64,000 bases of DNA. It comes from Haloarcula salinisoli (GTDB taxonomy: Archaea; Halobacteriota; Halobacteria; Halobacteriales; Haloarculaceae). The stretch spans positions 124,001 to 188,000 of the forward strand of contig NZ_RKLQ01000003.1 of NCBI RefSeq assembly GCF_019599405.1, written 5' to 3'. The position numbers were made by a program, and so were the translations under genes. The notes beneath the pieces were generated by a model, which was given only the letters and a program-made list of their open reading frames with translations, did no database searches and was not told the DNA's origin. Shown in pieces: positions 1-64,000 of the stretch (position 1 is the first letter of the stretch; every line of letters starts with the position of its first letter).

Positions 1-1197
1 GGCCGGATGCCCATCATGGTCGGGTCGAACAAGTGTAACATCGCCGGCTTCACGCGCGAAGAGCTCATCGACATCGGCGAGGACCCGGCCGACCCCGGCG
101 GCTACTTCTGTGTCAACGGCTCCGAGCGCGTCCTGATGACGAGCGAGGACCTGGCACCGAACAAGATTCTGGCCGAGTACGACACCAAGTACGGCGACGA
201 GGTCCAGGTCGCCAAGACCTTCTCCCAGCGACGGGGGTATCGTGCCCTCGTCCTCTGTGAGCGGACCCGCGACGGGCTGCTGGAAGTATCCTTCCCCTCC
301 GTCTCGGGCTCTATCGACTTCGTGACCCTCGTTCGCGCGCTGGGTCTGGAATCCGACGAGGAGATCGTCCACCGCGTCTCCGAGGACCCGGAGATCGTGA
401 AGTTCATGCTCGAGAATCTGGAGGAAGCGGAAGTCCAGACGACCGAGGAGGCCATCGAGACGCTGGGTCAGCGCGTCGCCTCCGGCCAGGGCAAGAACTA
501 CCAGCTCAAGCGGGCCAACTACGTCATCGACCGCTACCTCCTGCCACACCTCCACGAGGAGGGCGTCGACGAGGAAGAGGTCCGAATCAACAAGGCCTAT
601 TACCTCTGCCGGATGGCCGAGGCGTGTTTCGAGCTCGCCCTGGAACGCCGCGAGGCCGACGACAAGGACCACTACGCGAACAAGCGCCTGAAGGTCAGCG
701 GCGACCTGATGACCGACCTGTTCCGGACCGCGCTGAACAAACTGGCCCGGGACGTGAAGTACCAGCTCGAACGTGCGAATATGCGAAATCGGCAGCTTTC
801 GGTCTCTACTGTGGTTCGCTCGGACGTGCTGACCGAGCGGCTCGAACACCCCATCGCGACGGGGAACTGGGTCGGCGGCCGCTCTGGGGTGTCCCAGCTG
901 GTCGACCGGACCGACTTCATGGGGGTTCTCTCCCACCTGCGCCGCCTGCGCTCGCCGCTCTCGCGGTCCCAACCTCACTTCGAGGCGCGGGACCTGCACG
1001 CGACCCAGTGGGGTCGTATCTGTCCCTCCGAGACGCCGGAAGGGCCCAACTGCGGGCTCGTGAAGAACTTCGCACAGGCGATGGAGCTGTCACAGGACGT
1101 GGCGGACGCACAGGACCTCAAACAGGAACTTTCGGACATGGGGGTCCAGGGCATCCCCGGTATCGAATCGATCGAACAGCAGCCCGCGGACGACTAA
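1..1197 (+). CDS. rpoB2: DNA-directed RNA polymerase subunit B'' (5' end outside window)
   Basis: N-terminal half of the archaeal split beta subunit, forming the protrusion and lobe of RNA polymerase. The reading frame is open to the left edge (codons 1-6 read GR before the first internal Met), so the true start lies upstream. About 398 residues are present against roughly 520 for the family. Conserved signatures include the [12 protein letters not shown] stretch (residues about 33-44), SVVRSD-type and [16 protein letters not shown], and [13 protein letters not shown] near residues 343-355. The next gene starts 1 nt after the stop, which is the usual archaeal rpoB2-rpoB1 split. The split is normal for this lineage and is not a frameshift. 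Confidence 0.97.
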
Positions 1198-1198
1198 T

Positions 1199-3025
1199 AT
1201 GAGTCAGAGCCGAGAAGCCAAGGTATACGTCAACGGTAGTTTGGTCGGGACACATCCCGACCCCGAACAGCTCGCAGAACAGGTGCGACAGGCCCGCCGT
1301 CGGGGAGACGTCTCCCAGATGGTCAACGTCTCGGTCAAGGGCCGCACCGACGAGGTCATCATCAACGCCGACGCGGGACGGGCCCGGCGCCCGCTGCTCG
1401 TGGTCGAGAACGGCGAGCCGCTGATGACCGACGAACAGGTCGAGGCCGTCAAGAACGGCGACCTGGAGTTCGAGGAGCTCGTCGAGCGCGGCCTCGTCGA
1501 GTTCATCGACGCCGAGGAAGAGGAGGACATCCTCGTCGGCGTCGACGAGGACGAACTCACCGACAACCACACCCACCTGGAAGTCGACCCACAGCTGATG
1601 TTCGGTATCGGCGCGGGGATGATTCCGTACCCCGAACACAACGCCAGCCCGCGGATTACGATGGGGTCGGGGATGATCAAGCAGTCGCTGGGGCTGCCGA
1701 GTGCGAACTACCGAATCCGGCCCGACACCCGCCAGCACCTGCTGCACTACCCGCAGCTCTCGATGGTCAAGACCCAGACGACCGAACAGATCGGCTACGA
1801 CGACCGCCCGGCCGCACAGAACTTCGTCGTCGCCGTGATGAGCTACGAGGGGTTCAACATCGAAGACGCACTCGTCATGAACAAGGGGTCGGTCGACCGG
1901 GCCCTGGCGCGCTCGCATTTCTTCCGGACCTACGAGGGCGAGGAACGTCGCTACCCCGGCGGTCAGGAAGACCGCTTCGAGATGCCCGACGAGGACGTCC
2001 GGGGCGCACGTGGCGAGGAAGCCTACACGCATCTGGACGACGACGGGCTCGTCAACCCCGAGACGAAGGTCGGCGAGAACGCCGTCCTGCTCGGGAAGAC
2101 GTCGCCCCCGCGATTCCTCGAAGAGCCCGACGACATGGGTGGCCTCTCCCCGCAGAAGCGCCGCGAGACGAGCGTCACCATGCGCTCGGGCGAATCCGGC
2201 GTCGTGGACACGGTCACCCTGATGGAGGGCGAGGACGGCTCCAAGCTCTCGAAGGTCTCCGTGCGTGACGAGCGTATCCCCGAACTCGGGGACAAGTTCG
2301 CCAGCCGGCACGGGCAGAAGGGTGTCGTCGGCCACATCGCGCCCCAGGAGGACATGCCCTTCACCGAGGAGGGCGTCGTTCCGGACCTGGTCATCAATCC
2401 CCACGCCCTGCCGTCGCGGATGACCGTCGGCCACATCCTCGAGATGATCGGCGGGAAGGTCGGCGCGCTGGAAGGCCGGCGCGTCGACGGGACCGCCTTC
2501 ACCGGCGAGGACGAGGAGCAGCTCCGTGGCTCTCTGGAGGAGCACGGCTTCGACTCCTCGGGCAAGGAGACGATGTACTCCGGCATCACCGGCGAGAAGA
2601 TCGACGCGGAAATCTTCGTCGGGGACATCTTCTACCAGAAGCTCTACCACATGGTCTCGAACAAGCTGCACGCCCGTTCGCGCGGGCCGGTGCAGGTGCT
2701 GACCCGCCAGCCCACCGAGGGGCGCGCCCGCGAGGGTGGCCTCCGTGTGGGTGAGATGGAGCGGGACGTGCTCATCGGGCACGGCGCGGCGATGGCGCTC
2801 AAGGAGCGCCTGCTCGATGAGTCCGACCGCGAGTGGATCAACGTCTGTGGCGAGTGTGGGATGACCGCCGTCGAGAACGTCGAACAGCGACGTATCTACT
2901 GTCCCAACTGCGAGGAGGAGACCGACATCCACGAGGTCGAGATGTCGTATGCGTTCAAGCTCCTGCTCGACGAGATGAAGGCGCTTGGAATCGCCCCGCG
3001 GGTCGAACTGGAGGACGCCGTATGA
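1199..3025 (+). CDS. rpoB1: DNA-directed RNA polymerase subunit B'
   Basis: C-terminal half of the split beta subunit (608 aa, normal length). It contributes hybrid-binding, wall and clamp/anchor regions near the active site. The conserved [15 protein letters not shown] segment lies at residues about 363-377. A C-terminal zinc site is formed by CGEC and CPNC pairs at residues about 550-575. The ATG follows the rpoB2 stop by 1 nt, and the stop overlaps the rpoA1 start (ATGA), so the subunits are translationally coupled. A very long antisense reading frame opposite this gene is a GC-rich codon-usage shadow. Confidence 0.97.
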
Positions 3026-5931
3026 GCTCACAACAGACACCACAGGAGATTGGGTCGCTCAGCTTCGGGCTGATGGACCCGGAGGAGTACCGCGAGATGT
3101 CGGCCACGAAGGTCATCACGGCCGACACCTACGACGACGACGGGTTCCCCATCGACATGGGGCTGATGGACCCGCGGCTCGGGGTCATCGACCCCGGACT
3201 CGAATGCAAGACGTGCGGGAAACACAGCGGGTCGTGTAACGGCCACTTCGGCCACATCGAACTCGCCGCCCCCGTCATCCACGTCGGCTTCGCGAAGCTC
3301 ATCCGCCGCCTGCTTCGGGGCACCTGTCGGGAGTGCTCCCGGCTCTGTCTCGACGAGAACGAGCGCGACGAGTTCCGCGACCGGCTCACCCGGACCCGGG
3401 ACCTCGGTCGCGACCTCAACGACGTGACCAAGGCCGCCATCCGGCAGGCCCGAAAGAAGGACAACTGTCCGTTCTGCGGCGAGAAGCAGTACGACATCAA
3501 ACACGAGAAGCCGACGACCTACTACGAGGTCCAGCAGGTGCTCTCGGCCGACTATCCCGCCCGCATCGCCGAGGCGATGGAGGAGGCCGACGACCGCATC
3601 ACGCCCACCGACCTCGCCGAGGAGACCGGTATCGACGGCGGCCGCGTCCAGGAGATAATCAGCGGCGACTTCCGCCCGCGACAGGACGACCGCCGGGCCA
3701 TCGAGAAGGCCCTCTCCGTGGACCTCACCGAGGAGGACATGAACAAGCTGATGCCCTCCGACATCCGGGACTGGTTCGAGGACATCCCGGACGAGGACAT
3801 CGAGGTCCTGGGGATGAACCCCGACCGCTCCCGGCCCGAGTGGATGATTCTGACGGTGCTGCCGGTGCCGCCGGTGACCGCCCGTCCCTCCATCACGCTG
3901 GACAACGGCCAGCGTAGCGAGGACGACCTCACCCACAAGCTCGTGGACATCATCCGCATCAACCAGCGGTTCATGGAGAACCGCGAGGCGGGTGCGCCCC
4001 AGCTCATCATCGAGGACCTCTGGGAACTGCTGCAGTACCACGTCACCACGTTCATGGACAACGAGATTTCGGGGACGCCGCCGGCGCGACACCGCTCCGG
4101 GCGGCCCCTGAAGACCCTCTCCCAGCGGCTCAAGGGCAAAGAGGGACGCTTCCGTGGTTCGCTTTCGGGGAAGCGTGTCAACTTCTCGGCCCGAACCGTC
4201 ATCTCGCCGGACCCGACCCTTAGCCTGAACGAGGTCGGCGTCCCCGAACGGGTCGCCCGGGAGATGACCCAGACGATGAACGTCAACGAGCGCAACCTCG
4301 ACAACGCACGGCGCTACGTCGCCAACGGCCCGATGGGCCACCCGGGCGCCAACTACGTCCGCCGACCGGACGGCCGTCGCCTGAAGGTCACGGAGAAGAA
4401 CTGCGAGGAGCTCGCCGAGAAGGTCGAGGCCGGCTGGGAAGTGTCCCGCCACCTCGTCGACGGCGACATCATCATCTTCAACCGGCAGCCGTCGCTGCAC
4501 CGGATGTCCATCATGGCCCACGAAGTGGTCGTGATGCCGTACAAGACGTTCCGGCTCAACACCGTCGTCTGTCCGCCGTACAACGCTGACTTCGACGGCG
4601 ACGAGATGAACATGCACGCCCTCCAGAACGAGGAGGCCCGCGCGGAAGCCCGGGTCCTCATGCGCGTGCAAGAACAGATGCTCTCCCCGCGCTTCGGCGA
4701 GAACATCATCGGTGCGATTCAGGACCACATCAGCGGGACCTACCTGCTGACTCACACCAACCCGCAGTTCAACGAGACCCAGGCCCTGGACATGCTCCGG
4801 GCGACGCGTATCGACGAACTGCCCGAGCCCGACGGCGAGGACGAGGCCGGCGAGCCCTACTGGACCGGCCGCTCGCTGTTCTCGGAACTGCTGCCCGACG
4901 ACCTCAATCTGGACTTTACCTCCTCGGCCGGCGACAACGTCGTCATCGAGGACGGCCAGATGGTCTCGGGCACCATCGACGAGGACGCCGTCGGCGCCTT
5001 CGGCGGCGAGGTCGTCGACACCATCGCCAAGGACTACTCGAAGACCCGCGCGCGGATTCTGGTCAACGAGATTTCCGCGCTGGCGATGCGTTCGATCATG
5101 CACTTCGGGTTCTCCATCGGTATCGACGACGAGTCGATTCCCCGCGAGGCCGAAGAGCAGATCAACGACGCCATCGACAACGCCTACGACCGCGTCGAGG
5201 AGCTCATCGAGACCTACGACCGGGGCGACCTCGAGTCGCTGCCGGGCCGCACGGTCGACGAGACCCTCGAGATGAAGATCATGCAGACGCTGGGCAAGGC
5301 CCGTGACTCCGCCGGTGACATCGCCGAGGACCACTTCGACGACGACAACCCGGCCGTCGTGATGGCCGAGTCCGGCGCGCGTGGGTCGATGCTGAACCTG
5401 ACCCAGATGGCCGGCTGTGTCGGCCAGCAGGCAGTCCGTGGCGAGCGTATCAACCGCGGGTACGAGAACCGCACACTTTCCCACTTCGAGGAGAACGACC
5501 TCTCCTCGGACGCCCACGGCTTCGTGGAATCGTCCTACCGCACGGGGCTTGGCCCCAAGGAGTTCTTCTTCCACGCGATGGGTGGCCGCGAGGGGCTGGT
5601 CGACACCGCAGTCCGAACCTCCAAATCCGGCTACCTCCAGCGCCGGCTCATCAACGCGCTGTCGGAACTGGAGACCCAGTACGACGGGACCGTCCGGGAC
5701 ACGAGCGACACCATCGTCCAGTTCGAGTTCGGTGAGGACGGTACCTCACCGGTCGACGTCTCCTCCGGCGAGGAGGGGCCGGCCGTCGACGTCGATGAAA
5801 TTGCCGACAGCGTCCTCAGCGAGGAGTTCGAGAGCGAGAAACAGAAAGAGAGCTTCCTCGGGCAGAAGACCGAGCGGACCAACCTCTCCGAGCACGCCGA
5901 CGACTGGTGGATGGCGGAGGGTGACGACTAA
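3022..5931 (+). CDS. rpoA1: DNA-directed RNA polymerase subunit A'
   Basis: Large N-terminal part of the split beta' subunit and catalytic core of the polymerase. The start at 3022 is chosen because it overlaps the rpoB1 stop and gives the expected N-terminus ([10 protein letters not shown]); an in-frame upstream extension lies inside rpoB1. Length is 969 aa. Zinc ligands CKTC/CNGH lie near residues 60-75 and CREC/CPFC near 100-155. The absolutely conserved [10 protein letters not shown] catalytic metal motif starts at about residue 521. Residues about 194-238 form an extra segment that reads like a Cro/CI-type helix-turn-helix; see findings. The stop overlaps the rpoA2 start. Confidence 0.97.
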
Positions 5932-7106
5932 TGGTATCAGATGACATCGAGGCCGTCGTCGAGGACACGGAGCTCCCACGGCGGCTGAAAGACGAGGTGT
6001 ACAGCGCGGTCGAGGAACGGGGCGTCGGCGTCGAGGACGCCGACCGCATCGCACAGGCCGTCGAGTCTCGCTACATGCAGACCCGCGTGGACCCGCTGGA
6101 CCCGGTCGGAACCGTCTCGGCCCAGTCCATCGGCGAACCCGGAACGCAGATGACGATGAACACGTTCCACTACGCCGGTGTGGCCGAAATCGACGTGACC
6201 CAGGGCCTGCCCCGGCTCATCGAGCTGGTGGACGCCCGGAAGACGCCGGACACGCCGATGATGACGGTCCACCTGGACGAGGAGTACGCCGACGACCGCG
6301 AGAAGGCCCACGAGGTCGTCTGGAAGATCGAGGCCACGCGCATCCTCGCGCTGGGTGACATCTCCACGAACGTCGCGGACATGCTCGTCCAGATCGACTT
6401 GAACGAGGAGACGCTGCAGGAACGGTGGCCCACGGTCGATACCACCGAGGCCATCGCCGAGGAGATCGCAGAGACCATCGAGTCGAACCTCGGCGTCAAG
6501 ACCCGCCAGGCCGACACCGTCATCGAGTTCGGCCCGGAGGAGCCCAGCTATCGGGACCTGCTCCAGCTGGTCGAGGAGCTCCGGGACATCGTCTTCAAGG
6601 GTATCGACGAGATCTCCCGCGTCGTCATCCGCAAGGAAGACCTCGAGGACGGCGAGGAGTTCGTCCTCTACACCGAGGGCTCGGACTTCGGCGAGGTGCT
6701 TGGCATCGAGGGTGTCGACGCCTCCCGGACGACGTGTAACAACATCCACGAGATATACCGGAGCCTCGGCGTCGAGGCCGCCCGCGAGACGCTCATCAAC
6801 GAGACGATGAACACGCTCGAAGAGCAGGGGCTGGACGACGTGAACGTCCGCCACCTCATGCTGGTCGCCGACATCATGACCAACGAGGGGACCATCGAGT
6901 CCATCGGCCGCCACGGCATCAGTGGGTCGAAGGACTCCGTGCTGGCCCGCGCAGCGTTCGAGGTGACGGTGAACCACCTGCTCGACGCCGCCATCCACGG
7001 CGAGGTCGACGAACTGGACGGCGTCACGGAGAACGTCATCGTCGGCAAGCCCATCAAGCTGGGCACCGGCGACGTCGACCTCCGCATGGGCACCACGCAG
7101 GACTGA
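5931..7106 (+). CDS. rpoA2: DNA-directed RNA polymerase subunit A''
   Basis: C-terminal part of the split beta' subunit (391 aa), which carries the trigger loop and jaw/cleft regions. The trigger-loop motif [16 protein letters not shown] lies at residues about 66-81. The C-terminus has the expected [21 protein letters not shown] region. The start ATG overlaps the rpoA1 stop (TAATG), and the last base is shared with the nusA start. This gene and its upstream partners form one transcription unit. Confidence 0.97.
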
Positions 7107-7531
7107 TGGGCGTCGAAATCTCGGACGAAGCCCGACGACTGGTCGCCCTCTTCGAGGACGAAGCCGGCGTCACTGTCCGGGATTGCGTCGTCGACGAGGA
7201 CCACGACCAGGTCGTCTACCTGGTCAAGCGTGGCGAGATAGCCGACGCCATCGGCCCCGGCGGCACCACTGTGGGCCGCGTCGAGGAGCAACTCGGCCGG
7301 GACGTGAAACTCATCGAGGACGCCGAGCGGGCCGAGGACTTCGTCGCCAACGCCCTGGCGCCCGCCGCCGTCTACAACGTCACCGTCTCGGAGAACGGCG
7401 ACACCGTCGCCTACGTCGAGGTGCCCCAGGAGGACCACGGGGCGGCTATCGGTCGGAACGGTCGCAACATCGACGCTGCCCGCCGACTGGCCCAGCGCCA
7501 CTTCGACATCGACGGTATCGAGTTGACCTAA
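7106..7531 (+). CDS. nusA: NusA-like transcription termination/elongation factor (KH domains)
   Basis: A 141-aa archaeal NusA-type protein consisting essentially of two KH RNA-binding domains, without the N-terminal and S1 domains of bacterial NusA. The GxxG-like motifs are IGPGGTTVGRVE near residue 48 and IGRNGRNIDAARRLA near residue 120. It is coupled to rpoA2 by a start/stop overlap and has the conserved position after the polymerase genes and before rps12. It probably binds RNA at the elongating polymerase. Its stop codon overlaps that of the convergent gene on the other strand (CTAA, 7528-7531). Confidence 0.93.
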   Translation: MGVEISDEARRLVALFEDEAGVTVRDCVVDEDHDQVVYLVKRGEIADAIGPGGTTVGRVEEQLGRDVKLIEDAERAEDFVANALAPAAVYNVTVSENGDTVAYVEVPQEDHGAAIGRNGRNIDAARRLAQRHFDIDGIELT

Positions 7532-8010
7532 GGGGCAAACAGACGCTCAGCCTGGTTCCGTAGCCCGCGGTAGTACACCGCACCCCAAGTTGGCGTCTCT
7601 CTGTTGTAGTGAATACTGTCCGCTTCTGGCGCAACGACCACCGGGAACTCGAAGGACGACCAGTGTCGTGGCGAGTAGCTGTTGACCCAGTTGACGAGTG
7701 GCGCTTCTGTGACGATGACCGGGTAGACGACGACGCCACCGAACAGACCACGGGGGAACCGGGATTTCAGTGAGAGCCCCTGTTCGAAGGCCGCCTTGCT
7801 GAACGCCCGTGCCTCGGCGGGAGTGTCAGCGGTCCCGACGACGATTACCGTATCGACGAGTGCGAGCTTCCAAGGCTGGACTTCGCGGTCGTGAAACACC
7901 GTCAACGCCTGCTCGTCTAGGGTCGTCTCCGACCGCTCGAACCCCTCGTCGCCGAGTCGTGGGGCGACCGTCTCGACGTACTGTTCGACTGGCGACTGGC
8001 CGCTGGACAT
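7528..8010 (-). CDS. Conserved haloarchaeal hypothetical protein
   Basis: A 160-aa soluble protein starting MSSGQSPVEQ. The frame stays open further upstream, but the extension would run into the rps12 promoter, so the internal ATG at 8010 is preferred. There is no signal peptide or membrane segment and no motif I can assign. The composition is mixed alpha/beta, with a hydrophobic VDTVIVVGTA strand and a FGGVVVYPVIVTEAP stretch. It is wedged convergently between nusA and rps12 and shares its stop codon bases with nusA. The function is unknown. Confidence 0.75.
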   Translation of the reverse strand: MSSGQSPVEQYVETVAPRLGDEGFERSETTLDEQALTVFHDREVQPWKLALVDTVIVVGTADTPAEARAFSKAAFEQGLSLKSRFPRGLFGGVVVYPVIVTEAPLVNWVNSYSPRHWSSFEFPVVVAPEADSIHYNRETPTWGAVYYRGLRNQAERLFAP

Positions 8011-8103
8011 AGATATGGTCCCGGTCGGTAACGCAAAAAATCCCGGGTCGCGAAACCTGTAACCGTGCCACATACGAGCCGCCTGGCGACGACGAAAGAG
8101 GAG

Positions 8104-8113
8104 TCTTAAGTAG
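8104..8113 (+). promoter_or_regulatory. Putative TATA box for rps12-rps7
   Basis: TCTTAAGTAG lies 25-34 nt upstream of the rps12 ATG, which would place transcription initiation at or a few bases before the start codon. That fits the leaderless mRNAs common in haloarchaea. The call rests on motif and spacing only. Confidence 0.5.
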
Positions 8114-8137
8114 CTCGGCAGGATACCGACGTGTACT

Positions 8138-8566
8138 ATGGCAAACGGCAAATACGCCGCGCGGAAGCTGAAGAAGGACCGCCAGAAACACCGGTGGTCC
8201 GACTCGGATTACGCGCGACGCGAGCGCGGGCTGGGCAAGAAGTCCGACCCGCTGGAGGGCGCCCCCCAGGGCCGCGGTATCGTCCTGGAGAAGGTCGGTA
8301 TCGAGGCGAAACAGCCCAACTCCGCGATCCGGAAATGCGTCCGGGTCCAGCTCATCAAGAACGGCAAGCAGGTCACCGCGTTCTGTCCCGGTGACGGCGC
8401 TATCTCCTTTATCGACGAGCACGACGAGGTCACCATCGCCGGTATCGGCGGCGCGAAGGGTCGCGCGATGGGCGACCTCTCCGGTGTCAACTACAAGGTC
8501 GAGAAGGTCAACGGCGTCTCCATGCTCGAACTGGTCCGCGGTAACGCCGAAAAGCCGGTCCGATAA
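8138..8566 (+). CDS. rps12: 30S ribosomal protein S12
   Basis: A 142-aa uS12 protein located at the decoding centre. The conserved [19 protein letters not shown] stretch (about residues 52-70) carries the PNS loop, and [16 protein letters not shown] follows. The length is normal for archaeal S12, which carries an N-terminal extension relative to bacteria. It is followed 2 nt later by rps7, as in the str operon. Confidence 0.97.
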
Positions 8567-8568
8567 CC

Positions 8569-9195
8569 ATGAGTGCAGACGAAGACACACCCGAGACCGA
8601 GGAAGACGTCGAGGAAGAGGCCCCCGAGGAAGAGGTCGCCACGGCCGAGCTGTTCGGCAAGTGGTCGGTCACCAACATCGAGTATTCGGACCCCTCCACG
8701 GAACGGTACATCGCGGTGACGCCCATCGCCCACACGATGGGGCGGCACTCGAACAAGCAGTTCCAGAAGTCCGAGATCAGCGTCGTCGAGCGCCTCATCA
8801 ATCGGCTGATGCAGACCGACGAGAACACGGGCAAGAAGCAGCTCGCGACGACCATCGTCAGCGACGCCTTCGACATCGTCCACGAGCGCACCGAGGAGAA
8901 CCCGGTGCAGGTCCTCGTCGAGGCCGTCGAAAACAGCGCGCCCCGAGAGGAGACCGTCCGCCTGAAGTACGGTGGTATCTCGGTCCCGAAGGCCGTCGAC
9001 GTCGCGCCCCAGCGACGGGTCGACCAGGCGCTGAAGTTCATCGCCGAGGGCACCTACGGTGGCTCCTTCAAGACCACCACCAGCGCCGAGGAGGCCCTGG
9101 CCTCCCTGCTCATCGGCGCCGCCAACAACGACGTCAGCACCTACTCCGTCAACCAGAAAGAGGAGAAGGAACGCGTCGCGGCCGCAGCGCGGTAA
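8569..9195 (+). CDS. rps7: 30S ribosomal protein S7
   Basis: A 208-aa uS7 protein, the primary binder that nucleates assembly of the 3' major domain of 16S rRNA. It has a haloarchaeal acidic N-terminal tail (EEDVEEEAPEEE), then the conserved core with GRHSNKQFQKSEISVVERLINRLM split across residues about 58-80 and RRVDQALKFI near 150. It is co-transcribed with rps12. In many archaea aEF-2 follows directly; here about 3 kb of other genes intervene. Confidence 0.97.
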   Translation: MSADEDTPETEEDVEEEAPEEEVATAELFGKWSVTNIEYSDPSTERYIAVTPIAHTMGRHSNKQFQKSEISVVERLINRLMQTDENTGKKQLATTIVSDAFDIVHERTEENPVQVLVEAVENSAPREETVRLKYGGISVPKAVDVAPQRRVDQALKFIAEGTYGGSFKTTTSAEEALASLLIGAANNDVSTYSVNQKEEKERVAAAAR

Positions 9196-9203
9196 TATCG
9201 ACT

Positions 9204-9218
9204 GTATTTTCCTGTTTT
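9204..9218 (+). terminator. T-rich terminator downstream of rps7
   Basis: Two short T runs (TATTTT and GTTTTC) occur within 25 nt of the rps7 stop. This is consistent with oligo-T-driven archaeal termination. No strong hairpin is visible. Confidence 0.35.
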
Positions 9219-9325
9219 CGCCCGCCGGAAGCGGACGCGCCGTCGTGACTCGCGGCTCGCTCGTGACCCATCGCGCCAGCTCGTGAACCACTAGCTATTT
9301 CTCGGTTGACGGGCCAGTCACGGGT

Positions 9326-9907
9326 ATGTCACAGGAGTACGAATCGGTCGACCTCGTCGGTGACGAGACGGTCAAACACTTCACCGGCGCCGTTCTCATC
9401 GCGGCGTTGACCGCTGGGCTCGCACAACTTTCGATTCCACTTCCTGCGGGGCTCCCACCGTTCTCGCTCCAGCCGTTCGGGATGTTCTTCGCCGGTCTGT
9501 TACTCGGCCCGCTGTGGGGCGGCTTCGCGCTAGCACTGTATCTGCTGGCCGGTATCGCCGGCGCACCGGTGTTCGCTAACGCCGGCTCGGGGCTGGGGTA
9601 TATCATCGCCGGACGGACGGGTGGCTTCCTCATCGGGTTCTTGCTCGGTGCGATTGTCGCCGGAGCGATTGTCCACCGGGGTCTCCGGCCGCGTGACCTC
9701 GCGACGGTCTCGGTTCCGATGAAAGTCGCTGGGCTGTTCGCGGCTATCGTCGTGGTCTATGTCATCGGGACGCCGTGGTTCGCCTATATCACTGGCCTGC
9801 CACTGGGGCGTGCTGCAGTCGCGCTGGCGCCGCTGATGCCGTTCGACGTCGTGAAACTGGCAATCGCGGTCGGTATCGTCGAGGGTGGCTACCTGGCCCG
9901 GCAATGA
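9326..9907 (+). CDS. bioY: Biotin transporter substrate-binding subunit BioY (ECF S component)
   Basis: A 193-aa integral membrane protein with about six hydrophobic segments. It has BioY hallmarks: an ALTAGLAQLSIPLP start, the FSLQPFGMFFAGLLLGPLWG segment, LLAGIAGAPVFANAGSGLGYIIAGRTGGF, and a C-terminal PFDVVKLAIAVGI. In energy-coupling factor transporters this S component captures biotin in the membrane. The stop overlaps the start of the ATPase gene (ATGA), and the T component follows, giving a complete BioYMN set. Confidence 0.93.
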   Translation: MSQEYESVDLVGDETVKHFTGAVLIAALTAGLAQLSIPLPAGLPPFSLQPFGMFFAGLLLGPLWGGFALALYLLAGIAGAPVFANAGSGLGYIIAGRTGGFLIGFLLGAIVAGAIVHRGLRPRDLATVSVPMKVAGLFAAIVVVYVIGTPWFAYITGLPLGRAAVALAPLMPFDVVKLAIAVGIVEGGYLARQ

Positions 9908-10608
9908 TTGCGGCCCAGGACCTCACGTACAGGTACGGCGACCACACCGTCCTCGACGACCTCTCGCTCTCGATACCGGACGGTGAGTTCTGTCTGCTCG
10001 TCGGCCCCAACGGCAGCGGGAAGACCACCCTCGTCCGCCAGTTCAACGCGTTGCTGGAGCCGGACAGTGGGACGGTCACGGTCAATGGGAGAAACGTGAC
10101 CGAGAACCCTGTCGTCGCCCGCACGAGTGTTGGGATGGTGTTCCAGCAGCCCCGTGACCAGTTCGTCGCCGCGACGGTCGGCGCCGACGTGGCCTTCGGA
10201 CCGGAGAACCTCGGGCTCGAGCGTACGGATATCGGCCGCCGCGTCGACGAGGCACTGGCCGCGGTCGACCTCGACGGCCGCGAGAACGAGCGCCTCGACG
10301 AACTCTCGGGCGGCGAACAGGCCCGCGTGGCCATCGCGGGGGCGCTCGCGATGGAACCGGAGTATCTCATACTGGACGAACCGCTGGTGGGGCTGGACTG
10401 GCCCGCCAGGGAGTCAGTGCTAGAACAGCTCGACAGGCTCCACGCCGAGGGGACCGCACTCGTCGTCGTCACCCACGACCTGCGTGACCTCCACGAGCGG
10501 GCCGACCGACTCGTGGGACTCCGAGACGGGCGTATAGTGCTTGACGACGACCCTGGGGCCGCCCTCGACTCCGTCGCCGACCTCGGGGTACGAGACCCGC
10601 GATGCTGA
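9904..10608 (+). CDS. bioM: ECF transporter ATPase (BioM)
   Basis: A 234-aa ABC ATPase of the CbiO/EcfA family. It shows Walker A GPNGSGKTT (residues about 35-43), Q-loop VFQQPRDQFV, signature LSGGEQARVAIAGAL and Walker B YLILDEPLVGLD, with a terminal switch HD. The start at 9904 overlaps the bioY stop, and an upstream in-frame extension would lie inside bioY. It energises biotin import together with BioN. Confidence 0.93.
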   Translation: MIAAQDLTYRYGDHTVLDDLSLSIPDGEFCLLVGPNGSGKTTLVRQFNALLEPDSGTVTVNGRNVTENPVVARTSVGMVFQQPRDQFVAATVGADVAFGPENLGLERTDIGRRVDEALAAVDLDGRENERLDELSGGEQARVAIAGALAMEPEYLILDEPLVGLDWPARESVLEQLDRLHAEGTALVVVTHDLRDLHERADRLVGLRDGRIVLDDDPGAALDSVADLGVRDPRC

Positions 10609-11315
10609 GCTACCGACCCGGCGAGACGTTCGTCCACCGACTCGACCCGCGGTCGAAGCTCCTGGTACAGTTCGGCCTCGCAATCGCCGTGTTTGCATGG
10701 CCGACATTCACAGTCATCGCCGCCGCCACGCTGCTCACACTGGGGATACTCGCCGTCGCCCGTCTCTCGCCGTTTTCGGTGATTCGGGCGTACTGGGTCA
10801 TCTTCGCTGTCCTTTCGCTGGCCCCGCTCATCGCCGGTATCGCACTGGGCCCGCCGTGGTTTCGCGTCGAGCCAGCGCTCGAATCGGCCCGCGCGGTGGC
10901 CCGCGTCGTGCCGGTACTGTTCGTCAGCGCCGCCTATCTGACGACGACGCCGGTCCGGGAGACCCGCGCGGCCGTCCAGCGGTTCGTCCCTGGGAAGGCC
11001 GGACAGCTGTTCGGCGTCGGGATGGCGCTGGTCATCCGGCTGTTTCCGGTGGTCCTCCGGGACGCTCGCGAGGTCCGGGACGCGATTCGCGCCCGGGGCG
11101 GGGAGCGGCGACCCTTCTGGGTCCGTGCACGACTGCTCGCTGTGCGCTCGCTGGAACGGACACTCGACCGCTCGGACCGGCTCGGGATGGCGCTGCGCGC
11201 CCGGTGTTTCGCCTGGAACCCCACGCTTCCGCCGCTCGCGTTCGAGCGCCGGGACTATCCGGTACTGGCGTTCGGCGTTCTCCTGACGCTCTCACCGCTG
11301 GTCGCTCTGCTCTAG
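10602..11315 (+). CDS. bioN: ECF transporter transmembrane T component (BioN/EcfT)
   Basis: A 237-aa membrane protein that couples the ATPase to BioY. Typical EcfT features are the N-terminal YRPGETFVHRLDPRSKLLVQF segment split across residues 4-24, several membrane helices, and the two cytoplasmic Ala-Arg-Gly coupling motifs, here ARGGERR (about residue 166) and ALRARCF (about 202). It overlaps bioM by 7 nt. Its TAG stop overlaps the stop of the convergent gene (CTAG). Confidence 0.9.
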   Translation: MLSYRPGETFVHRLDPRSKLLVQFGLAIAVFAWPTFTVIAAATLLTLGILAVARLSPFSVIRAYWVIFAVLSLAPLIAGIALGPPWFRVEPALESARAVARVVPVLFVSAAYLTTTPVRETRAAVQRFVPGKAGQLFGVGMALVIRLFPVVLRDAREVRDAIRARGGERRPFWVRARLLAVRSLERTLDRSDRLGMALRARCFAWNPTLPPLAFERRDYPVLAFGVLLTLSPLVALL

Positions 11316-12061
11316 TCGGCCGCCTGCCCGCTCCCGGCCGTCGCGTAGGCTCTCGTGACGTCGACCAGCGCCTTCCGGAACTCGGACTCGTCGGGGTCGG
11401 GTGAGAGACCGGCGAAGTACCCCTTGAACTCAGCCAGGTCGATGCCGTCGGCGTCCTGGGCGGCCGCGTGCGCGAGGTCGTACAGCTGGTGGCCCTCGCT
11501 CACGAGGTCGTGGCGCTCGACGAGCGCCAGCGCGAAGGCGGCGTTGACCGCCGTGATGTCGGGGTCGGCGGCGGGGGTCAGCTGTGTCCAGCCGGGCTGG
11601 CCGCCCGGCAGGTCCGAGACGGCGGCCGCGAGGCTCGCCTCCAGGAAGGCCACAAGCTTCTCACCGGAGACCAGCGCCATCCAGACGTCGTCGGCGTAGA
11701 TGTCCTTCATGTGGTTGGCTATCTGGTAGCAGTGGGTGAGCTTGCGCTGCTCGACGCTGTGGCCCGCCAAGGCGAGGTAGATGGCTTCCTCGGTCGACTG
11801 GGTGTGGGAGGGGTGGCCCCGCTCGTTGTGGTGCATATGGGCGAACTCGTGTAAGGCGAGTTCGCGGGCCATCGCGCTCGTGGCCGCCTGCCGGGAGATA
11901 GTGAGCCGGTGGCCGGCGGCGTCGTGGCTGACGCGGGTGCGCTCGTCGGGGTCCTCGCGGACCCGTACGGTCACGGGGCGGTCGAGGTCGTACTCCGTCG
12001 AGAAGAGGTTCCGCGCGCCAAGAAACGGTTCGGCCGGTCCGCCCTGTACGTGTACGTCCAT
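11312..12061 (-). CDS. Zincin-like hypothetical protein with HExxH motif
   Basis: A 249-aa soluble protein. The sequence HEFAHMHHN (residues about 91-99) is a zinc-metallopeptidase-type HExxH motif inside a helix. A conserved acidic STEEAIYLALAGHSVEQ follows about 15 residues later and could supply the third ligand. It resembles a haloarchaeal DUF family (DUF5781 as I recall it). There is no signal peptide, so it probably acts in the cytoplasm. Substrate and activity are unknown. It is transcribed away from aEF-2 and converges on bioN. Confidence 0.75.
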   Translation of the reverse strand: MDVHVQGGPAEPFLGARNLFSTEYDLDRPVTVRVREDPDERTRVSHDAAGHRLTISRQAATSAMARELALHEFAHMHHNERGHPSHTQSTEEAIYLALAGHSVEQRKLTHCYQIANHMKDIYADDVWMALVSGEKLVAFLEASLAAAVSDLPGGQPGWTQLTPAADPDITAVNAAFALALVERHDLVSEGHQLYDLAHAAAQDADGIDLAEFKGYFAGLSPDPDESEFRKALVDVTRAYATAGSGQAAD

Positions 12062-12227
12062 GTGTGTCGTTCACAGGGGCCGGCCGGGTATGATTCTTGC
12101 GGGATTGCTAGATATTGTCATCCATTGGTTGCTCACCACCTGAGAGCCCGTACACGCCGTCGCTGTCCGCCCTACTGCTCGGGGGCCGAGGTTCGCGTGG
12201 CTCTGACACGCTGACGCCGAAACACTA

Positions 12228-12238
12228 TCCTTTTGACC
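12228..12238 (+). promoter_or_regulatory. Possible promoter element of aEF-2
   Basis: The T-rich TCCTTTTGACC lies about 25-35 nt before the aEF-2 start at 12263. The spacing suits a TATA element of a leaderless transcript, but the match to the haloarchaeal TATA consensus is weak. Confidence 0.3.
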
Positions 12239-12262
12239 CTCCTGTTGATACGATTCTGTATA

Positions 12263-14449
12263 ATGGGCCGACGCAAAAAGATCGTAGAAGAATGTGAGAC
12301 ACTGATGAGCGACCCGGAGCACATCCGGAACATCGCCATCGCTGCTCACGTGGACCACGGCAAGACGACGCTGACGGACAACCTGCTCGCTGGGGCAGGC
12401 ATGATCTCCGACGACACCGCGGGCGAACAGCTCGCGATGGACACCGAGGAGGACGAGCAGGAACGCGGTATCACCATCGACGCGGCCAACGTCTCGATGA
12501 CCCACGAGTACGAGGACAAGAACCACCTCATCAACCTCATCGACACCCCCGGCCACGTCGACTTCGGCGGGGACGTGACCCGCGCGATGCGTGCCGTCGA
12601 CGGCGCCCTGGTCGTCGTGGACGCCGTCGAGGGTGCGATGCCCCAGACCGAGACGGTGCTCCGGCAGGCCCTGCGTGAGGGTGTCAAGCCGACGCTGTTC
12701 ATCAACAAGGTCGACCGCCTCATCTCCGAGCTCCAGGAAGGGCCCGAGGAGATGCAGAACCGCCTCCTCAACGTCATCGACGACGTCAACGAGCTCATCC
12801 GCGGGATGACCGAGGAGATGGACGACATCGAAGACTGGACGGTCTCCGTCGAGGAGGGCACCGTCGGCTTCGGCTCCGCACTGTACAAGTGGGGCGTCTC
12901 GATGCCGTCGATGCAGCGTACCGGTATCGACTTCGGCGAGATTATGGAGCTCGAACGCGCGGACAAGCGCCAGGAACTCCACGAGCGCTCCCCGCTGTCG
13001 GACGTCGTCCTCGACATGGTCTGTGAGCACTTCCCGAACCCCGTCGACGCCCAGCCGATGCGTGTCCCACGCATCTGGCGTGGTGACGACGAGTCCGACC
13101 TCGCCGACGACATGCGACTGGTCAACGAGGACGGCGAAGTCGTCCTGATGGTCACCGACATCGGTGTCGACCCCCACGCGGGCGAGATCGCCGCCGGTCG
13201 TGTCTTCTCCGGCACGCTGGAGAAGGGCCAGGAGCTGTACGTCTCCGGGACCGCGGGCAAGAACCGCATCCAGAGCGTCGGTATCTACATGGGTGGCGAG
13301 CGTGAGGAAGTGGACCACGTCCCCGCCGGGAACATCGCCGCCGTCACCGGCCTCAAGGACGCCATCGCCGGTTCCACCGTCTCCTCCGTCGAGATGACTC
13401 CCTTCGAGTCCATCGAACACATCTCGGAGCCGGTCATCACGAAGTCCGTCGAGGCACAGAACATGGACGACCTGCCGAACCTCATCAAGACGCTCCAGCA
13501 GGTCGCCAAAGAGGACCCGACTATCCAGATCGAGATCAACGAGGACACCGGGGAACACCTCATCTCCGGCCAGGGTGAGCTCCACCTGGAGGTCATCGGC
13601 CAGCGTATCGAGCGCAACCAGGGCATCCCGATCAACACCGGTGAGCCCATCGTCGTCTACCGCGAGGCCGTCCAGAGCGAGTCCCGCGAGGTCGAGGGTC
13701 GCTCGCCGAACAACCACAACCGGTTCTACATCACCGTCGAACCGCTCGGCGACGACATCGTCGAGACCATCAAGATGGGCGAGGCGTCCATGGACATGCC
13801 CGAACTGGAGCGCCGCGAAGCGCTGCAGGAAGCCGGCATGGACAAGGACGACTCCCAGAACATCGAGCACATCCACGGCACGAACATCCTGCTCGACGAG
13901 ACGAAGGGTATCCAGCACCTCAACGAGACGATGGAACTGGTCATCGAGGGCCTCGAAGAGGCACTCGACGACGGGCCGCTGGCCGCAGAGCCTGTCGAGG
14001 GGTCGCTCCTGCGCCTCCACGACGCTCGACTCCACGAGGACGCTATCCACCGTGGTCCCGCACAGGTCATCCCTGCCGTTCGGGAGGCCGTCCACAACGC
14101 CCTCATCGACGCGGACATCAAGCTGATGGAGCCGATCCAGCAGGTCCGTATCGACGTGCCCAACGACCACATGGGCGCCGCGTCCGGCGAGATTCAGGGC
14201 CGCCGTGGCCGCGTCGACGACATGTACCAGGAGGGTGACCTCATGGTCGTCGAGGGCGTCGCGCCCGTCGACGAGATGATCGGCTTCTCCAGTGACATCC
14301 GGAGCGCCACCGAGGGCCGTGCTTCCTGGAACACCGAGAACGCCGGCTTCCAGGTCATGGCCGACAACCTCCAGCCGGAGAAGATCACGGAGATTCGAGA
14401 GCGCAAGGGCATGAAGACGGAACTGCCCGCCGCTATCGACTACTTCTAG
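12263..14449 (+). CDS. aef2: Translation elongation factor aEF-2
   Basis: A 728-aa translocase GTPase. The start at 12263 gives the typical haloarchaeal N-terminus [15 protein letters not shown] motifs are [12 protein letters not shown] (G1), DTPGHVDF (G3) and NKVD (G4). The diphthamide-modified histidine region near the C-terminus reads [12 protein letters not shown], matching the HxDxxHRGxxQ pattern that Dph enzymes recognise. The gene is in its usual neighbourhood near rps7 and aEF-1alpha but is separated from both by inserted blocks. Confidence 0.97.
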
Positions 14450-14453
14450 AGCA

Positions 14454-14461
14454 CCTTTTTC
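14454..14461 (+). terminator. T-run terminator after aEF-2
   Basis: CCTTTTTC occurs 5 nt after the aEF-2 stop. A strong 8+6 bp hairpin follows at 14469. The T run alone would suffice for archaeal termination. Confidence 0.45.
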
Positions 14462-14468
14462 TGCGTCG

Positions 14469-14641
14469 GGTTCGAGTCGCGCCTTCGGCGCGCTCGAACC
14501 ACTCCTTGAAAAACGTGCGCGAAAAAGGCCGAACTCGCGCCCGCGGGCGCGAGTTCGGGTGCTCTGCCGGAGCGCAGCGACGGCAGGCTCGTCAGAGCAA
14601 AGCTCTGACGGTGAACCGCGCCTCACTGCGTTCGGCGCGGT
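14469..14641 (+). repeat. Array of five stem-loops downstream of aEF-2
   Basis: There are five consecutive inverted repeats. (1) 14469-14500: GGTTCGAG/CTCGAACC outer and CGCGCC/GGCGCG inner stems. (2) 14529-14558: a perfect 14-bp stem with a 2-nt loop. (3) 14564-14586: CTGCCG/CGGCAG. (4) 14591-14609: GTCAGAGC/GCTCTGAC with an AAA loop. (5) 14615-14641: ACCGCGCC/GGCGCGGT. The 264-nt gap contains no gene. A similar array follows rps10. Confidence 0.8.
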
Positions 14642-14713
14642 ATGTTTCTCTCTCTGTCTCGTTGCTCTCACTGCTTTCCGCAAACTTAGGCCCGTCCGCG
14701 TCGAACCCTCGCT

Positions 14714-14935
14714 ATGTCCGACCGACTCCACCAACTGGTCGACCTCCTCGTCGCCGCGCTCATCGCGGGCACGTCGACGGTACTGTGGGGATTCGTGGCC
14801 CCGCCGGCGGTCGCGCTGTGGATTGCGACGCTGTTTGCCGCGATGTACTACTTCTCCCGCAACCCCTGGGGGTCGCCGAAGGGCGATGCCTACAACGAGT
14901 GGATAGACGACCTCTACGACCGGTATTTGCCCTGA
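14714..14935 (+). CDS. Small membrane protein (hypothetical)
   Basis: A 73-aa protein beginning MSDRLHQLVD. Two hydrophobic helices (about residues 9-30 and 33-48) are followed by a charged YNEWIDDLYDRYLP tail. There is no recognised family. It is convergent with the GIDE-domain cluster, ending 9 nt from the first gene of that cluster. The call is supported by haloarchaeal codon use and acidic composition. Confidence 0.6.
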   Translation: MSDRLHQLVDLLVAALIAGTSTVLWGFVAPPAVALWIATLFAAMYYFSRNPWGSPKGDAYNEWIDDLYDRYLP

Positions 14936-14944
14936 GAACCCGGT

Positions 14945-15766
14945 CTACCGTCCCGCCAACTCGCTCTCGAAGAGCAGGTGACTGAGCGCCGCCAGTGCCA
15001 GGAAGCCGCCGATGACGATGGCCAGGTTATCGTGCACGAAGTAGAGTCCGGCCGCGCTGGCAAGGGTACCCCCGACCAGCATCGGTATGTCCCGGGCCTT
15101 TCCCCCCTCGACCAGTTCAGTCTGGGACTTCTCGGAGACGACGAGGCTGTCGCTTGTCGCGTCCCGGCGCAGGACCAGCCCGCTGGTGGTCCCGTCGCCC
15201 GAGTCGGATGGCTCGGCCCCACCGAGGAGGTAGAGGTCGGCACCGACAGGTATCCACGTCTCGGTGTACCGGCGCTTTTCGGGCGGGTCGGATTGGGGGA
15301 CCGGTTCGCCGATGTGTGCACGGCGGTACTCGGTGAGGTATGCCGGCTCGTCCTCGTACGCCCCGACGGTTCGCTGCTTGCGGTGGTCGTCGTTGACCAC
15401 GAAGTTCGTGCCGTCGTCGGGTTCGACCCGCATCGTTCCGGTGCCGTCGTCGACCTGAAACGGTTCCCACACCGTCCCGCGGGCGACGGTGTGCCACCGT
15501 CCGTCGTCGTCGGAGTCGTCCCACCGCTCGATTTCGTATCGCGACACCAGGCAGTGCTCCTCCGCGAGCAACCGGTCGACCGGTGTGTCGAGTGTCCGGC
15601 CGACACCCGCCAGTTCGGTGCGACCGGCGGCCGCCGCTGCAACCGTCTCCGTCGGTGTGTCCTCTATCAGCCGCGCCTGTCGCCAGTTCTCGAAGCCGTC
15701 GAGGACACACACGAGACCGAATATGAACAGGAAGCCCCCACCGAACAGCACCAGGAAGTTCGCCAT
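14945..15766 (-). CDS. GIDE/BAM-domain membrane protein, paralogue 1
   Basis: A 273-aa protein. The start MANFLVLFGGG is preferred over a longer TTG start that would overlap the neighbour. It has an N-terminal membrane helix, then the GIDE-type core: IEDTPTETVAAAAAGRTELAG near residues 32-52, an ECHCL-like EEHCLVSRYEIERW, DDGTGTMRVEPDDGT, YTETWIPVGADLYLLGGAE, GLVLRRD, and two C-terminal helices. In eukaryotic MULAN/MAPL this domain lies between membrane helices and is followed by a RING; no RING is present here. Relative to its paralogues it has an extra C-terminal hydrophobic segment. It is last in the co-directional cluster. The molecular role is unknown. Confidence 0.72.
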   Translation of the reverse strand: MANFLVLFGGGFLFIFGLVCVLDGFENWRQARLIEDTPTETVAAAAAGRTELAGVGRTLDTPVDRLLAEEHCLVSRYEIERWDDSDDDGRWHTVARGTVWEPFQVDDGTGTMRVEPDDGTNFVVNDDHRKQRTVGAYEDEPAYLTEYRRAHIGEPVPQSDPPEKRRYTETWIPVGADLYLLGGAEPSDSGDGTTSGLVLRRDATSDSLVVSEKSQTELVEGGKARDIPMLVGGTLASAAGLYFVHDNLAIVIGGFLALAALSHLLFESELAGR

Positions 15767-15905
15767 CGTCAGGGCCGCTCCCCGCTGGCCCCTGGGGCCA
15801 GGCTCGCTCCGGCCGTGGCCAGTTCGCTGCCCATACACCGGCCAGTACGGACACGGAGATAATTCTTGCCCAATTACCGTGGAACGAACTCGCTGACGTC
15901 CCCGC

Positions 15906-16697
15906 TCACAGCAGCGACCGCACAGCGTCGACAACGCGGGTCCGCAGCGACGGCTCGAACCCGAAGAAGTTCGCCTTGCTCCGGGAGTACAGATAGCTGG
16001 CCACGGAGACGAGATTCAGAAGCGGCAGGGCCGACAGGGTCGCCCAGAACAGCGGGCCGCCGTCCCAGTCGCTGTGGGTCCGGACGTACCAGGCGTCTCT
16101 GTAGACGGCGTAGGGGAGGCCCACGAGCGTCAGCGCGCCCCACAGCAGGCCCAGCGGCGGGCCCAGCGTGGGCCCGGCGGCCGGCAGGGTGGCGAGCAGC
16201 CCGGCCGAAAGCGCCGCCCCGCCCAGCACGCCGCCGTACCAGCGCCCGCTCCCGCGTGGGGCCTCCGCGGGCGTCGCCAGCGTGGTGTGGCCCTCTCGCT
16301 CCGCCAGTTGGACCTCGCGGCCGTACAGCTCCCGCAGTTCGATACCGGTCGCGTCGAGATACCAGACGAGGGGGGCGTCGGTCGCCTCGTCGGGCCAGGC
16401 CAGATAGACGACCCGTTCGTCCAGTCCGATGTCGACAGTCAGTGCGAGTACCTCGTCGGTGCGCGCGCCCAGCGGGTAGCCATCGGGGCATCGCTCCCGG
16501 GGGACCCGTTCGGCGTCGGCGACGTGGCCGCTGTCGGCGCCGGTTTCGGGGTCCTGACCCGTGTCGAGGTCGGCGTCGAGTTCGAGAAAGGACGCGGCCG
16601 CGTCGTCGGCGTCGGCCGCGTCGGCACCGCTCTCGACGGTCGTGCACTCGCCGGCCTCCACGGTGGCCTCCTCCTCGCTCACGTGTGCGTGGTTCAC
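15906..16697 (-). CDS. Membrane protein of the GIDE cluster (unrecognised family)
   Basis: A 263-aa protein. Residues 1-60 are highly acidic and low complexity. A soluble beta-rich part follows (TDEVLALTVDIGLDERVVYLAW, then WYLDATGIELRELYG), and then about three hydrophobic segments from residue 155 on. It is not a GIDE paralogue, since the DTPTE, DDGTGT and WIPVG motifs are absent. It sits between paralogues 1 and 2 on the same strand with short gaps, so co-transcription is likely. The function is unknown. Confidence 0.6.
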   Translation of the reverse strand: MNHAHVSEEEATVEAGECTTVESGADAADADDAAASFLELDADLDTGQDPETGADSGHVADAERVPRERCPDGYPLGARTDEVLALTVDIGLDERVVYLAWPDEATDAPLVWYLDATGIELRELYGREVQLAEREGHTTLATPAEAPRGSGRWYGGVLGGAALSAGLLATLPAAGPTLGPPLGLLWGALTLVGLPYAVYRDAWYVRTHSDWDGGPLFWATLSALPLLNLVSVASYLYSRSKANFFGFEPSLRTRVVDAVRSLL

Positions 16698-16722
16698 AGC
16701 GGTCTGTCAAAACAGTCGGGGC

Positions 16723-17538
16723 CTAGAGCCCCCCGTTGAGCAGGAGGTAGAGCCCGGCCACGCTCGCGGCCAGTCCGCCTGCCATCTTCACCGGGGCCTT
16801 CCACTTCGCCTCCGTGACCAGTTCGTCCTCGCTCTCGGCGGAGACGATGAACTCGCCGCTGGCCTCGTCACGGCGCAGGACGAGCCCGCTGCTGTTTGTC
16901 TCGCTCGGCTCGCCCGGCTGGGCCCCGCCCAGGACGTACAGCTGCTGGCCGACGGGTATCCACCGCTCCGTGTACCGCCGCCGCTCGGAGAACAGGAAGC
17001 CGGTGACGCCGTCCCGGTCGGGGACGCTCACGTCGCCGTTCGCCCTGAGGAAGTCGGCGATTTCCGGCGGCTCCTGCTCGCGCCCCCCGACCTCTATCTC
17101 GCGGACGTGGGCGTCGTCGAACTCGAACCGCGTCTCGTCGTCCGGTTCGACAACCAGGGTACCGGTGCCGTCGTCGAGCTGGATGGGCCCGTACCGGGTC
17201 CCGCTGTCGATGGTCTCCCAGTCGCCGCCGTCGTCGTCGCTGTCGTACCGTTCGACCGTGTAGGTCGCGACCAGACAGTCCCCGTCACCGAAGGGGCGCC
17301 CGACTGGCGTCCCGACCGGCCGGCCGGCCCCTTCGACCTCGGTCCGGCCGGCCGCCGCCGAGCGTATCTTCTCGGTCGGGGTGTCCTGTATCAGCCGCAT
17401 CCGCTGCCAGGTCCGAAAGCCGCTGTAGACGAAGTAGAGCCCGCCGCCGAACATCGCCAGGAAGAACAAGGTGCTGTCGCCCTCGTCGCTCTGGAGGAGC
17501 AACCGTGTGATGTCGAAGACGACCATTGCCGGTGTCAT
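16723..17538 (-). CDS. GIDE/BAM-domain membrane protein, paralogue 2
   Basis: A 271-aa protein. The N-terminal membrane helix (FFLAMFGGGLYFVYSGF, residues 25-41) is followed by RLIQDTPTEKIRSAAAGRTE, DCLVATYTVERYDSDDDGG, DDGTGTLVVEPDDET, YTERWIPVGQQLYVLGGAQ, GLVLRRDEASGEFIVSAES and a C-terminal helix. This topology (two helices enclosing a loop) matches the GIDE family. It lies 25 nt upstream of the acidic membrane protein gene. It is most similar by eye to paralogue 4. Confidence 0.72.
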   Translation of the reverse strand: MTPAMVVFDITRLLLQSDEGDSTLFFLAMFGGGLYFVYSGFRTWQRMRLIQDTPTEKIRSAAAGRTEVEGAGRPVGTPVGRPFGDGDCLVATYTVERYDSDDDGGDWETIDSGTRYGPIQLDDGTGTLVVEPDDETRFEFDDAHVREIEVGGREQEPPEIADFLRANGDVSVPDRDGVTGFLFSERRRYTERWIPVGQQLYVLGGAQPGEPSETNSSGLVLRRDEASGEFIVSAESEDELVTEAKWKAPVKMAGGLAASVAGLYLLLNGGL

Positions 17539-17665
17539 CGTTCGTATCTCCTGAGCCGTGCGTATGAATTATTTGGTGGGGACGCCGGTGGAGTAAACGG
17601 CTAGTCGCCGTCTCAGGCGTGGGTGGGTTGGCTCTCCTTTCCCCCTATCGCGACGGGCGCCGAGC

Positions 17666-18442
17666 CTACATCGCAGCGACGAGCGCGTACAGACCGAGGC
17701 CGATAAAGAGGAGTCCGATGAACAGCAGCGACTCTACCCCGTGGCCCGTCCGTGAGAGCGCGTCCGACGGACCCAGCGCCGAGACGATGAACTCGTCGCT
17801 GGTATCGTCCCGGCGGAGGACGAGTCCGCTGTCGTCCTCGCTGAGCTCGGCCGCCCCGAGCACGTACACCTCTGTGCCGACCGGTATCCACCACTCGATA
17901 TACCGTCGGTCGTGGGCGAAATACGAGCGGGTAACACTGTCGGTTGCCTGCGTATCGACCTCGCTGCTGGCGCGGCAGAACTCGGCGATGGCCGGCGGTT
18001 CGGCCTCCCCGCCGTCGACTCTGACCTCGCGCCTGTGTGCACTGTCGAACTCGAAGGTCGTCCCGTCGTCAGGTTCGACCCGCATCGTTCCGGTGCCGTC
18101 GTCGACCTCGAAGGCGGTCCACCGCGTCCCGGTGGCTATCGTCTTCGAACTGCCACCACCGGCACGGTCGATTCTGTATCTCGCGACCAGACACTCGCCG
18201 TCGGCGAAGGGACGCTCGACTGGCTCCCCGATGGGGGTTCCCGCGCCCTCGAGTTCGGTCCGGCCGGCCGCGGCCGAGCGGACCGTCTCGGTCGGTGTGT
18301 CATCGACCAGCCGGCGCCGTTTCCACTCCCTGACCCCCTCCCAGATGAAGAGCAGTCCACCGAGGATGAAGACGTACGGAACAATTCTGCTACCGAGGTT
18401 CCCGCTCTGCAGCGCGGCCCCGAGTTCCACCCACCACACCAT
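17666..18442 (-). CDS. GIDE/BAM-domain membrane protein, paralogue 3
   Basis: A 258-aa protein. The N-terminal helix (IVPYVFILGGLLFIWEGV) is followed by RLVDDTPTETVRSAAAGRTE, ECLVARYRIDR, DDGTGTMRVEPDDGTTFEF, YIEWWIPVGTEVYVLGAAE and GLVLRRDDTSDEFIVSALG, with a C-terminal helix LLFIGLLFIGLGLYALVA. It has the same architecture as the other four paralogues but is more diverged at the ends. It lies 54 nt downstream of paralogue 4 on the minus strand. Confidence 0.72.
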   Translation of the reverse strand: MVWWVELGAALQSGNLGSRIVPYVFILGGLLFIWEGVREWKRRRLVDDTPTETVRSAAAGRTELEGAGTPIGEPVERPFADGECLVARYRIDRAGGGSSKTIATGTRWTAFEVDDGTGTMRVEPDDGTTFEFDSAHRREVRVDGGEAEPPAIAEFCRASSEVDTQATDSVTRSYFAHDRRYIEWWIPVGTEVYVLGAAELSEDDSGLVLRRDDTSDEFIVSALGPSDALSRTGHGVESLLFIGLLFIGLGLYALVAAM

Positions 18443-18496
18443 CGTCAGGCGGGCGCCATCGTCGCAGCGTCGCTCTCTCGTCCCGTCCGGCCCACG

Positions 18497-19309
18497 TTAG
18501 AGCCCTCCGAGCAGGAAGAACAGCCCGACCGCACTCGCCGCCACTCCGCCGGCCATCTTCGCCGGGGCCTTCCACTTCGTGTCTGAGACGATGTCTTCCT
18601 CCCCCTTCTGGGAGACGATGAACTCCTCGCTGGCGTCGTCTTCCCGCAGGACGAGCCCGCTGCTCGTCGTCTCGTCGGGTTCGACCGGCTCGGCACCGCC
18701 GAGCAGATACAGCTCATCCTCGACGGGAATCCACTTCTCGGTGTAGCGCCGTTTGGCCGAGAACAGGGAGCCGGTGACCCCGTCCCGGTCGGGGACGGCC
18801 ACGTCGTCGCTTTGCTCCATGAACTCGATTATCTCGGGCGGCTCCTCGTCGTTCGAGTCGACCTTCAGCTGCCGGCTGTGTGTGTCGTCGAACTTGAAAT
18901 CCGTGCTGCCGTCGGGTTCGACCCGCATGGTCCCGGTGCCGTCGTCGATCTGGAAGTCGTCGTACCGCGTCTCGCTGTCGATGGTTTCCCAGTCTTCGGT
19001 GTCGTTCGTGTTGTCGTGGCGCCACTCCTCGATTCGGTACTTCGCGACCAGACAGTCCGCCTCGCCGAAGGGTCGCTCGACCGGGTCGGTGAGTACCGTG
19101 CCGGTCCCTTCCAGCTCGGTGCGGCCCGCCGCGGCCGAGCGCACTTTCTCGGTCGCCGTGTCCTGTATCAGCCGCATCTGTTTCCACGAATCGAAGCCGT
19201 TGTAGACGGCGTACAGTCCGCCGGCGAACAGCGCCAGTGGAAAGAAGCTGCCGTCGTTGTTGCTCTGGAGCACCAGCTGAGTGAGGTCGGTCGCGAGGCC
19301 GTCGACCAT
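18497..19309 (-). CDS. GIDE/BAM-domain membrane protein, paralogue 4
   Basis: A 270-aa protein. Its hydrophobic N-terminal segment is PLALFAGGLYAVYNGF. The core motifs are RLIQDTATEKVRSAAAGRTE (the family Pro of DTPTE is Ala here), DCLVAKYRIEEW, DDGTGTMRVEPDGST, YTEKWIPVEDELYLLGGAE and EFIVSQK, followed by a C-terminal helix. It starts 2 nt after the LemA stop, so it is almost certainly in the same transcript as lemA. LemA-GIDE gene pairs are a known bacterial and archaeal association. Confidence 0.75.
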   Translation of the reverse strand: MVDGLATDLTQLVLQSNNDGSFFPLALFAGGLYAVYNGFDSWKQMRLIQDTATEKVRSAAAGRTELEGTGTVLTDPVERPFGEADCLVAKYRIEEWRHDNTNDTEDWETIDSETRYDDFQIDDGTGTMRVEPDGSTDFKFDDTHSRQLKVDSNDEEPPEIIEFMEQSDDVAVPDRDGVTGSLFSAKRRYTEKWIPVEDELYLLGGAEPVEPDETTSSGLVLREDDASEEFIVSQKGEEDIVSDTKWKAPAKMAGGVAASAVGLFFLLGGL

Positions 19310-19311
19310 CG

Positions 19312-19884
19312 TCAGGCAAAGGCCTCCCCGACGTCGACGTCTTGCTTCTCGGCCTCGGTCGCCTCGAACAGCTCCCGTTCGTTGTAGCCGAACTGCCGGG
19401 CGAAGACGACGTAGGGGAACTGCTCGATGCGGGTGTTGTAGTTCGTGACGGCCTCGTTGTACACCTCACGCCGGTCGGCAATCTGGTTCTCCAGCTCGCT
19501 GATGCGCTCCTGGAACTGGAGCATATTCTCCTGGGACCGAAGCTCGGGATAGTCCTCGGCGCGTGCGCGGAACGACCCCATCGCCTGCCGGACCTGTGCA
19601 TCGGCCTCGGCCTGCTCCTTGGGGGTCGAGGCCCGCTCGGCCTGCTCGCGGGCCTCGGTGAGCTCGGTCAACAGCTCCTCTTCGTGGTCCATCGCCTCCT
19701 TGGCCGCGTCGATGAGCTTCGTCAGCTCGTCCTGTCGCTGTTTCAACAATACGTCGATGTTCTGTTTGCTCTGGTCGACCCGGTTGTCCAGGTTCACCAG
19801 TTGATTGTACACGTTGACGGTGTAGGCCACCGCCACGGCGAGGACGACCAGCACGACAAAGCCCGCGATAATTCCTAGTACCAT
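19312..19884 (-). CDS. lemA: LemA family protein
   Basis: A 190-aa protein. A single N-terminal membrane anchor (MVLGIIAGFVVLVVLAVAVAY) is followed by a helical domain with the LemA signature NQLVNLDNRVDQSKQNIDVLLKQR split across residues about 24-47, and a C-terminal YNTRIEQFP..FARQFGY element. A GTG five codons upstream is an alternative start. LemA proteins form extracytoplasmic coiled bundles of unknown biochemical role and often neighbour GIDE or TPM-domain genes. Here lemA is embedded in the GIDE cluster directly upstream of paralogue 4. Confidence 0.88.
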   Translation of the reverse strand: MVLGIIAGFVVLVVLAVAVAYTVNVYNQLVNLDNRVDQSKQNIDVLLKQRQDELTKLIDAAKEAMDHEEELLTELTEAREQAERASTPKEQAEADAQVRQAMGSFRARAEDYPELRSQENMLQFQERISELENQIADRREVYNEAVTNYNTRIEQFPYVVFARQFGYNERELFEATEAEKQDVDVGEAFA

Positions 19885-19991
19885 GATTGGTACGTTCACC
19901 GCTTCCTATATGTAATATTTGGTGGTGTGGTACTGTACAAAACGGCCGCACGCTCTCTGGCTGTCTCCCCTGGAGCGCGCGGCGGGTCGGT

Positions 19992-20798
19992 TCACAGCGG
20001 CCCAGTGAGAAGCAGGTAGACGCCGGCGGTACTCACCGCGAGCCCGGCGGCCATCTTCGCCGGCGCGACCCATCTGGCGGTGCCGATCAGCTCTCGGGCG
20101 GGTTTCGCGGAGACGATGAACTCGCCGCTGGCATCGTCCCGCCGGAGCACGAGCCCGTTGGTGGTCCCTTCGTCCGTTTCGGCTCGCTCGGCCGCACCCA
20201 GGACGTACAGCTTCGCACCGATAGGTATCCATCGGGACGTGTACCGCTGCTCCTCGTTGGGCCCGGTGACGCCGTCCGTGTGCGGGACTCCGACGGTGCT
20301 GTACAGCTCGAGGAAGTCGGCGACCGCCGGTGGGGTCTGCTCGTTGGCCCCGACGCGGACCTGTTCCTCGTGTTCGGCCTCGAATTCGAGCGTGGTATCG
20401 GTGTCAGGGTCGACTCGCATCTGCCCGGTGCCGTCGTCGAGTTCGAACGCCGGCGCGATGGTGCCGCTGTCGATGGTCTTCCACTTGCCGCCGTCGTCGT
20501 TGCTGTCGTACCGTTCGACCCTGTACTCCGCGACCAGACACTCCTCGTCGCTGAAGGGCCGCGTCACGGACGCCTGTATCGGGTAGCCACGGCCTTCGAG
20601 TTCGGTTCGACCGACCGCCGCCGCCTCGACCGTCTCCGTCGGTGTGTCCTGAATCAGTCGCTTTCGCTGCCAGGTGCTGAAGCCGCTGTAGACGATATAC
20701 AGACCGACTCCGACGACCAGCAGGTAGCCAACGGTTCGTTCCGCGGTCCCACTCTGGAGGAGCCCGCCGAGCGCAGCCGCGACGGTGTCCACCATCAT
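19992..20798 (-). CDS. GIDE/BAM-domain membrane protein, paralogue 5
   Basis: A 268-aa protein (ATG at 20798; a GTG at 20819 would add seven residues). The N-terminal helix (TVGYLLVVGVGLYIVYSGF) is followed by RLIQDTPTETVEAAAVGRTE, ECLVAEYRVERYDSNDDGG, DDGTGQMRVDPDTDTTLEFE, YTSRWIPIGAKLYVLGAAE, GLVLRRDDASGEFIVSAKP and a C-terminal helix. It is the first gene of the seven-gene minus-strand run, with 107 nt to lemA, so lemA may also have its own promoter. Confidence 0.72.
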   Translation of the reverse strand: MMVDTVAAALGGLLQSGTAERTVGYLLVVGVGLYIVYSGFSTWQRKRLIQDTPTETVEAAAVGRTELEGRGYPIQASVTRPFSDEECLVAEYRVERYDSNDDGGKWKTIDSGTIAPAFELDDGTGQMRVDPDTDTTLEFEAEHEEQVRVGANEQTPPAVADFLELYSTVGVPHTDGVTGPNEEQRYTSRWIPIGAKLYVLGAAERAETDEGTTNGLVLRRDDASGEFIVSAKPARELIGTARWVAPAKMAAGLAVSTAGVYLLLTGPL

Positions 20799-20897
20799 CT
20801 CATGCCGCCCCCCGTTCACGTGCCATGCTCGATACGTTCACACAGCAACACATGAAAAATTCGGTGCTGTGGTGGCGACTCGCATACCGGCTGGCAC

Positions 20898-21566
20898 TCA
20901 CTCCAGCCCGAGCACGTCCAGATACCGGTCGTGGGCGTTCTCGTCGTGGCCGACGGCACCGTCGTACCGGACCTGCCCGCCGTCGAAGACCGTCAGCCGG
21001 TCGACGATAGCCTCGAACCGGCCGACGTGGTGGGTGACGACCAGGACCGTCCGGTCCTCGGTACAGAAATCCGCCAGAAAGTCCAGCAGGCGGCGTTTCG
21101 AGGCGTCGTCGAGTTCGCTGAACGGTTCGTCGAGCAGGAGATACGTGGGCCGTTTCAGAAAGCCCAGCGCGAGGTCGAGTTTCTTCTGCCACCCACCGGA
21201 GAGTGTGCCGGCCAGCTGGCCGGCGACACGGTCGAGCCCGAACACATCCAGTAGCCGCTCGCGCCAGGCGTCGTCGGGACAGCCCGACAGCCGGGCGAAG
21301 ACGTCGAGGTTCTCCGTTACCGTGAGCCCCGGATAGAAGGTCGGTGACTGGAAGCTACAGCCGATGGGCACGTCGGGGACGGTGACGGTGCCACTCGTCG
21401 GCCGAGTCAGCCCCAGCAGGAGGTCGAGCAGTGTGGTCTTCCCGCTGCCGTTGGGACCGACCAGACAGTGGACTTCGCCGGGCTGTAGTTCGAGGTCCAC
21501 GTCCTCGAGGGCGACCACGTCCCCGTAGGACTTGTTGACGCCGTCGAAGCGAATCGGTTCACTCAC
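20898..21566 (-). CDS. ABC transporter ATP-binding protein
   Basis: A 222-aa ABC ATPase. Walker A is GPNGSGKTT (about residues 34-42), the signature is LSGGWQKKLDLALGFL, Walker B is YLLLDEPFSELD, and the switch is VVTHH. The GTG at 21566 overlaps the permease stop and gives MSEPIRFDGV; a GTG three codons upstream is possible. It forms an ABC-2 type exporter with the next gene. The unusual signature LSGGWQKK and the short Q-loop region (CSFQSPTFYPG) are typical of drug or lipid exporters of the CcmA-like group. The substrate is unknown. Confidence 0.9.
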   Translation of the reverse strand: MSEPIRFDGVNKSYGDVVALEDVDLELQPGEVHCLVGPNGSGKTTLLDLLLGLTRPTSGTVTVPDVPIGCSFQSPTFYPGLTVTENLDVFARLSGCPDDAWRERLLDVFGLDRVAGQLAGTLSGGWQKKLDLALGFLKRPTYLLLDEPFSELDDASKRRLLDFLADFCTEDRTVLVVTHHVGRFEAIVDRLTVFDGGQVRYDGAVGHDENAHDRYLDVLGLE

Positions 21567-22641
21567 GGTAGCCACCCCGGTCGTAGTAGACGACCGTTCC
21601 GGCCAGAAAGAGCAGGCAAAGCGCGGTAAAGCCCGTCAGGCCCAGCAGGTAGTCGGCGTAGACCCCGACACCGTTACCCTTGAGAGAGACGCCCCGCTGG
21701 ACGACCATCGAGTAGTGCAGCGGGCTCGCCTTGGCTATCTCGCGGCGCAGCGGCGAGAAAAAGCCCGCCGGATACACCAGGTTCGAGAACGCGAGGCTCC
21801 CGAACATGATGGTGACGTTCACCATCCGGCCGACGGTCCGGAACCGGGTCAGGAACATCACCCCGAGGCTGATGGCGGTGAGATAGACGAACGTGAGGAG
21901 TGTGACGCCGATAGCGGTCGGCGCGACCAGGTCGACGGCGAAGTCCAGATACCACGCGATTGCCTGGAAGGTGAGTACAGGCACGAGCAAGAGCGGTGTG
22001 AGCACGACGAACTTGCTGGCGAGCAGTTGCCACAGCGAGGACTCCACGCGGATGCGCCGGAACACCTGCTGTTCGTCCGCGACGACGTAGGGGACGTACG
22101 CGAAGGCAAAGAGCAAAGTCACGAGCATCGCCCCGACGCTGACCAGGAACTCAGAGAGCGTGCGGTCCTCGCCGACCGCGGTGCGCTCGACGCTCACGTC
22201 GGCCGGCAGCACCTGCCCGGCCTGATACCGGAGGATGCTGGCGATAGCCAGCGAGGGCTGTTCGTAGGGAACCATCTCCTCCTCGACGTACATCTCGACG
22301 GTCACCTCGGCGTCTTTCTCCAGCAGGTCGGGCGGGACGACGAAGACGGCATACACCTCCTCGCGGGTGAGCGCGCGCATGGCCTGGTCGCGCTCGCCGA
22401 CCTCGTAGCTGTGTGGCTCCGCGAAGAAGGTCGTCACGCCCCGCATCGCCGTCATTTCGTCCTCGGTGACGTTCTCGTTCGCGGGGACGAGCGCGACCGG
22501 TGTGTCACGGGGGATGACCTGCTGGAACGCGACGGTCCCGGCCGCCACGATAGAGGGGAGGACGACGAGCACCAGGACGACGGTCGCGAGGTTGTGTCGC
22601 AGCCACCGCAGCTCCTTGTACAGCAGTGACCGCAGTGACAT
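21559..22641 (-). CDS. ABC-2 type transporter permease
   Basis: A 360-aa membrane protein. The first helix is near residues 15-35. A roughly 130-residue extracytoplasmic domain follows, including TREEVYAVFVVPPDLLEKDAEVTVEMY, and then five to six helices from residue about 170. This is the layout of ABC-2/YhgE-like exporters. The ATG overlaps the stop of the upstream gene, and the stop overlaps the ATPase start, giving a tightly coupled three-gene operon. Confidence 0.88.
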   Translation of the reverse strand: MSLRSLLYKELRWLRHNLATVVLVLVVLPSIVAAGTVAFQQVIPRDTPVALVPANENVTEDEMTAMRGVTTFFAEPHSYEVGERDQAMRALTREEVYAVFVVPPDLLEKDAEVTVEMYVEEEMVPYEQPSLAIASILRYQAGQVLPADVSVERTAVGEDRTLSEFLVSVGAMLVTLLFAFAYVPYVVADEQQVFRRIRVESSLWQLLASKFVVLTPLLLVPVLTFQAIAWYLDFAVDLVAPTAIGVTLLTFVYLTAISLGVMFLTRFRTVGRMVNVTIMFGSLAFSNLVYPAGFFSPLRREIAKASPLHYSMVVQRGVSLKGNGVGVYADYLLGLTGFTALCLLFLAGTVVYYDRGGYRE

Positions 22642-23603
22642 CAGAATTCCCCGTACAGATAGCGGACGGTCCGCTGGAACGCGCCCAGTGGCTGCTCGTA
22701 ACGCACTGTCACCGTCTTGTCCTCTCGCGTCACGTTCACCGAGTCAAGCGCCGCGGCGACGCTCTCGTTTTCGATGGTTTGCTGGCCGATGACCGCCGCA
22801 CCCTTCGTCGCCTGTTCGACCGTCTGGGCGTTCGCCCCGCTTGAGGCACCCAGTCGGACCGTCAGCCCGGCGTCGCCGCCCTCGATGTAGTACGTGCCCG
22901 AGGCGGTGTCGAGCTTCCGGTACGCCTCGGTGTTGAGGAAGCCGCCGCTGTCGCCGGGCACCCATCGCTCTGGCGCCGTGGTCGCGAAGCGAACCGTCCC
23001 GTTGTCCGTGTTCTCGTAGGTCTGCCGGAGCGGCCCCTCGACGGTGTCGGCGTCCCCCGCGTTCACGTCGATGGTGTCCCGAACCGCGGCCTGCGTGCCG
23101 ACGACGAGCTGCCCCTCGCCCAGCACCCCGATGTAGCGGTTGGAGGCGTTCGCGGGAGCGTAGACGGTCTGGCCGTTGTACGTCGTCGACTGATACGAGC
23201 TGTTCGTGGTGTCCTGAATGCCCTCGACGGCGGTGTCGATTTCGGCGTTCGTGTGCAGGACGAACCCGTGGTAGGCCGATTCGTTGGCCGACCGGTTGTC
23301 GCTGAAGACGACCACCTCGCGGGCTGGTCCGGGGTCGATACCGGTCTCGTTTCCGAAGGCTGCGGTGGCGTTGTCCGCCCCGCCCAGCGGCACGCCGCTG
23401 ACCACCACCTCGAACTGTGTGAGCCGGTCGCTGGTGATTGCCAGGTCGACCCGGACGAGGGTGTCGACGCCCGCCGGCACCTGGTTTATCGCGCCGGCCG
23501 AGTCCGAGCCACCGGTCAGCAAGAGCACCCCAGCGATAGCGACGACCGTGATACCCACTGCGAGCAGCAGCTTTTGTTTCGATATCCCGTCCCCTAACAC
23601 CAT
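22641..23603 (-). CDS. Membrane-anchored extracytoplasmic protein of the ABC exporter operon
   Basis: A 320-aa protein. A single N-terminal anchor (KLLLAVGITVVAIAGVLLLTG, residues about 10-30) is followed by a secreted domain rich in T, N and G with regular beta alternation. It is not a canonical solute-binding protein and I see no lipobox cysteine. A GTG five codons upstream is an alternative start. It is first in the operon with the permease and ATPase (start/stop overlap), so it is probably an accessory or cargo-recognition factor of that exporter. This last point is inference. Confidence 0.7.
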   Translation of the reverse strand: MVLGDGISKQKLLLAVGITVVAIAGVLLLTGGSDSAGAINQVPAGVDTLVRVDLAITSDRLTQFEVVVSGVPLGGADNATAAFGNETGIDPGPAREVVVFSDNRSANESAYHGFVLHTNAEIDTAVEGIQDTTNSSYQSTTYNGQTVYAPANASNRYIGVLGEGQLVVGTQAAVRDTIDVNAGDADTVEGPLRQTYENTDNGTVRFATTAPERWVPGDSGGFLNTEAYRKLDTASGTYYIEGGDAGLTVRLGASSGANAQTVEQATKGAAVIGQQTIENESVAAALDSVNVTREDKTVTVRYEQPLGAFQRTVRYLYGEF

Positions 23604-23694
23604 CTGTTTCTGCTCCACAATGTCGAGCCGATGGTAAATGTGTACTGATTAGTACCCCGAGCGGTTCCCGACGCCGCCGTCCGAAACGGCGGGA

Positions 23695-23754
23695 TTCTTA
23701 TAGCTACCCGCTTTGAGTGACCGGTAATGAGACCTACGAGCTTACAGGAGGTGA
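23695..23754 (+). promoter_or_regulatory. Promoter and Shine-Dalgarno of the ACT-hom operon
   Basis: TTCTTATAG at 23695-23703 is a TATA-like element. GGAGGTGA at 23747-23754 is a near-perfect anti-16S match 7 nt before the ATG at 23762. Together they indicate a short leadered mRNA and fix the start codon against an in-frame GTG at 23717. Strong Shine-Dalgarno sites are uncommon for first genes in haloarchaea. Confidence 0.6.
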
Positions 23755-23761
23755 GCGGGCG

Positions 23762-24295
23762 ATGAGCGACTCGACCGACGAGGTTCGGTCCTACACAGTG
23801 CGGCTCGAACTCGTCGACGAGCCGGGCGCACTGTTGAACGCGCTCGAACCCATCGCCAGCAACGGCGGCAACCTCCTCTCTATCTTCCACGAGCGGGGGA
23901 ACCTCACCCCGCGGGGCCACATCCCGGTCGAGGTCGACCTGGAGGCCACCCCGGAGCGCTTCGAGGGTATCGTCGAGGCGCTGCGCGGGGCCGGTATCAA
24001 CGTCATCCAGGCCGGCGCCGAGCGCTACAGCGAGGCCATGACGGTCGTCCTCTCGGGCCACCTCATCAACACCGACCTCTCCGACACCGTCTCGCGCATC
24101 CAGGAGGCGACCAACGCGACGGTGACCGACCTCTCGCTGTCCGCACCGGAAGGCACCGAAGACGCCTCGAGTGCGCGTATCCGGCTGGCGACCGAACAGG
24201 ACGCCGCCGAGGGCGTCATCGACACGGTCCGTGAGGTCGCAGGCGAGAAGGACCTGCGCGTCATCGAGCCGCTCGGGCCCGGAGGTGACCTATGA
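23762..24295 (+). CDS. ACT-domain amino-acid-binding regulatory protein
   Basis: A 177-aa protein of two tandem ACT domains. The first begins YTVRLELVDEPGALLNALEPI (residues about 11-31) with a GGNLLSIFHERG loop. The second begins MTVVLSGHLINTDLSDTVSRI near residue 94. The start is fixed by the Shine-Dalgarno site. It overlaps the homoserine dehydrogenase gene (ATGA), so it is a likely allosteric sensor or regulator of that enzyme or of aspartate-family synthesis. This follows from family and context and is not shown directly. Confidence 0.85.
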   Translation: MSDSTDEVRSYTVRLELVDEPGALLNALEPIASNGGNLLSIFHERGNLTPRGHIPVEVDLEATPERFEGIVEALRGAGINVIQAGAERYSEAMTVVLSGHLINTDLSDTVSRIQEATNATVTDLSLSAPEGTEDASSARIRLATEQDAAEGVIDTVREVAGEKDLRVIEPLGPGGDL

Positions 24296-25248
24296 GACTC
24301 GCCGTCATCGGCGCCGGCGCCGTCGGTTCCTCGGTCGTCGAACTCGCCGCCGACTACGGTCACACCGTCACCGCCTACGCCGACTCACAGAGCGCTGCCG
24401 TCGACCCCGACGGTATCGACGTCGAAGGGGCCTTCGAGCGAAAGCAAACCGATGGCATCGTCGGTGACGACGACCCGGCGACCGCGGTCGAGGGGCCCTA
24501 CGACGTGCTCGTGGAGGCCACGCCGACGACGCTGGGCGACGCCCAGCCCGGCTTCGGCCACGTCGAGGCCGCGCTCACGAACGACCGCCACGTCGTGCTG
24601 GCGAACAAGGGACCGGTGGCCGAGCGCTACGCCGACGTGCGCGCTCTCGAACGCGACAGCGCCGGCTCCGTGCTGTTCGAGGCGACCGTCGGCGGCGCGA
24701 TGCCGGTCCTCTCCACTATCGACGACTTCGACCCCGAACACATCACCGCGGTGCGTGGCGTGCTCAACGGCACCGCTAATTTCATTCTCTCGCGCATGGG
24801 CGCGGAGGGGCTAGGCTACGAGCACGTCCTGGCGGAGGCCCAGGACCTGGGCGTCGCCGAGGCCGACCCGACCTTCGACGTCGACGGCACCGACGCCGCG
24901 TTGAAAGGTGTGATCGTCGCGAACGTCCTCTCGGACGACGACACCGAGTACACGCTCGAAGACGCCGACGTCGAGGGCATCCAGGACATCGAGGGCTCCG
25001 CGTTAGAACTGGCCGCCGAGGACGGCCGAACTGTTCGGTTGATCGCCGAGGTCGTCGAGGGCGAGGTCCGGGTCGGTCCGCGGCTCGTCCCCGAGCACGC
25101 CCCGCTGGCCCCGACGGGCACGCGCAACATCGTCCAGCTGGAGACCGAACACGCCGGGCGGCTCAACATCTCCGGCCGGGGCGCCGGCGGCCCCGAGACC
25201 GCGAGTGCGGTGCTCGCCGACGTCGGGCGGCTGCCCGAGCTGTCGTAG
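24292..25248 (+). CDS. hom: Homoserine dehydrogenase
   Basis: A 318-aa NAD(P)-dependent enzyme that reduces aspartate semialdehyde to homoserine, leading to threonine and methionine. The Rossmann motif GAGAVGSS lies at residues 7-14. The catalytic Lys sits in VLANKGP near residue 105. The substrate-binding ATVGGAMPVL and GVLNGTANFILS motifs follow at about 129 and 157, with EAQDLGVAEADPTFDVDG after. It has no C-terminal ACT domain of its own; the upstream ACT protein probably supplies that function. Confidence 0.95.
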   Translation: MRLAVIGAGAVGSSVVELAADYGHTVTAYADSQSAAVDPDGIDVEGAFERKQTDGIVGDDDPATAVEGPYDVLVEATPTTLGDAQPGFGHVEAALTNDRHVVLANKGPVAERYADVRALERDSAGSVLFEATVGGAMPVLSTIDDFDPEHITAVRGVLNGTANFILSRMGAEGLGYEHVLAEAQDLGVAEADPTFDVDGTDAALKGVIVANVLSDDDTEYTLEDADVEGIQDIEGSALELAAEDGRTVRLIAEVVEGEVRVGPRLVPEHAPLAPTGTRNIVQLETEHAGRLNISGRGAGGPETASAVLADVGRLPELS

Positions 25249-25349
25249 GCCCACCGTAACCGCGGTGCCCCCTGTGTGGCCGCCACATACGACACACTCT
25301 CTCAAATCGCCAGACAGCGGGCCTCTCCGTGGCGCGGACTTTCGAAATC

Positions 25350-25358
25350 GTTTTATGA
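25350..25358 (+). promoter_or_regulatory. Putative TATA box of aEF-1alpha
   Basis: GTTTTATGA lies about 50 nt upstream of the aEF-1alpha ATG, implying a leader of about 25 nt. It is the best TATA-like sequence between hom and the gene. Confidence 0.4.
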
Positions 25359-25407
25359 ACCACCGGCTAAAGACTCCGATACAGCGCCCCTGCGCGTGAG
25401 AAACAAC

Positions 25408-26673
25408 ATGAGCGACGAACAACACCAGAACCTGGCCATCATCGGCCACGTCGACCACGGTAAGAGCACGCTCGTCGGCCGACTCCTGTACGAGACAGGA
25501 TCGGTCCCCGAGCACGTCATCGAACAGCACAAGGAAGAGGCAGAGGAGAAGGGCAAGGGCGGCTTCGAGTTCGCCTACGTCATGGACAACCTCGCCGAAG
25601 AGCGAGAGCGTGGTGTCACCATCGACATCGCCCACCAGGAGTTCAGCACGGACACCTACGACTTCACCATCGTCGACTGTCCCGGCCACCGCGACTTCGT
25701 GAAGAACATGATCACGGGCGCGAGCCAGGCCGACAACGCCGTCCTCGTCGTCGCCGCCGACGACGGTGTCCAGCCGCAGACCCAGGAGCACGTCTTCCTG
25801 GCCCGCACCCTGGGCATCGGCGAACTCATCGTCGCGGTCAACAAGATGGACCTCGTCGACTACGCCGAGTCCGACTACAAGACCACCGTCGAAGAGGTCA
25901 AGGACCTCCTCAACCAGGTCCGCTTCGACACCGACGACGCCGAGTTCATCCCGATTTCGGCCTTCGAGGGCGACAACATCGCCTCCGAGTCCGACAACAC
26001 GGGCTGGTACGACGGCGAAATCCTGCTCGAAGCCCTCAACAACCTGCCGGCCCCGGAGCCGCCGACGGACGCGCCGCTCCGACTGCCGATTCAGGACGTC
26101 TACACCATCTCCGGTATCGGTACCGTCCCTGTAGGCCGCGTCGAGACGGGTATCCTCAACACCGGCGACAACGTCAGCTTCCAGCCGTCTGACGTCTCCG
26201 GCGAGGTCAAGACCGTCGAGATGCACCACGAGGAAGTCCCCAAGGCCGAGCCCGGTGACAACGTCGGGTTCAACGTCCGTGGCGTCGGCAAGGACGACAT
26301 CCGCCGCGGTGACGTCTGTGGCCCCGCCGACGACCCGCCGTCGGTCGCCGAGACGTTCCAGGCCCAGATCGTCGTGATGCAGCACCCGTCGGTCATCACC
26401 GAGGGCTACACGCCGGTCTTCCACGCCCACACCGCACAGGTCGCCTGTACGGTCGAGTCCCTGGACAAGAAGATCGACCCCTCCTCCGGCGAGGTCGCCG
26501 AGGAGAACCCGGACTTCATCCAGAACGGCGACGCCGCCGTCGTGACGGTCCGACCCCAGAAACCCCTCAGCATCGAGCCGTCCTCCGAGATTCCGGAGCT
26601 CGGTTCGTTCGCGATTCGGGACATGGGTCAGACCATCGCCGCTGGGAAAGTCCTCAGCGTCAACGAGCGATAA
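25408..26673 (+). CDS. tuf: Translation elongation factor aEF-1alpha
   Basis: A 421-aa GTPase delivering aminoacyl-tRNA to the ribosome. The start at 25408 ([13 protein letters not shown]) gives the normal family length; the longer frame upstream is non-coding. Motifs are GHVDHGKST (G1), [11 protein letters not shown] (switch), DCPGHRDF (G3) and NKMDLVD (G4). rps10 follows 3 nt after the stop, the conserved tuf-rps10 pair. Confidence 0.97.
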
Positions 26674-26676
26674 CAC

Positions 26677-26988
26677 ATGTCCCAGCAGGCACGCGTTCGG
26701 CTCGCGGGCACGAGTCCCGAGGACCTGGACAACATCTGCGACGACGTGCGGGAGATCGCCGAGAAGACGGGGGTCGAACTGTCGGGCCCCGTCCCGCTCC
26801 CCACGAAGACGCTGGAAGTCCCCACCCGCAAGTCCCCCGACGGTGAGGGGACCGCGACGTGGGAACACTGGGAGATGCGCGTCCACAAGCGCCTCATCGA
26901 TATCGATGCCGACGAACGGGCCCTGCGCCAGCTGATGCGCATCCAGGTGCCCAACGACGTCTCCATCGAGATCGTCCTCGAGGACTGA
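26677..26988 (+). CDS. rps10: 30S ribosomal protein S10
   Basis: A 103-aa uS10 protein. It shows [20 protein letters not shown] at the N-terminus, the [19 protein letters not shown] loop, [12 protein letters not shown] and a C-terminal [13 protein letters not shown]. It is translated with aEF-1alpha. Confidence 0.97.
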
Positions 26989-27114
26989 GTGAAGCGCCAG
27001 CTTCACGACGGTCGGAAGACAGACGTCTTCCGGGACTGAGCAGAATCTCCGATTCTGCGAAGGTCGAGGCGCGCCCTGCGGGCGCGACTCGGAACTGAGC
27101 GGAACCGGAGGTTC
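26989..27114 (+). repeat. Array of five stem-loops downstream of rps10
   Basis: Five hairpins follow one another. GTGAAGC/GCTTCAC is at 26989-27006, CGGAAGAC/GTCTTCCG at 27013-27032, GCAGAATC/GATTCTGC at 27040-27058, CGCGCCC/GGGCGCG at 27070-27086 and GAACC/GGTTC at 27102-27114. A short linker ACTGAG precedes hairpins 1, 3 and 5. A second linker (CGACGGTC or CGAAGGTC) precedes hairpins 2 and 4, so the array looks like repeated two-hairpin modules. No gene is seen between rps10 and the tRNA. Confidence 0.7.
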
Positions 27115-27216
27115 AGCGAGGGCCGCTCGACGGCTCTCCGGCTCGCACCCCGAATCGCTGGCCGGGACACACTCCACATTCGTGTGCATCGCTATCGAAA
27201 ATCGCCCTCACGCGCA

Positions 27217-27227
27217 GGGTTTTTACC
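27217..27227 (+). promoter_or_regulatory. Putative TATA box of tRNA-Ala
   Basis: GGGTTTTTACC is centred about 30 nt upstream of the mature tRNA 5' end, the normal archaeal spacing. Confidence 0.5.
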
Positions 27228-27251
27228 ACCCCGCGTTCGAGAGGCACGTGC

Positions 27252-27323
27252 GGGCTCGTAGATCAGTGGCAGATCGCTTCCTTCGCAAGGAAGAGGCCCC
27301 GGGTTCAAATCCCGGCGAGTCCA
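27252..27323 (+). tRNA. tRNA-Ala (anticodon CGC)
   Basis: A 72-nt cloverleaf. The acceptor stem GGGCTCG pairs with CGAGTCC and contains the G3-U70 wobble pair that identifies alanine tRNAs. The anticodon stem is CTTCC/GGAAG with loop TTCGCAA (anticodon CGC, reading GCG). The T arm is CCGGG-TTCAAAT-CCCGG. There is no intron, and the final A at 27323 is the discriminator base. Its last 32 nt are the attachment site for the integrated element on the right, so the integrated copy leaves the tRNA intact. Confidence 0.95.
27292..27323 (+). repeat. attL: 32-bp attachment repeat inside tRNA-Ala
   Basis: The sequence from AGAGGCCCCGGG to GGCGAGTCCA covers the variable-loop edge, T arm and acceptor 3' strand of the tRNA. 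It is identical to 38525-38556. Confidence 0.9.
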
Positions 27324-27517
27324 TGCGAATTTCGCTCGTTCGGTAATCGCCACATAGCGGTCGTTCTTTATATAACCCATACACCGTTGAGCCGCGTGTT
27401 CGCTCCGTCACGAGGCACGGATTGCCGGTTGTGTGTTGATGATTTTTCGGAGTCCACTGCGCGCCGTATGGTGGTTTTGGAAAATGACAGAGGAGAGCTT
27501 GTGCGCCAGTCAGCTAT

Positions 27518-27865
27518 TCAGAGTGGGAAGCCGTACAGGAATACCATAATAATCGGTCCAGCACCGTACAGGAGCAATGCGACCTTGTAAAATTCGGATG
27601 ACATACTCGTCTTTGTCAGATAGGAAACGGATGCGACAACTGCGAATACAACCGCTATAGCGGTGTATGCACGCCACATCTGAGCGAGTTGATTCCAAAT
27701 CGGATATGCAGTCGAGAAGACCAAACCACCAGCACTCGCAATTCCTACTCTACCGATGTGGCCCTGACGAAGCTGTTGAACCCCAATAAGTGCAAGTACA
27801 GCCACTGATGCCTGCATTGGGACTGATAATTGTATGAACTGCTGGACTGGGTTGGTGATTTGCAT
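27518..27865 (-). CDS. Small membrane protein in element (hypothetical)
   Basis: A 115-aa protein, ATG at 27865 (MQITNPVQQFIQ). Three hydrophobic helices lie at about residues 14-30, 42-58 and 66-84, followed by a fourth short segment (FYKVALLLYGAGPIIMVFLY). An AT-rich stretch upstream (AATAATATAAAC) could be its promoter. There is no recognised family. It is AT-rich compared with host genes and close to attL. Cargo of unknown role. Confidence 0.5.
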   Translation of the reverse strand: MQITNPVQQFIQLSVPMQASVAVLALIGVQQLRQGHIGRVGIASAGGLVFSTAYPIWNQLAQMWRAYTAIAVVFAVVASVSYLTKTSMSSEFYKVALLLYGAGPIIMVFLYGFPL

Positions 27866-29739
27866 ACTTAATATATCAGGTCAAAATAATATAAACTCTC
27901 GTTTACCGGAGTGAAAGTAGAACCCTGAGATTGGCTTCTGGTATCTCGTACACATGACCAGCAGAGGAAATTTGTTAGTCCCATGTAGCGCACTCCGTGC
28001 GTTGGGGTGCGATGACGCCCGCGCCGCCCTTACGTCTTTTTCGGCCATCATACCACTGTCAGCACGCAGGCGTTCCGCGAGTATTGTGGAGTCCGTTCCT
28101 TCGCCGTCCACAGTGGGGGTTGGACAGTCCACAGCCGTTTGCAGAACGACCAGCCTGTATCTACAAATTAGGTGGCAAACAGGTCGGCTGTACGCGCCGG
28201 AACACAGATTAGCGACTGCGTCGCCTCCGCGATGAGGACGCGGTTGACGCGAAAATGGTGGAACTCCCTCCTATATGGTTCCTGATACAATGAGGACAAA
28301 ACCCGAATACAGCGATTCTACACCAACATATCGGTAGTTTTATGCTCATAGACGTTGTCTATAGAGTGAGGGAAATCCGGACGGAGTAGTGTGGTTTTGT
28401 TGTGGTAGTACTGTTCGGTAGTGGTAGTTAATGTCCGTATTCAAAGTGGTTCTTCGTGGAATATTAGTTACGTCTACACCGCGATGACGCGGAGAGGGTA
28501 AATTCAGTTCAGTGGTAGAATTGAATCTGTGAACTCCAGGCACGGTGTTGAAATCCTCAGCAGAACTCTAACCACATCCCGGCGTCATCGCATTTCGACT
28601 CGGTGAATTAGTCCACTGAACTACCCCTCTCTATTGTCTCTCCCCTTCTTGCGTTCCTCAATGCTCAACACAATGAGGTCGGAGTCCTACCTGAGCAGAC
28701 ACCGCCCAGCTCATCGTGTCAAGGATGGGATGGCCCACGGCATCTACGACGACCGTGGAAGGGCCAAGCATCGGTTGGAACACGGGTGGGCGTCGCGCGT
28801 CCGTACTTACGTAAGTCTCTCTCAGAAATATACCACTCAGCGGTGCAGTTTCGCGGTGATGGAGAGCTTCGATACCCTGTCGATAGGAGTGCAATCTCTT
28901 GGAGTGTGTGACTCGACAGCGGCCAATTTTCTCGACGTACGAGTATCACAGACCAGGGAGTATGGACACAAGTAAATTTGAGACATGAGCTTTCTCTCAC
29001 ACGGCCTGAAAAACCGCACGGGACTGAGGAAGAATAGTATCAAAATTATATAATAGACAAAGTCCTGGTATATGTTCGCAATAGCTCACTCGTTCTTGCT
29101 CGTGGTCGCGAAGGACGGCTGCGATGAGGTTACAGCTTGAACTGTTGTATTGGACTTATACCTGGAGTCTCCGTTCAATGTGCTGCGACACAAGCAACTG
29201 TCAAACTGAGTAGCCACACTAAGCTGCGGCCTCTATAGTACTACACAGGGCGTACTATAATGGGTTGTACCGTGGGCAGTTCATGTAGCAATCCACGTGT
29301 TTCAAATCCACCGCTAAGTTTTGTTACTATCCCGGCGTCATCGAGTTGAACATGACGTTTAAACTCTGAAATAGTGATTGAGTAGTGGCTTAGCTTCACT
29401 CTGTAGTGCCTATAGATGCGGCACATCGCAGGGCGTACGCGTAGGCATCCCACTCGAACCGACCATCTCTCTACCCCCACAATCCAACACGCGGCTACAG
29501 GACGCCCGTAGAGCCATCCCAAATGACTCCGAGAGGGATGCATCCTCTTATAAAAATAAACCGCTCAGCGAGCATACTGTGAGTTTGAGGCTACGTGGAA
29601 ACCACACGAAGCACTCGAATAATAGTAATAATACTTATATAATTGTCTAACTACCAAATCACACATACAAAGTCTAACTCGCACCCATGCGATGTATCTA
29701 TACTCACCTTTTTGATGGGTGAGCGAATGGAACTGATTA
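27866..29739. other. 1.9-kb gene-poor region of the element
   Basis: I see no convincing gene here. The reading frames present have atypical composition for haloarchaeal proteins (many Cys, His and Arg, no acidic bias) and no coherent promoters. The stretch is AT-rich and carries several copies of an 11-mer ending CGTCATCG in both orientations (28010-28020 and 28482-28492 on the minus strand; 28580-28590 and 29333-29343 on the plus strand). It may hold decayed genes, an origin or an untranslated RNA; none of these can be shown. A TATA-like TACTTATATAATT at 29632-29644 could serve the R-M gene. Confidence 0.5.
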
Positions 29740-32700
29740 ATGCCGGATTCCTCCGCCCTCTACGATTCCCTTCGTTCGATTGCCGAGCAAACGGACGATG
29801 ATATGAGCGAGCGCGACGTTGAGAATCTATTTCTTGAACATGGATTCTACGATGCGCTTGACTACGAAGGCACGGGAACCGACCTACGGAGTGAGTTTAC
29901 TCTGTCCGACGACAGACGCCCCGACTACATCACTCTCGACTCGAATGAAGCTGTGACTGCGGTGTACGAGTTCAAAACTACAGGCCGCGACCTTCCACCC
30001 CACGAATCGCAGTTGTTCGGATATATGGAGTTTCTGCGGGCCGAATATGGGGTACTGACCAATGGGGAGGAGTTGCGACTCTATCAACGAGGCGAAGACC
30101 GCCCGCTCATCGTGGTGTCGATGGCGTCGATTACCGAGAGTGACGCCCGCGACCTCGTCAGTGCCCTCCAGAAACGCGAGTTTGACCTCACAAGTGCGGA
30201 TGATGTGAATGCGTTCCTCGAAGACCTCGACCCGATTCCTCTTGACGAGCAGGCCGACCTCGGACAAGAACACTTTTTCGACACCTTCCGGCTCGAAGAA
30301 GGCAGTCCGTTCGCCGACCTCGTGACCGGGATGATGGATTTGCTCGAAGAACTCCGCGATGAGCGAGAGGCGAAGTTCGTCAAGGGGGCTTACGACTTCT
30401 GGGAAGCAACCTATGCGAGCGAACCAGACGAAGTACCGGATTCGTGGGAGCCGTTCATCGACGGGAACCAGTCGTTACGGGACTTTATGTTCTGTCTCGA
30501 AAGCGGCCACGCCCTCCTCGCGCGACTCCTCCTGGCGAAAGCTACGGAAGACCACGACTTTTTCGCGGGAACCGGGTACGACGGGATGGACGATTACTTC
30601 CGAGGATTGCAGGGCTTCGGCCAAAGCATCAATCTCGACGCCTTCCCCGTCGCCGCCGACAACCTCATCGACGATATGCAGGACCAGCTGGTCGAAGGGC
30701 TGTTTCAAGACGACATTTTCGTGTGGTGGACTGATGGTTACGAGGAGCAACTTTCGCGAGGGCACGAAACTGGGCCAAATCAGTTCGAGGCCGTCGCACG
30801 GGAATCCGGTGGAGTCGAGCGGATTAGCGAAGCCACACGAAACCGCTTCAGTCGTGCTGTCGCCGAGGTCTTCTTCAACGTTCTCCGATTCGACTTCGGT
30901 GACGTAGAAGGCGACCTCCTCGGCGACCTCTACCAGCGGTATTTCGACCCGGAGACGCGCAAAGCTCTCGGGGAGTTCTACACGCCTCAGCCGGTCATAG
31001 ACTACATTATGGACGGCGTCGGCTACGAGCGCGGCGTCTCCAGTGAACGTCTCATCGACCCGGCCTGTGGTTCGGGGACGTTCCTGGTCGAAGCTGTTGA
31101 ACGGTATCTTGCCGACGTAGAACGCTATGAGGACGACCCGGACTGGAAAGACCACCTCCAAGACCTCTGTACCCGTCCACGCGTTGTCGGACTCGACATT
31201 CACCCGTTTGCCGTCTTGATGGCACAGATTCGGTTCGTTGTCGCAATCCTCCCCGCGTACCGTGAAGCGAAGCAATCCCATCCCGATTACACTATTCGTC
31301 GGCTTCCCATCTACCGGACGGACACCCTACGGAACGAACGCGAACTCACCGGGGCAGACCTCGGCGACGACGGGACGCGACAGATGACCTTCGACGCGAT
31401 GACCGAGGACGAGCAGGACGTGCGGATTCCCGTTCCGCTGCCGGTCGAAGTTGATGAGAACGAAGCCGCCGAGACGGAAGACGGGTTCCTCGTGCGCCGT
31501 GTTCGGATGCCGCTGTTCGACACCATCCAGTTAGAGACGGGTGTGGGGAACTTCGGAGAGTACTTCGCGGCCCTGCAAGGCGTTCTGGACACGGTCAAAG
31601 ACCACATGGCCCTTGCCGAGGAGTTTGGAGGTGAGTTCGACTGGACGTACCAGAGCGGTCTTGAGGAGCGAATTAACCAGCACACCTCACAGGAGTACTC
31701 CGGCGTTGAGGAGTTCTTCGCGCCCTACGTGAACGATATGCTGGAGAACGTAAGGTATCTCAAGGAAGAACACAATGACGGGCGGCTGTTCAAGATGTTT
31801 GAGGACACGGTGCTGGCCCTCGTCGTGAAAAATTATATGGAGTACGATTACGTCGTGGGCAACCCCCCCTACGTTCGTATTCAGAATCTTCCAGATAATC
31901 AGAAGGAGATGATGGATACTCTCTACGATGCGACCACAGGTAATTACGATATATATTGTCCGTTCTATGAGCGAGGATTAGATTGGCTCCGTGATGGAAC
32001 TGGTAAACTTGGCTTCATCACGTCTAATCAATTTTTTGTAACAAACTACGGAAAGGGACTCCGAGATGTAATCCGAAATCAATCTGAAATTGAGAAAGTT
32101 TGTGACTTCCGTGATGTACCGCTATTTGATGGAGCGACCAACTATCCTGCAATTCTCTTTCTGTCTCCAGAATCAAACAGTCAGGCCCGCACCGAGAACA
32201 AAATTAGATGTATTCGACTTAGAGGCGATGTTGAGCGGAATGAGGACGACCTTACTGAAATCGTTATGAGTGATATTCGACAAAACGAATCCAATCCGGG
32301 GCATAGAGGTGAATACGTCCATGTCTTTGATTATCCACAGAAGAATCTTGACGGTGGCTATTGGAGTTTCTGCCCCCCCGAAGAAAGAGACATTTTACAG
32401 AAAATGCGGCGACAAGGTGAAAAACGAGTACAAGAAGTTACAGATGCTATCTTCCACGGGACTCAGCCGGGATGGAATAAGGTCTATGTTGTAACTCCTA
32501 TTGATGCAGATAGGGTTTCCTCCGCTGATTCTGGTGATACTGTAACTGTCGTACCGCGCGGTGAATCACAAGAATACGAAATTGAAACGGACTTGTTACG
32601 TCCATGGCTTCAGGGACGTGACGTTCAACGGTGGCGTTGTGAGTGGACAGGTCAACACGTGATTCTCCCGTATCGAATTGAACAAACGGAAGATGGAATT

Positions 32701-33639
32701 GAAGTTGATGTGTACTCTCAAGAATATCTGAAAGCCAATCTTCCGAAAACGTGGGACTATTTCAAAGAACATGAGGCTGTCTTAAAGGAAAGAGAAGGGG
32801 GAATGATGGCGAGTCGTGAAGATTGGTATGCATTTACTTATCCGAAAAGCCACCATCGGTTTGAGCAACCCAAGATTATTGGAAGGCAGTTCTCGGATTG
32901 CGCACAGTTTATGCTGGATTCTAATGGAGACTGGTATTTCAAGGGTGCATATGGGGTACAGTTAGAATCACAGTATCAAAACCGAACTGACGAAATGTGC
33001 TGTCAATTGAACTCAAAGGCGCTCGATTTTCACTTCAAGCATATTGCTACTCAAAAACAAGGTGGTTACTATGCGTACAGAAAGCAATATATTGGAGAAT
33101 CTCCCTGCTTCATCACCCAGCATGATGAATTTGATATATTGGCGGAAACAATTGCTGAAATCACCAGAATCGTCGATTTAGAAACAAAAATAAACCGGTT
33201 CCCCGAGGCGTATCTCGGAACTTACGACGGTGAAATTGAGTACATCAATTACGAATGGCAAACTCGAAGGTATCCAGTCAACGCCGAAGTACAGGGAGAC
33301 GTGGATGGTGACTTCACGGTACAAGCTGGTCGGTCGGACACGATTAATGACCCAGCAATGTACTCTGATGACCGCGAAGCCCGGAAGCGTCGAGCCGAGT
33401 ACGTCCACGCCGCCGTAGATGGTCGCAATGTCAAGAGTGGTGAGGAAACGACTATTCCCATCCCTCGGAGCGATGACGGCGTTGTTGAACTGCTGAACCG
33501 CCTCGATGACGACCGCGATGAGGTGGCGGCGACGAACATCGAAGAACTGGAAGGAGAGATTGACGACGCGGTGTATGACTTGTTCAACTTGACCGAGGAG
33601 GAGCGTGAGGTCGTGGAGGACTACCTCGAAGTGTTCTGA
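29740..33639 (+). CDS. Single-chain type IIG restriction-modification enzyme (Eco57I-like)
   Basis: A 1299-aa protein combining nuclease, N6-adenine methyltransferase and target recognition. The N-terminal PD-(D/E)XK-like site is RRPDYITL..AVYEFKTTG (residues about 63-85). Methyltransferase motif I is DPACGSGTFLVEAVERY near residue 437, and the catalytic motif IV is NPPYVR at residue 708. The TaqI-like specificity part follows (LRPWLQGRDVQRW, ITSNQFFVTNYGKGLR). The length is normal for the group. Base composition changes inside the gene: the stretch from about 31830 to 33190 is clearly AT-richer than the N-terminal part. There is no separate methyltransferase or S gene, as expected for type IIG. 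Defence cargo of the integrated element. Confidence 0.88.
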   Translation: MPDSSALYDSLRSIAEQTDDDMSERDVENLFLEHGFYDALDYEGTGTDLRSEFTLSDDRRPDYITLDSNEAVTAVYEFKTTGRDLPPHESQLFGYMEFLRAEYGVLTNGEELRLYQRGEDRPLIVVSMASITESDARDLVSALQKREFDLTSADDVNAFLEDLDPIPLDEQADLGQEHFFDTFRLEEGSPFADLVTGMMDLLEELRDEREAKFVKGAYDFWEATYASEPDEVPDSWEPFIDGNQSLRDFMFCLESGHALLARLLLAKATEDHDFFAGTGYDGMDDYFRGLQGFGQSINLDAFPVAADNLIDDMQDQLVEGLFQDDIFVWWTDGYEEQLSRGHETGPNQFEAVARESGGVERISEATRNRFSRAVAEVFFNVLRFDFGDVEGDLLGDLYQRYFDPETRKALGEFYTPQPVIDYIMDGVGYERGVSSERLIDPACGSGTFLVEAVERYLADVERYEDDPDWKDHLQDLCTRPRVVGLDIHPFAVLMAQIRFVVAILPAYREAKQSHPDYTIRRLPIYRTDTLRNERELTGADLGDDGTRQMTFDAMTEDEQDVRIPVPLPVEVDENEAAETEDGFLVRRVRMPLFDTIQLETGVGNFGEYFAALQGVLDTVKDHMALAEEFGGEFDWTYQSGLEERINQHTSQEYSGVEEFFAPYVNDMLENVRYLKEEHNDGRLFKMFEDTVLALVVKNYMEYDYVVGNPPYVRIQNLPDNQKEMMDTLYDATTGNYDIYCPFYERGLDWLRDGTGKLGFITSNQFFVTNYGKGLRDVIRNQSEIEKVCDFRDVPLFDGATNYPAILFLSPESNSQARTENKIRCIRLRGDVERNEDDLTEIVMSDIRQNESNPGHRGEYVHVFDYPQKNLDGGYWSFCPPEERDILQKMRRQGEKRVQEVTDAIFHGTQPGWNKVYVVTPIDADRVSSADSGDTVTVVPRGESQEYEIETDLLRPWLQGRDVQRWRCEWTGQHVILPYRIEQTEDGIEVDVYSQEYLKANLPKTWDYFKEHEAVLKEREGGMMASREDWYAFTYPKSHHRFEQPKIIGRQFSDCAQFMLDSNGDWYFKGAYGVQLESQYQNRTDEMCCQLNSKALDFHFKHIATQKQGGYYAYRKQYIGESPCFITQHDEFDILAETIAEITRIVDLETKINRFPEAYLGTYDGEIEYINYEWQTRRYPVNAEVQGDVDGDFTVQAGRSDTINDPAMYSDDREARKRRAEYVHAAVDGRNVKSGEETTIPIPRSDDGVVELLNRLDDDRDEVAATNIEELEGEIDDAVYDLFNLTEEEREVVEDYLEVF

Positions 33640-33686
33640 CTATCTCCCGCCGTCATCGCGTTGGTTCACGAGAAAGTCGTAATCAA

Positions 33687-34274
33687 TTAGTCGTCGTCCA
33701 CCTTCTCGGATAATTTTCTTATCTTCTCCAGTATATCCTCCAATTCTTCTTCCGTCACGACCGGCTCCTCCGTTTGATTTCTCGCAGTTTTTTCAATCTC
33801 TTGTCTGGCAAACTCTCCACGTTGGAGGCCGTACTTTGCGATAAAATTCACCAAGTCAACTAAGGACACAATCATGTATGAGAAAATAGCGATAAGCACT
33901 ATCATCGCAATAGGGGAGTAGTAGACAAAGTCGAGGACTGTAGCAAGGAGAATCAGCCCTAATGGGATATATAGATTATATTGAAAAGTAGTGATTAGGT
34001 TATCGTACTCTCCAATCTTCTGCCAAGCGTAAATGAATAGCTTATCGCTGAACGATGTGACGAGAGCCAATCCCGCGAGAACAATCGAGAAGATTGAGGC
34101 AGAAACGACAATAATTGTGTTGAGCATACTATCAGCGGCTGATTTTGGAACGTCACCTCCTGTGAGAATATATACGGAGAATAGCACTATGACGCCAACA
34201 AAAGTATCCCAGCTCAAAATGAGCCGGGAAACACCCATATCTGCGAGTCGTTTTAGAATACTCTTTTCATACAT
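33687..34274 (-). CDS. Four-helix membrane protein of a two-gene pair
   Basis: A 195-aa protein. Four membrane helices lie at about residues 17-38, 48-72, 98-118 and 121-143, followed by a charged C-terminal coiled coil (EEELEDILEKIRKLSEKVDDD). The ATG overlaps the stop of the upstream 290-aa gene (TGATG), so the two are co-translated. No family is recognised. The arrangement (small four-helix membrane protein coupled to a cytosolic protein of about 300 aa, next to an R-M gene) resembles Kiwa-type defence pairs in architecture only; homology is not shown. Confidence 0.65.
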   Translation of the reverse strand: MYEKSILKRLADMGVSRLILSWDTFVGVIVLFSVYILTGGDVPKSAADSMLNTIIVVSASIFSIVLAGLALVTSFSDKLFIYAWQKIGEYDNLITTFQYNLYIPLGLILLATVLDFVYYSPIAMIVLIAIFSYMIVSLVDLVNFIAKYGLQRGEFARQEIEKTARNQTEEPVVTEEELEDILEKIRKLSEKVDDD

Positions 34275-35146
34275 CACTCGATATTTTGCTCAAGCCGCGC
34301 AAGAGCGTTGTCAATCTCTGTTTTTAGTGCTTGTTTCCTCGCTTCTGTTTTGTTATTTATCTCTCTCCGTACACGGATAGGGACATTTTCGCTCCGAACG
34401 TCCACCTCCTCACCGTCGGCCTCTTTCCCGATAACTCGCGCTGTCCCATAGCCCTCCTGAGCGAGATTCAAGCCGCTATCGAACAGCGGGACATTTTCGA
34501 GGATAATTCCGTCGTCTCCTCCATCCGCTCGTAGGGTGAGATTTTCGATGCCACCCTCCTCCAGAAACTCATCCATCTTATCGGACCCCGCTGTGCTGCG
34601 TGGGTTTGTGGGATGGAGACTGGTAAATCGAATTGAGGCGACCTCTGTGATTGCGTCCAATTTCTCCATGAACTTCTCTTTGTCAATAAGGGGGGCAATC
34701 TCAAGCGTCTCTACCCCTTCATGAAGGCTGTTGAACGCATATTCGAGAACACGATACGGAGCTTTTGGCCCGACGTTTCGTCGGTATTCGTACGCCATGA
34801 CCGAAGTACGCACATCAATCAAAAAGAAGGAAACGTCAGCAGTTTCCATTTCTGTCTCGACGTAGTCTTTTGTTTCTTCGTCAAGCACCTTATCTTCTCG
34901 ACCTGTATGCTTCCCTAATTTACCGTATATAAGATACTCATCTGTCCCCACTCCGGCATAATTCCACTCACCTCGATTGATGTACCCTTCTCCATCGGTA
35001 TCTTCCAGCAATCTTGTCAGATTCGTGTCGTAGTCGATAACTTCCAAGAGATTCTGCTTACGACGTTCTATCTCCTCCAAATCATCTGTAAAGTGCTGCA
35101 ACTTAGTCTCGAAACTCAGTCGGGCGAACCGAACCGTCGTACTCAT
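34274..35146 (-). CDS. Cytosolic partner protein (unrecognised, 290 aa)
   Basis: A 290-aa protein without signal peptide or membrane segments. An N-terminal alpha-helical part (residues 1-35) is followed by a mixed domain containing DVSFFLIDVRTSVMAYEYR (about 104-122), a RFTSLHPTNPRS element (about 180-191) and a charged C-terminal helix (NKTEARKQALKTEIDNALARLEQ). The short element with paired prolines could be a nucleotide- or nucleic-acid-binding loop, but this is speculation. It is translationally coupled to the membrane protein gene. Likely a defence or toxin/sensor pair; not assigned. Confidence 0.65.
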   Translation of the reverse strand: MSTTVRFARLSFETKLQHFTDDLEEIERRKQNLLEVIDYDTNLTRLLEDTDGEGYINRGEWNYAGVGTDEYLIYGKLGKHTGREDKVLDEETKDYVETEMETADVSFFLIDVRTSVMAYEYRRNVGPKAPYRVLEYAFNSLHEGVETLEIAPLIDKEKFMEKLDAITEVASIRFTSLHPTNPRSTAGSDKMDEFLEEGGIENLTLRADGGDDGIILENVPLFDSGLNLAQEGYGTARVIGKEADGEEVDVRSENVPIRVRREINNKTEARKQALKTEIDNALARLEQNIE

Positions 35147-35346
35147 ACGTACTTCCCTGTTTACAACATTATAATACTACTGTAGGTGTGACATGACTGA
35201 GTTTGGTTACACGGAAGTAACGAAACTGGCAGTGGTAGATGGTAGCCTGACCGGATACAGAGATTTATTATACCACGTTTTGATTCCTCGCCGCCTCATC
35301 GTGTTACGGTTGATTATGCCATAGGGGACAAACTCGCCTGGGTTCG

Positions 35347-35922
35347 CTATTCCATCTCTTGTAGTTGAGCTTCGCGTTTCGCTTGGTGATATTCTTCCGG
35401 GCGGAATACCTGCGGGTAATTCTCGATGAATTTCTTGAGCTTCGGATAGGAGTACGGTTCTTCGGGATTCGTTCGCCACATATCGTACCGCTCTCGGGGA
35501 ATGTTGTGCGTTTCAAATGACGACGAAAAGTGGGAACCATTGGATTCGTGGTGAATCAAGGCAATATCGAACGAGAAATCTACAGAATCTGCTGTCTCGT
35601 CACAGGTGGGACAAGAGAACTCCGGTGACTTGGGGAGGTCACTCGGGACTACATCGTAGTAGTCCAGCGCCTTGGCGCATTCATCACACAAGTTCGAGTA
35701 TTGTCCGAGAAAGACTGCCCACTCGGAGTCGGATACTTCGCTCACTGGTTTCAGCGCGTCTTCGTCGGGAACAGAAACGCCGTAATCACAGAGAGCTTCT
35801 CCGTCTTTGATAATGTGGTCACGGGGAGACGAAATACCCGTTTTTCCTTGCATTCGATAGTAGATGTGAAATGAGGTTGAGTCAGTAGCGTCCATATATA
35901 TCGCTACACACTCCTCCTGCAT
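35347..35922 (-). CDS. Cys-rich (possible zinc-binding) hypothetical protein
   Basis: A 191-aa protein (ATG at 35922, MQEECVAIYMD). Two CxxC pairs, NLCDECAKAL (about residue 81) and FSCPTCDETAD (about 104), are 22 residues apart and would form one zinc ribbon. The flanking regions resemble nothing I recognise. It is monocistronic, with about 200 nt on each side. Accessory cargo of the element. Confidence 0.6.
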   Translation of the reverse strand: MQEECVAIYMDATDSTSFHIYYRMQGKTGISSPRDHIIKDGEALCDYGVSVPDEDALKPVSEVSDSEWAVFLGQYSNLCDECAKALDYYDVVPSDLPKSPEFSCPTCDETADSVDFSFDIALIHHESNGSHFSSSFETHNIPRERYDMWRTNPEEPYSYPKLKKFIENYPQVFRPEEYHQAKREAQLQEME

Positions 35923-36169
35923 AGTTCTTATCAATTTTCTTACTATAGACTTAACGCTCTATCTTTAAGTCTTTACTTCGCTGTGGGCTGTTGGAAACCG
36001 GACGCACTTAGCTAAAGAGACTGGCTTTGTTCGGCATCTGACGGGCCAAGCGACGAGCTATCAGACACAACAGTGTTTGAATAGTTGCGCCCCCTCCTCG
36101 CGTATTGACTTGATAGAGCGAAACAGAACGAACTTCCGATGAATTGAGGCGGTGTATCTTGAGGTTGAG

Positions 36170-37330
36170 TTACCTGCCAAAGTCCGGCTCTTGAGCAAAC
36201 CCGAAGGCGTTCCAAATATCTTCTATCACTTGGTCAATCATCTCATCAGTAGAATCAGAGTAGTCCTGAATTGCCATCTCTGGAAGGAGTGCCATATTAC
36301 GGTCTAAGACTCCGCTCATCTCTGGGCTGTGAACTGGCGTTTCAATCTCAATACCCTCCGCACCGATTAGGGAAACGAATAGGAATATTGGCAGTGGTAC
36401 GTCTTCTTCCTCCAAGAACTCCAGATAGTCCGGGAGAGTGTGCTCAAGCATTTCTCTTACAACGACTGCTGAAAACGTGTCTTCCCCATCATCGAATGGA
36501 GCACCAAAGGGGAAACCGTTTACCGTCTCTATGATTCCGTTCCTGTAGATTTGGATGTATCCAGAGGGGTCATCAGAAGGGCAATATTTGACGAGTCCAT
36601 CCAGATTGTACCGGTTTCCGTGGGGCCGGACCTGTCTCTGTAAACTATCCGGAGCATCAAACACATCGAATGATTCGATGACCCGCGAATCTCTACCCGC
36701 ACTGAATGCACGTAGTGGGATGAGATGTATTGCTATGAGTGGCGAATCAGCGATTTCAACAGGAGTATCATTAGCACGAATGTCTGCGAGACGGTCTGCT
36801 CGATAGTCCCGTATTTTCTCTGCATTAGTCTCTGATAGAATAAATTCCCTTCTCAGTTCTTCAACGTCAAGTGGGTATTTGCCGTTACTACTTCGCGCAT
36901 AGAATTTGTCGTGACCACCGAGAGTCACCCTGTGTGGGCTTCTGAAACTTTCTCTCACTCTAACGACTATTACGTGTTCGTCACTGTTCACCTCGATGGC
37001 CCTTACATCATATCCTGGTATTCGAGGGTTGACCCCGTCTCGAATAATGCTATCCAGTCTGCCAACTTCCTCATCTACGTCTGACATTTCCAAGTCATGG
37101 AAATCGACTGGTTCTCCACTATTATCGTCTTCCTCAATCCCGTAGATTAGGTCCCCTCCTTGCGTGTTTGCAAACGAGGAGGCTTCCTTAGCCAGCGTCT
37201 TCCGGTCGCCGCGTGTCTCTGGTAATTCCTGCTTGTATTCAATGGTCTTCCCCTCCAAAACGGCGTGGTCAATAAGCTCTTGCAAATCTGCTTCTATTAT
37301 GTCGTCAAGTGGTTTCTCTATCACATGCAA
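36170..37330 (-). CDS. AlbA_2 / Schlafen-like domain protein
   Basis: A 386-aa protein. The N-terminal AlbA_2 (Schlafen-type) domain shows EGKTIEYKQEL (residues about 26-36), KTLAKEASSFANTQGGDLIYGIEED (about 44-68), and HKFYARSSNGKYPLDVEELRREF-like motifs (GHDKFYARSSNGKYPLDVEE near 138). The C-terminal 190 residues are unassigned. AlbA_2 proteins bind nucleic acid, and some act as nucleases in phage-defence loci. It lies between the Cys-rich gene and the integrase on the same strand. Confidence 0.78.
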   Translation of the reverse strand: MHVIEKPLDDIIEADLQELIDHAVLEGKTIEYKQELPETRGDRKTLAKEASSFANTQGGDLIYGIEEDDNSGEPVDFHDLEMSDVDEEVGRLDSIIRDGVNPRIPGYDVRAIEVNSDEHVIVVRVRESFRSPHRVTLGGHDKFYARSSNGKYPLDVEELRREFILSETNAEKIRDYRADRLADIRANDTPVEIADSPLIAIHLIPLRAFSAGRDSRVIESFDVFDAPDSLQRQVRPHGNRYNLDGLVKYCPSDDPSGYIQIYRNGIIETVNGFPFGAPFDDGEDTFSAVVVREMLEHTLPDYLEFLEEEDVPLPIFLFVSLIGAEGIEIETPVHSPEMSGVLDRNMALLPEMAIQDYSDSTDEMIDQVIEDIWNAFGFAQEPDFGR

Positions 37331-37384
37331 ATAAGGACTCTATAGCAACATGAATCTATTCTCGTTGGAATAAATAGATGTGAG

Positions 37385-38392
37385 CTATACGTCCACGAGA
37401 TAGTCCTCTCGTCTTTCCATCTGTTCCTCCTTCGTCGCCTTGTCGTAATGTTTGTCCATGACCTCGTGGCTCATATCCACACGGTCAGCAGTCACCTCCT
37501 TGGGCTGACCGGCGTTCAATGCTTCAGTCACGTAGCCCCGGCGGAGTGCGTGGGGACTCACAGAGGCGGGACACTTGCTGGCCGTATTGTACGAGGTCGC
37601 TTCGCACTCATCGAGGTCGCGGTCCATCGGACACTCACCAGTGTAGTGGCAGGGCCGAGTCGCCGTGTAGATGTTCCGCTGGATAGTCGAGGGTTCACAC
37701 CGCTTCCCGTGGCTGGACATGAGTAGCGGCGTCCGTCCGTGTTCGTCCTCGCCGCCGTTGTGGTTGAACCGGAGATAGTCACGGATAATGCCTGCAACTT
37801 CCCCACTGATACGCACGTCCCGCTCCCCTCGGCTCTTGTTCTTGAGCGGCGATTCCGTCTCGGGGCGGTGACGAACTCGGAGATATGGCTTCGCGCCGTC
37901 CTCGAAGTCCCGCTTGTCGAGTGCGTACAACGAGCTTCGGCGCATCCCGGTCTTCCACAGTACTGCAAAGATGACGTGACGCAAGCTCGCGTACTCGTGC
38001 TTCTCCAGGTACTCCAGAATCTTCGTCGCCTCGTCGCCTGTAAGGACGGCGTCGGCTACCTCGTCCTCGCGGTTCGGCTTCGGGATACGGACTAATCCAT
38101 GCATCCCGTCAGGGACGGCGTTGATGTGTTCACAGAAGCGGATGAAGTCTTTCACGCACGTCATGTCGGTCTTGAGCGTGATGGTCTTCACACGCTCCAG
38201 CCGCCACTCTTTGAACTGCTGAATCTCGTCACTCGTCAGCGTGTTCAACGTCGTGATGCCCGCCTCATCGCACAGCCAATCGCAGAAGATGTTGAGTGTC
38301 GTCTTGTAGTTTGACACCGTCGAATCGGTTACGTCAGTGGACTTGTCTTTCAGATAGCGGTTCTTCGCTTCGTGTGGTGGGGTTGCGTTCAT
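37385..38392 (-). CDS. int: Tyrosine integrase/recombinase
   Basis: A 335-aa protein (ATG at 38392; a GTG at 38416 is possible). The N-terminal SAM-like core-binding domain (STVSNYKTTLNIFCDWLCD) is followed by the catalytic domain with Arg I in KTGMRRSSLYALD, HxxR as PHALRRGYVTEAL, a later His in DMSHEVMD and the nucleophile Tyr in KHYDKATKEEQ. A Cys-rich insert (CHYTGECP..CEATSYNTASKCP) before the HxxR box is typical of haloarchaeal integrases. It ends the element about 130 nt from attR and is the likely enzyme for integration at tRNA-Ala. It reads as intact. Confidence 0.93.
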   Translation of the reverse strand: MNATPPHEAKNRYLKDKSTDVTDSTVSNYKTTLNIFCDWLCDEAGITTLNTLTSDEIQQFKEWRLERVKTITLKTDMTCVKDFIRFCEHINAVPDGMHGLVRIPKPNREDEVADAVLTGDEATKILEYLEKHEYASLRHVIFAVLWKTGMRRSSLYALDKRDFEDGAKPYLRVRHRPETESPLKNKSRGERDVRISGEVAGIIRDYLRFNHNGGEDEHGRTPLLMSSHGKRCEPSTIQRNIYTATRPCHYTGECPMDRDLDECEATSYNTASKCPASVSPHALRRGYVTEALNAGQPKEVTADRVDMSHEVMDKHYDKATKEEQMERREDYLVDV

Positions 38393-38524
38393 GTGGTTCT
38401 CCGACACCGAACGCACGAATTATCCCGATGTATGCTCGCCCGCAGAGTGGCACATCAGTTTCTTCGCACATACCCGCCGAAGCGCCTTCACCGCGTTGCG
38501 GCCTGAAGGCCCTGCTGAGGCGGT

Positions 38525-38556
38525 AGAGGCCCCGGGTTCAAATCCCGGCGAGTCCA
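38525..38556 (+). repeat. attR: 32-bp copy of the tRNA-Ala 3' end
   Basis: Identical to 27292-27323. Base 38524 (T) and base 38557 (C) differ from the tRNA flanks (A and T), which defines the repeat ends. A further partial copy (TCCCGGCGAGTCC) lies at 38633-38645. Confidence 0.9.
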
Positions 38557-38588
38557 CTTCCCTCGTTCTTCGCTGCGCTCGAACTCGG

Positions 38589-38849
38589 TCAGTGGACTCG
38601 CCGTAGTTCGCAAACGCTGCGCGTTTGCTCACTCCCGGCGAGTCCTTCTGTGTCGCGAGCAAACTCACGAGAGAGGCGGATGTGGACCCCCTGAATGCTT
38701 TGCGCTTGCTCGGTCCCGGCCAGAGTGAAGACGGTGCTGCCGAGGTCGTAGCCGAGCATACTGATTTGTACGATACCGTTGGTTACGAATGCAATGGCAG
38801 TGAAGACGATGCCAGCCAGTGCGTCCTCGATGTCGATCTTTCCAAACAT
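38589..38849 (-). pseudogene. Truncated small membrane protein fragment
   Basis: The first about 43 residues ([20 protein letters not shown] onward) form a plausible membrane protein start with one and a half hydrophobic helices. After that the frame changes to unrelated composition and runs into the partial att repeat. This reads as a gene cut by recombination at the right edge of the element. The function of the parent is unknown. Confidence 0.5.
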
Positions 38850-38971
38850 TGTGGAGTGGCCGCCGTAGCGGCCATATCCGGCGCGTGCAGTCTGCTGGCA
38901 AGCAAGTACCGATCCCGGGAGTCTCTGGAACCACCCGAAAGGTCTAGTAGATGGACTGCAGGGCGGATTGT

Positions 38972-39103
38972 ATGGAGATGCGCAAAATCTCTCCGGCCGG
39001 TGGCTGTGTGACCGTCTCGATTCCGATTGATGACCTGCGCGAGCGCGAAGTTGTTGACGACGATGGCGAGCTCGCCGGGAACCACTGGGCGAAAGTTCAG
39101 TAA
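38972..39103 (+). CDS. Short AbrB/SpoVT-type DNA-binding domain protein, probably truncated
   Basis: A 43-aa open frame starting [18 protein letters not shown]. The motif RKISPAGxxVTVSIPxDDLRER is the beta-hairpin swapped-hairpin signature of AbrB-like domains. The sequence stops at HWAKVQ just after the domain; complete relatives that I recall are longer. It is too short to assign a role. It lies in the scar zone between attR and the next accessory genes. Confidence 0.5.
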
Positions 39104-39189
39104 ATTGGCGACGACGAAGAAGGCAATTGCTGATTAGAGCTAGTCAGTCCATGATATACGATTGCACTGAGAATATAGGTGTACTATAC

Positions 39190-39978
39190 TCACCAGCGCA
39201 ATTTGCTCATGATTCTATGCTCCCAATAGGGTTTTTTATTCAAAGCTCTCAAATCGGTCTCAATATCACTAGCTATTTGACTGGTTTCTTTTCGTAACTC
39301 CTGATACTCGTCAATATCGTCCACATAATCCAGTATCTCTCCCTGGAAAATCAATCTGCTCAAAGCCGAACTCCAGTTGCTAACTCCCTTTTCTTTCCAA
39401 GCATCAACAAAAGTCTTTCCTGAGAGGTGCATGTGAACCTCTTCATTTCCAGAAGAGGTTTGGTAATCCTTTTCGGCATATTCGTCCTCAACATCCTGAA
39501 AATCTTCTTTATTCTCGCACGCCCACTTTCTGAAGGACTTGTATTCGTACCTATATGCCTCAGGAGTATACTCTTGCGAATCAAATCGAGAATATATAGA
39601 AGAGAGTATCTGGAGTTCTCCATCTTCCATTTTCAAAATATCATTCTGATTGACTTGGAGAAAAATCTCCTCCCTACTTGATAATCGGTTTTCTGCCTCC
39701 GCGATATTTGACAGGTTCTTTTTATATCGGGCTATATCCTCTCTTGTAGACTCTTTTAGCAAATCCATCGTCGCCTCTTCTATTTCATTTGCCTTCGAAA
39801 TTGGATCTCCAGACAAATCTGGAAAGTCATTATTTGCGGAACTTTTGATTTCGTCTAAAAGTGGCAATGCAACTTTTTGTCTAATACGCTTTTGCTTCTC
39901 TCTCAAAGATGCGAAATATGTCGCAGCTGATGCTCCTAAAACTGCTGACAAAATAGGTATAAGAATACTCTCAACCAT
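39190..39978 (-). CDS. Membrane-anchored coiled-coil hypothetical protein
   Basis: A 262-aa protein. The N-terminal helix (ILIPILSAVLGASAATYFASL, residues 5-25) is followed by a basic stretch (REKQKRIRQK) and then a mostly helical, very AT-encoded domain. No motif is recognised. An N-terminal anchor with a cytoplasmic helical body is seen in several defence-associated proteins, but nothing specific supports that here. Codon use differs strongly from core genes, so it is an acquired gene. Confidence 0.6.
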   Translation of the reverse strand: MVESILIPILSAVLGASAATYFASLREKQKRIRQKVALPLLDEIKSSANNDFPDLSGDPISKANEIEEATMDLLKESTREDIARYKKNLSNIAEAENRLSSREEIFLQVNQNDILKMEDGELQILSSIYSRFDSQEYTPEAYRYEYKSFRKWACENKEDFQDVEDEYAEKDYQTSSGNEEVHMHLSGKTFVDAWKEKGVSNWSSALSRLIFQGEILDYVDDIDEYQELRKETSQIASDIETDLRALNKKPYWEHRIMSKLRW

Positions 39979-40129
39979 TTACTATTTCCATTTTTATATC
40001 CTCCCTTAATCTTTGGCCCATTTAGAACTAGCGGAAGAACCAATTGTAAGTATCTATCCCCGTATGAATTATGATAGCTGAGCCGAGACTCCTATGGGCC
40101 GTAGCTCGACAGAAACGAATCCCCGAAAT

Positions 40130-40159
40130 TGCACACACGACCGAGTAGCTGTGTGTGCA
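40130..40159. repeat. Inverted repeat upstream of the RHH gene
   Basis: TGCACACA at 40130-40137 and TGTGTGCA at 40152-40159 form an 8-bp palindromic pair with a 14-nt spacer, about 130 nt upstream of the small RHH-like gene. It may be an operator or hairpin. The 310-nt gap 39979-40289 contains no other feature I can support. Confidence 0.4.
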
Positions 40160-40289
40160 GAACCGGGCCGCGTGGGCTGTGGGCTTCGGCTCGATCTCTG
40201 CTGCGCGGGCGGTTTCACTCGAAATAACCCCGATATCGCGGTTCCAGTTCGACGAAAAAACTAGATGCACAGGGTACGTGTGCAATTCT

Positions 40290-40598
40290 ATGCGCCTGCG
40301 AATGACTGACCATCGGGAACGGATGCTCGACGCACTCCTCGATGCGACCGGCGAGAACACGAAGAGCAAGGCGATAGACAAAGCGGTGAACCACTACTGC
40401 CGGTGTGCCGGGGCGAATCCTGCCCATCCGACTGGGACGTATGAGGAGCTGATGGAAAGAGCAGTAGAGCAAGGAAGCTTAACTCTGGACGAGATAGCCG
40501 AGATACTGTATACTGATAGTCTCCCTGTGAGGCACAACAGAGTACTTTATTGGGAGTGGACCTTCGTGAGTTCGTTAATTGGTTTCTCCAGTAGCTGA
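40290..40598 (+). CDS. Small ribbon-helix-helix-like protein
   Basis: A 102-aa protein starting MRLRMTDHRERMLDALLDAT. The N-terminal 40 residues match the pattern of haloarchaeal RHH-type proteins (a beta strand MRLRMTD, then helix-turn-helix ERMLDALLDATGENTKSKAI). A GTYEELMERAVEQGSLTLDEIAEIL segment follows. The last about 20 residues run into the convergent operon end and may be a read-through after truncation. Possible transcription regulator; family assignment (DUF7386-like) is from memory. Confidence 0.5.
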   Translation: MRLRMTDHRERMLDALLDATGENTKSKAIDKAVNHYCRCAGANPAHPTGTYEELMERAVEQGSLTLDEIAEILYTDSLPVRHNRVLYWEWTFVSSLIGFSSS

Positions 40599-40600
40599 AG

Positions 40601-41071
40601 TCAAACTTCGGACCCTAAAGGACTCTCTTTCAATTTCTGAATGATATCATCTTCTTCAATTTCGGAGCCTAGCCTATCTTTATTCACTTTTGCTATCAAT
40701 TGTAGCTCTGTCTCTCGTTGTTGAGTCTGATCTTTTTTGAGAATACGTAGACCCTCTTTCAGCCCTCTCGCTACACGTGAGCCTTTCTCGGTTTCTTTGT
40801 AGATATGAATATTACCATCATCCTCTTTATACACAAGTTGAAGGTCGTCATAAGACTCCAAGATGCTGGAAAACCCCGGATCCATTGGTCCCCAGTAGAC
40901 TCGTCTGAAGGGCCAATCTTCTCGTAGGTTTGCCGATTCGCGGAACTCTACCAGTGACTTATGATACTTTTTTGCTCCATCTATTTCTCCATCGAATTCG
41001 TCTAACATCAACAGACGATAGTGAAAAGCAGCCTCATCATTAGGGAGTACTTCCTCAGGGATGTCAGTCAT
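40601..41071 (-). CDS. Third gene of ABC-ATPase operon (winged-helix-like, hypothetical)
   Basis: A 156-aa soluble protein. The start at 41071 overlaps the ATPase stop (ATGA); an ATG three codons upstream is possible. The middle part (KYHKSLVEFRE, FRRVYWGPMDPGFSSILESYDDLQLVY, YKETEKGSRVARGL) has the layout of a winged-helix domain: helix, recognition region with a conserved W/Y-GP turn, wing, then TEKG. It could be the middle or adaptor component of a multi-gene ABC conflict system. This is inference from order and size. Confidence 0.6.
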   Translation of the reverse strand: MTDIPEEVLPNDEAAFHYRLLMLDEFDGEIDGAKKYHKSLVEFRESANLREDWPFRRVYWGPMDPGFSSILESYDDLQLVYKEDDGNIHIYKETEKGSRVARGLKEGLRILKKDQTQQRETELQLIAKVNKDRLGSEIEEDDIIQKLKESPLGSEV

Positions 41072-42798
41072 GCTCCCCATTCCTCCAGACTGGTTTGATC
41101 TATTGTTGCACGTTTTAGCTTAAGAATCCGTTCGCTAGGGAATTCTTCTATCATAGCTTGATCTGATGAAGTAATGACTATTTGCTGGTCTACTGACTTT
41201 AGGTGTTCTAAAGCCTGAAATTTTATATCTTCATCTAAATGTGAGAAGGGCTCATCCATCACTATGACCGACCAGTCTATTATATCAGTAGCATCCGCGT
41301 GGCTATTCAAGGCAAGTGCGAAAGAGATATTCAGTAACTGTATTTCTGAATCGCTCAACTCTCCTCGCCGATTGTAAATCCGGCGTTCATCTTCACCAGG
41401 TAATCCAATTGCACCGTTGTCTGGGTTGATTTCTACTCCTCTTCCTAATTCCCCTGATAGCATGTTGAAATGCTCAGTCCATGTTTTTTCGAAGTCGTTC
41501 AGAGCTCTTGTATAACTATCAGCCCGTATTTCATTCAGCTCTCGTTTAAAATCGTCAATATCTGAGTCTATCAGCTCTCGTTGCTCTTCAGTTTTGGATA
41601 GATCATCCTCAATTTCACTCAAACGGGCTTGAGAATCATTCAGCTCCGTTTCGACCTGAGACAAGTTTGTACGTGCTTCCTCCAAAATTTCGGAGGTTGT
41701 CATTCCCTGTTCCAGCCTATCTACGGCTTTGGAGTTTAGATTGGAAAGTTCCGGTTGCCTCTCCTCTATCTCTCTAATTTCCGTATTGACCTCTTCTAAT
41801 TCATTCTCATGCTCGTCTATTTCTTCAGTTAGTTTCTCTGGTCGCCCTTCTGCCTCTAACTTCTCACTTCTGAGATTTTCTTTAAGACCCTGTATCGAAT
41901 TCTCCTGATTGCAGAATGGGCATGTATCGTCTGAATGTATCCGATCTTTGGCGGTTTCCGAATTGACACGTCCTTCGCATACGGGACAGACAAACTCCTT
42001 CATCGCTTCAACGATTATATCTTCAATTTCAGTCTCAAACCGTTGAAGCTCGTCTATCTCTTCTTCCTTCTCAGATATCTTACGGTTAAGCCCTTTCCTC
42101 TTTTTATATAGGCGATCAACTTCCTGTTTTAAGCTCTGATCTCGAGCCAACGTGTCTCTTATTTCGTCTAGTCTTCCACTCTCAGCTATTTCAATTAGTT
42201 CCTGCCATTCATCCTGTTGCCTTTCTAACTTGGAAATCGTCACTGTCAGGCGATTATGCCGATTTTCTAAGCGTGACTGTTTATCGGATTTCTCTACTAA
42301 TCGAGTATTCTTTTCTTCGATTAATGACTCAAGTTCCTCGACCCGGCGTTTGGAACTACGATTCGTTACACTTAGAATCAAATCTAATCGCTGCTTCCGA
42401 CTAAGTGTGGTCAGCGGTAATTGATCAAGATGGGAGTGTAAGAAGTGATGTCGGAGTATTTGCGTTTCGCCAACACGCCCTCTTAGCTTTTCTTCTGCGG
42501 TATCTTTTGTGTAAACCTCTCCATTCCATTCATATTTCCGCTTAGGCTCTGCACGAGTAATTCGTGAGCCATCGGTGAATGTAACGGACATTTTGTTACC
42601 CCCTCCCGGTCTAATGCCAAGCGACTCATCAAGCCCAAGAACACCATACAATAGGGCGTTGAATGTTAGACTTTTTCCACTTTGATTAGGTCCATGAATG
42701 AGAACAGATTCTGAATTCAGTTCGTGCAACTGAGGGGTTTGCTCTTTTGTATAGATATCCTGGGCAAACCTTCTAATCTTGAATCCGCTAATGTTCAT
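41068..42798 (-). CDS. SMC/Rad50-like ABC ATPase with zinc-ribbon coiled coil
   Basis: A 576-aa protein. It has an N-terminal ATPase half with Walker A GPNQSGKS (residues about 35-42) and a Q-loop LHSHLDQLPL, then long coiled coils (about 150-450). These are interrupted by a four-Cys element CPVC..CPFC (about residues 270-297) resembling a doubled zinc hook. The C-terminal half has a signature LSDSEIQLLNISFALAL and Walker B VIVMDEPFSHLD. It is shorter than housekeeping Rad50 and has no Mre11 neighbour. It overlaps the upstream membrane gene and the downstream small gene. Likely the motor or sensor of an anti-plasmid or anti-virus operon; that role is inferred. Confidence 0.85.
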   Translation of the reverse strand: MNISGFKIRRFAQDIYTKEQTPQLHELNSESVLIHGPNQSGKSLTFNALLYGVLGLDESLGIRPGGGNKMSVTFTDGSRITRAEPKRKYEWNGEVYTKDTAEEKLRGRVGETQILRHHFLHSHLDQLPLTTLSRKQRLDLILSVTNRSSKRRVEELESLIEEKNTRLVEKSDKQSRLENRHNRLTVTISKLERQQDEWQELIEIAESGRLDEIRDTLARDQSLKQEVDRLYKKRKGLNRKISEKEEEIDELQRFETEIEDIIVEAMKEFVCPVCEGRVNSETAKDRIHSDDTCPFCNQENSIQGLKENLRSEKLEAEGRPEKLTEEIDEHENELEEVNTEIREIEERQPELSNLNSKAVDRLEQGMTTSEILEEARTNLSQVETELNDSQARLSEIEDDLSKTEEQRELIDSDIDDFKRELNEIRADSYTRALNDFEKTWTEHFNMLSGELGRGVEINPDNGAIGLPGEDERRIYNRRGELSDSEIQLLNISFALALNSHADATDIIDWSVIVMDEPFSHLDEDIKFQALEHLKSVDQQIVITSSDQAMIEEFPSERILKLKRATIDQTSLEEWGA

Positions 42799-43390
42799 TA
42801 CTAATCTCCTTTGGCGTCCTTTCTATCGCTCGTTTTAATTTGTTCATTGATTTGATCACAAGTCCGGTACATACAGTAGCTACCAACAATCCTCCAACTA
42901 CACCAAGTATACCAAACTCAAACCCAAGAGCGAATGGAGCTGTAAGACCAATAAGAGCGAAAGATGCTCCGGTTGTAACTCCTTCTTGAGCCTTCTTATC
43001 TAATCTATCAATTATTTCTTCGCCACCACCGGAATACCAATCAGTAAAATCACCTCCTTCGTTCAATTCTAACCTCATACGAGCAATTGCAACATGTTGC
43101 TCGAACCTCTCTTCGATTATATCGTTTGTAAACAACCTCGCCATCTCGGACAAAATACTTGCAGGTGCCAGCGCAAACAATATCAATATCCTAGAATATG
43201 TGCTGGCACTACTCTCAATCACAAACAAGTATATCAGGAGTCCAGAGTAGGCTGTTAAACTGCCTAACCCTGCAATCTCGTCTTGGTTAAGAGATTTTAT
43301 TGAAGCCACAATTAGATGGGACTGTATTCTTGTTGTGCGCCAAATTGGATATGTCCATCTAATACAATAAACATTCGGGCTGATTATCAA
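42788..43390 (-). CDS. Membrane protein, first gene of the ABC-ATPase operon
   Basis: A 200-aa protein. Two hydrophobic helices near residues 43-60 and 67-84 (GLGSLTAYSGLLIYLFVIES, RILILFALAPASILSEMARL) precede a charged middle segment. Two more follow at about 140-158 and 160-178. It overlaps the ATPase start by 11 nt. No family is recognised. A membrane protein in an ABC conflict operon may be the killing effector or anchor. The start could be an internal Met, since the first 25 residues are atypical. Confidence 0.6.
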   Translation of the reverse strand: MIISPNVYCIRWTYPIWRTTRIQSHLIVASIKSLNQDEIAGLGSLTAYSGLLIYLFVIESSASTYSRILILFALAPASILSEMARLFTNDIIEERFEQHVAIARMRLELNEGGDFTDWYSGGGEEIIDRLDKKAQEGVTTGASFALIGLTAPFALGFEFGILGVVGGLLVATVCTGLVIKSMNKLKRAIERTPKEISNEH

Positions 43391-43512
43391 ATACTAATGT
43401 CCAGATATCAAAACAGTGTAGTCCTATCTTTCTAAGTACGTTTCAACACTTTCCACATGGAGATGACACTGATTGCTTGGCTCACCTATATTGCTTGGTT
43501 ACTACGCATCAA

Positions 43513-43626
43513 GATACCGCCGAGCAGTCCCAATTATATCTTAATTCTGGAATTCCTGCGAAAGCGGCTCCACCAACTGCGTCTACGCAGCATTTGATAC
43601 CGTAATCAACCCGACCCACAGAAGCG
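43513..43626 (-). pseudogene. Decayed copy of the PhiH1-repressor-like winged-helix gene
   Basis: This stretch aligns base by base with 45480-45595 of the intact gene. 23 bases around 43551-43573 differ at a single position, and the 38 bases before that agree at about three quarters of positions. After base 43573 the copy has lost 2 nt relative to the intact gene, which breaks the frame. It lies in the intergenic region just upstream of the SIR2 gene, in the same orientation as the copy just downstream. Confidence 0.75.
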
Positions 43627-43643
43627 AAAGTTTACCTCTCCTT

Positions 43644-43655
43644 GCTTATATCAAA
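43644..43655 (+). promoter_or_regulatory. Putative promoter of the SIR2 gene
   Basis: GCTTATATCAAA lies about 40 nt upstream of the ATG at 43691. A purine-rich GAGGGTAG at 43677-43684 may act as ribosome binding site. The operon on the minus strand starts 300 nt to the left, so the two units are divergent. Confidence 0.45.
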
Positions 43656-43690
43656 GATTATGCGTATTTACTTCAAGAGGGTAGCAAGAC

Positions 43691-45403
43691 ATGGTTGATA
43701 ACGATATGACCCTTACCTTTTCTCTTAGGAACAATCGAGGCGTCTATGCGCTTTTATTAGGTTCTGGTGTTTCTATGGAGGCAGGAGTTCCCACTGGCTG
43801 GGGCATTGTCGAAGATTTGATCCGCGATCTGGCCACAGCAGAGGGTGAAGAACCTACCCCAGACCCATTTCAATGGTATGAGGACAAGTATGATCAAGAG
43901 CCAGCATATGACGAGTTGATGGAACAAGTCGGTCCATCGAAAGAAGATCGGCAATCTATTCTTCAACCCTACTTCGAACCGACTGAAGAAGAGCGTGAAG
44001 AGGGTATCAAAACACCCAGCGAAGCGCACAGAAGCATCGCCTGGTTGGTTGATGAAGGATATATCAACATCATCATCACAACCAATTTCGATCAGTTGCT
44101 TGAGCAAGCTCTGCGCGAAAGGGGGGTCAATCCAGTAGTCATCACGAATGCAACCTCCGCTGCAGGTGCGGAACCACTTGCTCAACAGGACGCTGTAATC
44201 CTCAAAATCCACGGCGATTATATGGAGACGAATATCAAAAACATCAATTCCGAGCTGCAATCCTACGATGAAGAAATCGAAAGTCGGCTGAACCGTGCGT
44301 TTTCTGATTATGGTCTCATAGTTTGTGGATGGTCTGCTGAATGGGACCCTGCACTACGCGAAGCGTTACTTGAATGTGAAAGCCGACGATACTCTACGTA
44401 CTGGGCATATCATGGTAGTTTGGAAGAACAGGCTGAACGTCTAACAGAACATCTCAGTGCTGTTCCGGTGGAAATTGATGGTGCCAGTAAATTCTTTTCG
44501 GACCTTAAGGAGAGGGTACAAGCTCTGGAAGGCGCAGAATCGGGAGCACCGTTAACCAGAGAAGTTGCCAGAGAGCGAGTCAAACGGTACATGACTCGTG
44601 ATTCTAGAAAAATAGACCTCTCGGATTTAATAAGAGACGAAAGAGAGAGGGTCTACTCTCAAGTCGTTGATGAAGAGAGATTTCCGCTCAATATAGATGG
44701 AACTGAGGGAAACATCGAACAAAGGCTGAGTACTTATGAAAATATGGTAGGTACATTGATGGTAGCGGTAGCCACCTGCGCATACTGGGGACCAGAAGTA
44801 CCGAATCCTGCGACTAATGATATATCTGAAACAGTCCGACGCTTAGGTTCCCCAACCGCGCCTTCTGGGAGGCGAAAGGACCTCTGGGATGACTTGAGGC
44901 AATATCCCGCTACAGTCATGTTGTACGGAATCGGGACAGCAGGCGTCGCCGCAAAAAATTGGGATCTGATAAAGAGACTTCTAATTGAGACAGAGACTCA
45001 GAATGGTCGCGGGATAGAAAGACCAGTAGCTGAAGATCTCAATCCATGGAGAGTCGGTAGTAGAATTAGTCGGAGAGGTGGTAATAAATACCTTCGACGG
45101 CGAATAAATGATGTTCTTTCAGAATTGCTCGATGACCTTATTCCAGATGAAACACGTTACGATAGGTGTTTTGCGCAATTTAAAATCCTCGCAGATTTAG
45201 CGTTGTTAGATTTGTCTGAAGACTCTCGATTTAGCCCTGATCATCTCCCTGTAATATATCCTGTCTCTGCTATTGAAGAACTCGCGACGGATCTGGAAGC
45301 TCAGGGGGAAAATTGGGGACCAATACAATCTGGGATGTTCAATAGCTCCGTAGATAGGGCAGAATCACTTCTTGAGGAGCTACAAGAGATAACCCGATTC
45401 TAA
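43691..45403 (+). CDS. SIR2-domain protein (predicted NADase defence effector)
   Basis: A 570-aa protein. The N-terminal SIR2 domain (residues about 10-275) has LLGSGVSMEAGVPTGWGIVE (NAD-binding GxGxS loop), ITTNFDQLLEQAL (catalytic Asn region), VILKIHGDY (catalytic His) and LIVCGWSAEWDPALREALL. This combination is that of SIR2-like NAD+ hydrolases of anti-phage systems such as Thoeris ThsA, DSR and SIR2-HerA, not of protein deacetylases, and no Zn module is visible. The C-terminal 290 residues are unassigned and may sense the trigger. It is divergent from the ABC-ATPase operon and flanked on both sides by copies of one winged-helix gene. AT-rich codon use marks acquisition. Confidence 0.82.
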   Translation: MVDNDMTLTFSLRNNRGVYALLLGSGVSMEAGVPTGWGIVEDLIRDLATAEGEEPTPDPFQWYEDKYDQEPAYDELMEQVGPSKEDRQSILQPYFEPTEEEREEGIKTPSEAHRSIAWLVDEGYINIIITTNFDQLLEQALRERGVNPVVITNATSAAGAEPLAQQDAVILKIHGDYMETNIKNINSELQSYDEEIESRLNRAFSDYGLIVCGWSAEWDPALREALLECESRRYSTYWAYHGSLEEQAERLTEHLSAVPVEIDGASKFFSDLKERVQALEGAESGAPLTREVARERVKRYMTRDSRKIDLSDLIRDERERVYSQVVDEERFPLNIDGTEGNIEQRLSTYENMVGTLMVAVATCAYWGPEVPNPATNDISETVRRLGSPTAPSGRRKDLWDDLRQYPATVMLYGIGTAGVAAKNWDLIKRLLIETETQNGRGIERPVAEDLNPWRVGSRISRRGGNKYLRRRINDVLSELLDDLIPDETRYDRCFAQFKILADLALLDLSEDSRFSPDHLPVIYPVSAIEELATDLEAQGENWGPIQSGMFNSSVDRAESLLEELQEITRF

Positions 45404-45411
45404 TTATTGAT

Positions 45412-45684
45412 CTAATCGCTGTAGAGAACACGGCTCGGCGTCGGCCGTTGAAGATTCGACACATCGAGCTCACCTGCTAGGTACCGCTGGCCAGCTCCAG
45501 TGATATCGTAGTTCTGGAACTCCTGCGAAAGCGGCTCCACGAGGTGCGCCTGCGTAAGCATATGACACCGCTCACGAACCCGGCCCACAGACGCCCACAG
45601 CGACACCTTCCGGGCGATATACTTCGGCGTCGACCAGCCTCCAGCACGCAGTAGTTCGAGTATCCGTTCACCCAGCGGGACCAT
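45412..45684 (-). CDS. PhiH1-repressor-like winged-helix protein, copy A (5'-truncated by stop codon)
   Basis: A 90-aa protein. MVPLGERILELLRAGGWSTP, VGRVRERCHML and ITGAGQRYLAGELD match the intact paralogue at 46666-46947 (roughly two thirds identical by eye). An in-frame ATG at 45708 would encode MSRNPAQ, then TGA, then MVPLG. The paralogue has MARRPAEW followed by MTPL, so the conserved Trp codon TGG has become TGA, and translation must restart at the next ATG. Likely a DNA-binding repressor; it may still be functional from the internal start. Confidence 0.7.
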   Translation of the reverse strand: MVPLGERILELLRAGGWSTPKYIARKVSLWASVGRVRERCHMLTQAHLVEPLSQEFQNYDITGAGQRYLAGELDVSNLQRPTPSRVLYSD

Positions 45685-45728
45685 TCATTGAGCGGGGTTG
45701 CGTGACATGATTCAGGGGGGCAACGTCG

Positions 45729-45833
45729 TCAGCTATTGATTCCGGGGCCGTCGGCAGCACTGCTCTCGTCGTTGGAGGAACCGCAACCGTTCATATAGCG
45801 TTCTTTCTCGGCGTCGTACTCGCGCTTAGGTTC
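45729..45833 (-). pseudogene. C-terminal remnant of winged-helix gene, copy B
   Basis: The minus-strand frame reads EYDAEKERYMNGCGSSNDES and ends at a stop 20 nt before the old start of copy A. It resembles the end of the intact paralogue at 46959-47279 (KYDAEQGRYIGDDDE). Nothing upstream of 45833 matches the rest of that gene, so only the tail survives. Order and orientation (B then A) equal those of the intact pair. Confidence 0.65.
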
Positions 45834-45901
45834 CCCCCATCAGTAAGAAACTCTCAAATCTAAACATTTACCGGTCAAAACCCCGGTCTCGGCCCTGTCT
45901 A

Positions 45902-46198
45902 CTACCGCATGAAATCCGGAAGTTCGTCGTTGTCTTCACGAGCAGCCTCGACTTCGTCCGGGTCGATACCCAGTTCACGGAGCGCTTCGCGCTCCTGTTC
46001 GGGTGTTTCGATCGGTTCCCCGATCTCACCCTTATGCAGTGCGACGGCTTCGTCGAGCATCTCCAGCGCCTCCTCGCGAGTCTCGCCCTGCGTGGTGACG
46101 CCGGTCTCGACGTCGGTGATGACCCACCCGTCGCCCTCGCGCCACATCCGAATCTCGTCCTCGTGGTCGGGCTCGCTGTCGCGCGTGGAACTCGCCAT
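45902..46198 (-). CDS. HicB-like antitoxin-type protein (orphan)
   Basis: A 98-aa protein. The core MWREGDGWVITDVETGVTTQ followed by GETREEALEMLDEAVALH is the partial RNase-H-like HicB fold. The C-terminal 35 residues are acidic and contain no obvious DNA-binding domain. A HicA toxin partner (a dsRNA-binding-like protein of about 60 aa) is not visible on either side. Orphan HicB-like proteins are frequent in haloarchaea. Confidence 0.75.
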   Translation of the reverse strand: MASSTRDSEPDHEDEIRMWREGDGWVITDVETGVTTQGETREEALEMLDEAVALHKGEIGEPIETPEQEREALRELGIDPDEVEAAREDNDELPDFMR

Positions 46199-46326
46199 AC
46201 ACCGTTATATGCAGCGACACGGCGAATAAACCTTCGGCAGCAGTCTGGTCACCGCGTGCACGGTAGCCTATATAAACGGCTGTTCTGCCGTCCGCTGTCC
46301 GTGTTCTGTACCGCGACGCTCGCCCG

Positions 46327-46587
46327 TCAGGCGTACTGTTGTTCGAGATACGCGACGATGTCGTCACTCTCGTGCATCGTGACACCACGCTCGGTGTCGA
46401 CGAGGAACGGAATCTGGTCGTCGCCGACTGTCGAGAGGACACTGTGTGTGAGTTCGTTCGTCACGTCGCCGCCGTCCGCTCCGGGGAGTCGCGGGTTGTG
46501 GTTGACGTACGAAACGCCGAGTTCCGACAGTTTTTCACGAACCTTCTCGCTGTGGGGACAGCCCTCGGACTGATACAGCTCCAGCAT
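46327..46587 (-). CDS. Glutaredoxin/GST N-terminal-domain protein
   Basis: An 86-aa thioredoxin-fold protein. MLELYQSEGCPHSEKVREKL has CPHS in place of the CPYC of glutaredoxins (single redox Cys plus His). The cis-Pro lies in DDQIPFLVD (about residue 62), and HESDDIVAYLEQQYA is the GST/glutaredoxin C-terminal helix. Probably a small thiol oxidoreductase. It is monocistronic, between the two winged-helix cassettes. Confidence 0.8.
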   Translation of the reverse strand: MLELYQSEGCPHSEKVREKLSELGVSYVNHNPRLPGADGGDVTNELTHSVLSTVGDDQIPFLVDTERGVTMHESDDIVAYLEQQYA

Positions 46588-46665
46588 AGTGTCAGAAAAA
46601 TAGAAGGCGTGTGTACAAAAACGTCCGCTCCGGTGAGCTGTCGAACGCGGGCGAGTGGTCCCGGG

Positions 46666-46947
46666 TCACCGATTCACCGACGGCCCCGGCTGCTCGCTCG
46701 CGTCGAGCTCACCTGCCAGATACCGGCGTCCGGCCCCCGTAATCTCGTAGTGTAGCAACGCCCGCGACAGCGGCGCGACGAGTCCCGTCTGGCTCAGGAG
46801 CCGACACCGCTCCCGAACCCGTCCGACCGACGCCCCGAGCGATACTCGGCGAGCAATCGACCGGGGTGTCGCCCACCCTTCGGCCGCCAGCAACTCCAGG
46901 ATACGCTCGTCCAGCGGCGTCATCCACTCAGCGGGCCGGCGGGCCAT
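46666..46947 (-). CDS. PhiH1-repressor-like winged-helix protein, copy A'
   Basis: A 93-aa protein, ATG at 46947 (MARRPAEWMTPLDERILELL). The winged-helix core covers residues 9-75: helix, WATPRSIARRV turn-helix, VGRVRERCRLLSQTGLV recognition helix and a short wing, then GAGRRYLAGELD. It follows copy B' after 11 nt, so the two form a small operon. Likely a DNA-binding regulator; the target is unknown. Confidence 0.78.
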   Translation of the reverse strand: MARRPAEWMTPLDERILELLAAEGWATPRSIARRVSLGASVGRVRERCRLLSQTGLVAPLSRALLHYEITGAGRRYLAGELDASEQPGPSVNR

Positions 46948-46958
46948 CCCCACCTCCG

Positions 46959-47279
46959 TCAGCCGTCCACGCCGGGGCGTTCGGTCGCGTCCCCCTCGGT
47001 TTTCGTCTCGTCGTCATCGCCGATATACCGGCCTTGCTCGGCATCGTACTTACCTTCGAGGTAGGCCTCGCCCGCCTCTGAGAGGACGTAGACGCCGTTG
47101 GCGAGCGGGCGCAAGAGGCCGTTGTCGGCCAGCTTCGTCAGCCGTCGGGAGACCGACGACTTCGAGATATGTATCTCCTCGCGGTTCGCGAGCTCCGTCG
47201 GGGAGCCGTTCCCCTCCTCGCGGACGACCTCCAGAATCCTGTCGTCCCAGATTGTCATCCACGAGCCGGACTGTCTCAT
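46959..47279 (-). CDS. PhiH1-repressor-like winged-helix protein, copy B'
   Basis: A 106-aa protein. MRQSGSWMTIWDDRILEVV opens like copy A'. SPTELANREEIHISKSSVSRRLTKLADNGLL (about residues 25-55) is a clear winged-helix recognition segment, followed by the wing NGVYVLSEAG, YLEGKYDAEQ and an acidic tail. It resembles the phage phiH1 repressor family. It is first in the B'-A' pair. The divergent hydroxyacid dehydrogenase starts 246 nt away, with no clear operator visible in between. Confidence 0.78.
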   Translation of the reverse strand: MRQSGSWMTIWDDRILEVVREEGNGSPTELANREEIHISKSSVSRRLTKLADNGLLRPLANGVYVLSEAGEAYLEGKYDAEQGRYIGDDDETKTEGDATERPGVDG

Positions 47280-47525
47280 TGCTCTCGGGTACGGAATACG
47301 GTGTTGTCTGTGCTGGTAATGTGCCGTTTACCACACGGCATCCCACAAACAGAAAACCGTTGCATTCTTACAACAGCACCACGTTGTAACCAACGCGGGG
47401 TGCCCATACCGGGGGCGTTCCGGACGGGGGAGTGGCACACCGCCAGCGGACACACTCGGGAGGGCTGTCAGACGGGGGGCGCTGGAGACTGTACACTTTT
47501 CACGGCGTCCCGCCAACACGGGTCC

Positions 47526-48500
47526 ATGACTGATAGGTGGGAAGTCCTTTTGCCGAAAGAAATCGACCCGTCGGGGCCGGAGTCCATCGCGGACTTCGCC
47601 GACTGTACCGGGATGGACGAGTACGACAGTTACGACGACGCGCTGGCCGACATCGCGCGCTACGATGCCGTCATCGTCCGCGTCGCACCGCTCACCGCCG
47701 AGGTCATCGAGCGGGCGGAGAAGCTGAAAGTCATCGCGAAACACGGCGCCGGCCTCGACAACGTCGACATGGACGCGGCCGCTCAGCACGATATCGTCGT
47801 CTGTAACACGCCCGGCGCGAACGCCCAGTCCGTCGCCGAACACGCCATCGCCTCGCTGTTTGGCCTGCGCCGCAACCTCCACACCGCCGACAGACACGTC
47901 AGGTCCGGTGAGTGGGAACGGGCGGCCTTTACCGGGCGGGAGCTCAGCAACGACACGCTCGGGCTGTACGGCTTCGGGAACATCGCACAGAAGACGGCGG
48001 CGCTGGCCACCGGCATGGGGATGCGCGTCGTCGCCTACGATCCGCGCAAGCCCGACGAGTACTTCCCGGAGAGTGTCCAGCGCGCCGAGCGGTTCGAGGG
48101 TCTGTTCCAGCGCTCCGACGCGGTGAGTATCCACGTCCCGCTGACTGACCACACACACCACTCTATCTCGACGGCGGAGCTGTCGGCACTCGGGGAACAC
48201 GGCGTCATCGTCAACACCGCTCGCGGCGCGGTCATCGACGAGGCGGCGCTTGTCGACGCGCTCGAGGCCGGCACCGTCGGCGGGGCGGCACTCGACACGT
48301 TCGAGTCCGAGCCGCCGGGCGAGGACCATCCCCTCTATGGCCGTGACGACGTGTTGTTGACGCCCCACGTCGGCGGCGTGACACGGCAGGCGCTGGCCAG
48401 GATGAGCCGGCAGGCCGCGGCGAACGTCCGGACCGTCTACGAGGGCGGGATACCCGACTCGACGCGGAACACGGCCGCGCTGTCGGAGGCCGACGAATGA
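47526..48500 (+). CDS. D-2-hydroxyacid dehydrogenase (phosphoglycerate dehydrogenase-like)
   Basis: A 324-aa protein; the start at 47526 gives MTDRWEVLLPKEID. The NAD-binding motif is GLYGFGNIAQKTAAL (GxGxxG, about residue 147). The catalytic Arg lies in NTARGAVIDEAALVDAL (about 230), the Glu in DTFESEPP (about 260) and the His in LLTPHVGGVT (about 280). There is no ACT domain, so it is unlikely to be the regulated SerA. It overlaps the aldolase gene by 4 nt. The pair suggests metabolism of a 2-oxo or 2-hydroxy acid such as a sugar-acid derivative (inference). Confidence 0.88.
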   Translation: MTDRWEVLLPKEIDPSGPESIADFADCTGMDEYDSYDDALADIARYDAVIVRVAPLTAEVIERAEKLKVIAKHGAGLDNVDMDAAAQHDIVVCNTPGANAQSVAEHAIASLFGLRRNLHTADRHVRSGEWERAAFTGRELSNDTLGLYGFGNIAQKTAALATGMGMRVVAYDPRKPDEYFPESVQRAERFEGLFQRSDAVSIHVPLTDHTHHSISTAELSALGEHGVIVNTARGAVIDEAALVDALEAGTVGGAALDTFESEPPGEDHPLYGRDDVLLTPHVGGVTRQALARMSRQAAANVRTVYEGGIPDSTRNTAALSEADE

Positions 48501-49282
48501 GGACCGAGAACGGGTTGCGGCGGGCGCTCGAAGCCGGTGAGACGGTCTTCGGCGCGAGTGCAGAGACCTTCTCGCCGACGGTTGTCGAGACGCTTGGCGC
48601 GGTCGGCCTGGACTACGTCTGGCTAGACTTCGAACACGGCGGGCCCAGCCCCTACGACAGCACCGCCCTAGAAGAGCTGACACGGGCTGCAGAGGCGGCC
48701 GATATCGAACTGCTGGTCCGGCTGCCCAAACCCGAGCCGGCGCTCATCAGGAAGGTGCTGGATGCCGGTGTCCGGACCATCCTGCTGCCCCGCATCGAGA
48801 CCGCCGCGGAGCTCCGGGCCGGTGTCAGGGCGGCCCACTTCGCGTACGACGGTGCGGTTGGCGACCGCGGGGTCGGCGTGGGTCGGTCGGGCGAGTGGGC
48901 GGGCTACGTCGACAGCTACGTCGGCGGCGAGGACAGCGAGGTGCTGGTCGGGACGATGATAGAGAACCAGCGCGCCGTCGACAACATCGAGGAGATTCTC
49001 TCGGTGCCCCAGCTGGGCTTTGCCTTCGTCGGGCCGGCGGACCTCTCGATGTCGCTGTCGGGCGGTGACCCGCTCGAAAAGAACACCGAGGCTGTCTCGG
49101 CGGCTATCGACCGCACGCTCGAAGCGTGTCTCGACGCCGGGGTGCCGGTCGGGCGAATCCGCAACGGCGTCCCGGAGGCCCGGGACGCGGTCGACGCCGG
49201 CTACCGAATCGTCCGCATCGGCGGCGACACGGCGTCGATACGTGAGGTGCTGGGGGCGCGACTCGACGAGCTACGGGACTGA
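48497..49282 (+). CDS. HpcH/HpaI family aldolase
   Basis: A 261-aa class II (divalent-metal) aldolase of the HpcH/HpaI/GarL type. It shows DYVWLDFEHG (about residue 37), LLVRLPKPEPALIRKVLDAG, ILLPRIETAAELRAGVRAAHF, the metal-ligand Glu in MIENQRAVDNIEEI (about 155) and FVGPADLSMSL (about 178). The enzyme would split a 2-keto-3-deoxy acid to pyruvate and an aldehyde. The ATG overlaps the dehydrogenase stop, forming a two-gene operon. Confidence 0.9.
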   Translation: MRTENGLRRALEAGETVFGASAETFSPTVVETLGAVGLDYVWLDFEHGGPSPYDSTALEELTRAAEAADIELLVRLPKPEPALIRKVLDAGVRTILLPRIETAAELRAGVRAAHFAYDGAVGDRGVGVGRSGEWAGYVDSYVGGEDSEVLVGTMIENQRAVDNIEEILSVPQLGFAFVGPADLSMSLSGGDPLEKNTEAVSAAIDRTLEACLDAGVPVGRIRNGVPEARDAVDAGYRIVRIGGDTASIREVLGARLDELRD

Positions 49283-49316
49283 CACGCTCCGTTACAGCAA
49301 AAATCGCGCTGGGCTA

Positions 49317-49454
49317 CTATCGACGGTCTGATTCGGGATTGTGCTTGCGGCGGTAGGTACCGACCATCTTCCAGAGGGTGTCGTCGAGACGCTCACCGTT
49401 TGCTTCATCTTCGAGCTGTCGGTACAGGTTCTCGGAGACTTCGATTCGAGGCAT
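49317..49454 (-). CDS. Small RHH-like protein (45 aa)
   Basis: A 45-aa frame, MPRIEVSENLYRQLEDEANG then ERLDDTLWKMVGTYRRKHNP. It resembles the short haloarchaeal antitoxin-like proteins in which one beta strand (PRIEVSE) precedes two helices. The basic C-terminus fits DNA binding. No toxin is adjacent. It is too short for a secure family assignment. Confidence 0.55.
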   Translation of the reverse strand: MPRIEVSENLYRQLEDEANGERLDDTLWKMVGTYRRKHNPESDRR

Positions 49455-49968
49455 CACCTGTGTATACCGACTGGGCGTACATAAAATCTCTCTGACACGG
49501 AATCGAGTAAATGCTTTCAGTCGGGCGGTTAGCGCGTCTTGCGTGCTGAAGAGGAATCCGACATCCGGGTCGTGACGAGGCCCCTCACAGTGTACTGGTC
49601 CTCGGCGATAGCGGTGGCGACTGGACGGCTGTCGGGTGGTTTTCGAGCGCTCCTGACGCCGGTCGAGACCGATGAATAGTAATATCTCAAATTATACAAG
49701 TAGGTAGTTAATTACATAAATAGGCGGCGAAAAATTTCATAAGCTTTCACTATATTTTACAGATTGATGTGCGAAATCGGGGGTCACGACCGCTCGGAAT
49801 GCGGTCCGCGATTGTATCGGCCGTTACAAGCAAACTACAGACGCCGTGAGTGGAAGCCGCCAGTCACTTCTGGAGTCACAACGCACCGCCACGTCTCGTG
49901 GATGTCGGCTGTCGAGTGGCCGTTGAATTCGACTGAGGGCGTGGGTCGGGGCCAGGGTGTTTGATTCC
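49455..49968. other. Gene-free, partly AT-rich upstream region of the polysaccharide operon
   Basis: About 510 nt without a convincing gene. The centre (49680-49760) is strikingly AT-rich for this genome and contains possible TATA elements such as CATAAATA and ACTATATTTTAC. It is a likely promoter and regulatory zone for the glycosyltransferase operon. No clear inverted repeat was found. Confidence 0.4.
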
Positions 49969-52900
49969 ATGGACCCGATAGCCGCTCTCGCCGAGTCGGC
50001 CGACCCGACCATGGTTCTCTCCGGACTCGCGGTGTTCCTGGCTGTCGTCTGGACGTTCACTAATCTCTACAACTACTATCCCGTCGTCCGGTCGATCGCC
50101 GCACACCTGCTGACCGGGACATCGACCGACGACGCCGCGTTTCTGGGCACCGACCGGGTCGAGATAATTCACGAGGACGCGTATCCGGAGATCGACGTGT
50201 TCATTCCGGCCTATCAGGAACACGAGGTGATTCATCAGGCGATACGGTCGATCCGTGATACCGACTATATACAGGAGAAAATCAACCTCACCGTCCTGCT
50301 CGAACCGGACGACGAGGAGACTATCGCCCGTGTCGAATCACTCCAGGAAGAGGTCGACCTGGACCTCCTGCTGGTCCCCGACGAGTACCCCGGCTCCCCG
50401 AACAAACCGCGGGCACTCAACTACGGGTACGAGCAGACCGACGCGGATATCGTCGGCGTCATCGACGCGGAGAACGTTGTCGCGCCCGACCTCTTCGAAC
50501 GCGTCGCCTCCGCGTTCGTCGCCGAGGGTCGAGATTACGTACAGGGCACCGTCGACATGGCAAACGAGGACGACGGCTGGAAGAACCTGCTGTTCCGTGC
50601 CGAATACGGCTACTGGTACCGGTTCATCGTCCCGGCGTTCAAGCGCCTGGGATTCCCGATACCGCTCAGCGGGACGACGTGTTTCTTCGGCCGCGAGACC
50701 CTCAAGGGCGTCTCCGAGCAGCGCAGAGAGCGCAAGGGGAGCCCGTGGAGCCAGGAAGACGAAGCGTGGCTGTCCGAACACGGCCTCTCCGGGGTCACGC
50801 CGTGGGACCCGGAGAACGTCACCGAGGACTTCGAGGTCGGGCTCGCGCTGTGGCTCACCGACGAGAACTTCGGACTGGTCGACTCCACGACTCGGGAGGA
50901 GTCCCCACAGGAGCTGGGGAACTGGCTCAAACAGCGCACCCGGTGGCAGAAAGGAAAACTGTACACGTTCCTCGACTTCTTCAGGAACCCTGCCGGGTCC
51001 TCGAAGGAACGCGCCCATCTGCTGTGGCAGTCGTTCCTCCCGCACGTCGGGCCGTTGAACGTGCTCGGAATCTTTTTGCTCATCGGTATCGGGTCCCTAA
51101 TCGGCTTCACCCCGCAGAACCCTATCGTCGCCGGTATGTTGCTGTTCACGTCCGTGTTCTTCTTCGCCGGGCTCTGTTCGTTCGGACTGGGGTACTGGTT
51201 CGTCTCGACGGAGACGGGTGTCAAGAAGCTACTCGGGCTAAGCATCGTCGTTCTCACCGTCCCGTTCTACTGGGTGTTCCAGTGGGCGGCAGATATCCGT
51301 GCGTCCAAGCAGATTCTCCTCGGTGACCTGGGCTGGGAGAAGACTGTCCACGAGAATCACGGGCGGTTCGAACTGCTACAGGACCCGACAGACGCAGCTT
51401 CGGACGCTGCCAACCCAGCGGCTGAGGCCGCTTCGAATACGGTCGCGGGCGGGGGGACCTCGACGCCAGCCGCGGCCGGAGGGACCTCGACGGCGACCAC
51501 GGCCGGGGGAACCTCGACGCCAACCGCGACCGGGGGAACCTCGACGCCGACCGGGGCCGGGGGGAGTTCGACGTCGGCTATGGCCGAGGATACGTCGTTC
51601 GGCCACTCGGTCAAGCGCGCCGTACAGAACCACTGGCTGTTGTTCCCGGTGCTGTTGGTCGCGGTCGCTCTCCGGGCCCCAAACCTGAACCGGAGCCTCT
51701 GGATCGACGAGATATACTCCGTGTCACACCGGGGGTCGATGAGCGTGGGCAACCTCATCACGACGACGTCGGACCCGCACCCACCGCTGTACTATCTGAC
51801 GCTGAAAGGGTGGATGACGGTCTTCGGCCAGTCAGAGGTCGCCGTCCGGGCGCTCTCGCTCCTGTTCGGTATCGCCTCTATCGGTGCCGTCTATCTGCTG
51901 GGCCAGCGGCTGTACGACCGCCACGCCGGACTGTTCGCGGCGCTACTGATGACCGTCTCGTCGTTCCAGATACAGTACGCACAGACCGCCCGGATGTACA
52001 CCATGCTGGTGTTCTTCGGCACGCTGTCGACGTACTTCTTCGTCCGCGAGTTCGACGACCACAGCGTCGTGAACCGGCTGGGGTACGTGGCCATGACGGT
52101 CGGGATGCTCCTGACGCACGTCTACGGCTCGTTCGTGGTGCTCGGACAGCTGTTGTATCTCGGGGTACGGTTCGCCAACGACTGGGATTTCGCGCAGGTG
52201 AAACAATGGACTGTGACCCAGGGTATCGCCGGCTGTCTGTTCGCCCCGTGGTTCGCGTTCGTCGCCGCCCCGAGCTACCTCCTGGGCGAGGGCCAGGAGA
52301 CCCGCTGGCTCTCGGAACCGGGCCTGGCGAAACTCCGACAGGTCCTGCTTGCGTACTCGGGCGTGCCGACCAACTACCCCAAGTACGCCGTCGGGTCGGT
52401 GTCGTTCCAGGTCGGCGTGCTGGCCGCGAGTATCTTCTTTATGGTCTTTCTCTGGCGTCTCTACGCGGAACGGGGTCGGGGACTCCCGGTCTCCGGGAGC
52501 GCCCTGTCGGTCGCACTGCTCGCTGGGCTCGTCGGCGCTCCCTACGTCGTCTCCAATCTGGTGATTCCGCTGTTCGAGGTGCGGTACATGATATTCGGGT
52601 TCGTCGCAGTGGCGTTGCTCGTCGGGAAGACTATCGCCGATATCGACTACCGACCCGGCCAGACGGTCGTGCTGTTCGTTGTCCTCGGGCTGTTTCTTGC
52701 GATGGTTCCGAGCTATCACGCCGCCTCGCCGTCCGAGGACTGGGACCAGACCGCCGAACTCATCGAAGGCGACCTCGAGGAGGACTCGCTCATCGTCTAC
52801 AATCCAGCCTACACGAAGGACGCAGCGGAGTTCTATCTCAGCGACGACGCACTGTCGACGGCGGACAGTGCCGCGGTCCAGCCCGGCAGGGGGCCCCCCG

Positions 52901-53118
52901 ACGGGCTGACGAACACCACCCACGAGCAGGTGTGGGTCGTCAACATCCGCGGGGAGAACCTGGGGGTGACCGACCGCGCGCTGTCGGACAGCCACACGGT
53001 GGAGCGAAACGACACCGTCGGGAACACGGCTATCCGTCTCATCGAGTACCGGAAGACGGGCGCCACCACCGCGGACGGTGGCACCGCCAACGCCACCACG
53101 GAGGGGAACGATGACTGA
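49969..53118 (+). CDS. Fusion of processive-type GT2 glycosyltransferase with GT-C (PMT/ArnT-like) glycosyltransferase
   Basis: A 1049-aa membrane protein (a GTG four codons upstream is possible). Residues about 1-480 form a GT2 with an N-terminal helix, DVFIPAYQEHEVI, VIDAENVV (DxD-like), the TED of ENVTEDFEVGLAL, the QxxRW motif KQRTRWQKG (about 322) and several helices, as in cellulose or hyaluronan-type synthases. Residues 495-539 are five 9-residue repeats of GGTSTPxxx. From about 555 on it is a GT-C enzyme with a first helix, the catalytic SLWIDEIYSVS Asp-Glu (about 575), HPPLYYLTLKGWMTVFG and many helices. One chain therefore carries a nucleotide-sugar enzyme and a lipid-sugar enzyme. 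It overlaps the next GT2 gene by 8 nt. Confidence 0.85.
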   Translation: MDPIAALAESADPTMVLSGLAVFLAVVWTFTNLYNYYPVVRSIAAHLLTGTSTDDAAFLGTDRVEIIHEDAYPEIDVFIPAYQEHEVIHQAIRSIRDTDYIQEKINLTVLLEPDDEETIARVESLQEEVDLDLLLVPDEYPGSPNKPRALNYGYEQTDADIVGVIDAENVVAPDLFERVASAFVAEGRDYVQGTVDMANEDDGWKNLLFRAEYGYWYRFIVPAFKRLGFPIPLSGTTCFFGRETLKGVSEQRRERKGSPWSQEDEAWLSEHGLSGVTPWDPENVTEDFEVGLALWLTDENFGLVDSTTREESPQELGNWLKQRTRWQKGKLYTFLDFFRNPAGSSKERAHLLWQSFLPHVGPLNVLGIFLLIGIGSLIGFTPQNPIVAGMLLFTSVFFFAGLCSFGLGYWFVSTETGVKKLLGLSIVVLTVPFYWVFQWAADIRASKQILLGDLGWEKTVHENHGRFELLQDPTDAASDAANPAAEAASNTVAGGGTSTPAAAGGTSTATTAGGTSTPTATGGTSTPTGAGGSSTSAMAEDTSFGHSVKRAVQNHWLLFPVLLVAVALRAPNLNRSLWIDEIYSVSHRGSMSVGNLITTTSDPHPPLYYLTLKGWMTVFGQSEVAVRALSLLFGIASIGAVYLLGQRLYDRHAGLFAALLMTVSSFQIQYAQTARMYTMLVFFGTLSTYFFVREFDDHSVVNRLGYVAMTVGMLLTHVYGSFVVLGQLLYLGVRFANDWDFAQVKQWTVTQGIAGCLFAPWFAFVAAPSYLLGEGQETRWLSEPGLAKLRQVLLAYSGVPTNYPKYAVGSVSFQVGVLAASIFFMVFLWRLYAERGRGLPVSGSALSVALLAGLVGAPYVVSNLVIPLFEVRYMIFGFVAVALLVGKTIADIDYRPGQTVVLFVVLGLFLAMVPSYHAASPSEDWDQTAELIEGDLEEDSLIVYNPAYTKDAAEFYLSDDALSTADSAAVQPGRGPPDGLTNTTHEQVWVVNIRGENLGVTDRALSDSHTVERNDTVGNTAIRLIEYRKTGATTADGGTANATTEGNDD
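51451..51585 (+). repeat. Five 27-bp in-frame repeats encoding the GGTSTPxxx linker
   Basis: Five consecutive 27-bp units, each starting GG(G/A)GG(A/G)ACCTCGACG or close to it. They encode GGTSTPAAA, GGTSTATTA, GGTSTPTAT, GGTSTPTGA and GGSSTSAMA. The units keep the frame and form a flexible, possibly O-glycosylated Thr/Ser-rich linker between the two enzymes. Confidence 0.85.
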
Positions 53119-53878
53119 CCCGTCCGTCGGCGTCGTCGTCCCCGCCTACCGGCCGGACGTGGCCCAGCTCCGTGGCTACCTCGAACGCATCGATGAAGAA
53201 CTCGGGCCGGCGTCGATACTGGTCGAACTCGACTCGCCGCGTGAGGAGACAGTGGCAGCGCTCGCCGACACCGTGGCCCGCGTCGAGTCTGTCCAGCGCC
53301 GTCGCGGCAAGGGAGCGGCGATAACGACAGGGTTCGAGCGACTGGAGACTGACGTACTCGCCTTTGCCGATGCCGACGGCGCGACGCCGGTCGACTCGTT
53401 CGAGGACGTCCTCGACCCGGTCCTGCGTCGCGACGCGGAACTGGCTGTCGGCTCGCGACGCCATCCGGAGTCGGAAATATCGGACCAGCAGACGCTGCTC
53501 CGGCAACTGCTGGGCGACACGTTCAGCTGGCTCGCCGGCACGCTCCTCTCGGCCCGGCTCCACGACTACCAGTGTGGCGCGAAGGCCGTCGACGCGGAGA
53601 GCTGGCACGATATTCGAGGACACCTGTGTGAACCGGGGTTCGCGTGGGACGTCGAACTCGTCGCTATCGCCGGTGCGATGGACCTGTGCATCGAGGAAGT
53701 CCCCATCGAGTGGGAGGACCAGCCCGGCTCGACCGTCTCGCCGGTCCAGGATTCGCTCGACCTCTTTCGCGCCCTGCTAGCAGCGCGGAAGCGCTCGAAA
53801 GCGCTCCGGGACGACCGGTTCAACAGCACTGGCGCCGTCCGGGACAATCAAGAGACGCCGCTTATCAAACAACAGTGA
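53111..53878 (+). CDS. Glycosyltransferase family 2 (dolichyl-phosphate sugar transferase-like)
   Basis: A 255-aa cytosolic GT-A enzyme. The start at 53111 gives MTDPSVGVVVPAYRPDVAQL. It has RRRGKGAAITTGFERLETDVLAF-type features (GKGAAITTGF about residue 65), the metal-binding FADADGATP (DxD, about 84), SRRHPES, DYQCGAKAVDAESW (about 152) and GFAWDVELVAIA. These match DPM1/GtrB-like enzymes that make polyprenyl-phosphate sugars. It sits between a GT-C-containing fusion and GtrA, so it probably makes the lipid-linked donor that the GT-C domain uses. Confidence 0.88.
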   Translation: MTDPSVGVVVPAYRPDVAQLRGYLERIDEELGPASILVELDSPREETVAALADTVARVESVQRRRGKGAAITTGFERLETDVLAFADADGATPVDSFEDVLDPVLRRDAELAVGSRRHPESEISDQQTLLRQLLGDTFSWLAGTLLSARLHDYQCGAKAVDAESWHDIRGHLCEPGFAWDVELVAIAGAMDLCIEEVPIEWEDQPGSTVSPVQDSLDLFRALLAARKRSKALRDDRFNSTGAVRDNQETPLIKQQ

Positions 53879-54345
53879 GTCTCACTGATACCGTCCCAGA
53901 CCGGCTCGAACCGCTCCTCTCGGGGGTCCGATTCGGCCAGTTCCTCTCGGTCGGTGTCGTCGGTGCCGTCAGCGACACCGTCGTCCTCACGACGGCCACG
54001 CTCGTCGTTGGACTCCCGCAGCTGTGGGCCAAAGCCGCCGGTATCGAGACGGCGATTCTGGTCATGTTCCTCGTCAACGAGCACTGGACGTTCGCCAACC
54101 GGGGGAAGTCGGGACGCGGTGCGTTCCTGAAACGTCTCGGGAAGTCACACCTCGTCCGCTCGGGCGGCGTGACTATCCAGCTCCTCGCCTTCGCCGGCCT
54201 GACGCGGTGGGTCGACGTGTCCTTTGCCGTCGCCGGAATCGACCTCTGGTTCCTCGCGGCCAGTCTCCTCGCCATCGCGGTCGCTATGGGCGTCAACTAC
54301 GCCTTCGAGAGCATCTTCACCTGGCAGGTCCACCGCGACGGGTAG
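53875..54345 (+). CDS. GtrA-like membrane protein
   Basis: A 156-aa protein with four membrane helices, starting with GTG at 53875 (overlapping the previous stop as GTGA). RFGQFLSVGVVGAVSDTVVL and FLVNEHWTFANRG are GtrA/DPMS family signatures. GtrA-type proteins help flip or position polyprenyl-linked sugars. It is the third gene of the operon. It ends 3 nt before the convergent glucanase gene. Confidence 0.88.
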   Translation: MSLTDTVPDRLEPLLSGVRFGQFLSVGVVGAVSDTVVLTTATLVVGLPQLWAKAAGIETAILVMFLVNEHWTFANRGKSGRGAFLKRLGKSHLVRSGGVTIQLLAFAGLTRWVDVSFAVAGIDLWFLAASLLAIAVAMGVNYAFESIFTWQVHRDG

Positions 54346-54348
54346 CGG

Positions 54349-55698
54349 TTACTGGCCACGTATTTGCTGGCGGACCCACTCGCCGGTCTCGGTGAGGCTG
54401 TCGGTCGTCCAGTCGTCCGTGGTCCCCTCCTGCCAGATGCCGGACGTGCGCCAGTCGTCGGAGTAGCTCCAGAACGCCCAGCTGATGTCGTTGTCCGAGA
54501 GGATATCCATGAACGCCTGCGTGCTGTCGAAGTCACTGGCCCCGTCGCCGCTGGCCTCCATGCTGCCACATTCGGTGACGAAGATGGGGAGCTCCTGGGC
54601 GGCGTCGGCGAGCTGGTTTCGCTCCCACTCGCCGTGGGTGGCTGCGTAGAAGTGGAAGGCATACAGGAGATTGTCACCCTCGACCGGGTTGTCGATTATC
54701 TCCTGGGGGCCGTCGGCGCCGATGTCGGCGAGGCCAAGCGAGGACCAGCCCCGGGTTCCGACGACGATCGGGCTCTCCGAATCGTGGCCGCGGATAATCG
54801 GGATGATGGTTTCGGCGTACTCCTTTACCGAGGCCCAGTCGACGTCGTTCGGTTCGTTACAGATCTCGAAAATAATGTTGTCCTTGTCGGCGTGTTCGGC
54901 GGCCATCTCGTCGAAGAACCGCTCGGCGTGGTCGAGGTTTTCCAGCGGGTCGCCGGGGTCGTGGATGTGGAAGTCGATGATGGCGTACATCCCCCGGTCG
55001 GTGACTGCCTCGACTATCTGGTTCACTTCGTCGGTAAAGCCCTCTGGGTCGGTCTCGTACCCGCCCTCCTGGATGTACATCGCGACCCGACAGAGGTCGG
55101 CCGTCCAGCCGTCCGCCAGCGCGTCGAGCGCGTCCGGTGTGAGGAACTCGTCCCAGCCGTACCACTGGATTCCGTGTGTGCTCATTCCGCGTAACTGGAC
55201 GGGGTCACCGGCTGCGTCACAGAGTGCAGTCCCGTCGACCTGTAACTGGCCGTGGCGGTCGACCGGCGTCTGGCCGTCGATACTGTCGCTCTCCTCGTCG
55301 TCACTCGAGTCGCTCGACCCGATTCGTGTCCAGAGGTCACTCTCCGCCGCGGGTTCGTCCCCCTCGGTCCACCAGTTTGCCTCCCAGTCGTCGCCCTCGT
55401 GAGTGACGCGGACGCCCCCCCTGTAGACGCCGTCTGCCGTCCACGCGGGATACCCGTCGGTCCCCGACTCCTGGCCGACTCGACCCCACACTGCGACGGT
55501 GTCGGCTGGCTCGTCACCCTTCGTGTACCAGTACGCTCGCCAGACGTACCCCTCGTGACTCACCTGGTCACCGTCGCGGTACGCCCTGTCGGACTCCCAC
55601 GCATCGACTGTCTCCGTGGCACCGACAACTGTTCCCGTTGCGGACAACCCGCCCAGCGCCGTGACGGCACGGAGGAAACTCCGCCGAGTATCTTTCAT
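54349..55698 (-). CDS. Secreted GH5 family endoglucanase with two CBM5/12-like modules
   Basis: A 449-aa protein. The ATG at 55698 gives a twin-arginine signal MKDTRRSFLRAVTALGGL. Two carbohydrate-binding repeats follow: DAWESDRAYRDGDQVSHEGY then RAYWYTKGDEP (about residues 32-75), and YPAWTADGVYRGGVRVTHEG then ANWWTEGDEP (about 82-125). A Ser/Asp linker leads to the GH5 barrel with VQLRGMSTHGIQWYG, catalytic acid ICNEPND, HFYAATHGEW and nucleophile IFVTECGS. The Tat path is usual for haloarchaeal exoenzymes. It is convergent with a GT2 synthase operon, so a role in trimming or releasing the exported glucan is plausible; breakdown of external cellulose or chitin-like polymer is the alternative. 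Confidence 0.9.
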   Translation of the reverse strand: MKDTRRSFLRAVTALGGLSATGTVVGATETVDAWESDRAYRDGDQVSHEGYVWRAYWYTKGDEPADTVAVWGRVGQESGTDGYPAWTADGVYRGGVRVTHEGDDWEANWWTEGDEPAAESDLWTRIGSSDSSDDEESDSIDGQTPVDRHGQLQVDGTALCDAAGDPVQLRGMSTHGIQWYGWDEFLTPDALDALADGWTADLCRVAMYIQEGGYETDPEGFTDEVNQIVEAVTDRGMYAIIDFHIHDPGDPLENLDHAERFFDEMAAEHADKDNIIFEICNEPNDVDWASVKEYAETIIPIIRGHDSESPIVVGTRGWSSLGLADIGADGPQEIIDNPVEGDNLLYAFHFYAATHGEWERNQLADAAQELPIFVTECGSMEASGDGASDFDSTQAFMDILSDNDISWAFWSYSDDWRTSGIWQEGTTDDWTTDSLTETGEWVRQQIRGQ

Positions 55699-55978
55699 AA
55701 CAGCGGGGAGCGTGTTACCGGGTATAAATTGCGAGCCCAAGTTATCAAATGTAATAATAACTGCCGGATAATTCATGCAAAGGTGGTGTTAAATCCGCTT
55801 ATATTGCGTTCTGTAGCGACACTCCGAATTCATGCTCTATTTCAGTATCTAATAACCACGGGGCGATGTGGGTCCAAACAGCGGCCACTGGCAGACGGGC
55901 TCGTCGACGGTCTGTGTCGCGGTCCAGCAGATATCGGCGCTATCGGAACCCCCCTCGCAGGCGTTCCTCGACGCACGA

Positions 55979-56269
55979 TTAGTGGGCGTTGGGCCGCTCT
56001 CGTGAGGGACGTTGCGGCGTGCCACTCGACATGTCCGCGACACACTCACGACAGAACTGGTAGCCCTCTTGGTTTCTCGCACCGCAGTTGGCACAGGTGA
56101 CCACACCCATCGCCTGCTCGTCACTGGTGGCCGGCGGCGTCGCCCCGGGGTCGGACTGTGCGGCTCCGTTCGCTGGTTCGCCCTGGCGGCGATAGGCGTA
56201 CAGCATCGTCAGGATGTGCACGCCCACCAGTAGGGCGATGGCACCGTACAGCCATTCACTCCCGAGCAT
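55979..56269 (-). CDS. Membrane-anchored zinc-ribbon protein (DUF7577-like)
   Basis: A 96-aa protein, ATG at 56269 (MLGSEWLYG). One N-terminal helix (AIALLVGVHILTMLYAY) is followed by a low-complexity linker and a C-terminal zinc ribbon VTCANCGARNQEGYQFCREC (CxxC..CxxC). The ribbon faces the cytoplasm if the N-terminus is outside. The function is unknown. Confidence 0.7.
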   Translation of the reverse strand: MLGSEWLYGAIALLVGVHILTMLYAYRRQGEPANGAAQSDPGATPPATSDEQAMGVVTCANCGARNQEGYQFCRECVADMSSGTPQRPSRERPNAH

Positions 56270-56462
56270 AGCTGACACTACGGTGAGGCGACACTTGAGG
56301 GTTGTGCATAGTTCACACGGATGGGTGCGCCTAGCTGGTCGCGTCCGCCCGTCGACGGCCCGACACAGCGGCCTGTGACCGTTCGCCAGCTGTCACGACC
56401 AGACGCTGTATGTCGCCAGCCTGCCGAGCGTTCAAATAGGGTGCCGGGGCCACCACCTCGCC

Positions 56463-56897
56463 ATGGGACAGCGCACGCTCGTGGTCGTTCCGCGACCCGG
56501 AGGCGGCTTCAACTGTCGATACGCCCACTGGGGTGTGACGGCCGACCCGCTCGCCCAGTCCCGGCCACTGGGCCGCGAGTGGTCGGCCGGGGCCGTCCTC
56601 GACGAACTCGACGCCAGCTACGAGCGGCTGCTCGTCGCCGACGGGACTCCCCGCTGGTACTGTGTCTGCTGGCTCGACCCGACGCTCGCCGAGCCCGACG
56701 ACATCGTGCTGGCACGGACAGACGACCCCGACGGCTTGGTCGCGCGCTGGACTGAGGCCAAGAGCCACGCCGTCGACGCGGTGGCCGACGGCCTCGCCCC
56801 CGACGCGGCCAGGGCGGGGCTCTTGCTCGGGCTGGCCCGTCGAGCCGACACACTCTACCGGGGCGACGACGCGTCCTTTTTAGGCGACGACCGTTAA
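56463..56897 (+). CDS. DUF6735-like haloarchaeal protein
   Basis: A 144-aa soluble protein. The start MGQRTLVVVPRPGGGFNCRY is followed by HWGV, a pattern I associate with DUF6735 of haloarchaea. No catalytic motif is seen. It lies 9 nt upstream of nucS on the same strand, so the two are probably co-transcribed. Confidence 0.7.
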   Translation: MGQRTLVVVPRPGGGFNCRYAHWGVTADPLAQSRPLGREWSAGAVLDELDASYERLLVADGTPRWYCVCWLDPTLAEPDDIVLARTDDPDGLVARWTEAKSHAVDAVADGLAPDAARAGLLLGLARRADTLYRGDDASFLGDDR

Positions 56898-56906
56898 TCG
56901 CCAGCC

Positions 56907-57635
56907 GTGACCGCCGACAGCGCCGTCGAGACACTCTCGTATCCGGAGACCGACACCGTCCGTGACCTCGTCGACCGCGCCATCGACCGGGGCGCGATGG
57001 TGACCCTGTTCGGTCGCTGTACGGTCGAGTACGACGGCCGCGCGGCGAGTTCGCTCGGGCCGGGCGACCGCCACGTGACGCTGAAACCGGACGGGGCGGC
57101 GCTGGTCCACACCGACGAGGGCCAGCAGCCGGTCAACTGGCAGCCGCCGGGCTCGGCCCACTCGGTCAGTGCCGCCGACGGCGCCCTCGAACTTTGCTCG
57201 GAGCGGTCCAACCCGGACGAGACACTCGAGATATCCTTCGAGACGGTGGCCCACGCCGCCGCCTTCGACGTGAGCGACCCTGAAGAGTTGGCTGTCACCG
57301 GGACCGAAGCCGACCTCAAAGAGCGCATCCTCGAGGACCCAGACCTCGTCGAGCCCGGCTTCACGCCGCTGGCGACCGAGCGGGCGACCCCCGCCGGCGC
57401 CGTCGACATCTACGGCGAGGACGAAAGCGGTCGAACTGTCGTCGTCGAGCTGAAACGGCGCCGCGTCGGACCGGACGCGGTCGGCCAGCTCGACCGGTAC
57501 GTCGACGCCCTGGAACGGGATCTCCACGCGGGGACGGCGGTTCGGGGCATCCTGGTCGCCCCGTCGGTGACCGACCGGGCGCGCCAGCTGCTCGCGAAGA
57601 AGGGGCTGGAGTTCGTCTCGCTCGAACCGACCTAG
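56907..57635 (+). CDS. nucS: Mismatch-specific endonuclease EndoMS/NucS
   Basis: A 242-aa protein. The N-terminal dimerisation/DNA-binding half includes VTLFGRCTVEYDGRAAS and the family LxPDGAALVHTDEGQQPVNWQPPG segment (residues about 49-76). The C-terminal RecB-like nuclease has GAVDIYGEDESGRTVVVELK (Asp and Glu-x-Lys, about 171-190) and the QLDRYVDAL helix. EndoMS cuts both strands at mismatches. Its stop overlaps that of the convergent HalOD1 gene. mutS is only one gene away. Confidence 0.93.
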   Translation: MTADSAVETLSYPETDTVRDLVDRAIDRGAMVTLFGRCTVEYDGRAASSLGPGDRHVTLKPDGAALVHTDEGQQPVNWQPPGSAHSVSAADGALELCSERSNPDETLEISFETVAHAAAFDVSDPEELAVTGTEADLKERILEDPDLVEPGFTPLATERATPAGAVDIYGEDESGRTVVVELKRRRVGPDAVGQLDRYVDALERDLHAGTAVRGILVAPSVTDRARQLLAKKGLEFVSLEPT

Positions 57636-57892
57636 TACACTTCGACCGCTTCGTCCGTCACCACGACGCGGTGGCCGGCGTAACTGAAGGTCACGTGTGC
57701 TGCGCTGTCAGGGTCGTCGAGGAATCGCTCGAGGGCTTCGGGGTCGACCACGTCGCCGAGGGGGCCGAGCGACTGGGGGTCTATGTTCTCGGCGGTCGCG
57801 ACGGCGCGGAGGATGGCCATTGCCAGCGAACTGGTGCCCGTCTGCTGCCGGACGAGCGGGGGTCCATCTGTTCTCCCACCAGAACAGTTCAT
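57632..57892 (-). CDS. HalOD1 output-domain protein
   Basis: An 86-aa protein, ATG at 57892. It has the HalOD1 pattern: SSLAMAILRAVATAENIDPQSLGPL, VVDPEALERFLDDP, and the beta strands HVTFSYAGHRVVVTDEAVEV. Stand-alone HalOD1 proteins are common in haloarchaea and probably act as small signalling or regulatory modules. TATA-like AATAAATATAC lies immediately upstream of the ATG. Confidence 0.8.
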   Translation of the reverse strand: MNCSGGRTDGPPLVRQQTGTSSLAMAILRAVATAENIDPQSLGPLGDVVDPEALERFLDDPDSAAHVTFSYAGHRVVVTDEAVEVY

Positions 57893-57930
57893 GTAATTAG
57901 TATATTTATTCAAACAAAAAGGCCTGGTAC

Positions 57931-57946
57931 CTTACTTGTTAGTAAG
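57931..57946. repeat. Short palindrome between mutS end and HalOD1 start
   Basis: CTTACT-TGTT-AGTAAG forms a 6-bp inverted repeat with a 4-nt loop, 3 nt after the mutS stop and about 40 nt upstream of the HalOD1 ATG. It could be an operator for HalOD1 or a mutS 3' hairpin. Confidence 0.4.
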
Positions 57947-57948
57947 TC

Positions 57949-60633
57949 CTACTCGACCCGGTCAGCGAGGTCGGCCAGCGTGTTGAGCGCGTCCAGTGGC
58001 GTCATCGTCGCCACGTCGACCTCCCGAAGCAGGGACTCGATGTCGTCGTCGGCCGCTCGACCCGCTGGCAGCCCCTCGCCGGTCGGCCGGTCGGAGACGG
58101 CGCCGTCATTCCCGCTCCCACCTCGGCCGCTTGCCTCGGCTGCCGGGGCCTCGCCGTCTGCCGCCAGACGCTCCCGGGCGGCCTCGACGACGGGCTCGGG
58201 CACCCCGGCCATCGCCGCCACCTCGACGCCGTAGGACGCGGCGGCCGGCCCGTCGGCCAGTTCGTGGTCGAAGACGACCGAGCCGTCTTCCCGGGAGGTC
58301 TCGAAGTGGCGGTTGGCCACCCCCGACAGGTCGTCGGCCGCCGCCGTGAGGTCGTGGTGGTGGGTCGCAAAGAGGGTGTAGGCCCCCACCTCGTCGTGAA
58401 GGTACTCCGTCACTGCGCGGGCGATGGCCAGCCCGTCGGCCGTCGAGGTGCCACGACCGACCTCGTCCAGCAGGACCAGCGAGTCGGCGGTCGCCTCCGT
58501 CAGGATGGTCGCAAGCTCCGTCATCTCTATCATGAAGGTGGAGCGACCGCCGGCGATGTCGTCGCTGGCGCCGACACGCGTGAACACCCGGTCGAGTATC
58601 GGCAGGGCAGCCGACGACGCCGGGACGAACGAGCCGGTCTGGGCGAGGACCGAGCAGAGTGCGACCTGGCGCATGTAGGTGGACTTCCCGCTCATGTTCG
58701 GGCCGGTGAGGACGACGAAGTGGGGGGCGTCGCCGTGCTCGGAGCTGTGAAGGTCGGTATCGTTCGGGACAAACGACTCCTCGGTTCGCTCGACGACGGG
58801 GTGGCGCCCGGCCTCGATGTCGATGCCGTCGGCGCCGACGGTGGGCCGGCAGTACCCCCGCGTCGCGGCGACCTCGCCGAAAGCCACGAGAGCGTCCAGT
58901 CGAGCGAGCTTCTCGGCCAGCGCCTGGACGCGTTCGGCCTCGGCGGCGACGGCGTCCCGGACCCGACAGAACAGCTCGTACTCCAGGTCGTCGGCCGCCG
59001 CCTCGGCCCGGAGAATCTCCTCTTCGCGGCTCTTCAGTTCGGGCGTGTAGTAGCGCTCGCTGTTCTTGAGCGTCTGTCGGCGCTGGTAGTCCTCGGGCAC
59101 CGCATCGAGGTTGGCGTTTGTCACCTCGATGTAGTAGCCATGCACCGCGGTGTGGCCGACCTTCAGCGATTCGATGCCGGTGCGCTCGCGTTCGCTCGCT
59201 TCGAGGTCGTCGATCCACGCCTTGCCCGACCGCTCCGTCGAGCGCAGCTCGTCCAGCTCGTCGTCGTACCCCGAACGAATCACGCCGCCCTCGGTGACCT
59301 GCTGGGGCGGGTCCGGCCGGATAGCGGCCTCTATCTCCTCGCGGGTCTCCGTGAGCGGGTCCAGCGTGGCGTGCAGGTCCGCCAGTAGCCGTGCGTCCGC
59401 GTCGGCGAGGGCCTCGCGGATGCCGGGCACCACCGACAGCGTCGCCGCCAGCGAGCGCAGGTCACGGGCGTTGGCCCGGCCGCGAGACACCCGCGAGATG
59501 AGCCGCTCGATGTCGTACACCTGCGAGAGCAGCTCGTGGAGCCGCTCGCGGGTCCCGGGGCTGCACTTCAACTCGCCGACGGCCTCGTGGCGCGCCTCGA
59601 TGCGGTCTGTGTCTAGCAGCGGGCGACGCAGCCAGTCCGTGAGCTTGCGCCGCCCCAACGCAGACGCCGTCTCGTCGAGCGTGTCCACGAGCGTCAGGTT
59701 CCCGTGGCCACGCACCGAGCGCCGGTCGAACAGCTCCAGGCTCTCGACGGCGACGGCGTCGAGCAGCATGTACTCCCGGGGGTCGTAGCGGGTGAGGTGG
59801 TTCAGATAGTCCAGGGTCCCCTCCGGGTCGACGTCGGGGTCGACCGGCTCCCCGTCCGGGCCGACGGCCCCCGACTTTCCCCGGGTGTACTCGGCGTAGG
59901 AAAGCAGGGCGCCCGTGGCCCGCACCTCGCTCTCGCCCGCCAGCAGCCGCTCGGGCGGCCCGAAGTACCGCTCGATGCGCGCCTCGGCCCGGTCGACGTC
60001 GAAGGCGTCGGCGTCGTACTCGGTGACCAGACAGGCCCCGCCAAAGACGGCCTCGTCCACATCGACGTCGGGCCCGACGATGGCTTCGGCGGGTCCGAAG
60101 CGGCGCAGCTCGTCGGCGACGGCCGTCGTCGAGTCCACGCTGGTCGCGTAACACGCGCCGGTCGAGATATCGACGAGGGCGAGGCCGTACGCCTCGCCCC
60201 GGGCAAGCGCCGCGACGTAGTTGCTGTCGGCCCCGTCGAGCAGCTCCGCCTCGGTCAGCGTCCCCGGCGTGACGACCCGCGTGACGGCCCGCTCGACGAC
60301 GCCGCTGACCTCGTCGGGGTCCTCGACCTGGTCGGCGATGGCGACCCGATAGCCCGCGTCCAGCAGCGTCTCGATGTAGCTCTCGGCGTTGTCGATGGGG
60401 ATGCCCGCCATCGCGTACTCGCCCGTGGAATCGCTGCGCTGGGTGAGCGTTATCTCACACAGCCGGGCGACCCGCTCTGCGGCCTCGCAAAACGCCTCGT
60501 AGAAGTCCCCAACCTGAAAGAGGACCAGTGCCTCGTCGTACTGTTCGCACAGCTCGAAGTACTGGGCCATCATCGGCGTCAGCTCGTCGTCCAGCTCGGC
60601 CATCTTCGCCGGTGGCCCGAGGGCCGCGTCCAT
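57949..60633 (-). CDS. mutS: DNA mismatch repair protein MutS
   Basis: An 894-aa protein (ATG at 60633, [14 protein letters not shown]; a longer start is less typical). The mismatch-binding domain has VGDFYEAF with the Phe-x-Glu wedge (about residue 42). Connector, core and clamp follow. The ATPase has Walker [10 protein letters not shown] (about 620), Walker [16 protein letters not shown] and HHHDL. A long acidic and glycine-rich linker ([19 protein letters not shown]) separates the C-terminal dimerisation tail. It belongs to the bacterial-type MutS1 that haloarchaea acquired. No mutL is in the window. Confidence 0.95.
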
Positions 60634-60683
60634 ATCCGACCTGGCGGGGTCGCCGGCAAAATACCCCACGGTCGGGCGTCATT

Positions 60684-60929
60684 TCAGCGGCTCCTATCGG
60701 ACGCGCTCGAATCCAGAACGACGAGGATGTACGAGGCGATAAATCCGAGCGCGTAGCCCAGCAGGTGGACGTAGAGATTCAGCACCCGCCCACTGACGAC
60801 GGAGTCGCCAGTGGCAGCCCCAGGAAGAGCCCCGCCACCACGACGCCCAGCTCAAAGCGACGGCGGCAGCGTCCCCACCGCCAGCAACACCGCCGGAACC
60901 ACACTTACGAGCAGGAGGTCGGCGACCAT
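60684..60929 (-). pseudogene. Decayed membrane protein, rhomboid-like C-terminus
   Basis: Three hydrophobic fragments in successive minus-strand frames look like one gene with two frameshifts. These are MVADLLLVSVVPAVLLAVG, then LGVVVAGLFLGLPLA, then VLNLYVHLLGYALGFIASYI followed by a stop at 60684. The last piece with its VHLLGYALGF resembles the final helix (NVHxxG..xG) of rhomboid intramembrane proteases. The N-terminal catalytic part is not recognisable, so this is a remnant. Confidence 0.45.
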
Positions 60930-61128
60930 CGCTGGCGTGCGTAGCGTCTCGACGCCGTCGGGCGCCTCCTCGACACCGTCTATCCGTACGGTATCGACGG
61001 TCGCCCGGCGGTATCACAACGCGGTAGCCTGCCAGTGCCACGAGGCGCCGATAGCACGCACGGTGCCCAGCGCCGGCGGCGCGTGCGGGCCGGCGAGGCC
61101 TTTTGTCCGTCGGCTCCGTAGGGCGTCC

Positions 61129-61452
61129 ATGACGAGCGACGGCGTACGCACAGTCGACACCCGCGAGCAGCTCGATACGCTGCTGGCCGACCACGAGCGG
61201 GTGCTGGTGATGGTCCGCACCGCCGGCTGTACCATCTGCAAGTCGATGTCGCCGATTCTCGACGGCGTCGACCGCACGACCGACGCGACCGTCGTCGAGT
61301 TCAACCCCCGAACGGACCTCGACGCCGTGGCCGACTTCGCCGTGCGAAGCGTCCCCACCTTCCTCCTGTTCGTCGACGGCGAGCTGGTCGACCGCCGGGC
61401 CGACGGCTTCGTGCCGAGCGAGGACCTCACCGCGTTCGCGGCCAGCGACTGA
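61129..61452 (+). CDS. Thioredoxin-fold protein
   Basis: A 107-aa protein, ATG at 61129 (MTSDGVRTVDTREQ). The redox motif is CTIC in RTAGCTICKSMSPIL (residues about 31-45). The cis-Pro lies in VRSVPTFLLFVDGELVDR (about 74). There is no signal peptide, so it is a cytoplasmic thiol-disulfide protein. It is a distant thioredoxin rather than a canonical WCGPC protein. Confidence 0.85.
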   Translation: MTSDGVRTVDTREQLDTLLADHERVLVMVRTAGCTICKSMSPILDGVDRTTDATVVEFNPRTDLDAVADFAVRSVPTFLLFVDGELVDRRADGFVPSEDLTAFAASD

Positions 61453-61509
61453 GAGTGTCTCACAGGCGTGGCCAAACGTTTTCACGGTATTCGCCGTAGT
61501 CCTCGGGTG

Positions 61510-62276
61510 ATGTCCCTCCAGATTGGCCCCGTTCTCCGCTCGGCCGGGGCGCAACTGCTCAGTCGTACCGGCGCGATACTGCTTGCCGCGTACATCGCCC
61601 TGACGGCCGCGCTCTTGCCGCTCAGCAACACGATGCTGGTCCGCATCTACGAGCGGGTCGGGCTCACCGAGCCGGCCGAGGTGATACCGCTGGTGCTCGA
61701 CGTCCCGCTGTCGGTCGCCGTCGGTGGCTACCTGCTGGGCGTCCTCGTGGGCTCGTATCTCTCCGTCGTCGCCGTCCGGACGTTCGTCGCCGGCGACGGG
61801 GGTCAGTTCCCCTCGGGGGCCTTTACCCGGAACGTCCCGCTGGCTATCGCGAACGTCGTCGTGGGCGGGCTGGTGTACGGGCTGGCCGTGGCTGTCGGCT
61901 CCCTCCTGCTCGTCGTCCCCGGACTTCTGGCCTACATCGCGTTCCTGTTTATGCTCCCCTACGTCGCCGTCGAGGACCGGAACTTCGTCGACGCCCTGCG
62001 GTCGAGCTACCGCCTGAGCAAAGGTAACTGGCTCATGCTGGGGGTGCTCTTGCTCGTCGTCGTCGGCGTGTCCGGGGGGTTGGCGCCGTCGGCGGGGTGG
62101 TCGCGGGACTGCTCTTGCCGCCCGCACTCGGACAGCTCTCGCTCGCCGCCATCCAGTCGCCGGCCTCGCTGTTTTCCCTTGCCGTTATCGCCGCGGCGTT
62201 CGACCAGCTCCGCGGGGCGAGCGACGACGGGTCCGGGTCGACCCCGGCTGGCGAGACGGCCTCGACGCCAGCCTAA
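61510..62276 (+). pseudogene. Multi-helix membrane protein with a frameshift in a G run
   Basis: A membrane protein beginning MSLQIGPVLRSAG with about five helices and the segment LPYVAVEDRNFVDALRSSYRLS (about residues 152-173) typical of haloarchaeal DUF7847-type proteins. After VVVGVSG the annotated frame turns into Arg/Ser-rich nonsense. The next frame continues VGAVGGVVAGLLLPPALGQL and ends in TAA at 62274-62276. The break lies in the six-G run near 62078; one more G would restore about 255 aa. It may be a real mutation or a sequencing error. Its restored stop overlaps that of the convergent stress protein gene. Confidence 0.7.
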
Positions 62277-62710
62277 TCGTCGGTCAGCCGGACCGTGACG
62301 ACCGGCACCGGCGACCGGCGGACGACCTTCTCGGCGACGCTACCGATGAGGTAGTGGTCCAGCCCGGTCCGGCCGTGGGTGCCCATCACGACTATGTCCA
62401 TCCCCTCCTCGTCGACGTACTCGAGGATGGCCGTCTTCGGGACGCCCTCGATGACGTCGGTCTCGACGGCCACGCCGTCTCCCAGCGCCGCGACCGTCGT
62501 CTCGATGGCGTGGTCTGCCCGCTCGCCCTCTGCCTCCTTCCAGGCCTCAGACGAGAGGCCGCTGGCCGGGCTCTCGAAACGGTTGCGCGTGTCGACCACC
62601 GAGAGCACGTGGACGGTGGCGTCGAACCGCTGTGCGATGGCTTCGGCGTGTGTCGCAGCCTGTGCGATACCGTCGCTGCCGTCGGTCGGGAGCAGGATGT
62701 CGTCGTACAT
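62273..62710 (-). CDS. Universal stress protein (UspA family)
   Basis: A 145-aa protein. MYDDILLPTDGSDGIAQAA is the start. The ATP-binding motif is GTHGRTGLDHYLIGSVAEKV (residues about 110-129) with the GxxG..G(S/T) spacing, then SPVPVVTVR. This is the nucleotide-binding Usp subtype. It lies 51 nt downstream of the TauE-type gene on the same strand, so it may be co-transcribed with it. Confidence 0.93.
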   Translation of the reverse strand: MYDDILLPTDGSDGIAQAATHAEAIAQRFDATVHVLSVVDTRNRFESPASGLSSEAWKEAEGERADHAIETTVAALGDGVAVETDVIEGVPKTAILEYVDEEGMDIVVMGTHGRTGLDHYLIGSVAEKVVRRSPVPVVTVRLTDD

Positions 62711-62761
62711 AGCAGGGCAGAGAACGTCGACGGAGTAAACAGCTTGGGCACAGTGCCCGCT

Positions 62762-63850
62762 TCAGACCGCGCCCGAGGCCATCAGGAACAGCGCGACCGC
62801 GATAATCCCGAAGAGGATGCCGACGCCCTTCTTGATGAGCTCCGTGTCGATGGCCGCCGAGACGTAGGGGGCAATCTGGCCGCCCGTGACCGTCGCCGGC
62901 ACCGTCCAGACGACCATGTTCCACGGCGTCGAGGCCAGATCGAGACTGTGGCCGCCGGGGACCACGGCGCCGCCGAAGACGTGGACCAGCGAGGCCAGCA
63001 CCGCAGTGAGTGCGACGACGATGTGGTTGGTGCCGATGGCAATCCGCACCGGGACGTTCGTTCGGAGCATCGAGATGATGCCCAGCTCGCCGACGCCGAA
63101 ACCGGCCAGTCCCTGGAAGACGCCGCCGATGCTGTAGTTCCCGAAGCGTTCGAGCCAGCCGGCCCGCGAGTAGCTGTAGTCGTCGCCCTCGCGGTCGACC
63201 CGGGTGACCGTACCGTCCTCGGCCGTCTCGACGCCGGCCGGGCCGAGCTTGTCACTGTCGTCGGGCAGTTCGGGCCCGCCGTCAGCTGAGACTTCCGCCT
63301 CCTCGCTGCTGGCCTCACCGGGCTCCTCGTGGCCCAGGTCGGCCTTGAACAGGAGGACGGAGGCGGCGATGAGCGCCAGTCCGAGCAGCGCGTGGAACAC
63401 CGGGGCGGGGATGACAAAGGAGAGCAGGGCGCCGGCGACCACGAAGGGGACGGCTCCCAGCACCAGACTGAGCGCCAGCTTCCGGTCGACGAGCCCGTAC
63501 TGGACGAACGCCAGCGCGGAGGAAGAGAGGCCGAAGGACTCGCTGATGAGGCCGATTTTCACGAGCGTCTGGGAGTCCAGCGTCTCGCCGGCGAGCAGGG
63601 GAAAGATGAAGATGAGGAAGGGGACAAAGAGCGCGGACCCGCTGATACCGACGGTGTTGACGATAGTCGCTCCGAGGAGGAAGAAGAAAAAGAGCCACCA
63701 GTATTCCAGCCAGTAGCCGGTGCCGGAGCCGCTTGTCGGGGCCAGGAAGTACACAGACACGATAAACAGCAGTGGCGCGAGGAACACGAATACGTGCTGG
63801 TACTTCAGGAAGGCCTTCTGAATGCTGTCGGACGATGACGACGTGGTCAT
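62762..63850 (-). CDS. TauE/SafE family (TSUP) anion permease
   Basis: A 362-aa protein with about eight to nine membrane helices in two halves. The first half has WWLFFFFLLGATIVNTVGIS followed by GSALFVPFL (about residues 51-80). The second half has SIGGVFQGLAGFGVGELGII and IGTNHIVVAL. A cytoplasmic acidic loop of about 70 residues (about 175-245) joins the halves. TSUP proteins export or import sulfite, sulfoacetate or other organosulfur anions; the substrate is not determined. Confidence 0.88.
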   Translation of the reverse strand: MTTSSSSDSIQKAFLKYQHVFVFLAPLLFIVSVYFLAPTSGSGTGYWLEYWWLFFFFLLGATIVNTVGISGSALFVPFLIFIFPLLAGETLDSQTLVKIGLISESFGLSSSALAFVQYGLVDRKLALSLVLGAVPFVVAGALLSFVIPAPVFHALLGLALIAASVLLFKADLGHEEPGEASSEEAEVSADGGPELPDDSDKLGPAGVETAEDGTVTRVDREGDDYSYSRAGWLERFGNYSIGGVFQGLAGFGVGELGIISMLRTNVPVRIAIGTNHIVVALTAVLASLVHVFGGAVVPGGHSLDLASTPWNMVVWTVPATVTGGQIAPYVSAAIDTELIKKGVGILFGIIAVALFLMASGAV

Positions 63851-63878
63851 TGAGCGTGAATCCTGTGTTGGGAATTGC

Positions 63879-63890
63879 AGTATAAAATCG
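63879..63890 (-). promoter_or_regulatory. Putative TATA box of the TauE/SafE gene
   Basis: On the minus strand CGATTTTATACT lies 29-40 nt upstream of the ATG at 63850, fitting a leaderless or short-leader transcript. Upstream (63936-63976) GATTAC-type hexamers repeat three times on the minus strand and could be regulator sites. Confidence 0.5.
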
Positions 63891-64000
63891 TTGTTCTATC
63901 TCCCATCTATTGCGATGATTCGTGTAGAACCGCCCGTAATCGGGATAATACGTAATCCACGTTACCCGTAGATTACTTTTGTGGCCCGCGTGCGCGGACA

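Follow-up and report, generated by a model that had tools for sequence, protein, structure and literature searches.

The window, meaning the whole stretch of 64,000 nucleotides analysed here, which is haloarchaeal by its nearest relatives, contains a gene whose product is, by its sequence, an NfrB/BcsA-like processive GT2 glycosyltransferase joined through a low-complexity linker to a PMT/ArnT-like GT-C glycosyltransferase. In the reading that we favour, and hold to be moderately probable, this protein would work as a two-sided machine, where the GT2 half polymerises a glycan at the inner face of the membrane and the GT-C half adds side groups at the outer face from a lipid donor made by neighbouring gene products. 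All the parts are of known kinds, and the fusion arrangement itself is unreported in the searched literature, which included few subscription journals and held nothing relevant on either a GT2/GT-C fusion or a haloarchaeal cellulose synthase. Mycobacterial Ppm1, in which an apolipoprotein N-acyltransferase is fused to a polyprenyl-phosphate mannose synthase, likewise unites a GT2 and an outer-face membrane enzyme in one polypeptide, but there the GT2 makes a donor and is joined to an acyltransferase, unlike in the fusion protein.

Table 1. The fusion gene, its parts and its neighbours in the window (feature, positions, strand, basis)
GT2/GT-C fusion gene	49969-53118	+	single uninterrupted frame, 1049 aa
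GT2 half, residues 1-457	49969..51339	+	Pfam PF13641/PF13632, motifs, hydropathy, secondary structure, Foldseek, NfrB alignment
Linker, about residues 458-547	51340..51609	+	Gly/Ser/Thr/Pro/Ala-rich, low-complexity; Tandem Repeats Finder and pLDDT
GT-C half, residues 548-1049, polytopic, PMT/ArnT-like	51610..53118	+	Pfam PF13231/PF02366, motifs, Foldseek
GT2, polyprenyl/dolichyl-phosphate hexose synthase-like, 255 aa	53111..53878	+	PF00535
GtrA-family membrane protein, presumed lipid-linked-sugar flippase	53875..54345	+	PF04138 9.2e-21
Secreted GH5 cellulase, two CBM5/12 modules	54349..55776	- (convergent)	PF00150 7.1e-52, PF02839 two stretches

The frame starts either at the ATG at 49969 or at a GTG 12 bases upstream and in frame (49957), and runs to the stop at 53118 with no in-frame stops, whereas the other two frames contain 23 and 5; GC3 is similar in both halves (0.83 and 0.87). 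Pfam assigns residues 73-329 to Glyco_tranf_2_3 (PF13641, 8.2e-28), well over the curated cut-off, and residues 604-762 to PMT_2 (PF13231, 1.1e-14; 55.4 bits against a gathering score of 26.1). An AlphaFold2 model built on a shallow alignment of 8 reached a mean pLDDT of 63.7 and a pTM of 0.47, a low to middling confidence that gives no reliable information on the relative placement of the halves. With this modest-confidence model, Foldseek matched the GT2 half best to the bacterial cellulose synthase BcsA (5ej1, 8.7e-11), and also to hyaluronan synthases (HAS 7sp7, 6.9e-10), and the GT-C half to ArnT (5f15, 1.7e-6); a sequence search of the PDB was too weak to place the GT-C half. That one polypeptide combines a processive GT2 with a GT-C had been claimed in the earlier note, and the single open frame, the Pfam assignments, the motifs and the Foldseek matches confirm it. 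The domain search and the model that it had proposed assign both halves to the expected families, and the possibility that it had set against itself, a C-terminal part outside the GT-C families, falls with the PMT_2 and ArnT matches.

The same fusion occurs as a single ORF in six further loci from Halorientalis, Halorhabdus and two other Halobacteriales genomes. Scans of genome contigs found two paralogues in Halorientalis pallida (L002 and L004) and one locus in Halorhabdus amylolytica (L006); the Halorientalis MAG LUM.68 has one (L003), plus a partial copy ended by the contig edge (L005), and genome surveys added G016 (L046, 8510-11611) and G031 (L045). How far the fusion had spread was a question of the earlier note, and the answer is that it is rare and patchy, even inside a genus: it was found in 3 of the 83 sampled Halobacteriales genomes, in none of 53 further genomes of the same phylum, and in one of the eight genomes of the genus of the Halorientalis MAG, with an E-value limit of 1e-20 or 1e-15 in most surveys that distant versions may escape. 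In plasmid records the halves turned up only separately, each with less than 80% of the query covered. In the GT-C tree the fused halves fall into a single clade with good support (99/98); the GT2 tree is compatible with this but weak (56/85) and, unlike the GT-C tree, leaves a single fusion origin open. GT-C relatives also stand alone in G037, G081, G083 and other genomes.

The DxD-like, TED and QxxRW motifs that had been read in the N-terminal half are all found within its GT-A domain, as DAE at 166 (the DxD-like one, as in NfrB), TED at 285 and QRTRW at 322, and an alignment showed DAE, TED and Q..RW to be invariant across the window protein, NfrB and standalone relatives. One transmembrane helix lies at the N-terminus (about 13-35) and two follow the catalytic domain (about 360-378 and 386-412), after which the half ends in a W-x-K-T-x-H motif that continues into the linker. 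NfrB of E. coli K-12, the synthase of the N4 glycan receptor and our yardstick, can be aligned over the whole GT2 half as far as WxKTxH; like other DAE-type GT2 synthases it has the same three motifs and two helices after the catalytic domain, although its identity to the fused GT2 is only about 22%. It is a demonstrated exopolysaccharide synthase with a soluble c-di-GMP-binding domain beyond the WxKTxH point (PMC8669469). An additional domain is thus joined at this motif in both proteins, but where NfrB has a cytosolic MshEN c-di-GMP sensor, the fusion protein has a linker and an entire GT-C enzyme. Because curated score cut-offs are not reached, the fusion protein is not filed as CelA or PgaC: the window protein scored 35.3 of the 422 bits of the PgaC equivalog cut-off, and L045 scored 40.6 of the 699 bits of that for cellulose synthase (TIGR03030 CelA). 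By motifs and modelled fold, the GT2 half corresponds to the processive synthases of the BcsA/HAS/NfrB type, and it is predicted to make and extrude a polymer.

The GT-C half carries SLWIDE (with D580-E581) after its first transmembrane helix, DPHPPLYY/DPHPPLY at 602 and an RMY motif, and has a small soluble part at its C-terminus. D580-E581, which supplies the Asp-Glu pair expected of a PMT/ArnT-like GT-C, would lie in the first outer loop of this half and is predicted to face outward. The gathering score and the pair together place the half among PMT_2/ArnT-type enzymes. Its predicted use of a polyprenyl-phosphate sugar has one support, the donor-supply genes downstream. The idea that the two halves use different classes of donor fits both the domain assignments and the presence of these separate lipid-donor genes.

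Between the halves, the linker contains an in-frame tandem repeat (27 bp x 4.8, 51444-51573, by Tandem Repeats Finder) and is disordered in the AlphaFold2 model, with pLDDT below 50 at residues 447-552. It is the most variable part of the protein, and the other fusions have a shorter linker without the repeat. Since the c-di-GMP-binding domain of NfrB follows the same WxKTxH point, the linker and the N-terminus of the GT-C half would by analogy lie in the cytoplasm. This attachment point would suit a GT-C, which needs its first loop, here with D580-E581, on the outside. Given a cytoplasmic attachment point, helix 418-451 would probably have to be an interface helix. Hydropathy indicates a possible third transmembrane helix after the GT2 domain (421-439) in the window protein, L002 and L006, and none there in L003, L004, L045 and L046; were this helix to cross the membrane, the linker would lie outside, unfit for a normal GT-C, which counts against the reading that we favour.

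The gene directly downstream shares 8 bases with the end of the fusion gene and 4 bases with the gtrA gene that follows. Its GT2 product matches NCBIfam AglJ (3e-16) and the haloarchaeal dolichyl-phosphate hexose transferase (1.3e-8), both under their equivalog cut-offs, as well as a DPMS in the PDB (5mlz, 0.0022). L002 and L005 show this GT2-GtrA order too, with overlaps of 4 bases. In L006 a GT2-GtrA fusion protein and an epimerase are encoded ahead of the GT2/GT-C fusion gene, and L045 has a GtrA gene nearby. Within 8 kb of L003, L004 and L046 the searches made found neither GtrA nor GH, a point against the reading that we favour. Upstream of the fusion, on the same strand, overlapping genes for a 2-hydroxyacid dehydrogenase and an HpcH/HpaI aldolase (47169-49282) are probably unrelated and catabolic. 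A 2-hydroxyacid dehydrogenase shared with L003 was considered as a common upstream partner and rejected, the L003 gene being a phosphoglycerate dehydrogenase with PGDH_inter and ACT domains.

Archaeal GT-C enzymes function in S-layer N-glycosylation, and the GT-C half has weak NCBIfam matches that include a mycobacterial mannosyltransferase (MT1671) and Agl23. Both points would suit a GT-C half that, rather than placing side groups along the chain, starts, ends or anchors it, as a cap or as a link to a lipid or S-layer protein. We consider this unlikely: the locus has no feature specific to protein or lipid acceptors, and genes arranged in the Gtr manner typically serve to add side groups (PMC11127046). 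A maker of the lipid-sugar donor and a flippase are defining parts of three-component extracytoplasmic glycosylation (PMC11127046), and a lipid-linked sugar synthase, GtrA and a GT-C come together in the window locus as well as in L002 and L005. Synthase, flippase and GT-C are likewise encoded together in the known systems of this type (GtrA-GtrB-GtrX of Shigella/Salmonella; CsbB-GtcA-YfhO; GT136). However, the GT-C of the three-component system stands alone, whereas here, in a haloarchaeal host, it is fused to a chain-making synthase, so that, unlike in Gtr-type systems, one polypeptide probably also makes the acceptor chain.

The separate dolichyl-phosphate-hexose-synthase-like GT2 and GtrA also mean that the fused GT2 is not needed to supply the GT-C donor. 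This bears on a further alternative, somewhat less likely again, in which the fused GT2 makes a polyprenyl-phosphate sugar inside and passes it across the membrane to the GT-C half, with no polymer formed. Some GT2s do make such donors and GT-Cs need them, and a fusion of maker and user would be economical; but the operon already has its donor pair, TED and QxxRW are present in the fused GT2, which is closest to cellulose and hyaluronan synthases and NfrB, not to DPMS, and two haloarchaeal genomes (L043, L044) have GT2 relatives, 42-45% identical, that lack the GT-C half and carry a soluble C-terminal extension instead. This extension is repeat-like, with a W-T-W ... A-x-A pattern (L043:8466-10933, L044:11034-13636). 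Both standalone GT2s adjoin a DUF7139 membrane protein, which in L043 has a similar soluble tail and may form a regulatory pair with the GT2.

Cellulase genes accompany several of the fusions. The window GH5 has a Tat-like signal (RRSFLRA), begins just past the end of gtrA on the opposite strand and is the only GH5 in its source genome (G000). In L002, L005 and L006, too, a GH5 gene adjoins the operon or fusion (62-75% mutual identity, about 32% to the window GH5), and in G031 (L045) a GH10 lies directly downstream of the fusion, followed by the genome's only GH5. The LUM.68 MAG has no GH5 besides the neighbouring one, and H. amylolytica has one other; where a genome of 3.4-4.0 Mb has just one or two GH5 genes, the adjacency is hard to ascribe to chance, though the loci share descent. 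The window GH5 could nevertheless be catabolic, given its low identity to those of L002, L005 and L006 and its opposite strand.

Processive synthases regularly come with a secreted cellulase, as with the GH8 BcsZ and, in Clostridium, the GH5 CcsZ (PMC7710045, PMC11379886). The BcsA-BcsG/BcsZ system of E. coli and the clostridial CcsA/CcsZ pair resemble the window locus in having a processive GT2 and a cellulase. The nearest functional analogy for the tethering is E. coli BcsA, which recruits the outer-face modifier BcsG non-covalently and holds it at the synthase (PMC11379886). In contrast to these bacterial complexes, the modifier here is a covalently fused GT-C that would use a lipid-linked sugar; no BcsB, BcsC or PilZ was found in the flanking genes examined. 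An unfused parallel, found via its GT-C, comes from a Patescibacteria contig (L008:3203-10343), where the gene order is a DPMS-GtrA protein, a GH8, a cellulose-synthase-like GT2 (PF03552), a GT-C overlapping the GT2 gene, and a convergent GH6. We regard this cluster as a candidate decorated-cellulose operon of a small-genome bacterium. Its GT2 sits on a long branch far from the fused GT2s. These functions have therefore probably been brought together more than once, and such a recurrence speaks for a functional link.

From what is observed, namely the open frame, the domains with intact motifs, the conservation of the fusion, the order and overlaps of the operon and the families of the neighbours, we infer activities, processivity, topology, substrates and coupling as follows. 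The GT2 half, on the cytoplasmic face, would use a nucleotide sugar to build up a beta-linked glycan (cellulose-, mannan- or xylan-like) processively, and would extrude the growing chain via its own transmembrane helices. The downstream GT2 would load dolichyl phosphate with a hexose and GtrA would flip the product outward, where the GT-C half, with D580-E581 outside, could move the hexose onto the emerging chain as side groups, the linker holding the decorating enzyme at the synthase exit. The neighbouring secreted GH5 might then trim or free the glycan, the part that BcsZ/CcsZ play in bacterial cellulose systems. A chain made inside and decorated outside had been suggested in the earlier note, and the downstream donor GT2, GtrA and the adjoining cellulase-type hydrolases lend this support. 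More tentatively, we propose that one polypeptide polymerises a glycan inside and branches the same chain outside with a lipid-linked sugar, so that archaea would have a covalently coupled way of making a decorated cellulose-like exopolysaccharide. The decoration of polysaccharides at the outer face is usually assigned to separate enzymes; a fused synthase and GT-C, if this is true, would couple chain export directly to branching and offer a compact minimal test system, as well as a concrete haloarchaeal exopolysaccharide gene set (synthase-transferase fusion, Dol-P-sugar synthase, GtrA and cellulase).

One fusion departs from the others. In the GT-C half of G016 the catalytic pair lacks its first Asp (SLSGSE) and the RMY motif is gone, whereas the GT2 motifs are all kept, and the searches made found no GtrA or GH within about 8 kb. 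Such a state could suggest a chance or degenerate fusion with only one active half, which we judge improbable, more so than either alternative above, as the other six fusions keep both motif sets (RMY, D-E and PHPPLY in the GT-C half) intact or nearly so despite 36-59% identity to the window protein. Under two-sided synthesis and decoration, the G016 state would be expected if decoration is an optional add-on, lost while synthesis is kept. A frameshift or assembly join of two genes, which the earlier note had set against its own reading and to which the 27-bp repeat exactly within the linker might point, has a negligible probability and is ruled out by the orthologues, which are single one-frame ORFs in independent assemblies and lack the repeat.

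Elsewhere in the window, a low-GC3 stretch (0.35-0.6) at 29740-46000 resembles a defence island. It holds a 1299-aa type IIG restriction-methyltransferase, a tyrosine-recombinase-like gene (37385-38416), a DndD/LmuB-like ATPase (41068-42798) and a SIR2 protein (43691-45403) that matches the candidate system PDC-S65 at 4e-189.
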